NCBI GenBank assembly: GCA_015227615.1
Contig: JAALGZ010000015.1
Span: 397,001-461,000, forward strand
Direction: 5' to 3'
Length of the DNA: 64,000 nucleotides
DNA from: Labyrinthula sp. Ha
Lineage: Eukaryota > Sar > Bigyra > Labyrinthulida > Labyrinthulaceae
Of this stretch, positions 1 to 64,000 are shown in pieces (positions within the stretch are counted from its first letter, which is position 1; each line of letters opens with the position of its first letter). The translations under genes and the position numbers were made by a program. The notes beneath the pieces were generated by a model that saw only the letters and a program-made list of their open reading frames with translations, made no database searches and was not told where the DNA came from.

Positions 1-3000
1 ACAGAGAGTCCAGGCAGTTTCCAGTGATAATGTTGACTTGGTTAAATAAGATTCTGGAGTCAGCTGGATTGAGGATTGCGAGTGAAAATTTGACGCCTCT
101 GGGTAGTTGGTGTATATGCTTCGTTTTGTGCCTATTTTTTAGGTCCCACAAACCCCAGCCGAATGTAATTTCAGAAAGAAAAAGAGCCTTAATAAGGCGT
201 TTCTTTCTCTTCATGGATACATTTGTGTACCTTAGCGTGCATTTCAGCTATTTTAGAACGTATTTTACTTCACAAATACGGGGGAAGGGCTTTGATTCAC
301 TGCGTTCAATTGCAAAAAGTTCCAATCCATGATATTTGTTGGCTTTCACGCCTTCAATGCTACCATGATGTGTTATAAGATGATGTTTTGATTCAGTAAA
401 CTTCAAAGCTAACTTTCTTCTCAACATTTTCGCAGCTAATGTCCCTTCTCTGCTTCTCAGAGCGGTGCCTTGATCATGACAACTGAGAGTGTAATTACTT
501 AGAACAATTTTAGTTAGTAAGTTTCTGGAACAGGGTTTTCTGGCTTTGTCATTGGGCAGTTCCTGTACCCTTTACGTTCTATTTTGTAAAGCTGTGTTAC
601 CTTCTTTAAAAATACATTTATCAGCTTTTATATGGGGAGGGCGTGATAAGTTTTCACTGTAGCTTTCTAAGATACCTTTCTCAGGTTTATGTTATGATAT
701 TTTGGTAAGTCTGTAGACTACCTTTCTACCTTCGGAGGGATATTGTTTCATAATCGTTTACCGCTTACAAATGCCATTTTCTTATTCTTCTATTGTAAGC
801 CCAACTACATTTGATAGATCCTTTGGGATAACTGGGTTTTCTGATTCTGAAAGTCTCATATCTTCAAATTCAATTTGAAGCAGATGTTTTCTTCAACCTG
901 TTTTTATGTCGGGTAGTTCATTTCTTTTATTTCCAAGTTCATTAATTACATAGCAGCTGTGGATCTACTTCAGCTTAAGCAACAGTAGAGATTGAATATC
1001 TTCTGAAATAGTAATCTTATTTCGACAAGTTTTATGATCTTATGCACTTTAGATGACATGTGTTTATAGTCGCTCGTTTCATAATGGATAAAAGGTGATG
1101 TGTAGTTCAAGTTTTGAGGTAAATGCCAAACTTTGTTTTTTCTTTGATCGATGCATTTAAGGATTCTACTCATACAGTTGCTCAATGGGAAAACATTAAA
1201 TCTTCTTTATTACATACCCAACATATGCTTCTTTTTTATTTTCAGTCATACCTGTTAAGTACTTGCATTGTGGATAATCTTTATGTTTTGTATTTAGTCC
1301 TCAAGTAATTCATTCATTTCTTTTATATTTGGAGCTTCTTGAACCACCACTTTTCTAATATTTGGTTGAAACACTAGTAATCTGTTTCTTTTAAGTCCCT
1401 TAAGAGTAGAACTAAAAGAACCTAAACAGTGCTTGGTGCTTCTTTTATGTGTCCATCGCGTTCTTTGACAGGTTAAGCTAATGCTTAGTTATCATCCCAC
1501 ACCATGACCTTTGCTTATGCTAGGCTAAGTGTCTTCCATCCTCTAACTACATCGTGAGAATTTAAGTTTCCATTAAAGTATATCCAAAATACTTATCCGA
1601 AGGAGGTATTCAATTCATACTGGAAACATTGAAACAAAATATTATTTTGTTAATCCATGTGTAGTGATAACTTGAATTTGGTCACCGTTGACAACTCTCA
1701 TATTATCGTTTGAATGCTCCTGAAAGCATATTTCGCTTAATGTAGTTTTGAAAAAGTAGAACTATCACAGCGTATCTTAAATCTTCAGTTTCTTTCTTAG
1801 CATCTGTTACCACAATTAGCTAAAATTTTAATGTTGGGTTCTTCGGATTGCGTCTTTTCTGAGTTAAACTTAATTAATTGATGTTTTACATGCTCTTTTG
1901 AAATCAAAATACAAGAAAAATTGAAATAAATTATATCATCGGAACCTGCAATGTTGATATTATCAACAACTAAGTCCTTTTTAATTGTTTGTTCATCCTC
2001 TTTTAACTGCTGCTTGTATTTCATGATATTTCCCAGTGGCATAACGTCATGTTAAAGGTGATCACTGTACAAAGTATTGAATAGTTAATGAAATTCTTCC
2101 ACATTAAACTTTAAATTGATTTCAAGGATACAAACTTAAGAATAATAACAAATAATTTTAATATGTTCCAATTTTTTCAAGTTAAGTCAATTTTTTTGGT
2201 AACTTTGATGCTATATCAAAGGAATGAGCTCTTTATCTACTCTAAGCATCCATCTAAAGCAATTTTGAATTGCTGCAACACTTCATTTTTATATTTTGCA
2301 ATGAGAATTTTCTATAAATTCCCTTCTATAGTTGTTTTACTCACTGTGACTCCGCCGCTTCTACAGGCATAACTTAGGTTGGTCCGATTTATGTTCCATT
2401 TACTTTACTATATTGATCTTCGGACTTTTTCACTGTTGTCGGAATTTGTTTTCTTTCTATTGTAAATTTTATTACACATAATGAAATTGGAATTCTACAT
2501 ATTGCAGATTTCGATGAAGTATGGAAAATTAAAAATTTTAGAATTATCTCCGACAAGTAATATTTACAGGGCTGTTTTATTTTATTGTCCAAAAATAGAA
2601 TACTAGTAGTTGTACTTATCCATAGCTTTGCTCAAACCCATGTAGTATTCCATTATATAAATGAGAACTGGAGGAAGTTAACGAGGAATGTATTTTCATA
2701 GTTCTAGTGAATAACTTTGACTAAAATTTTTCTATTTTGTCTTTACTATTTATGCTTGATATTACCTCTACAGTTTGGTATCACTTGTTGGCAGATATAG
2801 CCTTATTCTCTTTGAAATTAATTTTCTTGCACCTTTCTTCTGCGAAAATGTACTTAAATGAGAAAAGTATATATTACTATTTTGTCTGGATGAATATCAA
2901 CATGGCAGGTAAATGCACCATGCCCCTTATTCTTATTGTAATATAGTATTCCATCTGATTATTTATTCTTTGTTATGGAGCCGAGACGGAGAAAGGAATC

Positions 3001-5318
3001 TAGGAAGAGCTAATTGTCATGTGATCCTCCGTTCTAAATGCCCAGTAGATGGATTGTAATTTCTTTCATAGTAAAGCGGAGTGATGGTGTAATAAAATGT
3101 TAACTCGAGTTCAATAATTTTATAATGAACATAGATTTCTTGAGCAACAGTGCTATTACTTTACGCAAAATATTATTCAATACTTCGTTGAAATGTAATG
3201 AACAGGATACTAAGCATACTCTTTAACTCTTGAGTCTCTTTGTTGTATTTATGGCGCGTATGGGTTGCCACATGTGGATATTCTGCGACACAACTCGTCT
3301 CATGACTCTGATAAAGTCGTTAAGTGAAGATGATGTGAAAGTTGATTACTTTAATCGGTAGTAAAAAGTAGTAGTTTGGTATTGCTACGACTATCTAGTT
3401 ATAAGGGCCACTAGCAGTATTTTTTGTGAAGCTAATTATTTTTCTTAACAGTTTTCTTCTTAGGTGCCCGTTCTTGATGTTTCTACATCCAGACAATGAC
3501 TTGATACTATTAATGACTTGTCACCACACTTGCAAAACCAAGACTTAAATTTTTCTTAACATCATCTTTTACTGGATTTATATGATATTATAGTGGTGTT
3601 CACTCTGTATGAATAAATTCTTTGATTAAAAGATTAAGAGTAATTTCATTCTAAAAGGATGCCTGGTACATCGAATGTTACTTATATAATATATGCTTCT
3701 GAGAAAGTTGTAAGGTTATTATTATGGTAATTTATTATTGTCAAGTATTCTTGTTCAGAATATATATGTGGCTATTGGTTTTCCTTTTATTCTGGGTCTT
3801 ATTTTGTATACTTTTCATGTTTTTTGGCACCCCAGCTTTTCAGGTTATTTTCATGAAATTAGAGTGCTAGTATTTACAAAAATAAATTTGATTTATTCAA
3901 ACCCTACCTTCAATCTGTTGAAGTGGTCAAACTGATTAGGAAAATCTGTGCTGAAATTAAACAATCTTCTGAGACTTTTTCTTAGATTGGCATAGTTGGT
4001 CCTTCTAAATCCGGTGATAAATTTGAAGTTTACGTATTATGATTGGTTATAGTAGGAAAATCGAAGATGTTTTTTGATTATCTATAAGACGATCTTAATC
4101 ATGATTTCTAAGTTGCGACAACGTGGATCAAGAAACCAAGCCTATCTACGAATTTCAATATCCCCATATCCCAGAAGTTTTACAGAAGTAGTAATCTGTT
4201 TATAGTAACTTTCTTGATATAGTCACTTTCCTAGTAAACTTAGATATTTTAGAAAAATAAAGGCTCATAGTGTATACTGAACAAATTGAAGTTTTACCTA
4301 GATATTCTACTTTGAATCTGGCAATACCCAAACAGGGAATACAAATAGTCCGTAAATTCCTGGAATATGATTCATCTGGAGTCAATTCAGATACCTATTC
4401 TTGACATGAACCCGCTATGTTTCAAAGGGCTTCTTACCTAATACTGTTAAGTGATTAACAATTTACCGGTATTTTTCATAATATACTCAACTAAGAGCTT
4501 CTCAATATTGAATCACTCTGAATAAGGGACTTACATTCTATTTGGATCTAGTGATATATATATTAAAATATAACAACATAGCCACCCCAAACAAAATTTT
4601 GAAAACTCTCTAGCCTCATTTTAGATTAGAGCTTCTCTAGCATCCCATAAGAAATTTTTAGATCTCAGCTAAATTCAGATTTGGTGCTTGCGAACATAGA
4701 AAATTGTGTTGGCAAAGATCTTAACTCTCATATCTGGCCAATTAGCAAAAGAAGTAGAGATTAGTATGAAATAAATTCCCGTTTCATTGTTCCTTTGAAT
4801 AAAATATTGCATGGTCTCTTGAGCTGGATACTTTAACATTTTTTAAACTTGAAAATTTAAGAAAAAAGCTTTAGCAACCTTGGAAATATATTTTGTCACA
4901 AAGAACACTTTAATTGTAAAAATGATACAACATCTAAACAACCTTTGAAATTACTCTCCAAATTGTGCAATACCTTATCCTTCTCTGTGTCAGTTATTGA
5001 ACAGTGGGGATAAATAGGAAGGTTAGGGTTCCGTAGCCCTCAATTCTTTATGAATTTTGTTCAAACTAATGTCAATTATAATTAAGAAATATTAAAGGAA
5101 CAATTTCGAATTGCCTTAAAAGGGGAAAGCTAGGAGCTCCCTATGTATAAATATCCAACTGTTTGCAAAATCAGTTAATAAAAAGTATTTTAAAATAATT
5201 TTAAGGAAATTTAAACCAGTTCCATAAGCTTACGTAATAAATAACTTCAGCTAAAGGTATGTTATATATAATTGCCTAAGGCCATGAATATCATGTGTCA
5301 AAACTTTAGTTAACATGG
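1..5318. other. AT-rich stretch without a supported gene
   Basis: No open frame here shows a recognisable domain or a convincing coding pattern. The longest is about 100 codons near position 24 and resembles no family I know. Homopolymer-rich, stop-dense sequence is present in all frames. I see no tRNA, rRNA or terminal repeats of a mobile element. Confidence 0.5.
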
Positions 5319-5580
5319 ATGAATGTACTAAGGCAAACAAAAAAACATTTTCAATGTACTTCTTTTTCGAGGGAACCCAACCAAATTTTTTGTCTCTTTT
5401 CTTTACCTGCTAGAGATGAGCTGTCAAAAAATCAGGATGCCAATTCAGGGTTAGCTTCTTGTCTGCATCCACAATGGTCGTTTTACCATTTTCGTCTTCT
5501 CTATATAGGTAATGAGTTTTCAGCCATCAAGCATTGCTTATCATATTATTATAAGTTGATAGGGTAGAATTAGAAAATAG
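5319..5580 (-). pseudogene. possible relic of an unidentified protein-coding sequence
   Basis: Read on the minus strand, one frame gives a hydrophilic, protein-like segment (DENGKTTIVDADKKL, then LNWHPDFLTAHL), one stop, and then a lysine-rich stretch in the same frame. Upstream in this frame is a TGA and then another open piece. Composition and codon choice look more like coding DNA than the surrounding spacer. I do not recognise the family. It may be a relic of a gene or mobile element, or a chance open frame. Confidence 0.25.
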
Positions 5581-5961
5581 TAGTTTGGAAATTGAGAGCA
5601 TAACAAATCCTTAAACATTATCTAAGACAAAACAACAATAAATGATTAAAGCTAGTAGTAAAAAATAAGAAATTGGACTCCTTACAAGTTAAAAGGGTTA
5701 GAGTAACACTAATGTAAGTAATAAAAGAGTTTTAACGAAGTAAATTGAGCTTTTCAGGGTTCTCTACAAAGTCTCTTCTGAATAACTCGCCTTCAGAATG
5801 ACGTCTTAGTCGCCGAAAATAGCCGGAATCAGTTGAACTTATAGCCTAACACTCTTGTTAGGAACTCTTTCTTACTTTTGAGTATCAGCCTATTTGATAA
5901 TCCATTCCGAGCAGATAAACTTCTGAGAATTTTCCTGAATTATTCTATTTCTTTTCACGTC
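5581..5961. other. spacer before the MITE
   Basis: AT-rich sequence without a recognisable gene or repeat. Confidence 0.4.
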
Positions 5962-5969
5962 GTCATTGG
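5962..5969. repeat. 8-bp target site duplication, left copy
   Basis: GTCATTGG directly precedes the element's TAGGGGTG terminus. The same 8 bases directly follow its other end at 6587-6594. Eight-bp duplications are typical of hAT-superfamily insertion. Confidence 0.85.
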
Positions 5970-6586
5970 TAGGGGTGTTATTTGATAAAAATTATCAATA
6001 ATTATTTGATAATCATTTTGGTTCTGATTATCAATAATAAAATCTGCATTTTGATTGATTATCAATAAAAGAATTTTCATTTTGATTATCAAATAATAAT
6101 CAATAATAAATAGGTCTACCTGGCCTTGGAACCAAACGGTCCAACAACATATTTTTTATTTATGCTACGCACGAAAATACCTATAAATAGACCATATAGT
6201 CCGGAATAACCAGTAATAGAATGCAGCAGGGTGATATGTTGGGATTCTTAAGGAAACATTATGCTGTGGTATAACGGTAAAGCTCCTGCTTTAGTACTAC
6301 CTCAGGACAGATTTGACAAAAAGGTTTGTTACAGTAAAATAAGGTTCCACCGTTAAGAAACTTTAGTTATATGCTCCGTTCTTAGGAGAATTCCATACGG
6401 TGGCAAAATGAAATATAGCTTTTCTTGACCGCTTAGCCAAAGGCCATGTGACCAAATTCATTATTGATTATCAATGATAATCAATAATCAATCAAAATAA
6501 TTTGGGAATTATCAGAATCAATCAATAAGAAAAATATTGGGAAATCTTTTATTGATAAATTATCAATAAATCAAATAACACCCCTA
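5970..6586. mobile_element. hAT-like non-autonomous element (MITE)
   Basis: This 617-bp element has perfect 17-bp terminal inverted repeats, TAGGGGTGTTATTTGAT at 5970-5986 and its complement at 6570-6586, flanked by identical 8-bp GTCATTGG duplications. The subterminal 100-150 bp at each end consist of reiterated TTGATTATCAATAA-type motifs that can fold back on themselves. No transposase frame lies inside, so it would need a transposase in trans. The TAGGGGTG terminus and the 8-bp duplication both fit the hAT superfamily. It lies about 70 bp before the start codon of the left ABC gene and may have altered its promoter. The perfect duplication and repeats suggest a fairly recent insertion. Confidence 0.85.
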
Positions 6587-6594
6587 GTCATTGG
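6587..6594. repeat. 8-bp target site duplication, right copy
   Basis: GTCATTGG, identical to 5962-5969, marks the right boundary of the hAT-like insertion. Confidence 0.85.
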
Positions 6595-6663
6595 TACCAA
6601 ATATGTCCTATTTGAACAGAGTAAGAAACTGTGTGAAATCTAATCGTTAAAGAAGAAACAACA

Positions 6664-9475
6664 ATGTATTCTGTTTCGCTTGCTGAAGTCTTATTTTCAC
6701 AAGCCGAATCTGAAGAGCAAAAAAGACAAGTTCAACGACAATATTATAATAGATTACTTTCATTGTTGCATATCCTGGATCTACTGTCGTGTTTGATATT
6801 GATAGGTGCTTCTGAGTCTAAGTTGGAAGAAATTTTTGAGAAAGAAGGATATAGTTTTAAACATGGAACAGCAGTTTGTTTGATACTTGCAATATCAAGA
6901 ATAATTTTGTTTCCTTTATTGGCAAATCTTGGTGGATATTTTGGAAGAGAAACTACACATTTAAAAGAAAATAAACACAAGGCTAAACAGGACAAAGAAG
7001 AGGAGTTGAAAGAAAGGCTCTTGGCACACGAAGCCGAGATAAATGATGGTGCGTTTGAAAAAATAACTGAAATCAATGATAAAGCTGAAGACTTTCATGA
7101 ACGAAAAGAAAAAGTGAAACTATCCTTGAAAGCGCGAGAAAAAGCACAAACATATAAATACCTGTTTTTGGGATTAGTGTTTTTCTTCTCTAGTGCATAT
7201 CAAATATTTGTTGGAATAAAAGTGAGTTCGTACGAATGGAGACATGAAAAAACTTTAGAAATATTTTCTATGTGTGTATCAGTACTTTGGATAAACTTGA
7301 TGGCATATTACTATCGAGCTAAAATATCAGATGACACTAAGGAAGAAGGTCTTTACATTCCCAAGGTGCACAAACACCCTGTATTTTGGGGCACAGGGTA
7401 TTTCAGGCACAGATGTGATTTATGCGGAAAGTCAATCAGAAATAAAGTTGGTGGAGTGTTTAGGTGTAAATTATGCGATTGGGACTGTTGTGTGGCGTGT
7501 TGTAAGAGAGATGACATACAGGTACTTGTTTTTGTATTTTTTATGTATTTAGGATGTAGGAGAAAATTTGTTGAGAAGTGATAAAGGAGTTCGGCAAGAA
7601 AAAAACGTTTCCAACTATAGTTATTTCAAACGAGCACTTGAATTAGCAAGACCTCAATGGAACTTAATTTCAGTATCTTTAACTGTGTTGGCACTAAATT
7701 GTGGATGTAACTTGGCCTTACCGCATATGCAGGGGAGAATAATAAACAACTTAATTGAGAGGAATGTCAACGATTTTTATGGAAATGTCGAAAAATACGT
7801 ATTTATTATGCTCGTTCAAGGGCTTTTCACTGGACTATCAAATTATCTCTTCAGAGTCGTTGCAAGAACTTTAGGAATTACTGTACGAAATAAACTTTTC
7901 TCTCATATCTTGGCTCAAGACGTTGCTTTTTTTGATGGTACAACTTCAGGGTACCTGGTTTCAAAGTTGTCGTACGAAGTGAATGGGATGGTAGATCCAA
8001 TTCGTACTTCTTTGGGACAGCTGTTATCTAACATAATACTACTTATTGGTGGAATCTTCATGTGCTATTATAGTAGTTATAAACTTTCTTTACTTGCTTT
8101 TGTTTCTGTTGGTCCTATTATGTTTCTTTGGGATCAATACGGAGAGTTTTCAAAAAAAGTGAATAGAAAAATGTTGGTTGCTTACGCACAAGCTAACTCA
8201 GTTGCTACAGAAGCCTTGAATCATATCAGGGAAGTAAAGTCATTTTCAACTGAGGAAAAGGAGTGTTCACTATTCAATGAGAATACAAACTTGGCGCTAA
8301 AAGCAGGGTTAAAAGATGCTTTCTTCTCTGGATTAACTGAGATGGGTACGGGTTACTTGGATCTTGGAACCGGGGTACTGATATTGTGGTTTGGTGGTCT
8401 ACTTGTACTATCAAAATCTATTTCAGTAGGTGAACTTATTGCGTTTCAATTCTATTGGAATATGATGAATTCTTCTTATCAGTCGCTTCAAGGAATCTTA
8501 GTTAACTTTACTCGGTCTTCCGCGGCTGCAGAGAAAGTTTTTACGTTGATGGATAATATTCCGGACATTGATTTGACAAAGGGGCAACCAGTAGATTGGG
8601 AGGTAAAAGGACACCTGGAGCTAAGGAGTGTAAGTTTCTTTTACCAAATGAGACCATATAATAAAGTGCTAACTGATGTCAATTTAAATATTCTACCAGG
8701 GACTGTTTGTGCTCTCGTTGGTCGAAGTGGTGGAGGAAAGTCTTCTATTGTTAAACTTCTCCTGAGATTCTATGACCCGAAGAGTGGAGGAATATATCTT
8801 GACGGAAGAAACTTTCAAGATCTCAAGGTTGGTGAACTAAGAAAAAACTTTGGGTGTGTTGCTCAAAATTCTACTTTGTTTGCTAAAACTATTTTGTATA
8901 ACATTACCTACGGATTAGATGAAGATGAATATACGTTGGAGGATGTGTATGAAGCTTGTAAGAAAGCGCAGTGCTATGATTTTATTATGGGATTTAAAGA
9001 TAAGTTTCAAACTCGCGTTGGAGAGGCTGGAACTCGTATATCTGGAGGTCAGTGCCAACGCATTGCAATAGCTAGAATATTCCTACGAAAACCGAAAGTC
9101 GTGCTGTTAGATGAAGCCACGAGTGCTCTTGATGAAGAGTCTCAAGCTAGGGTACAATCAGCGTTAGATGACCTTATGGCAGAGAAACAAAATGATGGAG
9201 AAAAACACACAATTGTGTTGGTAGCACATCGACTTTCAACTGTACAGTTTGCTGACAAAATTGCAGTGGTAGACAAAGGTGTGATACTAGAAGAAGGGAA
9301 TCATACTGAGTTATTAAGGATTGAAAATGGGATCTACAGAAGACTAGTCACCTTGAAGAAAGAGCGAGAAAGAAGTTTGTTAGAAGGAAACGGAGAAAAA
9401 AAAGAAGTTGAAGGTTTGGAAAAGTTGATGGAAGAAGTTATGAAAGAAAAGGCAAACGAGAATGCAAAAAAATAG
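6664..9475 (+). CDS. ABC half-transporter (ABCB/TAP-like) with N-terminal membrane and ZZ-like zinc-finger domain, copy 1
   Basis: Two exons (6664-7521 and 7553-9475) joined by a 31-nt intron give 926 residues. The N-terminal part has hydrophobic segments near 30-47, 68-95, 165-188 and 200-218, a charged, probably coiled segment at 100-160, and a cysteine finger at about 249-284 (HRCDLCGK, FRCKLCDWDCCVACCK) resembling a ZZ domain. The remainder is a six-helix ABC membrane domain plus nucleotide-binding domain: Walker A GRSGGGKSS near 676, signature ISGGQ near 782, Walker B VVLLDEA near 802 and H-loop VAHRLS near 843. Half-transporters of this family dimerise and export peptides, lipids or drugs from membranes; the substrate here is unknown. 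The intron falls exactly between the finger and ABC parts. An almost identical inverted copy lies at 20051-22862. A lysine/glutamate-rich tail ends the protein. Confidence 0.9.
7522..7552 (+). other. 31-nt spliceosomal intron, ABC gene copy 1
   Basis: The sequence starts GTACTTG and ends TTTAG with a T-rich body. Without removal the first exon frame soon reaches a stop. With removal it continues in phase 0 from ..DDIQ into DVGEN.. and on through the whole ABC domain. The second copy (21974-22004) carries the same intron. Confidence 0.85.
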
Positions 9476-9486
9476 CTTAATGTTTG

Positions 9487-9922
9487 TTCCGTTTCAGTTT
9501 ATTCGGGTTAAACTAGATGTCCATAACATGGTAGGATATTAATTTTGGCTTTTCTCATAGCTATTCGTACAGCATAACACTCAGTATGGGTTTCCATTTA
9601 ATTTGTGAAACATAACATACTTGGAATTTTGTAAGTACTATGCAAACTAAAACACTGAGATAACTAGGTTGAAGAATGAAAAGTGCTGGGTGGTCTTAAC
9701 AGTAAATGCATAAGTGATTGATGAAACCATAGTCTGCATTCCTTTTCATAAATTGGATCAGACGAGGAATCCGAAAACTTGTTGTTAGTAGACCTTCCCA
9801 TCAACCAAACTTTACGTTCTCAGTGCAGGAGTTCGTCTAACGAAGGAAAAAATGTTAAACATGGATTCAAACTGGAATATTCTATCATGTTAAAATTACT
9901 AGTCCTATTGAAAGCTTCCTCT
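9487..9922. other. spacer between ABC copy 1 and the copia element
   Basis: AT-rich spacer; no gene or RNA recognised. Clear similarity to the 3' flank of ABC copy 2 ends after 9486. Confidence 0.4.
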
Positions 9923-10052
9923 ATATTAAATATATTAGTTAACTAGAATATATTATATCTGCATCATAGATATAGGTCGTAATTAATAGTATTGTTCAGA
10001 TAAGGGGTTAAAGAAATAAGTACATTGATAAAAGAAAAAAACTTTCATAATA
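9923..10052 (+). repeat. copia 5' LTR (130 bp)
   Basis: Begins ATATTAAATATATTA and ends TTTCATAATA. It aligns along its full length with 14226-14355. Exact ends are uncertain by a base or two because no TG..CA termini or target duplication are evident. Confidence 0.8.
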
Positions 10053-10066
10053 GGTTAACAGCGCGA
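10053..10066 (+). promoter_or_regulatory. putative copia primer-binding site
   Basis: GGTTAACAG directly follows the 5' LTR. Its complement, CTGTTAACC, matches the anticodon-loop region (GTT) typical of tRNA-Asn. Drosophila copia primes from an internally cleaved half-tRNA, so an anticodon-region primer is plausible. Only nine bases fit, so this is tentative. Confidence 0.3.
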
Positions 10067-10083
10067 TAAGAAAAGCTTGAAAT

Positions 10084-10661
10084 ATGAGTAAGGAAGAAAA
10101 TTTAGAGCTCTTACAGAGAGGGCAGGACTACAAAACGTGGAGAATAAGAATAAAAGCCAAACTAATGGAAGAGGGGCTATTTAAAACCATTGAGAACCAG
10201 AAGGAAAAATACGAAGCATCAACAACCAGGAAAATAACACTCTCCAGCACAGAACAAAAGAGAAACGGAAAGGCAATGGCCATAATATTAAGAAAAATCA
10301 GTAACAACATGTTAGAGAAAGTTGAAGCTTGCGAAGATATCTACAGCATGTGGGAAAAGTTGAAGCTTGCGAAGATATCTACAGCATGTGGAAAAAGTTG
10401 GAGAACATATTCAAGGTTGATGACAGAGAGGAGAGAAGGAGAAGTTTTGAGGTATTAGAGCATCCAAGGAGATCTACGAGGGTGGCGAGAATTGAAGATT
10501 TTGATACGAACTTGAAAAGATTTGTACCAGCAGGAGGTCTAATGCATGAAAACCAGAAGATAGCCAGATTACTAAATGTGATAAAACATGACAGGGTTAC
10601 ACATCCGAAGATCGTTGTTAAGGACAACCCAGAAATCTACAGCTATGACAAAGTTTTTTAA
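10084..10661 (+). pseudogene. copia Gag, frameshifted
   Basis: The frame opens at ATG 10084 with a Gag-like start that includes the UBN2-type pattern around DYKTWRIRIKAKL. It runs into a 38-bp direct duplication at 10321-10396 that changes frame, and Gag then continues in the next frame to a stop at 10661. Residues such as FEVLEHPRRSTRVARIEDFD belong to the usual copia Gag core. The copy cannot make intact Gag. It is followed by the zinc-knuckle region in another frame. Confidence 0.75.
10321..10396 (+). repeat. 38-bp tandem duplication inside copia gag
   Basis: GTTGAAGCTTGCGAAGATAT begins both copies, at 10321 and 10359. The 38-bp period is not a multiple of three and shifts the Gag reading frame. 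The copies differ at one base near their ends. Confidence 0.9.
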
Positions 10662-12141
10662 CAAATTTTTGTATTTGTCAAATATTCTTGACAGAATGAG
10701 ACCGATTTTGGGCAGAAACGTAAGAGGTTCAAGGGGAAGGTGTCACGGAACTTATAGAAAAGCGAACCCTCAACAAAAATGTTACAACTGTGGAGAAAGA
10801 AGACATATAAGAGCAAGATGTGCAAAATTAGTATGTGAGAACTGCAAGGGTATTGGACACAAAGCAGATGAATGTAAAAAACCGAAAATGAAAACAGAAT
10901 ACAGAGTTAACATGGCAGAGAAAAAGCAGCAATACGAGCCACAAAACGACTTCTATAATGATTATGACTCAGTGACGACAAGTAGAACTGAAAAGAAAAC
11001 AATGTATAGCAATAAATCAGTAAATGTAGCAATATTAAATATAGAAAACGACAAAAAACAAAATAAAAAACAAATAATCAATAAAAAACAAAACAAAAAT
11101 CAGAAAAACACTAAAAAACAAAACAAAAATTATATAAATTTCTTATGGGATTCAGGAGCGTCGAGTCATTTGATATCAATGGGTAAAATAAAACATGTAA
11201 GAGACATAGAAAAGATAGATGGAGAAACGTTGGATGGTGTAGCTTCCCCAACAAAACTGAAACTAGAAGCGAATATGACGGTGAAACTAGGTCACCTAGA
11301 AATAGATCTGAAGGATGTATATATACTTGACACAGAAAAACTAGTAGCTATAATATCAATCGGAAAAGTAAGCACTGACAACAACATCAAAGCTGAAATA
11401 GATGGCAAAGGAATCAACATAAAAACAGCAAACGGAGGAAAAATAGAAGCGAACCAGAATCTATACAAGAAAAACCTAGAAGTAATAAAACAGGAAGAGA
11501 ATGCAAAAAATAGTTTTTCATGGCAGAAATACTTTGGACACCCATCAAAACAGTTGCTTCTAAAAACCCTCCAATACCATCAAATAAAACCAACTGCGAT
11601 GGACAAACTGGACATCTGTAAAACATGCTCCAGAACCAAAGACGAATGGGTGCCTATAAATAAAGTTAGAGAAAAAAGAAGCGGAAAATCACTTCAAAGA
11701 GTATATTGTGATACATTAGACATACCAGTCAAATCAAACACCGGGTATAAAGGCTGTCTCGTAATGGTGGATGATTATTCTAAATACAGGTTCATAAGAA
11801 TGTATAGAAAAAAGAAAAATGTTCCAAAAATGCAGATACAGGAAATAAAATATATAGAAGAGAAGGCAGAACGAAAGATAAAATGTTTTTTCTCAGACCA
11901 AGGAAAAGAATTCATGAATAAAAGTGTAATAAGATTCCTCAGCGAAAATGGAACTCAAAGGCGATACTCGTCAACCTACACACTACAACATAATGGACCA
12001 GCAGAAAGGAGCAACCACATAATAATATCTGGAATAAAAATATTTTTACAACAGGCAAATTTACCAATGAAATATTGGTCATATGCAGCAGAAGAATATA
12101 TATATAAGAGTACAAAATATATCAATAAATTCAACAACTGA
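10588..12141 (+). pseudogene. copia nucleocapsid, protease and integrase region
   Basis: The segment has two CCHC zinc knuckles (CYNCGERRHIRARC and CENCKGIGHKADEC), then an asparagine/lysine-rich linker. Next come the aspartic protease motif WDSGASSHL, the pre-integrase HxxxC region (WQKYFGHPS ... CKTCSR), and the integrase core with catalytic Asp in YCDTLD, Asp in FFSDQGKEF and Glu in GPAERSNH. It ends by frameshift near 12135; integrase continues in the next frame. An intact element would use these to mature the particle and insert cDNA. Confidence 0.9.
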
Positions 12142-13117
12142 AAAATCCCCGCATGAATTATTATTCGGAACAAAACCAAAAATCAAGTTTGTATTCACAT
12201 TTGGCGAAGAGGTAACTTATATAGATACCAAGATAAAAAATAAAATAAAGCCGAAGAATAAGCTTGGGCTTTATATGGGAAGGTCTAAAGTATTGTCTGA
12301 ATCAAAAGTACTAGACAACGTGTCCAAAGAGATCATATTGAGCAGAGATATACGAACACTAAGACGTTCAATAACGAACCTGAAGCAGGGTAATAAGATA
12401 AAGAATGACGAAGATAAATACACGACTGAGCAGAGAGAAAATCAAAGAGAACCTCCATCAACTTACCAAGAATTCTTGAGAAAAAGAAAACAACCAGATG
12501 ATGAAACACCAGAGCACTGGATCCAAAGAAGAAACCCTCATAAAGCGGCACGTCCAATAACCTATAAATTAGCGAAGAAAACATCGAACTACAAACTTGC
12601 TGAAAAGCTGCACGGAATGAAGATACCAAATCATGAGGTCTATAAAGCAGCAAACCTAAAAAATAACAGAGAGCCAAGAAACTTTAGGCAAGCGTTCAAG
12701 TCCAAAGATAAGGCCAAGTGATTAGAGGTTTATATGAAGGAGGTGGATAAGTTAAAGAAGATCGCTCAGTGCAGATTGGTTAAATGTGAACAGACTCCTG
12801 CAAACATCACTCCAATACGCTTCATAGAATTATTTAATAAAAAGTTCGATAACGTCAAGCATGAAAATATCTATAAAGTACGTTTTGCTGCCAACGGAAA
12901 ACATCTGGAACCCGAAGAAGACGTCTATTCTCCTGTACCCAACAAGGAGATCACTCGCATATTTATAGGCTTATCCACAGCAAGTAACAAGCAACTATGG
13001 CAACTGGATATCTCTTCTGCTTACCTGAACGCTAATTTAAGTAAGAAAAGATACTATGAACTACCACAGCTTTTTCGGAAAAGAGGAAGAATTATCTGTG
13101 GGAATACAGCAAGGTAA
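12135..13117 (+). pseudogene. copia integrase C-terminus and reverse transcriptase N-terminus
   Basis: The segment begins with the integrase C-terminal motif SPHELLFGTKP and GLYMGRS, then a charged linker. A TGA at 12719-12721 sits where copia RTs usually have tryptophan, just after EPRNFRQAFKSKDKAK, and the frame continues beyond it. RT palm residues follow, including LDISSAYLNA with the first catalytic aspartate. The frame is lost near 13117. Confidence 0.8.
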
Positions 13118-13152
13118 TATACGGTCTAAAGGAAAGTAGGAGAGAGTAGTTC

Positions 13153-14190
13153 TTGGAGTTATCTAGGACGCTGGAATCTTTGGGTTGCCAAGCATGTTTG
13201 GTGGAAACGACGTTATTTCGATGGCGAATGTCAGATGGAAAGATTTTGTATTTACTTATTTACGTTGATGATATTTTATTTGCGACCAACAATCCGAAGA
13301 ATGGTAATTTCATATTGAAGAAACTACAGACGAGATACGACGTAAAATCTACGCAAAAGGCGACAAAATTCATTGATTTCGAATTCAATCAATTAGACAG
13401 CGGGGTGCTCATAAATGTCCAAAATTACATAGATGCAGTTACGATCACTTACGACTGCAAGAACACTAAATATCAAGGAACGCCACATGAACCTGGTAAG
13501 TACCACACCCCAGAGAGGAATGATATAGATGAAAAACTTTTTCAACGTATTATTGGAACATTACACTTCATTTCAGAAACTTGCAGGGCAGACATAGCGT
13601 ATGCTGTCAATCGTTTAGCTATATTTACAAAAAGTCCAATGCTACAACTACTAAAAGAGGCAAAGAAAATACTAAGATACTTAAGCCACTCAAAAGAATA
13701 CGGGTTATTTTACAATAGAAATACAAAATATTGCAATTTAGCAATATACAGCGACGCATCGTGGGGCAACGTGCCAGGGGACAGGTCTTCTTTAGATGGA
13801 CATCTTATAACAATTAACAGAGCACCAATATGTTTGAAGTTGAAAAAACAAAATGTTATAGCAAAATCATCAACTGCAGCGGGGCTAGTAGGTATCACTA
13901 GAGCACTAAGCTCAGCGGAATGGTTAAAGAATGTATTAGAGTTTTTGAAAGTGAAAAATATAACCTGGACACTGATGAGTGATAGTGTTCCAGCTATTAA
14001 GTTATTGCATGGACAGTCGTTAACAGACAGCTCGAGGCATATGGAGTTGAAATATTTTTTAGTAGAATTGTTTTAAAGAGAAATAGATGCATAATACAAT
14101 ATTTAGAAGGGGGAAGGAAGCCGACTGACGTGTTTACTAAACCGGTGAAAGAATATATATACAAGAGGTTAAGAAAGTATCTAGTTGTCT
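13153..14190 (+). pseudogene. copia reverse transcriptase and RNase H C-terminal part
   Basis: The RT active-site motif LLIYVDDILFA is intact, followed by the connection domain and an RNase H domain with YSDASWG, STAAGLVG and SDSVPAIKL. A stop at 14076 breaks the frame, and the usual C-terminal PTDVFTKPV motif appears in another frame just before the polypurine tract. Confidence 0.85.
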
Positions 14191-14196
14191 CGAGCA

Positions 14197-14225
14197 AGAA
14201 AAGAAAAGAAAAGAGAAGAACGGAG
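14197..14225 (+). promoter_or_regulatory. copia polypurine tract
   Basis: An almost uninterrupted purine run, AAGAAAAGAAAAGAAAAGAG and onward, directly precedes the 3' LTR. This is the expected place of the plus-strand primer. Confidence 0.75.
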
Positions 14226-14355
14226 ATATTAAATATATTAACTAAGTAGAATATATTATATCAGAAACATAGAAATAGGTCGTAATTAAATATATTGTTC
14301 AGATAAGGGTTTAAAGAAATAAGTACATTGATAATAGAAAGAAAGTTTCATAATA
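14226..14355 (+). repeat. copia 3' LTR (130 bp)
   Basis: Full-length partner of 9923-10052, starting ATATTAAATATATTA right after the polypurine tract. Confidence 0.8.
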
Positions 14356-16820
14356 ATCTAGTAGCTATATCCGCAACAACTGTTTCATCTACAAATATAG
14401 TTTAATTTCCCAGCCCATGGAATTGCTTCATGACAAGAAATATTTGCAGTCATCTTCGCAATGAAAATACTGTACTTTTTATAAATTTAATGGCGAAGTA
14501 AAATATTTTAAAGTTTTAAACATGATTAGGTTGTTTATAGAGAATGTACCAGAATTTATATAACGAAGCCAAGATTTACTTAAGTTGTGTTGAATGCTAA
14601 CGTACCTTGGTAATATATGCTTACCATTTTATCGCAACTACTCAGAAGTCAAACTTTTGTATGGGTAGTTACTCGGTACATATGAAACTCTCTTTAGGTA
14701 TTTTATCTAAAATCATAGAAATCAGAGCTAAAATTTTGGTGAGAAAATTATATGAATGAGGTTAACTGTGGGTTGTTCTTGAAAAATCATCTAGTCATAA
14801 TGAACTCATTTGAAGAAGTATTAGATCATCTAGTGATCCACAGGAATTCCTTTGGTAAACATTAGGGTGTTTCTTTCTCCAAGAAGTTTAAAATACTATC
14901 CCATGAATGGGCAAGAAAATGATAATGCTAAAGAAACAAGTTTCAATGTTTGATATGGGAAATTTTGCTATATACTGCGAGACTACCACCTAAGATGATT
15001 AACATGTAATATTGGTTGTAAGACATCGTATGTTTGGGCCCTGAGAGCTACTACATGCAATCAAGACTTTTAGAAAGAATTGATTGTGGAAACTGCTCCC
15101 AGTTATACCTTTAGGCCATCAAATGTAAGAATATCTCATCAACATTTTCGCCATAAGGAGTTAGTATACCTATTCAAGCTTTGAAGATATATGCTAGTGA
15201 ATTTATAAGCTAAGATTAAACATCTCAATAAATCGTTGACTACACTGACCTTAAAGTTAATTGGATGTTCTTTGGTAACTACACTGCAGGAGGAATCTCC
15301 AAAGAACAGTTTTGTAAAGCGCAGTTTATCAAGAACTATTGCTTAAAATAAACCATTTAAATAAGAATCATTGAGTTAGGGTAGCTTAGAGAAACCTTAT
15401 GGTTTTTTGGCCAATAACTTCAGTACAAGGAGCACGTAACAGAATCAAACTAAATCCTAAATATTAGTCTAATCGTGAAAATAAAATTTATTCTTATGTC
15501 ATGATGTGAAAAGAAATTGTAAAATACTTTCAAAATGGCTTCCAGCATTATTGTGACTATAATAACCATTCTCGATCTCCAATATCAGTGGATTATAGCG
15601 AATCTTCCTCATTTATTCTTTGTCGAGGCCGAAAAAATCTTCCAAAGTCAGGTAAAGTATTTAGTAAGAATAAAAGTACTCGAAAGTATCGGTTCTACTC
15701 CTTAGGGTTTAAGTTATAGCAGTCATAAGTACCTGAACATTTTATTTAGTTAGAATCTTCTACAGTGTGTGGGGCATGGGAGTTCGCATGCCTGGGGATA
15801 AAAAATTTTAAGAATCCCGTAGCTCTCAAGTTTTTTGTTCTGTCATTAGTGAATTTTTACTTATGAAGTGGAAAGTTATTGACTTTATGTTGCGCCTAGT
15901 GATACAAGGAGGCGAAAGATGTATTATATGTTCATGAGCTATAATGCTATTAATTACTCTAAAAAGATAGATACATAGTTTTCCCTCTAGAAGAAAGTAT
16001 CCTTGTACTGATGTCTTCAAGCTATAACATTAGAATGTTTTGTTTTCGTAATTTTGACTTAATTTTCATGTGATCCACATATTAGTTAATGCTTATTAGA
16101 GTCAGCAGATCTCTGCACAGAACCCTGAAGGCTTAGTTTCAAAATGTCAGCGGACTTATCGAAATTTGGTACCCTGAGCTGATAAATGTTGAAAAATCAA
16201 TAATATTATTTGCAAAACTTTGTTATATTAATAGAAGTAGCTCCTATAATTGGAAGATTCGTCAAGTGACAGTGAAACATTACTGACATTGAACCATGTC
16301 CTTCCAAAAACCTTGATTCTGCTATGGATTGACAACAGAGTATAATTACTGGGAAAATTTATAGTTCTTAATCATATACACTAAATAACGCAAGTTAGTC
16401 CTGCAAATTTTAAAATGGTCCCAGAGAAAATCAGGTATGTCAACAGGAACCTCGAGATTCTTGATATAACTATTTTTACATTTATAAACTTAGCTTACTG
16501 GTGACAGGGAGAGAAAAACAATATTTTCTTAACATAAACATATAATCCAAATATTCGCTGTAATCATGGGAGAAAATCTCTTATGACCACAATAGTCAGA
16601 AATCACTACAGAAAACATTTTTGGTTGAATTGTTAAAATATTTTAAAATTCTGATTATCCAAATATTATTTTGGGCAATCTGATTGCGTCAAAAAATAAT
16701 CCATTTTGATCTCACTTAATCCCAAAGAAATACAGTAATGAGGTCAAAAAACATTTATCTTTGATGGCACTAACTTCTCTTGACACTTACAAGTCAGAAC
16801 TAACATAAAATACAAAAATA
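14356..16820. other. spacer, no gene seen
   Basis: AT-rich sequence with only short open frames and no recognisable domain, RNA gene or repeat. It leads directly into the A-rich leader of the RND gene. Confidence 0.45.
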
Positions 16821-19784
16821 ATGAAAAACACCACATGGATTCAACGCAAAAGAGGAAACTACTCTAAGCTCTTAGTCGATTACCCACTACAAATCTTCAT
16901 CTCAGTTTGGATAACACTTTTTATTTTAACTGCAGTCTGTGGAGCCAAAGGATGGATTTCTCCCGTGGAGTTTACAGGCTATGACTTCTCAGTTCCTTCA
17001 AGTACGTCTTCTAAACAGCAAGATGCTTACGACTACGCTATTGCTAATAGTGACGCATCTCAACTTCCACAACAAATCAGATCACGAACCGTTAGCTTAA
17101 CGGTTCTCTCCTTGATTTATGAGTGGAGTGATAAAAATGTTGAAGAAGACATTTTCACAGCTCAAAATTTAAAGGATATTTGCGACTTGGAGAGGATTCT
17201 TGTTGGAACTGATGAGTTTAAGAAATTCTGCGTTACTGATTTTGCTAATGGAACATCAACGGTGTGTTCTGTTACGTCTTTGCCAATGGTGTCTTTGCAA
17301 TTTTATGGGTTAGATGAGGCCTGTGTCTTGCTGGATCAAAATCAAGTGGATGAGGTAAGAGAACGGCTACTGAATAATACACAGACAGTATCGTTTTTTG
17401 ATGCAAGCGTTCTTGAAGTCGAGTTGGAGGCTGCTGTTTCCCCAAGAAGCAAATCTACTTTCATCGCTGGTGGACCTTTGGGTATAGATACGACAGAAGA
17501 TAAGGAGTTTACCAGGATTCCTGTTACGAATGCTGATTTTAATGGAGTACAAGCTGCTCTTTATGAAGAGTACATGATCAACTTGAAAGACAAGTTGGAG
17601 GATTACTTGCATTTGGAAAATACATTTTTCAGATCTGGATATTTCAACGACCTGAAGTTTGGGGAAAGTAGGCAGTTAAGAATTCGTTATTCAAATCAGT
17701 TTTTTGAGACTGAGGAATTGCTTGCTATAGTTGTTTCTGATGTGAGGTTGTTGCTCTTTGCCATTTTTCTCGTCGGTTTCCTCGTTTATGTTCATCTTAG
17801 GTCAGTATTTCTTACTGTATCCAGTGTATTTTCTATTCTCTTGAGTTTTCCTGTGGGAGTTTTTTTGATGATTGGCATCTTAGGTGTAGATTACTTCACT
17901 TTTATCAGCTTTACAGCTATGTATCTTATTCTGGGGATTGGTGCGGATAATATATTTATTTTCTTTGATCAGTTTGAACAAGCAAAAATCTTGGTCAACT
18001 CGCAAATCCACCGGCCAGAAATGAAACATTCAGAAAAAATGGAGTCCGGGGAGGGGTACTGGTTAGAAAAGAGTATTGCTATTGCTTTAGAACATTCCGC
18101 ACGAAGCATTTTCATTACTACTATGACCACGGCTTGCGCCTTTTTTGGGGCAGCTACGTACCCAGTGGTGCCCATCTCTGGATTTGGCATTTTTGCTGGT
18201 CTAGTGGTGTTGTCAAACTATATGTTTCTGTTCTTGATATATCCAACTGCAGCTGTAATACACGAAAAATATATAAAGGGACCAACATTTTGTTGTTGTT
18301 GCTTATCGTGTATGAAAGAAAAGGAAAGGTGTGAAAGAAGTCTAACAACGAAATCTGAAGCAGCTGTTACTTCAGGAAATGAGCAACAAGTGGAGGTAGA
18401 TACGTGGGAAGCATACCTTGTTCGTACCTTTTATATGCCTTTTATGAAGAAGGCCTATGTACCTCAGCTTCTTCTCTTGCTCGAAGCTGCTCTTCTGATT
18501 TTATTTTTTTCTCAGGCTGTACAGCTTGAGGTTCCTACCAAAGTACTTGGTAATTTTTCTCCTGGACACATGTTTCGAGACGTTCGTGATGCTACATCAA
18601 AGTTGTTTGCCGGCGCATCAGAGGATGAGTTTGTAGATTTTCAGTTGACATTTGGAATTAAGGGAGTTGACAGATCTGGATTCAAGAAATATAAGCCAAA
18701 TGGTTTTAGAGGAACTGCCAGGTTTGACCTGGATTTTGCTCTCCACAAAGAGGACACCCAGCGGTACTTTTTGCAGGTATGTGAGGATTTGCGGTTTCTT
18801 GCGTGCGATCTTGATGTCTGCACATATCCGGATACTGATCTTGCTGTGGTGCCTGGCAGTGTACAATGTGTCCTAGAGAATTTTTATGAATTTGTTCAAG
18901 AAGCCGAAGAACTGGATTCTTTAGCAGATGCAAAACTCTTTGCGTTTGAACTTGGTTCGTCTGATTCTATACAGTTTTATTCTCTCTTGGCAGATTTTGC
19001 TGAAACTGGTTTGGTTGATGATTCTCTTGGTTTCTTTGATGGAAAATTGAGCTATGTTACTATAAAGTACAAGGCTGCATTGAGAACAAATCGACCGGTT
19101 CAAGAAATAAATGACTATTTAGACTTAGTCTTTGAATTTGAGGATTTTGTAGTTGCTTCAGCTCCCATAGAACTGAAAAGTACAATCCACACGAGTGCAG
19201 CTAGAGAAGAAGCCACTTTGACTACTGCCATTATCAGTGGACTTACGGTAGGACTTTGTATTTCATTGTCTATCGCGCTTTTGGTACTTCTTGTAACTAC
19301 AAACAACTACATCCTGGCAACATGGGCTTTTGGAACAATTCTACACATTATTATCTCAGTGCTTGGCACGATTAAACTTTATGGCTACACGCTCTCGATT
19401 TTTGAAACACTTACTATTATCATAAGTTCTGGAGTTAGTATAGATTATACGTGTCATCTTGGATTATCATACTTGCTTGCAGGCGAAGCAGGGAAGTATA
19501 ATAGGGCTGAGAGGTTTGAAGAAGCGGCTAGGAAAATGGGGCCTAGTATTATTACTGGTTTCTTAACTACAGCTGTATCCATTTCGATCCTCTTACCAGC
19601 ACAAGCAGCTTTTTTTGCACGGCTTGGGACCTTGATTTTAACAACTGTTGTTTATAGTATACAAGCCTCCTTCTTCTTATTCTTACCTGCAATGAAGCTA
19701 TTTGGTCCTGAGGGTGATGCAGGAAACATACTTGGTTTGATCCATAGAATAAAAGAAAAAATCAGCTATAAGTATTGTAGATAG
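16821..19784 (+). CDS. Dispatched/Patched-type RND membrane protein
   Basis: 987 residues without introns, starting at an ATG after an AATA-rich leader. It has the RND layout twice: one N-terminal membrane helix (about 25-45), a large extracytoplasmic domain, then a five-helix sterol-sensing-like block at about 295-490; a second helix near 560, a second large loop, and a final helix block at about 800-970. The first block has the hallmark GIGADNIFIFFDQFEQA near 373 and the second GVSIDYTCHLGLSY near 870, with acidic GxxxD residues used for ion coupling in Dispatched and NPC1/Patched relatives. Known relatives move sterols or lipidated cargo across membranes; the substrate here is unknown. The gene lies between inverted ABC copies and converges with copy 2 (266 bp apart). 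Confidence 0.85.
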   Translation: MKNTTWIQRKRGNYSKLLVDYPLQIFISVWITLFILTAVCGAKGWISPVEFTGYDFSVPSSTSSKQQDAYDYAIANSDASQLPQQIRSRTVSLTVLSLIYEWSDKNVEEDIFTAQNLKDICDLERILVGTDEFKKFCVTDFANGTSTVCSVTSLPMVSLQFYGLDEACVLLDQNQVDEVRERLLNNTQTVSFFDASVLEVELEAAVSPRSKSTFIAGGPLGIDTTEDKEFTRIPVTNADFNGVQAALYEEYMINLKDKLEDYLHLENTFFRSGYFNDLKFGESRQLRIRYSNQFFETEELLAIVVSDVRLLLFAIFLVGFLVYVHLRSVFLTVSSVFSILLSFPVGVFLMIGILGVDYFTFISFTAMYLILGIGADNIFIFFDQFEQAKILVNSQIHRPEMKHSEKMESGEGYWLEKSIAIALEHSARSIFITTMTTACAFFGAATYPVVPISGFGIFAGLVVLSNYMFLFLIYPTAAVIHEKYIKGPTFCCCCLSCMKEKERCERSLTTKSEAAVTSGNEQQVEVDTWEAYLVRTFYMPFMKKAYVPQLLLLLEAALLILFFSQAVQLEVPTKVLGNFSPGHMFRDVRDATSKLFAGASEDEFVDFQLTFGIKGVDRSGFKKYKPNGFRGTARFDLDFALHKEDTQRYFLQVCEDLRFLACDLDVCTYPDTDLAVVPGSVQCVLENFYEFVQEAEELDSLADAKLFAFELGSSDSIQFYSLLADFAETGLVDDSLGFFDGKLSYVTIKYKAALRTNRPVQEINDYLDLVFEFEDFVVASAPIELKSTIHTSAAREEATLTTAIISGLTVGLCISLSIALLVLLVTTNNYILATWAFGTILHIIISVLGTIKLYGYTLSIFETLTIIISSGVSIDYTCHLGLSYLLAGEAGKYNRAERFEEAARKMGPSIITGFLTTAVSISILLPAQAAFFARLGTLILTTVVYSIQASFFLFLPAMKLFGPEGDAGNILGLIHRIKEKISYKYCR

Positions 19785-20050
19785 ATTTTGTGGTAGCTTT
19801 TAATTTCTCAAGTGTCATACTTCTTTGCTTGCATTTTATTAACCAGAATGACTTCAAACTTAATATTAGCTTGCAAAGGCAAGAACTAGGTAGATTAGTA
19901 AAACACAACTCATAATAAACCAGTCTCGATCCTATAGTCTTTCTGAAGCAAAAAAGAAAGATTGAATAAAACCGGTTACACATTAAAAATGTTTCGTTAC
20001 TCACAAATCACAACACGTAGAAGCAAAACTGCTAAAGATCAAACATTAAG
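19785..20050. other. short convergent intergenic region
   Basis: This 266-bp spacer separates the converging 3' ends of the RND gene and ABC copy 2. AATAAA-like stretches occur on both strands and could serve 3' processing; no gene is seen. Confidence 0.4.
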
Positions 20051-22862
20051 TTATTTTTTTCCATTCTCGTTTGCCTTTTCTTTCATAACTTCTTCCATCA
20101 ACTTTTCCAAACCTTCAACTTCTTTTTTTTCTCCGTTTCCTTCTAACAAACTTTTTTCTCGCTCTTTCTTCAAGGTGACTAGTCTTCTGTAGATTCCATT
20201 TTCAATCCTTAATAACTCAGTATGATTCCCTTCTTCTAGTATCACACCTTTGTCTACCACTGCAATTTTGTCAGCAAACTGTACAGTTGAAAGTCGATGT
20301 GCTACCAACACAATTGTGTGTTTTTCTCCATCATTTTGTTTCTCTGCCATAAGGTCATCTAACGCTGATTGTACCCTAGCTTGAGACTCTTCATCAAGAG
20401 CACTCGTGGCTTCATCTAATAGCACGACTTTCGGTTTTCGTAGGAATATTCTAGCTATTGCAATGCGTTGACACTGACCTCCAGATATACGAGTTCCAGC
20501 CTCTCCAACGCGAGTTTGAAACTTATCTTTAAATCCCATAATAAAATCATAGCACTGCGCTTTCTTACAAGCTTCATACACATCCTCCAACGTATATTCA
20601 TCTTCATCTAATCCGTAGGTAATGTTATACAAAATAGTTTTAGCAAACAAAGTAGAATTTTGAGCAACACACCCAAAGTTTTTTCTTAGTTCACCAACCT
20701 TGAGATCTTGAAAGTTTCTTCCGTCAAGATATATTCCTCCACTCTTCGGGTCATAGAATCTCAGGAGAAGTTTAACAATAGAAGACTTTCCTCCACCACT
20801 TCGACCAACGAGAGCACAAACAGTCCCTGGTAGAATATTTAAATTGACATCAGTTAGCACTTTATTATATGGTCTCATTTGGTAAAAGAAACTTACACTC
20901 CTTAGCTCCAGGTGTCCTTTTACCTCCCAATCTACTGGTTGCCCCTTTGTCAAATCAATGTCCGGAATATTATCCATCAACGTAAAAACTTTCTCTGCAG
21001 CCGCGGAAGACCGAGTAAAGTTAACTAAGATTCCTTGAAGCGACTGATAAGAAGAATTCATCATATTCCAATAGAATTGAAACGCAATAAGTTCACCTAC
21101 TGAAATAGATTTTGATAGTACAAGTAGACCACCAAACCACAATATCAGTACCCCGGTTCCAAGATCCAAGTAACCCGTACCCATCTCAGTTAATCCAGAG
21201 AAGAAAGCATCTTTTAACCCTGCTTTTAGCGCCAAGTTTGTATTCTCATTGAATAGTGAACACTCCTTTTCCTCAGTTGAAAATGACTTTACTTCCCTGA
21301 TATGATTCAAGGCTTCTGTAGCAACTGAGTTAGCTTGTGCGTAAGCAACCAACATTTTTCTATTCACTTTTTTTGAAAACTCTCCGTATTGATCCCAAAG
21401 AAACATAATAGGACCAACAGAAACAAAAGCAAGTAAAGAAAGTTTATAACTACTATAATAGCACATGAAGATTCCACCAATAAGTAGTATTATGTTAGAT
21501 AACAGCTGTCCCAAAGAAGTACGAATTGGATCTACCATCCCATTCACTTCGTACGACAACTTTGAAACCAGGTACCCTGAAGTTGTACCATCAAAAAAAG
21601 CAACGTCTTGAGCCAAGATATGAGAGAAAAGTTTATTTCGTACAGTAATTCCTAAAGTTCTTGCAACGACTCTGAAGAGATAATTTGATAGTCCAGTGAA
21701 AAGCCCTTGAACGAGCATAATAAATACGTATTTTTCGACATTTCCATAAAAATCGTTGACATTCCTCTCAATTAAGTTGTTTATTATTCTCCCCTGCATA
21801 TGCGGTAAGGCCAAGTTACATCCACAATTTAGTGCCAACACAGTTAAAGATACTGAAATTAAGTTCCATTGAGGTCTTGCTAATTCAAGTGCTCGTTTGA
21901 AATAACTATAGTTGGAAACGTTTTTTTCTTGCCGAACTCCTTTATCACTTCTCAACAAATTTTCTCCTACATCCTAAATACATAAAAAATACAAAAACAA
22001 GTACCTGTATGTCATCTCTCTTACAACACGCCACACAACAGTCCCAATCGCATAATTTACACCTAAACACTCCACCAACTTTATTTCTGATTGACTTTCC
22101 GCATAAATCACATCTGTGCCTGAAATACCCTGTGCCCCAAAATACAGGGTGTTTGTGCACCTTGGGAATGTAAAGACCTTCTTCCTTAGTGTCATCTGAT
22201 ATTTTAGCTCGATAGTAATATGCCATCAAGTTTATCCAAAGTACTGATACACACATAGAAAATATTTCTAAAGTTTTTTCATGTCTCCATTCGTACGAAC
22301 TCACTTTTATTCCAACAAATATTTGATATGCACTAGAGAAGAAAAACACTAATCCCAAAAACAGGTATTTATATGTTTGTGCTTTTTTTCGCGCTTTCAA
22401 GGATAGTTTCACTTTTTCTTTTCGTTCATGAAAGTCTTCAGCTTTATCATTGATTTCAGTTATTTTTTCAAACGCACCATCATTTATCTCGGCTTCGTGT
22501 GCCAAGAGCCTTTCTTTCAACTCCTCTTCTTTGTCCTGTTTAGCCTTGTGTTTATTTTCTTTTAAATGTGTAGTTTCTCTTCCAAAATATCCACCAAGAT
22601 TTGCCAATAAAGGAAACAAAATTATTCTTGATATTGCAAGTATCAAACAAACTGCTGTTCCATGTTTAAAACTATATCCTTCTTTCTCAAAAATTTCTTC
22701 CAACTTAGACTCAGAAGCACCTATCAATATCAAACACGACAGTAGATCCAGGATATGCAACAATGAAAGTAATCTATTATAATATTGTCGTTGAACTTGT
22801 CTTTTTTGCTCTTCAGATTCGGCTTGTGAAAATAAGACTTCAGCAAGCGAAACAGAATACAT
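20051..22862 (-). CDS. ABC half-transporter with N-terminal ZZ-like finger, copy 2 (inverted)
   Basis: This gene has the same 926-residue structure as the gene at 6664-9475: exon 1 at 22005-22862, a 31-nt intron at 21974-22004, exon 2 at 20051-21973. By eye the products differ at three residues: KARKKAQ instead of KAREKAQ, EREKS instead of ERERS, and NENGKK instead of NENAKK. The stop is TAA instead of TAG. All ABC motifs and zinc-finger cysteines are kept, so both copies look functional. The upstream region is not obviously shared apart from a faint match around ATGTCCT and GAACA about 50-60 nt before the ATG, so the two copies may be expressed differently. The gene converges with the RND gene. 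Confidence 0.9.
21974..22004 (-). other. 31-nt spliceosomal intron, ABC gene copy 2
   Basis: On the minus strand it runs from GTACTTG to TTTAG, identical in length and sequence to the intron of copy 1. Confidence 0.85.
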
Positions 22863-23325
22863 GTTTTATCTTTCTAATCTTTTTTGTTTATTAAGTTTAA
22901 TATGTTCTAGCAGGACATGTGTATAAGCTGGGATTACAGTTCAGCAACAGCCGTGTGCGAAACATGAGCAATTTTATAGAAATCTCTAAGAATTATCTTT
23001 TTGTCTTCATTTTATCAGGGATACATGGTTACACTTCATTGGTTGATTCTCTACATTCATCCAATCAAAATAAGCCGGTGTGTTCGTAGGAAAGTGTGGG
23101 TGCTTCTTAACGTGACAGTTTTAACGTTACTAATTCATAATCCATAATTCTAAAAACCGAAACCAAAGAGAGAGAACTGGATTGCCAGCCTTGTTTGTGC
23201 TTTGGCTAGAACTATAAAATAGATTATATTGATTTAATTTTCACCCCTTTGTGAGATAAAAATGCACCATCTTTATCTATCAGAGAATCTTTTCATTTTA
23301 CTCAAGCTTCTCTGAAGCTCTCTAT
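22863..23325. other. 5' flank of ABC copy 2
   Basis: Presumed promoter region. ATTGGTTGATT and CCAATCAA, two CCAAT-type boxes in opposite orientation, lie about 170-200 bp upstream of the ATG. No gene is seen. The gypsy insertion begins at 23326. Confidence 0.35.
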
Positions 23326-23615
23326 TATTCGGTTATTACTAATATCTGGTAAAATTTTAATAAAGACGTCTTTTTCCTGGGTATACAATAAGGGAAACCT
23401 TAGTTCAGTTCATTTACACTTTATTCACAAGTTCTTAGTTCTTAATTCGTACAACGGTTCGTATCTTCCAAGATTCCTTTGTACGTCCCTAATTTTCTAC
23501 AATATGACATTACTCCAATATATCTCAAATATTAAGGTACTCACGGAAATGAGCACTTTGCTAATCCCGAGTCACTATTTCAGTTCAGCTCAAATATTCC
23601 AATTTATCCACAACA
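23326..23615 (-). repeat. gypsy 3' LTR (290 bp)
   Basis: In element orientation it begins TGTTGTGG and ends CCGAATA. It matches 30627-30916 over the full length. The flanking CTAT at 23322-23325 is the target duplication. Confidence 0.9.
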
Positions 23616-23630
23616 TTGCCCCATTAGCAA
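23616..23630 (-). promoter_or_regulatory. putative gypsy polypurine tract
   Basis: In element orientation AATGGGGCAA directly precedes the TGTTG terminus of the 3' LTR. It is short and imperfect but in the right place. Confidence 0.4.
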
Positions 23631-23859
23631 AGTCTCATTTTTCACTCTTATCTCAATTTTCATATCCTTCTTATTATCTCCAACTTCACCAACAACACTT
23701 TTATTACAACTTATTCCAACTCCAAATCTTCATTTTCAAATTCAGTCTTAATAACTAACCTCAAACACCCTTAATTCCAAATCTCACACTTTCCAAATTT
23801 CAAATTCACAATAAATTCTTGATTGGCGTACTCAATACAAGCTCCCAAGTTTTTAGTTT

Positions 23860-24186
23860 CTTATTATTTTCCAACAAAATCCAAATTCAACACAAGTCTT
23901 TAAACTCCAAGTTCAACATAAACTCTCAAACATTCAAATCAATATAGATTCTCAAACATCAAATTCCATATAAACTCACAAAATCCGAGTTCAATACAAA
24001 TTCCCAGGTTCATCATTCAATATAAGTTCTCAAGTTCAAAATCAATATAATTCTTTCAGTTCCAAGTTCAAAACAAGTTCTTCAAAGTTCCAAGTTCAAA
24101 ACAAATTTTCTTAAAGTTCCAAGTTCAAAACAAATCTTTCTCAAAGTTCCAAGTTCAAAACAAATTTTTCAAAGTTCCAAATATTT
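23860..24186 (-). repeat. degenerate minisatellite in the gypsy 3' noncoding region
   Basis: From 24060 to 24180 a 28-30 bp unit recurs about four times in plus-strand reading (TTCCAAGTTCAAAACAAAT plus a T-rich spacer and AAAG). More degenerate units with CCAAGTTCAACA-like cores extend back to about 23860. The region is untranslated and lies between the methyltransferase and the polypurine tract. Confidence 0.75.
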
Positions 24187-24242
24187 CAGATCAACTGTCA
24201 CTTCATATATCATAACATCACATTTTCTTACTTTCAAATATA

Positions 24243-25531
24243 TTACAATTCATCTTCAACAGATATCCATCCTTTTCTCAAATTATTTTTTCTACAAAAC
24301 AAATCCAAATATCGCGCCTTAGCACTAAAACATCCTTCAATCAGCTCATATATTTTTTTGGCTTCCTACAATTTCCAGTGCTAGGAGCCATCGAAATTTC
24401 TTTACCAAAGTTACGCTTCTCCAAATTTACCGGCAATTCACCTTTCCCACAAATCAACAGTTCTTCCACACATTTCAATGTCATGTTCCCTAAAGTAGAA
24501 CGCACCTTACCATTACACGTAATCTTTACCCACAGCACATGGTCTATATACTTCAATCCCCATTTCTCTAAACATCGAAATATAATATCCCTCTTGCCCC
24601 AAAATGTCCAAATAAAAATCAACTTGTTCCTTGCAACCTTATCAAAATTCAACTCTAACAACTTACTATCCTGTACTTGGTTGAAATCATTCGCTGGGCC
24701 TCTTATAGGATTTCCTTGACAAAACTGATATGGTGGATCCAACATAATTACGTCAAAAGTTGCCCCTTTATAATCATTCAAAAACTGAAACACATATCTC
24801 TTAACACTCATCGATCCTGCAGGTATCACCCATTTATATATTTTTACTTTTCTTGTCCTCATCATAATTGCATTGTTACAAACCCCAGCCTCAATTTTTA
24901 TCCCAGCCACTCGACATGGTACATCTTCAACTAATATTTACCCCATCCTTATCAATTCATATATTCTGTTGATTTTTTCTAAATCCTCCGTTATTACCCT
25001 CTTCGGCTTCATTAAATCCGAGACCCGTGTTCTCAACATTTCTAATTCTACAGCAAGATCGTCATTCAACTCAGGATATATTCTACACATCTCCTTTTCC
25101 CCTTTTAACATCTTTACTACCATCCTCAATCTCGCTTTCATATGATCTAGATTGTTCCAATCATGAACCACCAATGGTATCTTCAAACATTCTCTTTTAC
25201 TCAACTTTTCATGCATCCCAACGAATTTCCATCTTGTCCACCACTTTCGTAGAATCAATTCAGAGACACTCCTTATCTTTCTTTCTACCTTATATTCCTC
25301 TCCCAACCATCTAATATTCCTCCTGCTAACAACCTCAAAATCTAACCGAAGATTGGTGTAATCTCCAATGGCTTTAACATTCACCCATACCTGAAGCTTG
25401 TTATAAATTTGTTGACGAGTACGCCCCGGCATATATTTTAAAATCTCGTCATAATTAGTAAAACCAAAATGCATCACCAAATTCTTTAACAATAATGCTT
25501 GATGTATGGTCCAACCAACTTTCCATCCTAA
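24243..25531 (-). pseudogene. retrotransposon-borne Myb/SANT-like plus MT-A70 adenine methyltransferase
   Basis: On the minus strand the frame opens just after the integrase stop. Its first 45 codons look like a Myb/SANT repeat: GWTIHQALLLKNLV, YDEILKYMPG, then the recognition-helix pattern GRTRQQIYNKLQ. A basic, possibly coiled linker follows. One TAA (24938-24940) interrupts; the same frame then continues into an MT-A70 domain: FDVIMLDPPYQF (DPPY, the N6-adenine methyltransferase motif IV), LIFIWTFWGKRD, CLEKWGLKYIDHVLWVK and CVEELLICGKGE. A stop at 24341 follows a 7-base A run (24353-24359). In the neighbouring frame the expected C-terminal MT-A70 signature appears (KPKKIYELIE, LFCRKNN, GWIS) to a stop at 24243. 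MT-A70 enzymes methylate adenine N6 in RNA or DNA; the target here is unknown. This copy is dead. Confidence 0.85.
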
Positions 25532-26307
25532 TCATACGTAACTCGCGTAGCTTCCACTCCTCTCACTTGAAATCTTGATATGTTCACATCTTCCCACTTC
25601 CATCCATTAGGGTATGCGACTTTCAAATACCTCTTTGCCTCATTCATCTCTCTAGTATTTTTTTCCGCTAAATATTTCACCACTAGTTTAGGTAAGTCTT
25701 CAAACATGATATTAGGTGGTTCCCAGGTCCAATCCCTTTCATTACTAAAACCTCTCCATTCCACTTTCAATAAAAAACCTCCTGCTTCTTCTTTTATACC
25801 TCTGAATCGTTTCACTTCCAACTTTCTGCTGTCGTTCAAAAATGTTATCTTCGTTCCAGGGTTAGGAAGGAACTCACTTGGAGGAAAGAAAATAATACGA
25901 GAAGAATGCACCTCCATTGTTTTCCCCATAATTGTTGCAACCTCATAGAGATGTTCGCTAAGTTGCTTCTTCACAATATATGGTCCAACCCACTGCGGCT
26001 TCAACTTTTCGTGTTTAATAGCTTTACTAACTAACACGAATTCTCCTTCACTGAAACACAACGGGGTAAGTTTAAATCTCTTGTTATATAATGCATTCTG
26101 ATACTCCCTCGCTCGTTGTGCAAATCCAAACGCTTTCTCCCGGTATGCTAAAATATCTTTTTGAACTTCTTTCGTCGACTCTTCTAAGGTCTTCTCCTGC
26201 TTTTCAGTCAAATCTAAAACTCCTGTTCTTCCTAATACATCCTTACACGGCATCTTTCCTGAAAATATTTGAAATGGTGATAAGTTTCCTCTAGATCTCA
26301 TTGGCAC
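25528..26307 (-). pseudogene. gypsy integrase C-terminal part with chromodomain
   Basis: The segment begins with the end of the integrase core (SPFQIFSGKMP), an alpha-helical region, and the SH3-like/GPY-type module (LKPQWVGPYIVKKQLSEHLYEV). A chromodomain follows: EVKRFRGIKEEAGGF, LLKVEWRGFSNERDWTWEP and DLPKLVVKYL. Chromodomains at integrase C-termini define chromoviruses and tether integration to modified histones. About 60 residues follow the chromodomain before the stop, and the Myb-like frame starts at this point in the -1 frame. Confidence 0.9.
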
Positions 26308-26312
26308 AGAGT

Positions 26313-26759
26313 TTAAAAATATTGCACTTTATCCAAAAGTATCGGCCAATTCTCTGCAGTCAGCGCCAACTCCGATATAGACGTCCTAAAGTGTTTTAAA
26401 ATCTGTCTGTTCTGCACTTCAGTCGCACCATTTGTGAACGGAGCGTACGCGCATGAAAAGTGTTGTGATCCCCCACTTTCTTTGACAAACTCAGTCACCA
26501 CTTGATTCAGAAAATGTGATCCTTTATCCGAAATCAGCACAAAATCATCGGTCATTTTGTAATGAGCGTGAAAAGTCCATAAAGCTTTAACTGCTTCACC
26601 CGCTTTGGCCTTCCTGCATCTGTGCAACATCGTTAATCTTGACAATGAATCAATTAGCGTCAAAATATATCCCTCTCTTTTACTGAGATACAAAAAATCA
26701 CTCAATATGAGCGCCCTACACATTTTTGCTAAACTTGTTACATTGAACGGTCTTCTCAT
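26313..26759 (-). pseudogene. gypsy integrase catalytic core
   Basis: The DDE core is readable: first Asp in LSDFLYLSKREGYILTLIDS, second in VLISDKGSHFLNQ and Glu in TNGATEVQNRQIL. It is frameshifted relative to both the upstream zinc-binding region and the downstream chromodomain segment. Confidence 0.85.
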
Positions 26760-27072
26760 TATTATTTGCAGGTCGCTGGTAGTGAACGCGTTGTCTTCTA
26801 AATCTTTTCCACCCCTCCATGAGAAGACTAGTCACCTCGTGATCCAAAGGCGTGTATTCCTTTTCAATTACTTTCTTTTCCAATACAGCAGCTCCATGGT
26901 TAAACCGCAAGTTCGTGTGCATCAATATTGAAGGTATCAGTGACGGAGTTACAATCAACTTTCCTTCTCGCTTCTACAACTCAGTTATTCTCTCACCCAG
27001 ATCTCTTCTTTGTAGCCCTAGCAAATAACCCCCATCCTTCTCGGACCACGACTCCGTACAGTTCGGACTTCT
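26716..27072 (-). pseudogene. gypsy integrase N-terminal zinc-binding region
   Basis: This is the same frame as the RNase H segment, interrupted by a TAG at 27073 and a further TAG. It shows a histidine pair in SILMHTNLRFNHGAAV and HYQRP, with the cysteines partly lost by the frameshift to the core near 26750. The assignment rests on position between RNase H and the DDE core. Confidence 0.6.
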
Positions 27073-28113
27073 CTAACTTAAATGCATCTCGTCTATTTTT
27101 CTCCAAAAATCATCTATGTCTGTAACTTCTTCCATCGACATCTCCAACGAGTAAGTGTTCAATAACTCCTCTTCTTCCCGATTACTTTCTGAGTTTAACC
27201 ACCTACTTAACGCGTCAGCTGCTACATTACAATTTCCATCAATATGGTGAATCTCCAGCTGTATATCTTGGAAAACTATACTCCAGTGAGACAACCTTTC
27301 AGAATAAACCTTTTTTCTACACAGGCTAGGGTTCAAAATATATACTAAATTGCGATGATCCGTGAATAGAATTTTCCTGGCTGAGTTGCCTTTTAGATAA
27401 TAATCATACTTTCGAGATGCTGCAATCACTGGAAACAACTCCTTCGAAGAAATATACCAATCCAGCGTTGAGCCTACAAAAGTACCACTAGACATCGCTA
27501 TGACTTTAAACTGCGTTGCTAAGATTTGCTTCACGTCAATTTCTTCCTCTGCCTGACATATAAAATACACCCAATGCTTCTTTGAAGCGTCCACAAACAA
27601 AATGACACCCAACTTCGCATCAAAATACCCTAGTGTCGCTGTGAATGATTCTTCTAGTTTTTCTACCCGCTCCCTATAAGCTAAATTCCTTTCTTCTGTC
27701 CAAACAATGAGCTCCTTCCTTCTTTCCAATGCTTTTATCTTTCCAACTATGGAATATTTTTCCGTAAGTATGAACCTCAATCGAGCAAAATATGGTAATA
27801 TTCCTGCGATCCAATTTCGAATGAAGATAAGCTGTGGCAGCTCATGTACATATTTTGGTTTTCTCCTCCCTAAAAGATCAACAACGCATTTCTTATCCAG
27901 CCTGTGACCCTCCTCCGTCAATAAATGTCCACATAAAACAGCATCTTTTAAAAAAAAATCACAATTAGTTATATTCAACCACAATCGCTTCTGTGTTAGC
28001 TGCTTCAAAAACTTCTTCGTAACCAGGCAGAATTCTTTAAGCGTTGCTCCCAGCAATATAGTGTCATCTATCCATTGCAAAACATTTCTACAAAATAACC
28101 CCTCCGGTTCCAC
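27073..28113 (-). pseudogene. gypsy reverse transcriptase C-terminus and RNase H
   Basis: The RT active site reads LQWIDDTILLG (IDD in place of the common YxDD). It is followed by the thumb and connection (CGHLLTEEGHRLD) and an RNase H domain: VILFVDASKKHWVYF, LFPVIAASRKYDYYLKG, FTDHRNLVYIL and the terminal GNCNVAADALSRW. The frame is shifted relative to the upstream RT part at about 28110. Confidence 0.9.
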
Positions 28114-28793
28114 ACCTCTCTTATTTTTCTTTCCGAAAACAGTGCTGGTGTATTATACCATCCTTGTGGTGCTCCTTTAAAGCTGTAGCACAAGCCCCAC
28201 GGCGTGCAAAATGTAAAAAATCGTTGCGAATCCTCTTGTGTTGGCAAGTAGTTAAAACCACTCAATAAATGATACTGACCAAAATATCTCATCCCTTTAA
28301 CCTTAGACAGCTGATTATTAATATCTGGCAGCGTGGAATCTACTTTCCTGGTATAATTGTTCAACGGCCGAAAATCTATAACAAATCGGTACTTCTTTGG
28401 TCCTACTTTAGGTGCGATTAAAGAATGCATAGATATCGTCGGGTTCCTGTTCGGCTTGATTATTCCAGCTCTTAACATCTGCTTGATCATGTTCCTAAGA
28501 ATGTCTTCTTTTTCCGGTCCCATCGGTCTCGACGTGTATACGCCCACTTCATCTTCATTCTTTACATTACATTCAATAGGCTTCAACTTTGATATCTGAG
28601 TTGGACTCTTGTCATCCCCAAATCCTTGAGCGTTGTTCATCAATATCTCTCTTAAGCAATTTAGATCTTTCGCTGAAACTATATTCTTCTTCATTATATC
28701 CACCAATTTCTCATTGATTATTTTCTTTAGCCTCAAAATATATTCTTCAATAGAAACTTCCAGATTTTTTCCGATACCTAACTCATCCTTCAA
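28068..28793 (-). pseudogene. gypsy reverse transcriptase N-terminal part
   Basis: Fingers and palm motifs of Ty3-type RT are clear: GIIKPNRNPTISMHSLIAPK, RFVIDFRPLN, and FCTPWGLCYSFKGAPQGW (usually MPFGLxNAPxxF). LLSGFNYLPTQEDSQ replaces the usual DLxSGYHQI; the catalytic Asp that normally precedes this motif is not seen (GQYHLLSGF), so this copy may also have lost a catalytic residue. It shares its frame with the protease segment upstream. Confidence 0.85.
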
Positions 28794-29615
28794 TACTTCA
28801 TTGTCATACGCTTGGAATATTATAGGTGTCTTCCTTTCCCCAACAATTCCAACCCCTGTGACATTAACTTATTTCACCTTTATCCCCTTCTTATTTCTTC
28901 TTAGCACTTTCTTTTCGAACCAATCCATCATAACCTCGTCACCTACCTTCATTTCTGCCGACGTACATTCTTTAGCTTGTTTCCTCAATTGTTGAAGTGG
29001 ACTCAATCCATGTTTTCCTTAGAGATCGTCTCCTAAAAGTAAGTTAGTCCATCCTTCCACATCATTCACCAACAAAACTTCTACTTCCCCAAAATCATAT
29101 ACTTTTCGTTCTTCTAAACGTATCTATATTCTCATTACACCTGAATGTGTCACCCAATGCTTGACTCCATTTACGACTCTAACTCTAATAGGTTCTCTTA
29201 ATTCCCTTAAGCGACTACAATATCTTTCAAATCTGTCTCTTGCTGTGGCGGATGTATCTGCGCCAGAGTCCAAACAACCACATACTATGAACTGCTGGCC
29301 ATCTTTTTCTACTACTACGTCATAAGTATTCTCACCTACTTTACTCCCCAAAAATATATACACGTTTTCCATTGACAAGTCTTGCTCATATCCTCGCATC
29401 TCTTCTATTGCTGCCATTGTTAAACTTCCAACTTCATACCTTTGAATGTTCTCAAAAGCTAATCTTAATGCCCCAGGTTCCTCCCTTTCCTGCGCCTCGG
29501 CGTTCATTTCTTCTTTATCATTTTCCACTTGCTGCATCTTACGTCCTTTACCTAGATATTTTCTTTGTGCCTTCAATTGCAACCCCTCCTTGTATCTCTT
29601 TAAACGATCCAACAT
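28794..29615 (-). pseudogene. gypsy protease region
   Basis: The aspartic protease motif CGCLDSGADTSAT lies in this frame, followed by a second half with LLLGDDL. Three nonsense codons (TAG at 29124-29126, then two TAA) lie between protease and RT without a frameshift. The segment begins with a glutamate- and lysine-rich stretch overlapping the end of gag. Confidence 0.8.
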
Positions 29616-30598
29616 TACATTATCTGGCGGCCTAAAAATGGTCTGGGATTTTGTTTTCCTCTAGCCACGAGATCACTTTTCGCATAGCAAGTATTCTCCT
29701 TGTGGCCATATCTATGGCAAAATGGACACGGGTCTAAACTCTCACTGTTTCCATTCGACCCCCAATTATCAGTTTGCTTCATATTGAAACAGCCTACCTT
29801 ACCTTGAGGCTCAGATATCTCGATCCTTTTCACTTCCTTCTTTATAAATCTGCTTCCACCTATCCTGTGTTTTATTTCATTTTCATACGGACTACCTTTA
29901 CGCATCTTCTCTCTTACATGATACGGTGGTATGCAGCTTATAATATATCTTTCCAGATCCTTCAGATCCAAAGTGCATAGTGAAGGTTTGATCGTCAACA
30001 TATCTTGCCGTACCCAAATATAACTGGATAACAGCCTAAATATAGAAGAGTATATTTTCTTTTTCGAACATGTGCTTTCCTCCGGTAACAACTGAAGTAC
30101 TTCTCTAATTTTACTAAAAATTTATTTGACTGCGTTTTCTTCTAAAATTCCCAAGTTGAACCTAACATTATTCAATATAACCTAGTCAGGAGCTTTTAGG
30201 TCCTTCATTTTCTCTTCGTCCACTATCTCCTGTAAATGTTTAATCAGCACATTATTAGACTTAGTCACGTTCAGTCGTTTCAGGTGTTTAAACAGCATCA
30301 TATCCATCTTCACGTTCAGATTCACCTTTTTTCGTTGTGCCGCATTTAATCTTTCATACTGCGAAATAAAGCGTTCGCAACTCTGCTTCGAAAGGTCGGT
30401 TAACTTATCAATTTCGAAGTCCATGCAGCACTCTTCATCTCGCCGGTTATTGCGGGTTACCTCCCTCAATACATTACCAAGATCCATGAGCAAAGTATTA
30501 ATTTAGTTCTAGTTCAATGTTCTAATTCGTCCGCTATCAGGTCCAGTTCCAGTTCCTGTATTTTCAGCTCCATTCGTATTCTCTGTGTTTCCCGACAT
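29615..30598 (-). pseudogene. gypsy Gag with one zinc knuckle
   Basis: The probable start is the ATG at 30598, after the 5' LTR and untranslated leader. One frame runs from there to 29615 but is cut by TAG (30509-30511), TAA (30503-30505), TAG (30182-30184) and another TAA. A single CCHC knuckle, CPFCHRYGHKENTC, lies near the C-terminus. The N-terminus is rich in Asn, Thr and Gly. Confidence 0.8.
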
Positions 30599-30626
30599 TA
30601 TTGTAATCCAGGGCAATATTCATCAA

Positions 30627-30916
30627 TATTCGGTTATTACTTATATCTGGTAAAATTTTTATAAAGACGTCTTTTTCCTGGGTACACAATAAGGGAAACT
30701 TTAGTTCATTTCAGTTACACTTTATTCACAAGTTCTTAGTTCTTAATTCGTACAACGGTTCGTATCTTCCAAGACTCCTTTGTACGTCCCTAATTTTCTA
30801 CAATATGACATTACTCCAATATATCTCAAATATTAAGGTACTCACGGAAATGAGCACTTTGCTAATCCCGGGTCACTATTTCAGTTCAGCTCAAATATGC
30901 CAATTTATCCACAACA
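30627..30916 (-). repeat. gypsy 5' LTR (290 bp)
   Basis: Partner of 23326-23615, followed on the plus strand by CTAT (30917-30920), the second copy of the 4-bp target duplication. The base after it in element orientation (TTGATGAATATTGCCC) is the place of the primer-binding site; I cannot assign a tRNA. Confidence 0.9.
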
Positions 30917-33900
30917 CTATCAACCCAAGAAATCCACTCTTGTGAAAGAGCTCCTAGTTTAACTTGGGTGCAAAATTTAAGTGATTTTCTTCTGAGCTTG
31001 GAAAAACTATAAAAGAAATTAAGCGACAGCTCCTACAAGGTATTCTGATAGTTTTATTTCATGGTTAACAGATTTCAGAAAATTTGTCACTTTCAGTACT
31101 AAGTGGGCGGAACAGGCGCAAGAATAAAGACCAAGTGAATCCTGCTGTTTTCTGGCATATTGCACATAATGAGTAATTGAGGTACTAACTGATTTCTCAC
31201 AATAAAACCATTAATTACTCGGGCATGATATCTCCCTGGCACTTTTGAAGCGAGCCTACATTACCACTTTGCTTGTTTTCATATATTGATGGCCTTACGG
31301 CGGCAATGTAAGCGTTAAATGGAAGAGACCCCGAAAAACATCAGTTGTATGATCATTCTTATAATTAAAATATTACTTGCATCGTATATAAAACTTGGTA
31401 CAATGAGTTTAACTCCAGGGCAGGTAAAATTTTTTCTACCCATGATTTCGAAATGGAGAGCTTTTTTTCCATATTGATTGAACTTCTACCACGAGGGTTA
31501 ATATGTAATAAAAAATAAAGGTTTATAAGAGGTTTTTCCTCGAATACAAAAATAAAATATAAAATCTGGTTTTAATATCCAGAAACCAATGCATTGTATC
31601 TAAAACTTTGTTCAAGTTTGTTTCTTCAGGACTGCAGTTTTTAAAACCGTGGTGACTAAGGTAAATGTTATGTACTCTGTTCTATAGTGTGCTGGGCCTT
31701 AATTTAAATGCAACAAAAAAGCATTATACATTAGGCGAGGCTTCATTTGGTTAAGTTTTCTCCCTTCCAAATATAATCATGAGATATCCTATGAATCATA
31801 ATTCTATTTGCAACAAAATTAAGAATTTTACGTTTACACCTGAATGACCATACACTGAATAACTATAGAAGTATAACGAGAACCTGTTTTTGTTGTCCTT
31901 TAATGGTTTTTGCCTAGACTAAATGTTAATGGAAATTACTAAATGTTATTATTAGCCTACTACACGGGTTAAAATTAAGTTTGTGAGGTCGTTTAAAAGG
32001 ATCAAGTCTGGACCTAGAATACCATAGCTCTCCCACATAGTCTGTAATTATTGGGCTTAACTAAAAGGTAAGAAATAATCCCCGGGTGAGTTAGCAGGAA
32101 AAAGCCATGGGTAAAGCTATTATGATTTACAGCCTGGAAGGGGCCAAAGCTTATTTCTGGAATTGTATTTTACATAAAATATGGTATTTGCCTCAAGTAA
32201 AAGTGTTATATTTCCTCTTTCATGAAAATCCCATGCTTCTATCTTATTAGAATCCTGACTTGGAACGTGTAGATTCTTAGCAGGGATTGTGACAAAGAGT
32301 TTTTGCATCTTTTCAAATTTAACTAGTTTTGTTGAATTCTAAGTTGACAAGAATTGATAGGGTGAACATCTTCTGTTAACATAGGATAGATTCTATAAAA
32401 ATGTATCAACACAACTATCCTAAGTGGTTAAACAAGAAAATATCCATTTCAATGTGATATGACATGCAGGTGCTCTCCCCTTTGAGCTATTTCCAGGTGA
32501 CCACGGGGTTGTTGCAAATAGTAGTTGAATGATGGTATAAACGCGTAAAAACCATTCACTAATTTACTCCATTCTTCCAGATAGTTTTAGCACCCATGTT
32601 AAAGCAATTGGCCCAAGTGTTATGAGTTTCTTTTATGGGCTTTATGAAATATGGGGGGGTAAGTGGCCCCTTATTCAAATATACACTGACCTAGTTGAAA
32701 CATATGTTCTTCTTTAAATATTTTCTAAGAAGAGTGTGTGCTCAATTCGCATATGTGAACACCTTTGAACCATCGATAAATGATTTCAGTGAAATAAAAA
32801 AATTCTTATCAAAATATTTTCAAGAGATTTTTATTAAACCATGAAGAGAGTAGGAGTTCCTTACAACAAGAAATATTTCATAGAATGTCTTGGTAATAAT
32901 TTATTTCTTGGAAAAATTGAATATATAGCCCAGAGTTTTGTACTGAGGTACTAGTTACAATATATAACTCGCCCCGGTTGCTACATTTCCATTGCAAAAT
33001 CTTTGTGATAATTAGCATTCCCTGATTGGAATTGAAAGTTTATTGGTTTATCCTCGGAAAACAAAATGAATTCCGAATAACTCCTGCAAGAACTTCTGAT
33101 GTTGTTAGTACTATTAAGCGAACTCATTTTTCTGTTGAATACATTTGCATTGACATGCGCCTATTTAAGTAGACTAGTATTAAATGGCGTAGAGATAAAT
33201 ACTAATTTAGGAATTTAAGAAAGTGGCTTAGAGCCAAATTTTAAGATTCTGACTAGAAACCCCATCCTTTCCCGTGTCTCAACTCTAAACTTTACAGATA
33301 AGAATTTTCTGGCTCATTCCAAGGTCTTAAGTTCATCATCCTTTAGCTACGTTTTTGTCATCAGGAATATGCCTCAAAGTTCATTCGATTTGTCATAAAA
33401 AAACGATTCCTATGTTGATTCTTACTATAAATGAGAAATGTTGGTATTTGATGAATATCAAATGATTCTGAATCCTTTCTGAGCATAAATTAATTATCAA
33501 CTTCAAATTACGCCATGTAGCCCTTATTAGGTGGATAGTACTGAGGAAAATTTGTAGTTAAGAATTTGAGGATCCTTAAACTCAAACTGAGCTAAAACAG
33601 CCATGTGAAATTTTAAGGATTATCAACACTCAGTAAGAGACCTAAAGGCATCAATAAGAAACCCATTGAAGATACCAAAATTTTCAAAACCTACTTAAAC
33701 ATCTTAAGGGAATCCTTCACTCAGTTTCCTACTTCTCACTCAGTCAAGATCGCGAATTATTTACCCAGAAATCGTTAAAGGGTTCCTGTTTTCTCACTCA
33801 ATGTGACATCGACACTCAGTGAGTCACTGGAATTTTTTTAAATGCTCAAATAAGCTCTCAATCAAGAATCACTGTTCATTCCTAACATTCGGCATGGTGT

Positions 33901-35360
33901 CATGAACTTTTTAATTCTTACTGTACAGTAATTGAATCTTTTAATCATAAAGCAGGTAGCGCCGGCTCACTTTTTCCCTGATTGTTCGCATTCTACTTCG
34001 TCAATTTCCAAGGTTTCCATGCAATTTAAAGAAGAAGAAAAGTTTCGTGTCATTTAAATAAGTACTCAATAACCCTGCTCATTATTAGTTATTAATAATT
34101 ACCTATAATCAAAGGAAATGGATGGAGAATTATAAGAATTGATTAATAAAAAAGTTGTTGAAGAATGATTAATATTACACCAAATCCTGTCCATGTGTGC
34201 TAATGGCATGAATGAAGATGAAGAATAAGTGAGTCACCTTGTTCCCTACTAGAAGTACTAAAAAGAATAAAAAACAGAGTACAAAACTATTGTTTGAGTC
34301 TATCAACAAAACTGTTTCATAAACTCTCAGCTGGACGCTCACATTGATCCTTAGCAAGAACCAGTAATACCTTGGTAATTAACAACACTTAGGCAAATCT
34401 GTATACGTGACTAAATTGTTGAAAGAGTTCTTATAACATAGACACTCATAGACCAATTAACTCATGAGAACCTAATTAGCTCGGTACAGATGGTATCACA
34501 AGTTCTCTTTTTTTTGAAGGCCATTCGCCATAATAAACTAAGCCTTGTTCGTAAAATCGATTAACTATCTCATTCTAATTGACACATGTTAGTCACCATG
34601 AAATTTAGAACAAATTCAGGCATAACACATAATTCGTGATTGAGGTAAAAGTCATGAAGCATAGCCATTTCTGAGCTTTTCTTCGAGCTGAGTAGAGTGA
34701 TCTACTAGACTTCAATTTCGCACTTCCAAGCTAAGGGAGCACATCATATGGGGCTATAATTCTTTTGACTATGCTAATTTACTCTTGAAGCTTTAATATT
34801 ATCCACTCAGGGAGTAAGTTTTCATGTAGTTAACATTTTGCAGAGCTGTTACTAGTAGCGCCTTCTAAAAATTTTGGGATGGTTACATTTTTCTTGCTCT
34901 TTTCTTGGGTTAACCCTCTAAAGTAGCCACTAGTAACATTGCACGCTAAGCACTTTCTTTTAAATACTTGTGTCTGTACTAGACAGGTTATATCAGTAAG
35001 AACTCTTTAAGTACCAGTTAGTCAGCCTACTCTTATATATTACAATATTTCAGGTAATGACGTCATTAAAGTACCAAAGAGATGCTGTAGAACGGCTAGT
35101 AGATTGTGCCAAACTCCCAACTCTATTATACTATACTCTGTTTCTGGTGTAGTTAGTTAGTTATTTAAGGATTAATTGGGCCTAGTGGCCTAACCTTCTA
35201 CGAGCCTGGTACTTACTACGCTCTTAACCTATCGAAGTTTGGTTATACTACTTACTATGCTTCTTGTTACTATCAATATCTTGTTCTTTTCTCTGGTTCT
35301 TATTGTTCAGTTTCTCAGGATACCTGATTTCATTCGCCTAAGGTTGCATTACTCTAGATT
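30917..35360. other. spacer, no gene seen
   Basis: This 4.4-kb stretch is AT-rich with many stops in all frames. A short minus-strand open frame at 32120-32308 has protein-like composition but no recognisable domain. Around 33600-33850 there is an ACTCA-rich stretch. At 34853-34930 a segment resembles 63103-63185. No RNA gene is recognised. Confidence 0.45.
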
Positions 35361-35368
35361 ATTCATAC

Positions 35369-35400
35369 TTGATTTCCCAAAATGTTGATTTCCCAAAATC
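35369..35400. repeat. two tandem 16-bp units at the probable LINE 3' end
   Basis: TTGATTTCCCAAAATG occurs at 35369-35384 and again, with a last-base change, at 35385-35400. It lies where base composition changes from AT-rich spacer to the richer LINE 3' region, so it may be the element's repeated 3' tail. Confidence 0.5.
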
Positions 35401-35894
35401 TCAATCCTAAATCAAGCAAAAATTGCAAAAGGATTGAAATCTTTATCCGCCGAGCCAAGAAGGCCGAAGCAGACGATAGAAAGTGTCGATAACGTTCCTG
35501 AGGGTTACAATGAAGCATATGATGAATGTTTGAACAAGTTTTGAAACGATTTGAGCTGATTTTATCCAGAAGGTGGTAAGCTGAGGGTTCTGAAGGTTCC
35601 TGTTGCATCGGGGCTTTAGATGGGGTTGATCCAAGGTCGTGAACGGTGTATTCTTGTTTTCCATAACTCTTAGGGGTTCCAGGGAGGTGTATCGACAGGG
35701 TTTTGGCTGGTTTCTGGGTCAGGATGTGGATTCTGGTTGTTTGGGTGTTTTGGCTGTTTTGGGTTGGGATGGAGTTAGGGAGGTTGGGAGGTCCATTCAG
35801 GCTGTATCTTAAGGGAGAAGGGGACTGTGTTCCATTTATTGGCTGGGGTTGTAATATTTTTTAGATGCAGTTGTTAAATGTTCGGGTTCCAGGT

Positions 35895-38800
35895 TCAGGA
35901 TGTTCCAGTGAGTCCAAGAAGTTCGCTTACATAGGTCAAGGGGTTTATTCTAGCTGGTGCAGTTCCACGGTATCTCGCTGCTCGTTCCAGATAGTTTTCT
36001 TTTCTTGGTGCTCTTGATTCTGTGCCCGGTACGTTGTAGGTTCTTCTTAGACGTATTGGTTGGGGTGGTCCGTGGTTTGGTGGATCCTGGATGGGCGGCA
36101 CAGGATCGATATCTGCTTCTTCTTCTAGACCAAGTTTCCGACATGCTTCAGTGGGAGATATATATTTTGGGTCTTTCGGTTCTAGATGGTTGTTTATTCC
36201 AGCTTCTCGAAGAATATGAATTTGTCTGTCAGCTGTTGCATCGTCTGCATCTACATATTTTCTTCTCTGCTCAAGTAGAATCTTCTGGATGTCCAAGTCA
36301 CCTTGACAGAACCTGTATTCTTGGATTGGCACGTTGTTCAAGATGGAGTTTATTTTCCTTGTCAAGAAGTTTAGTTTTTTCTTTATATTATTGTTTAGGG
36401 GCCAGTTGCCGAGGTTATATATTCCAGGAGCTAAGACCATGCTGCGTGCTAGTTGTCTCTTCACTTTTTTGGTCAGAATGTTGCTGGAGAGTATGTCCCT
36501 GTATTTAGTAAGTCTTGCTTCGCACTTGTCCAGGTTAGACAGCACATGTTCCTGCGCTATTCCAGTGGAGTTAAAGACCACGCCTAAGTACTTCATTTCC
36601 TTAACTGGTTGGACTTCTTCTCCTAGCACTGATATTGATTCAGCTACTGGTTGCAGCATCTTCTGGACGATGTATTTAGTGTCTTTGACAGCAAATGTCC
36701 CTGCTCTTCTTCGATTTAAAGTTCCATCGCAAAAACGACTTCTAAGGTGTGCCTTTAAAGACTTCTCTCGATGAAAGTATCTTTGGCACTTTTCGCAGAA
36801 AAAATTGGTGAGAAGTTTATTTATGGTTTTATCCGGTATTTGTCCTGTCAAAGAATATCCTTCGTCTGTTAATAGTATTTTTGTTTTAGTTAAGTTTATT
36901 CTTAGGCCAGAGAGGGATTCAAGTTTGTAAAGCTGTTCAATGAAGGAACTTATTTGGTTGTTGTTTTTACAAAGTGCAACCAAGTCATCTGCAAAAGCTA
37001 GATAGTTAAAGATGTTTCCTGCTACTTCTACGTTTGCCAAGGTATTTGTATTTATCCTTTTTATTGTAGAATTGAGCACCAGTATGAATATAGCTGGTGA
37101 AAGTGAGTCTCCTTGAAGTACTCCTCTTCTCAAGTATACCGTTTTGGACAGATGTTTCCCTTCTGAGACTTTGACTGTAGCATTTTTATATAATACCCGG
37201 ATGAGTTTCCTGAGTTTGCTAGGCACTCCATGCTCCTTCAACGATAGTTGTATGAAGTCATGGTTGACTGAGTCAAAAGCCTTTTGAAAGTCAATGAAGA
37301 GAAGTTTCAGTTTTGTGTTCTGCAGCAGTTTTTTCTTCACAATATTGTTTAGGATTTCAATCTTGTTTGTTGTGGAGTGCCCTGACCTGAAACCTGCTTG
37401 ATAAGAAGGTAGTTTGCTGATAATTGGTTGAAGTCGGTTGTGGATTATCTTCGTTGTCAGTTTGAAGGCTGTGTTCAAGAGTGCTATGGGCTTGTATGAT
37501 CCTGGTAAATTCGTTTCTCCCTTTTATTTGTAGATATGAATGATTTTCCCAAGGCAGAACTGTTTCTTCATTCTCTGGCTTAATGATGTTTTCCTGATGA
37601 GTTCTTGGATTTCTCTTAGTAGAATTTTCTGAACAGCTGATGATGCTTTCAACACTTCGTTGTTGATGCAATCAACACCTGTGGCACGGTTATTCTTTAG
37701 TTGTCTTATGCATACCATGACTTCATCCATTAGCGGAGGATTTGAGTTTATGTGTTCTTCTGGAACCGGTTCATATATTGGTCTACAGTAATGCACCCTT
37801 TCATCTTGAGTCAAGTGTATTTTTGCTATTGGTGGAAGTTGTTGACTAGCTATATAGTCACTGAGTATTTTCAACCTCTGGCACGTATCTACTTTATTTC
37901 CTTTGTCATCTTTAGTGATCCGGGCATAGATTTTGGCTGTTGGCTTTACTAGATTCAGCAGTGAGTATGCTTCTCTTGTGCGGTTTTGCTCAAACAGGGA
38001 CTGTATTTTACTAGCAGTTTCAATGTACCAGTTTATTTTGTCTTTCCTTGCACTTCTTTTTACTGCGTTGGTGAGCTCCTTCCTTTTTCCCACTGTGGAT
38101 GTATCCCAGAGTGAGTTCTTCCTTCGTAGCAGTTCTCGTGTTTGATCGGATGCTCTTTGTTCTACCGTGTTGTTACTCTGTTCAGGTACGAGATCTTTAA
38201 CCAACTTTGGAATGATCTGCGTCAAGGCTTCGTAATCTCTTTCTTCCTCATTTAGTTTTAGGAGTTCCAGAGTAATCTTGTGATCCAGTTGTTGTGCAAG
38301 TTGCTTGTTCAAGAGGAGTTGGGAGAGATCTTTCTGGGGCGTTTTTTTCTATCTCTTCTTGCCTCTTTGGGATTTCCTCAGCTCCACCATAATAGCAACA
38401 TGGTCAAACTTCTCTTTCTACCAGATCCAGTTGCTGGTGCCCCTTCTGGGCTTGAACAGATAAATTCTTTCTGGTTTGTTGGTGATGAAAAAGTCGGTTT
38501 CCGATATCTTCGTATTATTATATCGGGAATAGAATGTTCCATGTTTTTTCGCTCCCTTCTTCTCAGTTACATGCCTGTGATTAACAATCGAATACCCTTT
38601 AATTTTTAGCCAATTTGCTAGCAGCTTTCCATTCGCGTTGCTTCTTTTTGAGAATCCCAGCTTACCCTCCTTCTTCAGCGTCGTTCTACTCACTTGTGCA
38701 TTGAAATCACCACCTAAAAGTAACGTCCTTCTCTTGTTCAGGTTTCTTGTTACCACACTCAACTCTTTCAGGAACTTTCTGTAGGATTCTCTGCCTAGTC

Positions 38801-39215
38801 CACAGTGTGAAGCGTAGCAGTTCACTACATTAATCTTTTTCTTGCCGGTGCCTTGGAGAACTACTTTCAGGATCCTGTCCCTAGTACTTTGGAACGAAGA
38901 GACGTTGCTAGCAAGTTCTTCAGCCAAGTAGGTCGCTACGCCTGCAGCTCCAGTAGGCGGCTTTGAGAAAAACCACTTACCTTTGCTGGTGCTGACTTTC
39001 ACCCTTTCCATCAACATCTTGTAGCCTGATTCGTGTAACTCTTGCAACATCAAAATCGACAGTTGCTGAGTTTTTTCTTCTAAAAGGTTAAGTTTTGTTG
39101 TAGTAAGACCACCTACGTTCACAGAAACTACAAGTAGTCTCTGTTTGCGCTGGCTCGCACACTCTAGGCCCTCTGTGGAGGTCGGAGTCGAGCAGTTCCG
39201 TTGAGGCAAGGACAT
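35895..39215 (-). pseudogene. LINE endonuclease/reverse transcriptase with internal zinc finger
   Basis: About 1106 codons lie in a single frame. The endonuclease (38418-39215) shows LMLQELHES with the catalytic Glu, NVVNCYASH, LLLGGDFNAQ and SETDFFI. The linker includes the NNRATGVDCINNEVLK motif. RT follows: FRSGHSTTNKI, LFIDFQKAFDSVNHD, LRRGVLQGDSLSPAIF and active site LAFADDLVAL. Between RT palm and thumb lies a zinc finger, CEKCQRYFHREKSLKAH plus a late Cys. The C-terminus is rich in proline and arginine, with no RNase H. Three nonsense codons interrupt the frame (TAG 38418-38420, TAG 38349-38351, TAA 37524-37526) but there is no frameshift. Confidence 0.85.
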
Positions 39216-39363
39216 ATAACTGTTTTTCTTGCTTCGTGCCCAAAATTTTGTTTCTGGTGTAAGAATATATGAGAATTGGTATGGCTTAAACGGTCACCAC
39301 TCACTTCTTTGCTTTGTAAAAAGTCCCAGAAAGTTTACCGTTTAAAAGTTGAAACAAACAAAA

Positions 39364-42300
39364 ATGCAGAACGACAACCCAAAGGAAGAGTACTTACAGG
39401 CGCTCTTTCGTAAGCACACTTACCCCATGCAAACACCTCAACCCTTCGTTCAGCAAAATTTATTAAAAACTGGGGTTAAAGACAGTAAATTCCAAGAAAC
39501 GAAGGTCCGGGAAGGCATTAAACTATATCGCAAGAAGCTTGAGGGTTCAGATATACTTTTTCTGGAAAAGTACATATTCAATGGCCACCAATTTTTAATC
39601 AAGTTGGAACTTGCCAATAATAGGATGGGTGTAGAAGGAGCTAAAGTATTTGCTCGGCTCTTGGAAAAGAATAGGTCTAACATAGACTTTTTGGATTTAA
39701 CCAAAAATTTTCTTGGCAACGAAGGCATTGAAGTTATCTCGAAAGCTTTGGAAACGAATACCAGACTAAAAGCACTTCTTATTGGAGATAATTCAGTCAC
39801 TGACGAGGGGGTGGAACCTGTTGCACGTATGCTTAAGAAGAATGCTACTCTCAAGAGTCTTGAGTTTCATAAAAATGCGTACTCAGGGGCATCTCTTCAA
39901 CCTTTGGCAGACGCAGTGAATATGAATAAGAGCTTAAAAGTAATAATGATTGGCGATCCTTCAACAATAAGGAGTCGATTAGAGTTTGTCAGGTATATGA
40001 TACAGTCAGAAAAATATGTTGACGAGGAATCAGATCGGACTAAGGTCGTCTTGGTGTATTCCAAGGATAGGGATAATATTATTTTAAAGGCTATATTGAA
40101 GCATTGGAGAACTAGCAAGCAACAAGGAAGAGAACTTTATTATATCGAAAGAGAAATGCTAGATAGATTTGATAGATTCAATAGAATGGACGATAAGAAG
40201 ATGGAAAAGTTGTATAAGACTGTTATCCAGCGATTAGCCATGCATACTAAGCAAGGTAGTGTACAGGCATTAATAGCAAAAATCGCTGTTTTCGGGGCAG
40301 AGAAAAGTGGCAAAACCAGTTTAATTGACTCTCTTATTGCGAACAGAACCCTTCTGCAAGAAAATTCCAAGAAGTCTGCGCATAGCGTTGTGATTAAAAA
40401 CTGGACACATAAGGGAATTAGGGCAACCATTTGGGATTTTAGTGGAAAAGACCAGTATTTCTTGGCAAACTCATATTTTGTAACTCCAAGGGCAGTGGTG
40501 ATGATTTGCGTCGATGCAACAAAATATGATGAAACCGAAGAAAGCTACCAGAAATTGGTTCAATATTATATTGATTCTGTAAATGCTAATGCTCCTGGGA
40601 GTCGATTTATAATTTTGCTTACTCAGATAGATAAACTATCTAGAAACTACTCGGACAAATTAGCTGATAAAAGTCCAATTGATAAAGTTGTCGAAGCTAT
40701 GGCAAAGAAGAAAAAGAAACATATTTCCCGCTCCTTTCACCAGCATGAGAGAAAACATTGCCAGTCCTTAGCAGCTGAAATTACCCGTCTTGGTGGAAAC
40801 CCGGTTTTCCCTGCAAAGATGGGGTCAAATCTTAGAAGTGTTAGGAGCTTGCAAAATTATGAAGATGAAGCTGGTGCTGCATTTGAAAATATGTTCAGCT
40901 CGGTCAATGAAGGAGAAGTTAACCAGGGTGAGGAGGGGGGAGAAAACGATGAATCACAACCACTAATGCGAATGAAAAGCATTAAAAATCAACTGCCCAG
41001 GACCAATGTTATTCAAGAGGATGCTCTTGAAGTCGAAGTCCAAGACACGTTGAGCAAGAAGAAGAAGAAAAGACCTTCTTATGCTGCTGAACCTTTCAAT
41101 TCAAACAATCTGGATTTTACTTCCCTTGGTCAATCCGCCGCAATTAGGCGCCCTTCGAAAAAGGAAACTCATGTAAAGTGGATGCCGAAGGTTCTTAATG
41201 CGATGAGAGAGAAAAGATGTAAGGAGCTACAGCTTCGCTTAACAAGAAGGCCTAACCTTGAAAATATAGTCCTTTCATCTGCAAAAAAGCTTTATAATTT
41301 TAGAGCCTTGAAAAATGCAATTAAACAAACTATGAAATCCCCAGAGACTGCTTCCAACCCAAGCTTGAAAGTTCACATTGAAAAGCCTGCTGCCCTTTTA
41401 TTTGGAAGGTTGTCCGAGAAGAATATGATGATGCTGCCACAATACGATAATGAGCTTCAAGCTACTTTGTATAAAGAAAACAAAGACACTATTGAGAATA
41501 TCTTAAAAGCTGATCCTAGTGTTGCCAAACACCGACCTCAACTCCTTAAATTCTCACAAGAACCAAAAAAGCAAGACAATGTATCTGACGGTAATAAGGA
41601 TCCCAAAAAAAATAGTAAAAGGGGCAAGTTTAAGCTTGGGAAACTATTGGGTAAGAAGAAGAAACAAGACGCGGTTAAAGCTTTGGGTGTGTCAGAGCAG
41701 AAACTCAAAATAGAAAACATTCCTGGTTTAGGCGATATGGGACCCATAGAGGTAGGTGAGTATAGACCTGTTTATACAGTTAACAGCTTGTATCACCTTA
41801 TTGTTAGCCCTGAACCCGGAAGCGATTTAAGAAGTCGTTTAATTGGGAGACTTCAACCTGGAAGCAGATTATTTAAAAGCAAAGATGAACTTTTTGTTGT
41901 GTTGGAAACACTTCATCAGATAGGTTATCTTTTATGGTTTTCAGGCCATAGCTCTTTGAAAAATGTTGTATTCGCAGAACCTGAGTGGGTTGTTTCCATG
42001 ATTTCAACCGTTCTTGATCCTCATATTTTACAAGGATTGGAGGATAATCTTCAACCAGAGGAAAAAGAAGCTTTTAAGAGGTTTAAAGAGGAAGGCAAGC
42101 TTGATATCAACTTGTTATGCAGTGTGGGTGCGTGGAAAGGGACAAGCAATGTAGATAAGTACCATTTAATTAATCTTATGGAAAGTTTCAATCTCATTTG
42201 CCCGGCTGCGAAAACTGAAGGTACCGAGAAGTCACCTGTGGAATATTTCATTCCTGCGTTCTTACAGAATGCTTCAATTAATAACCCATTGCTCGGTGGA

Positions 42301-43644
42301 CCTTCGGAACAGTCAAACAACTGGAAAAGGATGAAAAAACTGAAAAAGAAAATACTTTTTGATATCCGCTCAATTCCTGCCTATGTAGCAAAAGTAATGA
42401 AAGAAAACTTAAATGACAGCTTCAAGACGAAACCTACAGGAACAGGAGTAAGTTCAACTAATTTGGGTCTATCCAATAGATTAAGAGCAATTGCTGCTTC
42501 GCAATCTAATACAGTCCCTGCCCACGTGCAGTGGCGTTACGAGTTTGATGAGTTCATGCCTGATGGGCTGCTGGAAAGGCTTATTACTCTCTGTAATCCC
42601 ATTCTCATGTTCCATGACATGTTTAAACCTTTGCCAGATATTTTTGCTGGAGTTACTGGCGTCGATTTTTTATTTGTTGCTCACATTGAAACTTCTGATA
42701 AAAGAGAAGAAAAGGTTGGAGAGGAAGATCCTTATGTCTCGATGAAGACACAAAGTGAGGAAGGAAGGTTGGCTGGTTCTCTAGTACTTACAGTGGTAGC
42801 CACAGAAGCCTGGCTCGGAACCACTGAAAGTGCAGAGTTTAATCCTTCCGATATGTGGCAAGTTTTTAATACGATGACTTATCTAACCGAAAACTTGCTT
42901 GCCGAGTTCTCAGGCATCAGTTACGAGGTAATTGTATCATTGTACAACGAGGAACTGGGCACCATCAACTTGCCACGAGAAAACCTAGAACAGCATCTAT
43001 ACAGTGGAATGACCGGAGTTAAAAATGTTCATAGAAGGTCTCGTAAGATGAAGATACCTGTGCACGGACATAAGATCCCGTTGCACCACCTAGTTCCTCC
43101 TCTGTTTCAATATCCTGACCCTGGGGATGCCATTCCTAGTGCGAAGGATAAGTTTACTGAACCTGTTTTGCCCAGGGTGTCCGAACTGTGTTACATAATG
43201 AACACCTTGGACTTAATTAACGCCCAACTTGGCATTCTTCCACAGAACCGATTTAAAGCTCACATATTGCAAAAAGCGGTCAACAAAGTTATTGATCAAA
43301 TGCTTGTCCTTCTTGCTGACTGGTATGAACCTGAAATGAAGAATACTGATGATCCTGAGAACTTTAGTGGAGCGATGATTCGTGACAGGGAGGCAAACTT
43401 GAAAATTTTATCCGACGCCGGGGTGACTGAAGTGACTAGGTTGAAGCCAGCGATTAGGCAGTTTAATGATGCTGAAGTACAAGCCTTTATGGATCAACTG
43501 GTCGGAAGTAACAATCCTGTCATTTCCAATGTCGATGTCCAAACTGTGCAAGAAATGTTAGATGTTGCAAGTGGGATTTTCAAAATATTGATGCAAAAAA
43601 AAATTCAAAAGGACAATAAGAAGGAACGCACCCTACTTGGTTAA
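39364..43644 (+). CDS. Roco-family LRR-ROC-COR GTPase
   Basis: 1426 residues without introns, starting at the ATG after AAACAAACAAAA. Leucine-rich repeats of the ribonuclease-inhibitor type are at about 60-205 (LIKLELANNRMGVEGAKVFA, IDFLDLTKNFLGNEGIEVI). A Ras-like ROC domain follows: P-loop FGAEKSGKTSL near 313, switch/G3 WDFSGKDQY near 362 and G4 LLTQID near 424. Next are low-complexity lysine-rich and acidic stretches (about 450-600 and 740-790), then a COR-like region at about 810-1250 with YHLINLMESFNLICPA and EYFIPAFLQN. No kinase domain is present, unlike LRRK proteins. Roco proteins are dimerising GTPases in signalling. The long charged inserts between ROC and COR are unusual. A LINE is inserted just upstream in divergent orientation. 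Confidence 0.85.
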   Translation: MQNDNPKEEYLQALFRKHTYPMQTPQPFVQQNLLKTGVKDSKFQETKVREGIKLYRKKLEGSDILFLEKYIFNGHQFLIKLELANNRMGVEGAKVFARLLEKNRSNIDFLDLTKNFLGNEGIEVISKALETNTRLKALLIGDNSVTDEGVEPVARMLKKNATLKSLEFHKNAYSGASLQPLADAVNMNKSLKVIMIGDPSTIRSRLEFVRYMIQSEKYVDEESDRTKVVLVYSKDRDNIILKAILKHWRTSKQQGRELYYIEREMLDRFDRFNRMDDKKMEKLYKTVIQRLAMHTKQGSVQALIAKIAVFGAEKSGKTSLIDSLIANRTLLQENSKKSAHSVVIKNWTHKGIRATIWDFSGKDQYFLANSYFVTPRAVVMICVDATKYDETEESYQKLVQYYIDSVNANAPGSRFIILLTQIDKLSRNYSDKLADKSPIDKVVEAMAKKKKKHISRSFHQHERKHCQSLAAEITRLGGNPVFPAKMGSNLRSVRSLQNYEDEAGAAFENMFSSVNEGEVNQGEEGGENDESQPLMRMKSIKNQLPRTNVIQEDALEVEVQDTLSKKKKKRPSYAAEPFNSNNLDFTSLGQSAAIRRPSKKETHVKWMPKVLNAMREKRCKELQLRLTRRPNLENIVLSSAKKLYNFRALKNAIKQTMKSPETASNPSLKVHIEKPAALLFGRLSEKNMMMLPQYDNELQATLYKENKDTIENILKADPSVAKHRPQLLKFSQEPKKQDNVSDGNKDPKKNSKRGKFKLGKLLGKKKKQDAVKALGVSEQKLKIENIPGLGDMGPIEVGEYRPVYTVNSLYHLIVSPEPGSDLRSRLIGRLQPGSRLFKSKDELFVVLETLHQIGYLLWFSGHSSLKNVVFAEPEWVVSMISTVLDPHILQGLEDNLQPEEKEAFKRFKEEGKLDINLLCSVGAWKGTSNVDKYHLINLMESFNLICPAAKTEGTEKSPVEYFIPAFLQNASINNPLLGGPSEQSNNWKRMKKLKKKILFDIRSIPAYVAKVMKENLNDSFKTKPTGTGVSSTNLGLSNRLRAIAASQSNTVPAHVQWRYEFDEFMPDGLLERLITLCNPILMFHDMFKPLPDIFAGVTGVDFLFVAHIETSDKREEKVGEEDPYVSMKTQSEEGRLAGSLVLTVVATEAWLGTTESAEFNPSDMWQVFNTMTYLTENLLAEFSGISYEVIVSLYNEELGTINLPRENLEQHLYSGMTGVKNVHRRSRKMKIPVHGHKIPLHHLVPPLFQYPDPGDAIPSAKDKFTEPVLPRVSELCYIMNTLDLINAQLGILPQNRFKAHILQKAVNKVIDQMLVLLADWYEPEMKNTDDPENFSGAMIRDREANLKILSDAGVTEVTRLKPAIRQFNDAEVQAFMDQLVGSNNPVISNVDVQTVQEMLDVASGIFKILMQKKIQKDNKKERTLLG

Positions 43645-45595
43645 AACTAATGCTTCGAATACTTTTGGGTCTCTTTGTCTAATACCATAAGGGTTTATGA
43701 GTATGTATAAGGTTCTCTTAAACAATATCACCTATAATACTTTGGAGGATATGCTCTTACGTAGCCGAGACACATATCGTCGAGTTTACCTAATCTGTGC
43801 AGCAGAATAAATCTTTTCATTAGAAACTGTTAGCTTTCTTAAGGTATTCGAAATATAGAAATCCTCATCAATCAACGTGAGCCCTTTTGCCAGCAGTAAA
43901 TGAGTTTATAAGAACAGTCTAAGCCAGATTTCTGAAGAATTTCAGTTAATGTTGGATAATCTAATGATACCTTGGGGAGACGAATCAAACTCTTTGCAAG
44001 ACTCGGTACTGTGGTGCTAATCATATGTCTTTCTTACCAATTCTTTAGATCTCCGTCTTTGAACCTTCATGGGGAATGAGTGAGTGAGTGATGCTCGCCC
44101 CTACAGGTGATTCTTGGAAAGATTAAGGTGCCCGTTCTTGGAGATTGAGACCCATTTTCCAAAAAAATTTTATTCTCACTGCTAATTTCACCTCAAATGC
44201 TTATTTCGTGCATTACTACTGAGCTTGGTACGACTGAATTGAGGAAGTCATGGCTGAAAGTTGATAGGGCTTATATACGGGAAAACAGCGGTCAACCATG
44301 AACAAGAGCGTGGACACAAATTTCTTTCTTAAGCGCATGGTCCAAAGAGTTTTCCCATTCTAAAGGTTTTGGACCCTCTCTCATTCAAAAATAACGAATT
44401 CTGTATCAATTAGAACTCTACTTGCAAATGGAAAACGTTTATATACACAGAAGTATTGATAGAATATTTTTAACCAACACATTTGCGATATTCCACGCAA
44501 ATGAAGCTTTTCCCTAGGGTCGATAAAACTCGGTAACTTAAGAATCTTGGAAAACATGTTACAAAAACTCTATGTTTTTCTTTACTATTTTGAGCTATTA
44601 TGGCAGTTTCATAAATGATAGGTTATTCCCATTACATTATGGGTACCTCCATTATGTGTAAATTATCGTACCTGTAGGTAATATAAACAAGTATATTTTA
44701 TTACTTAATGCCTTCCATTCACTCAACATACTTTATGACTGCTTCATAGGCTTAAACCAACTTTCAATCTAACATTATTAATATACAACAAATCTTTTAA
44801 AACAAGATCCATCCCCAAATGTATTACAAATTATATAGAGGTAGAATTTGCTGTTTTAATGGGCAATAATAACTTGCATGACGAAGCAAAGTCTAATAAA
44901 ATAGCTTTCAACATCAATAGGTATTCTGATAGCTATTCTCTGTCAACTGTTACCGACAGGACATATGTGAAACTAGAACCGGAATATATTGCAGTTTTGT
45001 CAGAATTGTCCCTAAACCTTGCTTAAGCTGCTGTGGCTTAATGTTGGCTTATATAAGTGCATGAAAATAAGATATGTTTTTTTTTGGGGGGGGGCTACTC
45101 GGAGGTTAGAAACCCTTCGGTTTTACAAGGAGAAGATATGGTAAGGCCCAACTATCATGTTCTAGTTTTCTCGTCATGTAATCTCAGATAAAGACTGAAG
45201 CCAAAAATCTGTAGTTCAAGTTTAGTACTTAAGTTTAAGATCTTTTGTCTCTCACTAAGTAATCTGCAAACAACAAGTAATGCGAATAATTAACGGCTAA
45301 ACTGTGTAGAGCGTACATCACTAGTTCCCCTGATTTTCCTCTCATGCACATCCTGTGCGCATTTGACAAAATATCAGCAACACGAAACGTATACAGTTAA
45401 AGCATGTTAGATTTAAGCTGTCTTAAATAAATATTTTCCTTTTAATATTTAATCTTATTGATTGTTTGCCGAGCTTAGCTTTGAATGTTATTCTTCTTGC
45501 ATGACTGGCCCAGAACATTGGTGATAAACAAGAACTTCCCAAAATATCATACAATCTGCAACTTTGTCGTATCTCTGTAAACGACAGAAAACATC
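43645..45595. other. spacer between Roco and phosphoserine phosphatase genes
   Basis: AT-rich spacer of about 2 kb with no recognised gene. A GAGTGAGTGAGTGATG microrepeat lies near 44079, and a homopolymer junction of T's followed by G's lies at about 45078-45095. The final 100 bp should hold the promoter of the next gene. Confidence 0.4.
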
Positions 45596-46329
45596 ATGAA
45601 GCGTTTTGCACATAGTCTCGCAAGCCAGTTTAATTCCATTGCAGAGGTCAAGTCTTTGTGGAAAAGAACTGCAGCTGTATGCTTTGATGTAGACTCTACA
45701 GTAATATCTGCTGAAGGTATAGATGAACTCGCAGATATCTGTGGAAAAGGTCCTGAGGTTGCTGAATGGACAAAGAAAGCAATGTCCGGAGATAAAACTT
45801 TTCAAGAGTGTAAAACTTCCTTTTCTTTCAAGTTTTAGCCTTGCAAGCGCGATTAGAACTTATTAAACCGACGCTTTTGCAAGTTGATGAAGTAAACTCT
45901 TCTGGCAGATTGCAATTCACTCCTGGGATTGAAGAGTTAGTACAAACGCTGCAAGATAAAAATAAAGAAGTTTTTCTTGTATCGGGTGGGTTTAGACAGA
46001 TGATCTACCCTCATGCAAAAGAAATAAATATTCCAGAGAAAAATATATTTGCCAATAATCTCTTGTTTAATTCTGATGGGACATTTAAGGGGTTTGATGA
46101 TCAGGAACCAACAAGCAGATCAGGTGGAAAAGCGAAAGTTGTGAGTATGTTGAAGGAAAAATATAATGGAGGTATAGTTTGTATGATTGGAGATGGTTTT
46201 ACTGACTTAGAAGCGCGGCCACCTGCTGATCTATTTATTGGCTATGGAGGAGTAGTTGTAAGAGAAAACGTTAAGGAGAATGCAGATTGGTTTGTTAATG
46301 ACTTTCAAGACTTAATTAAAGAACTATAG
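45596..46329 (+). CDS. serB/PSPH: phosphoserine phosphatase
   Basis: Two exons (45596-45809 and 45839-46329) joined by a 29-nt intron encode 234 residues, close to the usual eukaryotic enzyme length. It is an HAD-superfamily hydrolase performing the last step of serine biosynthesis from phosphoserine. HAD motif I is FDVDSTVI with the nucleophile and acid Asp, followed by the substrate-cap residues SAEGIDELADICG. Motif II is FLVSGGFRQMI. The motif III lysine is in SRSGGKAKVV, and motif IV is MIGDGFTDLEA. Splicing turns codon t|cc into Ser and restores the conserved segment KTFQESLQARLELIKP, which would otherwise stop after FKF. The short N-terminus shows no clear transit peptide. Confidence 0.93.
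45810..45838 (+). other. 29-nt spliceosomal intron in the phosphoserine phosphatase gene
   Basis: It begins GTAAAAC and ends GTTTTAG, with a T-rich body, and contains the stop that would otherwise end the frame. Removal restores the family-conserved region across the junction (phase 1). Confidence 0.9.
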
Positions 46330-49300
46330 AGAAATAGTAGGTTAGGAAAAGCTTAAGTTAGGTTTGGACTCTTACAGTATTTTTCAAACTCACTTAAGCC
46401 TTTGTCTTGAAACTGGTTGAGTTTCTGTTTCCTAGTAAAAAGCGGAAAAGGGTTAATGACGTGGCGCAAGCATTATGCTAGTGAAAAACTCGTACATTGT
46501 AAAATGGGATTTTCACTCGTTATGATACCACTAAAGAAATAAGTTGACAAAAAGGCTTTGTCAGTCTATTTTTAGCTGATGAAGACTATATAACTTTTCT
46601 AAACTATATTCTTTGTGCGACAAGTAGATAATTAGGTTGATTAACGTGACTTAGTTTACAGTGTTGATGTAGCCAAGTTCTAGATTTGGTTATAATGCCC
46701 TAGATTGACCAGACAGATTATCTTAGTTTGTAAAAAAGAGTTTCAAGTCAGTTAACTGTATTAGTGTACTGGATTAGCTTGGTTGCCTTTTCTGTTTAAC
46801 TAACTCTAAGGTTCCCGTTTGAATGCTTGCTTATTACAATGGCGCTACTTTTCTATGAACATTTATTTAGGTTTGAAGTGCATTGATGTTTTCCGTATAG
46901 GGAGCTCTGATTTTGCCATTTTCTCATTAAAAATAGATTTGACGAATTCTTGTTACTATTTAATATGTATCTAATACTTGAGTAATTGTATAAAATATTT
47001 TCAGGGCCTTTAACTACTTAAACACTTACTTGCACGATATCTAGTGAGCATTAAAAAATATTGGGGCGCTCAAAATGCTTCTATTAAGGGCCTAACCCAT
47101 CATGACGCCCTGCTTCCATTAATACATAGTCTGTTGTTGTGGTTTTAACTAAGTAAATATAGCTTTTGAATCTTTTTCTGTTCTAGGGACCCTGAATACT
47201 GCTAGGGCATTAGATATTTTCCTGAAAAATGATTTCTGACTCTTGATAAATAAAATATACATTTCAAAGAAAGGTCTCTAGCTACTATAAACATATGCTA
47301 AATTAACAGAAGAGGCATCAAGGAGCTGACAGGATATTTTCACAGAGCTTAGTGCGTCTTTTACAGAAGGCTTGACAGGTGGCGATAGGTCACCTCTATT
47401 TTCTATTCCGTCTTAATAACATGCTCACAGCTGCTGAGCTATATGGTGCGGCTTCTGTTTATAACCTATTGAATAATCTGTGTACACTAGAAGCTAATGC
47501 GTCGAATTTTAAATGAATATGATGAAGACATGGTTTGGTCAAAGTAGAGTTGTGAAGAATTGTTAAGAGGTGTGGTAAGATCATCTACCTAGTTCTTATT
47601 GAGACAAATGTATGGAAAGAACATGTTCATTGTTTCCCTTAGAATTTCTGTAGATGGCTTCCTGGTGATACCATTTCAGTGGCTTAGTCGTCCACTAGGT
47701 CCTGTTTCTTGTGTAACTTGCAGGTCATTTGTTCAGTTTTTATCATGGCTCCTGTTCTGTATTAGGTCCAGTTTGCGTTTGTGCAAATTACAGTTTCAAG
47801 TTTTGTGTTCATGCATTTAAAAATAGTCGGGTATGCGTTAAAATTCTTATGTTCCTGACTCTCTTGTTCTATCCGTAGATAATTTCCCTACCCTTAAGTA
47901 TCAATCTTTGTGTGAATAAAAGTGCATGTGCTAAGCTGTAGCACGGGATAATTACTGTAATGAAGAACTATATTGCAAGCAGATTTGCGGGAAAGATGGG
48001 GGGCTTAATTAGAAAGCCATAATAACCTCCTGCAATACTTCCAAAATATAGTTTTTGATAAATTGGAACATATTAAAGCAAGACATCGGGTATTGTTCCA
48101 AGGCTTCATTCCATCGAACAATAAGATCCCAAAGAAAATATCCTTTGTACATATCTAACTTTCAAAGTACGCTACTGGCAATGTTCCCAAAACTTTTCAT
48201 ATATATAAAGTAAAATTTACTTTCTAGATAGTAGGAAATTTTGAAACACCCTTAAGAAAGTTATATAATCGGTACAAATAAGAAGATTTTCACAATGTTC
48301 AAAAAAACTTAACCAATGAGCTCAAAAAGTGTTTCATACTCACAAGAACCACTTTGTATTTTCAAAGGAAGTTCTATTAATGACGAAAGTTATCCCAATA
48401 ATCTCTTGCAAAATTAAGAAATTTCTTTTGGCATAATCAATTAGTATTCTAATACTTTACTGGCCCGTAAATATCTTATTATTGCTCTGTTAACAGGCGC
48501 AGATGCCTCGCAAATTAAAAAAGGATATGCGACAGCTACTTGTTGATAAGAAACTTTTATGCTAGAATACTCAAGTATAACATATACGATAGGGATAATA
48601 GCAGAATAGTACCATACAACAACTGGCAAATCACAATGCCATCTACTGCACATGTATTTACACTGCCAAAAAGCCAACATGTTACTTGCATTTTATTTGA
48701 GAAAAACTCGCACAAATCATAGATATTCGGTATTAATAGAGAAGTTATAGAAAGGAATCTAGTAGTTAAGTCACCCAAAATTATTATGGGTAATGCTGTA
48801 AGGATTAACTGCGCTATCCAAGAGAACCTTTCAGTTTTACATTTTAAATCAAAGACTTTTCAAGGCAAAATATCAATCATGCTTATAATTTCGTTAACGA
48901 GCTTAAAAGCGTTATGATAAAAGTATTCGTGAATGAAATATAACCTCAAGAGTTTTAAACAAATTAAACCTCGTCTAGAATTCAGGTTATTACCCTGAAG
49001 CATAGTAGTTAGCCGATTAATGTGAGTGTATTTAGACAAGTGCACCAGTTTTGAATCTTTATCGTAAAACTAGTTAGCTCCACGTGTTCCCTTAAACGAC
49101 TGTTTTGTGATTTTAAATTATTATTACTTAATTGTTAGTTTTTCATTATGACCTAATATGGCATAATGATGACAAATTCTATTTACCTATCAAATTACCC
49201 TAATCGATGATATTAATAACGTCATCCAAACGAGCTCTTAATACTACGCTATAGCGGGCTACAATTCCATTCTTCCAGGTCCTAATCGTACACAAGTTAT

Positions 49301-51632
49301 AAGTTTCTAGAGCTTCCCAATTTAGTTAATCATTTCACAATTAAGCACAAAGGCTATTATCTATTGGTACATCAGAAAGGATTCACTATACACGATTAAC
49401 CATAGTCTTCATCAGCTTGGTAGAAGTTGACAAAATTAATAAATGATTACCAAGGTTATAAAACGGCTGAATTTGACCCAACATTCCTGATGACTGAGTT
49501 ATTAATTAGTTAGCCTCAAAAATTTGTCTGAAAAACTAAAGCTAAACTCTGTCGCCGTATTTCCAAATGTTAAAGTTATACGTCGGTGCTTTGGAAGCAT
49601 GCAATTTGTATCGAGACATAACACATATTTGCCATATAGAGTTGCCATGTGCTTAAGTTAACACTTGATACCCAGGGACGCTCGGTCCGAATTGTTGCAT
49701 TATTTAGAATTTTGATGACTAACTATCTAGCCCGCGGAAATGAACCAAGTTACTCTATAGCGAGAGTCAAGTTTGCCAGCTGGTAAGTTTACATCTTCCT
49801 ACTGATAAATACAAGACAATAATTCATAATCCTGAGCTTTGGCTAACCAATATCGTGGTCTCAAATGAAAGCGTAAAGAGTGCCTATTTTGCCAATTAAA
49901 CTTTACCCTTTGTCAGTCACATGTTTTTCTTTCTTTCTGTAGAGTCAATATAACAACTCAGTTCCCTCTCTAAGAGTTCAATGGGATATTCCTTTAGGAA
50001 ACCTTAAATAGCGTTTCTCTTCATGAGGCTTCATGAATGTCATTAGCATCCCTATGTTTGACTCAAGAGTTCTGTGGGAACACATTTGACTTTTTTTGGC
50101 TTAAGTTAGCTATATAACTGGTGCAAACATGTACCTCTCGCTCGCTCTAAAACCTTTGGCTCAATGAGCAGTCAACTCTATTGATGAAACCCAAATGAAA
50201 CTCAACAATGAGAATGACCGAAACAAAAGCGGAAACCTTGATCATAGTAGTTTAAAGTATATTACTAAACAATCCTTACTGCCCCTTGATATAATTGAAT
50301 AGCTCCATACTTATCAAGGAACTGACTTCAACAAAAACATACTAACATAAAAAATGGGCTGGGAAGGTAGGAATTGAGGTAAGATCTACACAAGGCTTTT
50401 TGAAGTGAACAACTACAGCACAAAGATGATAATGCATCTTCCAATTATAGCTGACTTCGCGCGATAAATCTCCATTTTCATCCTTTTCTACGTGTATGCT
50501 AACTAGAGTACCCCCTCAACCTCTCACATGGGCTCAACTTAGCTATAAGAACTCTTCTTGACGACTGCGTTGGAATAAGAAATTTAGCGGCAATTTTTAG
50601 CAAGAATTGAGAATTTCTAAGAGTCTGTTCTCGACGACCGCGTTAGAATAAGAAATTTAGCAGCAATTTAAAGCAGGAACTGAGAATTTCTAAGAATCTC
50701 TTTGAGAAACGGGCCATTTGACGCATGTAGGTACTCTCCTAGTTTCTAAGGGGGAATGTTATGCCAATTCTGTAATACTACCAAATCATAATGACAATAC
50801 AGACCGAGCATTAGCTTTGAGAACTTGCTTGAGCTTTTGGCTATATAGCTTCTATACAAAAGTGTTGACGGCACATCGAGAGAAATACCGAATGGAACGC
50901 TTGACTTTGTAAGCAGGAGCATTAAGTTTTCTTGAAAAATCCTTAATTTTTTTCAAAATCTTTGAGAAAACTTTGAATTTTGCCAAAATGTCTAGAGTTT
51001 CTCTGCAACAATCACTTGAAAATTCTAAATGTATTGTTGAAAAATATACCAAGACGACCCCCTCCCAAAGAATGTTAGCTAAAATGTAAGGTTAATACGC
51101 TTCTTCATATGGTTCATAGAATAAGGGAATAAGTTTCCAGCTCACTTTTCACATGCAAGAGTTGCAGACACAGTTAGCTGCTTGACTAGAAAGCAAAGGG
51201 AAAACTCAATCAAAAGTGAATAACATGAGAAACTTTTCTTTTGTGTAGAGTTTTAACCTGCCTTTCAAAGGTTTTCAGATCGTTAATGAGTTTTCAGCAT
51301 TTGAAATGCCTTTTCTATGGCATAATATTGACTTCGATTCCGAGCTTTTTCTTTATATAGAATGCCAAAAACAAAAACTTCTTCCTAAGAAAAGTAATTA
51401 TCGAACAAAGGCTGTGAAAGAAGTCAATGGTAAACTTGTCAACGGCCTAAGGGTCTTGGTGAGTGGTCTTGAGATTTGGTTTGTGCAGGAAAGGTGGAGC
51501 TGGGAAAGGACAGGTAACTGAGTAAATTGTGTCTTAAAAGCGCTCTACTATATCAAAACCTATGTGACAATAGGTGAGAACAGTTCTCTGGAAACATGTT
51601 TTATTGTAGCTGTCTTAGACGAAGAAAATACT
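46330..51632. other. gene-poor spacer
   Basis: More than 5 kb without a supported gene. Open frames at 47599-47820, 48441-48680 (minus) and 51306-51521 show no recognisable domain. A 73-bp tandem direct repeat lies at 50552-50697. No tRNA or other RNA gene is recognised. Confidence 0.45.
50552..50697. repeat. imperfect 73-bp tandem duplication
   Basis: ACGACTGCGTTGGAATAAGA at 50561 recurs as ACGACCGCGTTAGAATAAGA at 50634. The two units stay alignable for the whole 73 bp with about ten differences, ending in GAGAATTTCTAAGA. The region is noncoding. Confidence 0.85.
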
Positions 51633-51962
51633 CTACATTCGCTGACCATTGTACATCAAATATGGGTTATCAAAGCATTGTACTTGATCTCTCAAACCTA
51701 TTTCTATATCAGCATGGGAAATATTCGTTGAAATCTCACCCAGTTTGTTGCAAACAATGAGGTCATTCGTAAACGAGGCAGCACGAGTTGGGTTCGATAA
51801 CGACAAAACGGTAGTTAACGGTAAATGAATGGCATTAAAACCTTTATTATTAATAAATGATATGCCTAGCATTTTAATCTTTTCTACAGATATTTTCTTC
51901 AAGTCTGAGAAACTCGTGTTCGTGTTTTCTGGAACAAGGATTGTCTCAAAATATCCTTTAAC
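51633..51962 (-). CDS. possible small hypothetical gene or exon
   Basis: A 109-codon open frame on the minus strand, with no ATG at its start, has balanced protein-like composition (FNAIHLPLTTVLSLSNPTRA, LRDQVQCFDNPYLMYNGQ). Just before its stop there is a GT that pairs with an AG 27 nt on, and removing this would continue the frame for about 28 more codons. The intron size class fits the proven introns of this window, but short GT..AG pairs are common by chance. I do not recognise the family. It could be a relic or an internal exon. Confidence 0.25.
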   Translation of the reverse strand, partial: VKGYFETILVPENTNTSFSDLKKISVEKIKMLGISFINNKGFNAIHLPLTTVLSLSNPTRAASFTNDLIVCNKLGEISTNISHADIEIGLRDQVQCFDNPYLMYNGQRM

Positions 51963-52942
51963 CTATATAAATTTATAGAAATATCGGGTTAGAATAGAAT
52001 GAAGTGCACATAAGATATACCGTTCGAAAGCTCTTTCTTTAATCTGTTAGCGCGGGAGCTGTCTACTTAATTATTAAAAAGTGTTTTTCACAGTTTCTAC
52101 TTCTTTTCCAACTAGAATAAACACTAATTACCCATCTTGCCGAAAATTCAATGTGCAACATATCCTAAATACAAAAGAACAAAGATGTCTTAATTTGAAA
52201 CTTAAATATAGATTTATTTCTTCATTCAATTGATTTCAAATTCCAGCCTTCACCTCAGAAGGAAATCAAAGTGGTCGTATAAATCAACACAAAATAGGTT
52301 CATCTTGCGGTAGAGGACCAGGTTTGAAGTTGGTGCAGCCAATGTTAGTTCTCTTCCTCTTAAAGCCACTCTTTAAATTCTATTCGTTTTCAATTTTCTC
52401 GTTCAACATAAGTGGTATTTTTTAGTTTTTTCTTAACCATATTCAGTTTTTATTTCAACCAGGAAACAAGTAAACTATTGTAAATTTCCTAAAACGCTAG
52501 AATATAAAGTTAAACAAAAGTTTGTAATAGTATATCTGTTCTTACAGTTCATTCAAATTGCTAAACGTTAAGTACCATTAAAAAAACTAACGGTAAAAGA
52601 AGTATATACCGTTAAAATTTTTTCGTTATCGATACCAAACAACAAATACTTTTTGTTTTCTTGTCACCGCTCTGAATACTAGGCAGCTTAAGTCGAAGTA
52701 CATAATTTCTACCACAGTATACTAAGAAGTTCTCTACTTGTGATTAAATAAGATTTTAAAGAACCCAATACTGTATTACTATATTCAATATTTACCGTAG
52801 TTTTTGATATACGCCGGTTTGATGCTAATTAGTCCTGTGCATTTTCGTATGAAAATTTGAAGGGAATAGAACCGAACCGTTAAGTACAGCAAGCTGAACG
52901 TATTAGCCGTTTAAGTGCATTTAGTGAAAAGAAAGCAACAAA
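51963..52942. other. spacer and presumed promoter of the 453-aa gene
   Basis: AT-rich with several ACGGTAAA and CCGTTAA-like hexamers (around 52590-52620 and 52870-52890). No gene is seen. Confidence 0.35.
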
Positions 52943-54304
52943 ATGAATGAAGCTATAGAAGAATTGCTTGTTGCATATAACCACATAAGAACAACCTTGG
53001 AAACTGTACATATATCAGACTCCCTCCAAGATCAGATAGATGCCCTAACTTTGCCTTTCTTTGCAGATCCAACCTCCGTTGCTACACTTACAGACACTTT
53101 GAACGAAATAGGAGACTTTAGCGATAACTTGCTCACGCCACTACTTGAACAATACGTTGGCAGTCGGACAGCGCAGAAAGTTCAGTTTGCTATAGATGAT
53201 CTGTTAACTGCATTGGAGAAGTATAGAGATCACCAGATAAAAAATTTGAGAAAACAGAACGCAAACGGTGTGTCCCAATATTCCTTGGAGAAGTTAAACG
53301 AAAAACCCCATGAGTACAAGTCGCTGCTGAAGTCTTGCCCTGCATCAAACAGCTCTGTACTCATCCCAGCGCCTTTTGAGCTGGACATTGCCCTGGGAGA
53401 TTTGAACACATCTTTACCAACCTTGGCTGAAGTAAACAACGCAAGAAATCAATCCCGTTATACCAGGAACGTTGACCTAGCTATACTAATAAATCGACAA
53501 AAGGGTGGTGATTTAACAAATTCCTTTAGTGAAAGCATTATCCCGAAGATCTCCCTTTCTCCTGGGCAGTGCTTAGTGGAGTTGGAATCTTTTCATATTG
53601 CCCGGAATATTACTCAGAAGCACAAAGACGTTGGACCTCAGGTGTTCTTCCGAGGTTTGGTAAAAGCTATAGGGTGGAAAAAAGGTGATTCAGTGCATCT
53701 AATGCACATATCCCGTGAAGATACTGTATTAGGGGTTTCCCTCTTGGGAGAAATATACTCCACCAGCGATAAGCACTCCGAATACTTTCTCGGGGAATAC
53801 TTAGTTTGCGACTTGAACAATCTTGCAAGAGTGCCAAGGGGCTATCCGAATCTCTACGCTAATGATCTAGTGCAGGTTTGTTACATCCTAGCTACCTTAC
53901 CAAAGAAGAATCTTCGGCAAACCTTCAGCTTTATTGGAAGTCCAACGACGAATCAAGTAAATGTTCAGGTGAACAACACGATCATGAAGGAAATTGTAGA
54001 GGGACTTACCCAAAATGTTAATGTTACAGTTAATGGCCAGTTAAATGACGATAACTACCTTGATTTAGGTATCTACTACAAAGAAGTTTTAATCTTCATG
54101 GGCAAGAAGTTAAATGCTTTGAAACGGGATACGAAGAGAAAAATCATCGAAGAAATAAAAAGCTATTATTCTGCAAGGCCTTTTAAAAGTTTTGAGGAGG
54201 GGGATATTTTTGCTGGAGATGTTGTGAAGCTTACAAGGGGATCTATAAAGGAACTGAAAGAGAGAGTCCGAGCATCGGCAGCCGCTTTAATTGCAAGCTC
54301 TTAA
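52943..54304 (+). CDS. uncharacterised 453-aa protein
   Basis: An intronless gene starts at the ATG after GCAACAAA and ends TAA, followed immediately by TGA. The first 130 residues are predicted mainly helical and acidic (MNEAIEELLVAYNHIRTTLE). The middle (200-330) is mixed, with SLSPGQCLVELESFHIARNI and VFFRGLVKAIGWKKGDSVHL suggesting a beta-rich fold. A segment near 335-370 is rich in Asn, Val and Thr (TTNQVNVQVNNT, QNVNVTVNGQLND). The C-terminus is helical and basic. There is no signal peptide, membrane segment or cysteine motif. I do not recognise the family. Length, codon use and clean boundaries support a real gene. It converges with the TGS1-like gene, 179 bp apart. Confidence 0.75.
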   Translation: MNEAIEELLVAYNHIRTTLETVHISDSLQDQIDALTLPFFADPTSVATLTDTLNEIGDFSDNLLTPLLEQYVGSRTAQKVQFAIDDLLTALEKYRDHQIKNLRKQNANGVSQYSLEKLNEKPHEYKSLLKSCPASNSSVLIPAPFELDIALGDLNTSLPTLAEVNNARNQSRYTRNVDLAILINRQKGGDLTNSFSESIIPKISLSPGQCLVELESFHIARNITQKHKDVGPQVFFRGLVKAIGWKKGDSVHLMHISREDTVLGVSLLGEIYSTSDKHSEYFLGEYLVCDLNNLARVPRGYPNLYANDLVQVCYILATLPKKNLRQTFSFIGSPTTNQVNVQVNNTIMKEIVEGLTQNVNVTVNGQLNDDNYLDLGIYYKEVLIFMGKKLNALKRDTKRKIIEEIKSYYSARPFKSFEEGDIFAGDVVKLTRGSIKELKERVRASAAALIASS

Positions 54305-54483
54305 TGACATTATTTCGGTCCAGTGAAGTTTGAAATTAGAGGGTGAGTTTATTTTAAGTAGTTATTGCTCAAATTAGAGCCATAAAATTTTGTTTCTGTG
54401 TCTGTAGTTAGTGAATGGCAACTCTCCATGATTCTTTCAAGTAATAAACTAGTTCCTAAGTTAGAAAACAAAATTATTCATAT

Positions 54484-55440
54484 TCATTTGCTCTTCACAA
54501 AACTCATTAAATAACTTACTTCTTTTTCCGAAAGTTTTCTTCGACTCTTAAGCAACAATAAGTCTATCCTCTTACTTATGCAGTAGCAATCAATTAAACT
54601 ACAACATCCATTTGTCTCCTTAACCAGTCGATCTATATCAACTTTATCATTGTTTGGAATCTTAATTGCAAAGTATTTCGTGTAAATAGACAGATCTTTG
54701 CAGACTTGCCCTATAGTCTTGCTTCCCAGATAAAGATTAACTTTTTCTCTTGCTCTGTACAATTCGCCTCCCCAAGGAGGGTCCAGGAAAATGACATCGA
54801 ACTCTGCAACTTGCTTTTCATCAACAAGTTGGGGAATTATATCCAAACATGATCCTTGGAGACATTTATATCCATTTGTTTTCTTACCACCGGAATCCGC
54901 ATCCACACTGAGATTTATCAATGACTTGAGTGTATCGGACGTCTCAGTTTTAAAACTAGAGGCAAAAACTTCTAAGTTGTGTTTTAGAAGATCAAAGCGA
55001 TTCTCATCCAACTCAATGAAGACCAGATTCTTATTTTCAAAAGTCTTAATGAAAGAAAAGGAGTTTCCGCCTATACATGCTGTTGCATCACACACTACTG
55101 AACAACTATCCACGTCATCTAGCTGCATTATAATATTTGTCATTTTATCAGCAGATTTCATATCAGTTACAGAGAAAAACGAGATGTCATCTAACTTGAA
55201 ATTTCCACGAATCACAGGATCGAGATTCGGCCACAAGACAGTCCACTTGTATTGTTTTTCCTTTGGTGCCGTGTGAACTGTGTACGAAGCTGTTGATGAA
55301 TACTCTACACCACCATATCCTATTGATCCATCATTGGTAAGCAGTTCTCTATCTGTTTTTATATTCTTGCTCTTGAAGGATTTGTAGATCTCATCGTTGA
55401 AAAAGCAATCGTTATCCTCTTCTTGTTCTGCATCTGTCAT
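54484..55440 (-). CDS. TGS1-like RNA cap guanine-N2 methyltransferase
   Basis: 318 residues from ATG 55440 to TGA. The family methylates N2 of the m7G cap of snRNAs and snoRNAs. The SAM-binding motif I reads VVCDATACIGGNSFSFIKTF (TGS1 has xDxFxGxGGNxxxFA). Motif II is LVFIELDENRFDLLKHNLEVF, and motif IV is FDVIFLDPPWGGELYRARE, where TGS1 proteins usually have SPPWGG; the stacking Trp and GG are kept. A 55-residue acidic, low-complexity N-terminus precedes it. DPPWGG with an ATACIGGN motif also resembles the stand-alone enzymes of large DNA viruses; by sequence alone I cannot decide between a host TGS1 and a viral acquisition. It is convergent with the 453-aa gene. Confidence 0.8.
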   Translation of the reverse strand: MTDAEQEEDNDCFFNDEIYKSFKSKNIKTDRELLTNDGSIGYGGVEYSSTASYTVHTAPKEKQYKWTVLWPNLDPVIRGNFKLDDISFFSVTDMKSADKMTNIIMQLDDVDSCSVVCDATACIGGNSFSFIKTFENKNLVFIELDENRFDLLKHNLEVFASSFKTETSDTLKSLINLSVDADSGGKKTNGYKCLQGSCLDIIPQLVDEKQVAEFDVIFLDPPWGGELYRAREKVNLYLGSKTIGQVCKDLSIYTKYFAIKIPNNDKVDIDRLVKETNGCCSLIDCYCISKRIDLLLLKSRRKLSEKEVSYLMSFVKSK

Positions 55441-58400
55441 TAGAAAAATGTTTTCTCCCAGGCCATATGGCCATCTAAACTACCGTTGATAACAGTTATA
55501 AAAAGCACTCTATTACACAGGGAGCGAATTAATAGATTAATTATACGAGACCCGTATTAATGGCTATTGAGAGTTTTCTTTCAAATAAACTCTACCACTT
55601 CCAGGTTTAACCAAGAAGAAATTCATGTAGAGGTCTTAGAAGTAAAGGGTTTGTTCTAATACTTTATATTGGGATCCTTTGTTGTGCTACGCGTGGTTTC
55701 AGGGTCGCGAATTATAGAATTTTGTTGGTTCAATGAATGGAGTTGGACCTAATTAAGACTTAACGGTAATGGATCAAATAGTTTTAATTTTAGAAGATTT
55801 GAATGAATTCTTAGAGCTCAAGCAGATAAGAAACTCTTTTCCATAACTTCTCATCAACGCTTTTGTATCTTTTGAACTCATTTAGAAAACTATTGCGAAT
55901 CTTTCAAAGTAGTATGGCGTTTGCATAGTATCTATCCTAAAAAAATCTCATTTTAAAGTCAAGGGACCCTTCCATCGCACTTTAAGAATAATACCTAATC
56001 AACAGGTTTTTTTCATTATAGAGGAAGCAAAAATGTATTCAGTTTCAAGGTTAGGTTTCCGTTTGATATCAAGAATGGAGTCTATATTGTTAAAGAAACT
56101 CATCAAATAAACCGTCATTCCATTGATCCTGACATTAGAAATAACTATGTGCAAGTCAATTTCGAATATTATCTTTTCGATGATGAGAAGAGTACGTTGA
56201 TCAGTCTTGGACCGCAACTCTTAGCCTACCCTTGGTATGAAAACTCACATGAACGAACTTTGCGAGCATAAGCTACAGATCCCCATTGCATCAAAAATTA
56301 TTCAAAAAAGAGAAAGAAACATTTTGTACTACAGGAGGGAGCAATCAGTTCAATGAATCTGGATGAAGATTGAAAAGTGAACGTGGGTTTTTTTAACCTA
56401 GTATTGAAGATATTAGGGAAGTTGCTATCTGTCTGGTTTGAATACTCAGGTGAAGTTAAGTAAAGGTTTTTCGCTGAGGCACAGTGACTTCACTCAAATG
56501 GATGCAGTCCATATGATGACAAAGATCATCATGAGATGTAACATGCCAGTCGGGGTTGACTCTTTGGACAGTTCTGTCTGCTGGAAATATGGTTCATGCT
56601 CACTGAAGCTTCAAAGTACATCATTCCTTAATCATAAGTGTTTATTTAAAGTCATCAAACTGTAGTTTCAAAGAGTGAGGGTACAGAAGCGTTCACAATT
56701 GCCTCAAATGCTGTTAGAATGAAGCATGTTAGATGCTACAAACACCTACAAAGGTTGGCACTCTCTTCTCAAGGATCCAAAAGAAAGTTTGGAAAATAAT
56801 TTCATTCAGATTGCAATAAAGTTTTGCTAATGATCTTTGGTTTAAATAAAGATTCACTTACGTAAACAGAAAATAGAGTATTTCAAGGAAGTTCTTACAT
56901 TTTGAATCAATAATGCTGAATGATACACTTAAATGATACAGAACGTATAGTCAAGACTTTTCTCGTATAGAATACAATTCAACACTAACTAAAAGGATAT
57001 TCCAATGTCACAAAAAGAAAACGTTAGCTAAAACATCTTCTTCTCAAGATAAACCTTTATGATATAGCAATTCACATTGTTTTGCATGAACTGTAGCATC
57101 AGGCAGAAGCCATGCAGGTGTTGAGCCAGATGATCTTTTCTTAGAAATAATATGATAAATTCAAGGAGAAAGCACTTGCAGCGTAGCTTCAAACAGGAAA
57201 GACTCATAAATCCAGTTTTGCCCTTGAGGTACGATAAATGAAGGGTAAAAAGATACCTCCTGGAAAATACTGCATCATACACCTAAGTGCGGAAACGTCT
57301 CCCCAGTTCTATGGCTACTTTGCTTTCAGGAAAATGGCCTTCAAATATTGGTTAATAGCCTTAAAACCCGTCGAGAACAGGTGTTTCCTGAATTTATCCA
57401 ATCTTCTTGAGGGGTAGTTAACAAGAAATCACACTCTATGTGAAACTACCTGTGAAAAACTTAGTATTCTTGCCATGCGAATAATAAAAAGAGAAGGTAA
57501 TGGCTACATCTATTTCCTGAATATAGTATGTCCCAATTCTGAGTCCAATCGCTATATGTACCTGGTGGTATTGAGCGAGGAAGCTGTAGGTCATTCTGTA
57601 GGAAGTAAATAAAAATACAAGCTGATCATGGCAAAATTTCGCAATCTATTAAACAGAAATTTTAATATAAAAACTGTATCTCTCCCTCCAGTCAATTTTA
57701 CAAGTCATACACTGACCTTGGAATTTGTTAAACTTTCACCTTAAGCAATGAAACAAACAGATAACAAGAAGAAAGAAAGGGATATAACACATGGTATGTA
57801 AATATTACAGAAAGATATAGTCACAGGTTCGAGAGAAAACAATGTCCTCTTTCTTACAACAAATAATAAATATTTCCTTCAGTCACATTTCTTGCTATGT
57901 GACAAGTCTATCGCTATATTTTCTTTGAGAAAAATAGCCCTGGTACTAAGTTGAATCTTTTTCCAAAGTTCGACTTTAAACACAAATCCCATCCTGTCCG
58001 GAAATCTCGTACATTCGTCTGTTTAACTTTAAAACTTATTTAAATATAGTTTTTAGTTCAATTTTTGATTTTTTTGTCCCCACCCCCAGTGTAATAACGT
58101 ATGCATATAAAGTTCTATCCCTATTCTACAGATATGTTTCATTGATATATTCATGTCTTTTCCTTTTCTCCTGATAAGCTTCCACATGTCCGATCATTCG
58201 AAAAGTATCCATCTACCAGATCGTCACATATGCTTTTATAAGAAGAAGAGTTCCTCAATAATATACCTTTTCTTAATGTTTTTGTCGTGGGTCATTCTAT
58301 ATATGCTTCTTTCTTAACTACTTATGCGATTTCTCTTGGTTTTCAAAGCTTTGCTCGCATTGTATTTGAATTTAAATTTCAACTTGAATATTATTTTCTT

Positions 58401-61400
58401 TTCAGTTCGTTTTCCTGTAACTGTATGTATGTCCGTTTCCCTTTTATCATGTTTGTCTTCATAGATGTACATCTGTGCTTTCTGCGGGTTAGCTTCCATA
58501 CCTCTTCCTATTCAGTATCTGATGTAATTTACGCATGAATATTACTTCTAATTTGCATTTTTTTCGATCTGTAAGAGTATTTTACATTAACTGCTTTTAT
58601 CAGGCTTCGGACAAATTTTTTAGATACATCAATGTATTTTTTTTATATTTTTATTCAAGTTGAATGTCTTTTATTTTCTGTTATCTTAATTTACTGGTAT
58701 TTTATTTCTGTTATTTTTGGATTGGCATTTTTTAAACTAAAATATCAGATGATGTTAACCTTCATTATAAATTTTGTGACATTAGCAAACGCCTCTGGAA
58801 CCGTGCATAGTTCAAAATAGAGCTCTGTTCATATTCATTTTTTTGGAAATCTTAATAATGAGCTATCTGCTACCAGTAATACATACCTTGACATGGAAGC
58901 ATGTAAATGTATCATTGACCATAATATTACCGGTATTTTATAAAGGTGAGTCTAAAACCTCAACAGGGCGAATAATCCACCTGGAATTATTATTCATGAC
59001 AAAATGCTACAACAACTCTAAGGAAAACCATTTCTTAGAATTTTTGGTATAACCAACACGGTGAACCTTTTTCTATTGTTCATTTACCGCCAACTACCGA
59101 GGTAATATATATATGGGTGTCATTTCTAGTTTATTTTGTTCGCAATAGAATTCTCTATCAATGATGAGAAAATAATAATGTTGTTTTATACTTGCATATG
59201 AACTAATATTTTACACCATGTAGATGAACTATTCAAGCTTATGTGTCTTCAAGTTTCGCATGGACATCAAGGTTCCTTTTTACTTTTTAGTGATCAGGGG
59301 GGATTCAAAGCCTATGCCATATACTCTAAACATAATTATGCTTTAAGATTACTCACTTTGGAGCAAAGTCAAATGATTAAGCTGGTGGTTTGAACTAATG
59401 TAAATTGTGATTTCTTCTATAGCATGGAGTGATATTACCTAAAACTTAGCCATGTGGGAAGTTAAGTTTCCCTTCCTCCTCAATTTTCAAGATATGGCTT
59501 GAGATTTAAATTAATTTGAATACTAACAACCAGATATTAATAACCACTGCATATAATTGGCGCTCCAGAAAAATAAATTCTTAGGGCAAATTATTCTCCT
59601 GTTCTGATAACGAATATTTTCTTGGTTCTGGGATAGAATATAGATAGCATAAATTAATAAATGTGAATTTTCCGAGCCCATAGTGTTTGTTATTACAACA
59701 AGTGCCTAGAATAAAATATCAAGGACATCATAGAAAAACATTAACAATGCTTTAGTCAATGTTTGCATTCTGCAGCTTCATTTTTAGTATATCTAATTCT
59801 TCACTACTTGCATAGGTGTATACATATCTCGCTCAAACTAAAATTTAAGAAAAACTCACAAAAAAATTATAATTCCTTCGAGAAAACAATGAACAAGAAA
59901 TATAGAAGAATCAAGTTTTTGTGGTGTTGCAACAAGAAAACCAATAGTCTTGCCGTGACAACAATATTTGCCCAATATACGACTTAGTAAAGTGTAACAG
60001 GGTGTATGGAATGTGATACTACAGATCTTAGGTGAATCATTTTAGTTTTTTTCAAGTATAAAACTAATTAACGGTGATGCTGCATTGTGGCGAATCTAAG
60101 CCATATTCCTTTTATATATTTCTACTAGAAGTTTCTTGTAAGGGAAGATTGGAAGTTAACCTAAGTTTCAAACTTCAAGAATTGTTGGGTAGAGATTTCG
60201 ATGGGATTAATGTATTTTTAGAGTAACTGTTTAGAGATTTTTCTATAAGTAGATGTAACTTATAACAAGAAATAAGTAAATAATAGAATGTCCGTTTTTA
60301 CATTCACTTTTCTAAGAACAGTGACGATGCTACATGAAATTTAAGAATCCTAAATCTAAACAGAAAAAATCAATAAGTATCTATACATACAAGCTATAGA
60401 TATTATTAAATTATAGAAATAAATGTCTCACTTTGTGTAACTGAAGGTTATATTTGGAAATTAATATCGTAAATAAGCAACTGGAAAAATAAATTTAGCT
60501 ATACCAAGGACTCGTTAAGAACATTCGTATTAGAGATAAAATTATGTTAAAACAAACTGGCTCTCAGAGAGTCAAAAAATAAAAACTATCAAGGGTAATT
60601 AGAAGTGAATAACTGACGCATATTTGAAGTCCAGTACAATTATCTACATTTCAAAAAGAAAACAGCGTGAATTCAACTACTAATAACCCATAAAAATAAT
60701 TAAGATCAGCAAAATGAAAACGTGAGCATTGCTATCGCAACATCGCTGAGACTACATATTTGCATTCACCATGTTCGGGCATAAGTAGCTAAGGCAAATG
60801 TTCAGATCTTAGCAATAATATGTTAATAAAGTAGTTGAAAAATTAGAATGTTATATAGCCAATGTGTAGCTCTCTGTGTTCCATTTTTTTTGGAATATTG
60901 ATTTCTAAGCAGTAGTAGAAATATGACAAAGAAAAAACTGCTTTCTACAAAGTAGCGTTCATCCCTGCAGATTAAAATGTCACTTCAAACAATTACAGGC
61001 CCAATTCAAAGCCTATTACCAATGACATACAAACGCTCTAGAATTTGCTCACTTATTGAAACCGCGAAGCCGAGTACATTTACAAAACGAATCACCATAT
61101 CACCAAAAAGGTAAAACTCATAAACAGTATTTCAGTACATATACACCGAACTTAATAGATAACTAAGCATTATTGTATTCAGTAAGAGGTTAAAGCTTGA
61201 ACATACTTACTGTGATGCTCACAGGGCATAGCATGGAAAAATACGTACATGTTTATTTACCATTAACTTTCCCTAATAGCATGTATTCTGTCACGTAGGT
61301 TTTATTAGCTCTATGTCATTTAATGAAAGCTCTACCATGTGCTTGCTTTGCAACAAGAAAACTAAAGTTTTAAGTTGAAATCATATTTTTATTCATCAAA

Positions 61401-63305
61401 ACCTGATGGTTAAAGTAATAGTAGCTTTGAAAGTTTTAGGAAATTCACGGCCAAGGACAAAAACTTTTCTATAAGTACAAGACCCAAAATATGACTACAT
61501 GATCCAGTAAGATGGATGCAAAAACTTGGAATAATGCCCCCTCTTTCAAACAACATGTACAATGTAATAGAAATTAAACTTTTCTTAAAAGATTTCCAAT
61601 GTAGTGAAAATAGAATCCAACAGCAAAAGAGGGTCTGTTTTTGACTTATAGTATTATGTAACGAGTGTACAATAATAAATATTTTTTTCTTAACATATGT
61701 ACTAGAGCATCATAGTCGAATACTCAATGATACAACGTGCTCGCATTTGTGAAAACTTGTGAAATAATGTATGTTATCTTCCCCGTAAGAATCTACACGA
61801 CGCATTTTTCAGGATTAAAGGAAAGGTGACATTTAAGCTTAAGAGAAATCCAATATCATTGGTTCTAGATTCATTGTTAATCAAGGTTTCCTTGAGGAAT
61901 CAAACCTTCATCTTGTTGGGACAATTGTGGCTCACAGGAACTAATTGTAGCAGAAATGGAATAAATAGCTAACTGTTGATTGCGAAGAATTATCCAAGCA
62001 CCATATTTGGTGTAAAGTTCTGTTGAAAGGGTCCATCCCTGAAAGAAACCTTAACCAGGCGAATTTTCTTCTAATTGATCAAAGATATGTTGTGCTAGAT
62101 TCTATTGATAACATGTTGATGCTTCATAACTGGCATATGGAATGCTACGATCATTGAGATGGTGGAAAGCTTAATAGAGGAAAGAAAAATAGTAAAGATT
62201 TGATTTGTGGAATTTATATGGACAAACAGTACAATGTCGAAAGGCACAAAGCTGTTCATTTTCTTCAAAATGCGCGGGTAGGAAAGGTATGCATGGAAAA
62301 ATGTTGTTGAGGTGGCAGAATCCATTAATAATGAGGTGCTGAAATGTATTTAAATTTTGAGTATTCAGATTCGGCTTTAGACATACGCTAAATGTTTGCT
62401 TTTACTTGGTGTTCAAAGACATGAAACAGGTTTATAAAACGCGTTTTCAAAAATTGTTATGTTGACTGTTTGTCACAGTAAGGTAATGAAAGAAAAACCA
62501 TCACAATCACCTATCGTATTCAGAATTGTATTAACCTGTAGATATGGATGTGTTCTGAGAAAGACTTCACACTGAGGTATTGAGGCTGCTACTATTCAAA
62601 ACCAATCAAAGCAAGTTTTGAGAACTTTGACAATTCTCAAGACTCCTCAGTCAATGTTGTAAATAGAAACTCATTACTCATTCATTAAGACTCAACCAAC
62701 TCTTTACTGAAAAACTCTAATTTAACTCCTAATCCCTCACCCACTATTCTCTCAATCTGGTATTGTGACCCAGACTCACTCAACCAATGGATTGATCCCG
62801 CGAAAGTCCGGATCAGTTCTCAGCAAAAACTCACGCTGCAATTCAACCTCTAGATATAAGTCGTAAAGCACCATATCTTGCACTTGGGAAAAATTTAATA
62901 TTCTTACTGAACGCACCTATCTATAGGAAAACAAAACCTTTTTGCCTCAATAGGATTCTTAATTGTAATAATCGAACATACTACTTCAGCAATCATTGTT
63001 AATAACTTTACTCTCAAGAACAATTTTCAACTAGCGGATCCATTACTATATTTACTCAAAGAGTTATAACTAAAACCTCAATTTAGAAGTAATTTCTATA
63101 GAAGAGCAGTAACTCTTGTCTAGACATTGACGTTTTTAAAATTTTGGAGGGTTACGCATGTCTTAGCTCTATTCTTACCTCCCTCCAACTATTTGTTGAT
63201 AACAATCAGGAGATCATATTCCATAGTATACATTCTTTGCAAAAATTAATAATTATCTGACAATATAATTAGCACGGAATTCAGGAATAGCCTATACAAC
63301 AATAA
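55441..63305. other. 7.9-kb gene desert
   Basis: Only short open frames, none with a recognised domain. The frame at 56438-56665 has some protein-like composition (FSLRHSDFTQMDAVHMMTKI) but no family match. Around 62600-62800 the sequence is rich in ACTCA. At 63103-63185 a segment resembles 34853-34930. No RNA gene or terminal repeat is recognised. Confidence 0.45.
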
Positions 63306-63635
63306 TTAAAATACATTGTCAAAAGGGCCATGGGGATGCTAATACGGTGTTTAGTTGCACCAGCCATGAAGCATTTAGAGTTAATATATGATAGAGTCAG
63401 GGAAATCCTAGAGCGCTCAAACCACAGGTTTGTGCTAAAACACACACTTCTTCATGCTCTTGATGAAATACTCAAGAAAATGCTGAGCTCTCTTAATATT
63501 AGGTTGCTTCCACTGCTTAAGTTAAGGAGAGATATTTCAATGTAAGACGAAACAGTAAAAGCAGGGAAACATACTGATAGAAACCAGTTCTTCCTAAATA
63601 GTGCTATGCTTATCATTATTAACAACTTGCACTAG
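63306..63635 (+). pseudogene. relic of a dynamin-family stalk domain
   Basis: A frame interrupted by one TAA (63543-63545) encodes a helical segment that follows the dynamin stalk pattern. VKRAMGMLIRCLVAPAMKHL and ELIYDRVREILE match the family's hydrophobic and charged spacing around its (V/L)KxxIxxLxxPxxxCxxxVxxEL region. DEILKKML matches the following IxEVVxxxL helix, and after the stop NQFFLNSAMLIIINN resembles the NEMVxNLxxIExxYIN motif. No GTPase domain or other dynamin parts are seen nearby, so it is a fragment. The match was made by eye from family knowledge. Confidence 0.45.
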
Positions 63636-63882
63636 TTATAGTCCACATTCTCAAAGATCATATCTTAAAATGACTTCAACCAGTAGAAAAACAACACCAT
63701 GAACAATAGACGGATGTAAACTAAGGAAATTTGGACATTAAAATAATATAGTAGTTTCAAAAGTTCAACTAATACCAATAAAACTAATAACTCAATGTAA
63801 ATATCCAGTTTAAAATGTTACTGTTCGGCATTTAAGCTTTTCACTGGCGAAAAAGTAGATTCAGATAAACCATTGTGCTTAT
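63636..63882. other. short spacer
   Basis: AT-rich, no feature seen. It presumably includes the 3' untranslated region of the minus-strand gene that follows. Confidence 0.3.
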
Positions 63883-64000
63883 TCAATTCATGTACTCTTT
63901 CAATACCTCAAAATCTTCTTCCTCAATGTCAAGTAAAGCACTGATATCTTGCTCAGCAGTCATTCCAGGTATATCAGCTAATCCACTGTCGACATAACGA
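63883..64000 (-). CDS. C-terminal end of an unidentified gene, partial
   Basis: One minus-strand frame is open from the window edge to a TGA at 63883-63885. It encodes 38 residues of acidic, coding-like composition (DIPGMTAEQDISALL, then DIEEEDFEVLKEYMN). The other frames stop quickly. The gene continues beyond the window, so the product cannot be named. The two other frames and the AT-rich DNA beside it contrast with this segment. Confidence 0.5.
   Translation of the reverse strand, partial: RYVDSGLADIPGMTAEQDISALLDIEEEDFEVLKEYMN

Follow-up and report, generated by a model that had tools for sequence, protein, structure and literature searches.

The genome of Labyrinthula sp. Ha (50.84 Mb in 153 contigs) harbors a diverse, chromodomain-bearing lineage of Ty3/gypsy-type LTR retrotransposons in which an AMT1-like methyltransferase domain of the MT-A70 family is a regular and selectively maintained part of the polyprotein. 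One decayed copy lies at positions 23326-30916, on the minus strand, of the window, the entire 64,000-nucleotide stretch analyzed here (C57:397001-461000). The initial annotation of this stretch had described a 7.6-kb element with 290-bp LTRs and a 4-bp target duplication, carrying an MT-A70 domain downstream of the integrase in the same orientation, and the boundaries and domains collected in Table 1 bear this out. The two LTRs (TGTTGT...CGAATA) are 96.9% identical, the target duplication ATAG is present on both sides, and the domains recognized by Pfam follow each other in the order reverse transcriptase (RT), RNase H, integrase core, a weak chromodomain, a Myb-like domain, and MT-A70; the span 24243-25531 contains the Myb-like domain besides MT-A70. 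The copy is broken, with its genes split over separate frames and the end of the MT-A70 part frameshifted within the domain. The previously reported motifs DPPY, IFIWTFWGKRD and WGLKYIDHVLWVK are all found in the MT-A70 translation; the C-terminal R..N..GW signature also exists, down to the stop at 24243, but in a frame that differs from that of the rest of the domain. The gag remnant is matched in Pfam by zf-CCCH only, and weakly (E 0.002, under the cut-off), a Pfam scan of the protease remnant gave no match, and an Rfam scan of the 64-kb window likewise returned none.

Table 1. Features of the MT-A70-bearing Ty3/gypsy-type element in the window, in the 5' to 3' order of the element
Feature	Position	Strand	Basis
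Target-site duplication ATAG, 5' side	30917..30920	.	Flanking sequence
5' LTR, 290 bp, TGTTGT...CGAATA	30627..30916	-	96.9% identity with 3' LTR
Near-palindrome AATATTGATGAATATT spanning the LTR end, 2 mismatches	30615..30630	-	Sequence
gag remnant in two frames, CCHC-like knuckle (CPFCHRYGHKENTC)	29615..30493	-	Motif by eye
Protease remnant (LDSGAD), upstream of RT	29124..29615	-	Translation, motif by eye
Reverse transcriptase, first part	28068..28793	-	PF00078, E 1.4e-6, 28.6 bits, slightly under the cut-off of 29.6
End of RT and RNase H	27073..28113	-	PF17917, E 8e-13
Integrase core	26313..26759	-	rve, PF00665, E 6.4e-8
Integrase C-terminal part and chromodomain-like region	25528..26307	-	PF00385, E 0.0016, under the cut-off; clear in relatives
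Myb-like DNA-binding domain and linker	24938..25492	-	PF00249, E 9.8e-6, 26.0 bits, cut-off 24.4
AMT1-like MT-A70, motif DPPY...NPIRG	24341..24910	-	PF05063, E 3.4e-14, 53.6 bits, cut-off 23.9
MT-A70 C-terminal tail in another frame (FCRKNNLRKGW...DEL stop)	24243..24340	-	Sequence reading
3' LTR, 290 bp	23326..23615	-	LTR pair alignment
Target-site duplication ATAG, 3' side	23322..23325	.	Flanking sequence

The window holds further features. A copia-type element (10588-14076, plus strand; rve, zinc knuckle, RVT_2) and a LINE-type element (35895-39215, minus strand; endonuclease, RVT_1) contain no MT-A70 in the five frames that were scanned. An inverted duplication of 2.84 kb (6653-9489 and 20037-22872; 99.6% identical) has frames of equal length in both arms, the scanned arm encoding an ABC transporter, and a protein of the ROCO kind (39349-43644, plus strand; 1431 aa) shows a Roc-COR and a leucine-rich repeat match.

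The genome-wide search for elements with the same 3' module that the initial annotation had called for uncovered a large family. A search of the genome contigs with PF05063 gave 354 candidates, the best 150 of which were scored, and all 150 lie above the curated cut-off. Four MT-A70 searches merged yield at least 342 distinct MT-A70 places, and three RT searches merged at least 302 distinct related RT loci, the best 150 of 354-550 candidates having been scored in each. At 257 of the 302 listed RT loci an MT-A70 domain is found 3.0-5.2 kb downstream on the same strand, a share that is uninformative on other gypsy clades because the RT queries (L022, L025, L027) all came from MT-A70-bearing elements, and gypsy clades without MT-A70 may escape them. 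The control counts at the same distance from these loci are 10 (upstream, same strand) and 2 (downstream, other strand). Conversely, 124 of the 150 places of the PF05063 search have an RT at this spacing, and a merge of fewer search lists had given 124 of 146 RT loci with MT-A70 downstream. Among the matches listed, 85 of the 342 MT-A70 places are without RT and 45 of the 302 RT loci without MT-A70; six of these 45 (C33:2041, C50:1039, C69:2013, C77:2385, C100:1329, C128:2294, all on the minus strand) adjoin a contig start, with the expected place off the contig.

Since hundreds of genomic MT-A70 domains lie at an equal distance behind RT, the MT-A70 domain of the window stands well above chance, and its PF05063 match together with its MTA1 score of 84 bits rules out a chance or distant resemblance. 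The MT-A70 domain at C88:2143279, considered as part of another type of transposon, proved to be of L027-type likeness (54% identity). Protein searches, whose reach is relatives sharing 5-residue words, found no polyprotein of such a kind outside EukProt models that resemble the same genome.

Twenty stretches were fetched for closer study; they were picked for long open frames and are not a random sample. Their open frames measure 1686-2586 aa within the stretch, some being cut by its end; RT is present in all 20, and in each of them MT-A70 lies at the C-terminus or close to it (Pfam, C-terminal 650-aa pieces). Two of them, L012 and L022, unite RT, RNase H, integrase, Chromo and MT-A70 within a single frame, so that the RT - RNase H - integrase order in one Pol is seen intact there and in pieces in the window copy. 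LTR pairs occur in 16 of the 20 stretches (127-560 bp aligned, 93-100% identical); in L016, L017, L026 and L027, the frames or neighbors of which reach the stretch end, no LTR pair is found in the fetched stretch. With ends free to shift by 12 bases, a 4-bp target duplication was detected in 9 of the 13 elements tested and was absent in L010, L014, L023 and L028. Direct LTRs with a short target duplication, as in Ty3/gypsy elements, are a property of the window copy and of most of the fetched elements examined for them. In a PDB scan the RT of L022 matches several retroelement enzymes, scoring best with 7kse (E 1.4e-15), followed by 8r0s and 7o0h, and also matching the Ty3 entries 4ol8 (E 2.5e-12) and 7q5b (E 1.6e-11). 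A chromodomain C-terminal to the integrase, a feature of chromoviruses, is present in many of these elements and weak in the window copy: Chromo was recognized in 11 of the 20 C-terminal 650-aa pieces (Pfam, E up to 0.011), and that of L012 (E 2.5e-5, slightly under the cut-off) was seen in a longer piece. Myb-like domains occur in six of the 20 C-terminal pieces (L015, L016, L017, L020, L023, L028; E up to 0.004).

In ten of the 20 elements (L009-L017, L023), the retropepsin motif D[ST]G[ASC] follows the integrase and precedes MT-A70, and in five (L018, L020, L022, L024, L028) and in the window copy it is upstream of RT; the search within the long frame did not find it in the other five (L019, L021, L025-L027). 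A Pfam RVP match was obtained for L015, L016 and L017. By plain count, 12 of 12 elements (L009, L011-L015, L019, L020, L022-L024, L028) have a perfect palindrome of 12-18 nt at the 3' end of the 5' LTR, a position usually taken by a tRNA primer site starting with TGG. These palindromes (e.g., TATTGAATTCAATA, AATATTGGATCCAATATT, TTGTTCGAACAA and TCAATATTGCAATATTGA) are family-specific in sequence and sit at nearly the same position, that of L028 being 12 nt further in and that of the window copy having two mismatches. Self-priming from the LTR is unsupported, as the primer-site region has no reverse-complement match longer than 9 nt in the LTR.

The methyltransferase domain is most closely akin to AMT1/MTA1. 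Against a profile built from 16 element domains, MTA1 reaches 244 bits, compared with 156 for METTL3, 85 for METTL14, 77 for 7cv6 ('Methyltransferase-like protein 2', which we take to be a METTL4 relative) and 48 for MTA9; the PDB chains labeled 'MT-a70 family protein' (7f4r, 7f4l, 7yi8 and others) are presumably Tetrahymena MTA1. The same preference is seen for the window domain, which scores 29 bits with METTL14 and 26 with METTL3, and for that of L022 (MTA1 103, METTL3 56, METTL14 31), while L009 is an exception in that MTA1 and METTL3 tie at 113. Behind the catalytic motif, all 20 elements (19 by script, L019 by eye) and the window copy possess the sequence xPxRG, which, by sequence comparison, is in MTA1 and absent from METTL3. 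METTL3 has CCCH fingers; among the Pfam matches of the 20 C-terminal pieces there is no zinc finger. Because the kinship is to AMT1, DNA rather than RNA would be the likelier substrate in most families. A 350-aa AMT1-like metagenome protein (P0005, on a 1.3-kb contig) shares the motif DPPW...NPTRG.

The catalytic motif DPP[WY] is intact in 15 of the 20 fetched elements and reads DPPY in the window. It is altered in the other five, to DPAW in L013 and L015, DPPG in L014, DAPW in L023 and DLPF in L028, and DPAW is also found in the further copies L002, L003, L005-L007, L037 and L038. One large family (L013, L015, L001-L007, L037, L038, with L001 being the same place as L015 and L004 the same place as L013) has DPAW for DPPW in every copy seen, with dN/dS below 0.5. 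The five altered motifs and the shared DPAW indicate that some families may be inactive, and the DPAW family is perhaps a non-catalytic or partner version of the enzyme.

The history of the domain can be read from a tree of 31 MT-A70 rows. The prokaryotic rows stand apart (support 97/93), and six element lines (four groups, plus L019 and L023 as single lines) meet METTL3 and the AMT1 rows at an open fork. Path distances computed from RT and from MT-A70 for 18 elements agree closely (Mantel r 0.85, with none of 2000 permutations as high), a result that leans on the well-supported shallow groups, the deep forks being weak in both trees. Selection was assessed in pairs of related copies: dN/dS is 0.062 for MT-A70 and 0.053 for RT in L009-L012, 0.070 and 0.045 in L011-L012, and 0.27 and 0.064 in L009-L011, a pair with a dS of 0.034. 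The ten pairs among five L013-type (DPAW) copies range from 0.08 to 0.47, some close pairs reach MT-A70 values of 0.2-0.5 at low dS, and in 11 between-family pairs the silent sites are saturated or nearly so. At sites that change the amino acid, MT-A70 has diverged more than RT in all 15 of the compared pairs, and MT-A70 is therefore kept, albeit less tightly than RT. Co-divergence with RT and purifying selection indicate that the elements had MT-A70 before their present families diverged and that selection has retained it since.

From these data we infer that the domain was acquired once, out of the AMT1 branch. The competing view, that several element lineages took up AMT1- or METTL3-type domains independently, as has repeatedly happened with DNMTs elsewhere, is in our judgment rather unlikely, although it finds several points of support. 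In the free tree, rows of METTL3 and AMT1 are interspersed with the element lines, METTL3 grouping with L009-L015 (92/91) and L016/L017 with the host AMT1 (82/91), and a tree constrained to hold all 19 element rows in one clade is worse by 18.5 log units and only just not rejected (p-AU 0.071); a clade of the elements together with AMT1 is not rejected either (p 0.135). Furthermore, L027 takes different positions in the RT and MT-A70 trees, though weakly so, and the protease motif has the two locations mentioned above. Independent captures are at odds, on the other hand, with the agreement between the RT and MT-A70 distances and with the identical C-terminal position of MT-A70 in 20 of 20 elements.

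The genome also contains what we read as a host AMT1 candidate at a locus distinct from the elements. This separate open frame of 327 aa (L008, C91:220293-221273) scores 250 bits with MTA1 and 127 with METTL3, is at most 41% identical to any other of the 122 scored places, and has no listed RT 3.0-5.2 kb upstream. The six best alignments with element proteins within the surrounding 3.5 kb all fall on the MT-A70 end, and the one with L021 extends upstream by about 300 bases more. Two other places considered as host MT-A70 genes, L037 (C75:479974) and L038 (C1:1965795), are by their look L013-type element fragments with DPAW, L037 also having the protease motif LLDSGAG. Cytosine methyltransferases of the PF00145 type occur at two places only, one HhaI-like and one DNMT2-like, in a six-frame search that an intron-split gene could escape; with just two such places, adenine is the likelier DNA mark here. 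The HhaI-like frame (L039, C77:362853-363845) encodes a C5 methyltransferase of 340 aa in a eukaryote assembly.

As to function, the explanation that we favor, and to which we would give an even chance, is that the built-in C-terminal AMT1-like MT-A70 domain, kept since before the families split, methylates the cDNA or the surroundings of the insertion so that the new copy stays transcribable. Positioned behind the integrase and the chromodomain, with a Myb-like domain between in some families, the domain would travel with the integrating complex, methylate adenines in the element cDNA or around the new insertion, and in this way copy the host 6mA mark of active chromatin, rendering the new copy transcribable. 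In the AMT1-encoding species studied (15 of 18 sequenced), AMT1 is described as the main writer of 6mA, which is found on transcribed genes, and it writes 6mA at ApT, in linker DNA, with an enrichment past the start of active genes (PMC12695648). Because AMT1-type 6mA sits on active genes and adenine is the likelier mark here, an element-borne 6mA writer could give insertions an active-type mark. In favor of this explanation we count the single frames of L012 and L022, the regular pairing of RT and MT-A70 loci, the kinship to MTA1, the invariant xPxRG, the Mantel result and the dN/dS values, the catalytic motif retained in most elements, and the AMT1-like host gene. Against it we count the five altered catalytic motifs, the grouping of L009-L015 with METTL3, the score tie of L009, the p-AU value of the single element clade, the faster change of MT-A70 than of RT at amino-acid-changing sites, the higher dN/dS of some close pairs, the choice of the 20 elements by frame length, the description of AMT1 with partners (AMT6/7, p1, p2), and the absence of a 6mA enrichment on transposable elements in the species of PMC12695648. 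A further-reaching proposal, which we advance only tentatively and consider somewhat doubtful, is that the elements mark themselves: a chromodomain reader, in some families a Myb-like DNA binder, and an AMT1-like writer joined in one polyprotein would put the 6mA of host active chromatin on each insertion; a selfish element, and not a host gene, would then supply most of the adenine-methyltransferase genes of this organism and perhaps much of its 6mA.

The MT-A70 family also takes in the mRNA writer METTL3, and the element domain might instead be an RNA m6A writer that acts on the genomic RNA of the element and affects its stability, translation or packaging. The METTL3-side tree position of L009-L015 and the equal scores of L009 speak for this reading, as does the uptake of a functional RNA m6A demethylase domain, with the reverse activity, by orchid Ty3/gypsy elements (PMC9289625); yet the window domain, L022 and the profile of 16 domains are all far nearer to MTA1 than to METTL3, the AMT1-type xPxRG is universal among the fetched elements, and their C-terminal pieces lack a zinc finger, so that we hold an RNA substrate to be unlikely. 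The methylated adenines could also serve to pass the cDNA off as self or to block a nuclease, a benefit that we regard as improbable; we know of no adenine-sensitive defense here, and this reading differs from the favored explanation in the benefit alone. The location in Pol is, however, the same as that of the DNMTs for which a self signal on the cDNA was proposed (PMC5890265), and the scarcity of PF00145 in the six-frame search makes adenine the likelier host mark.

Similarly improbable, in our estimation, is a purely non-catalytic role, in which the domain would pair with or displace the host AMT1 or its partner, or steer integration to AMT1-marked active genes. AMT1 and METTL3 are described as acting in heterodimers with non-catalytic partners (PMC12695648), and the DPAW copies have dN/dS values of 0.08-0.47, but DPP[WY], needless for pure docking, is retained in three quarters of the elements and in the window. 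Finally, a host MT-A70 gene lying by chance between LTRs, or a functionless capture by LTRs, is what the broken window copy, taken alone, would look like, and the initial annotation had named a single MT-A70 gene with LTRs around it, and no related elements, as the finding that would overturn its proposal. The at least 342 MT-A70 places, the fused single-frame polyproteins ending in MT-A70, the genome-wide pairing with RT, the co-divergence of the two domains and the low dN/dS in close pairs lead us to reject this view, for which we see scarcely any likelihood.

Among known systems, chromoviruses resemble the elements described here in having a chromodomain behind the integrase; we know of no MT-A70 in chromoviruses, and none was found in the literature searched, which covers the field in part. 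In the same literature, mostly open-access and incomplete and hence not a proof of absence, no retroelement with MT-A70 was found at all, in keeping with the initial annotation, which knew of no described gypsy element with such cargo; close precedents exist in a gypsy element with Dnmt3 and in DIRS elements with Dam-like adenine methyltransferases. KnitGypsy-Dnmt3 of Klebsormidium nitens, likewise a gypsy LTR element, encodes a DNA methyltransferase within its Pol frame, is present in several copies and is reported to be under purifying selection (Ka/Ks below 0.2; PMC5890265). It differs in having a Dnmt3-type cytosine C5 enzyme and a DIRS-like repeat arrangement, whereas the Labyrinthula elements have a C-terminal MT-A70 akin to AMT1, plain direct LTRs, and hundreds of copies in many families; a C5 methyltransferase as element cargo was not encountered, PF00145 being confined to the two genomic places of the six-frame search. 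DNMTs are also reported from LINE and DIRS elements of Symbiodinium, and Dam-like enzymes from DIRS elements (cited in PMC5890265 and PMC6338049). The latter share the combination of a retroelement with an adenine-type methyltransferase, but they have a tyrosine recombinase, split repeats and a bacterial-Dam-like enzyme; the present elements have an rve integrase, simple direct LTRs and MT-A70, and no tyrosine recombinase is among their Pfam matches. The orchid Ty3/gypsy elements likewise combine a gypsy element with an enzyme of the N6-methyladenine pathway, but theirs is an RNA m6A eraser, according to PMC9289625, and the domain found here is of the writer type. The AMT1/MTA1 writer itself is the best sequence match and shares DPP[WY] and xPxRG, but it is a host gene product acting with partners and not a domain of a retroelement polyprotein.

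In PMC12695648, AMT1 is portrayed as belonging to the host and linked with active transcription, its families having 'remained relatively static'. In Labyrinthula sp. Ha, a relative of this writer is now part of a mobile element, in hundreds of places, and this raises the possibility that the elements put a chemical mark of their own on the site of insertion. If active, they would be the adenine counterpart of the DNMT-carrying retrotransposons and would offer a natural test of whether 6mA is a cause or a consequence of permissive chromatin.
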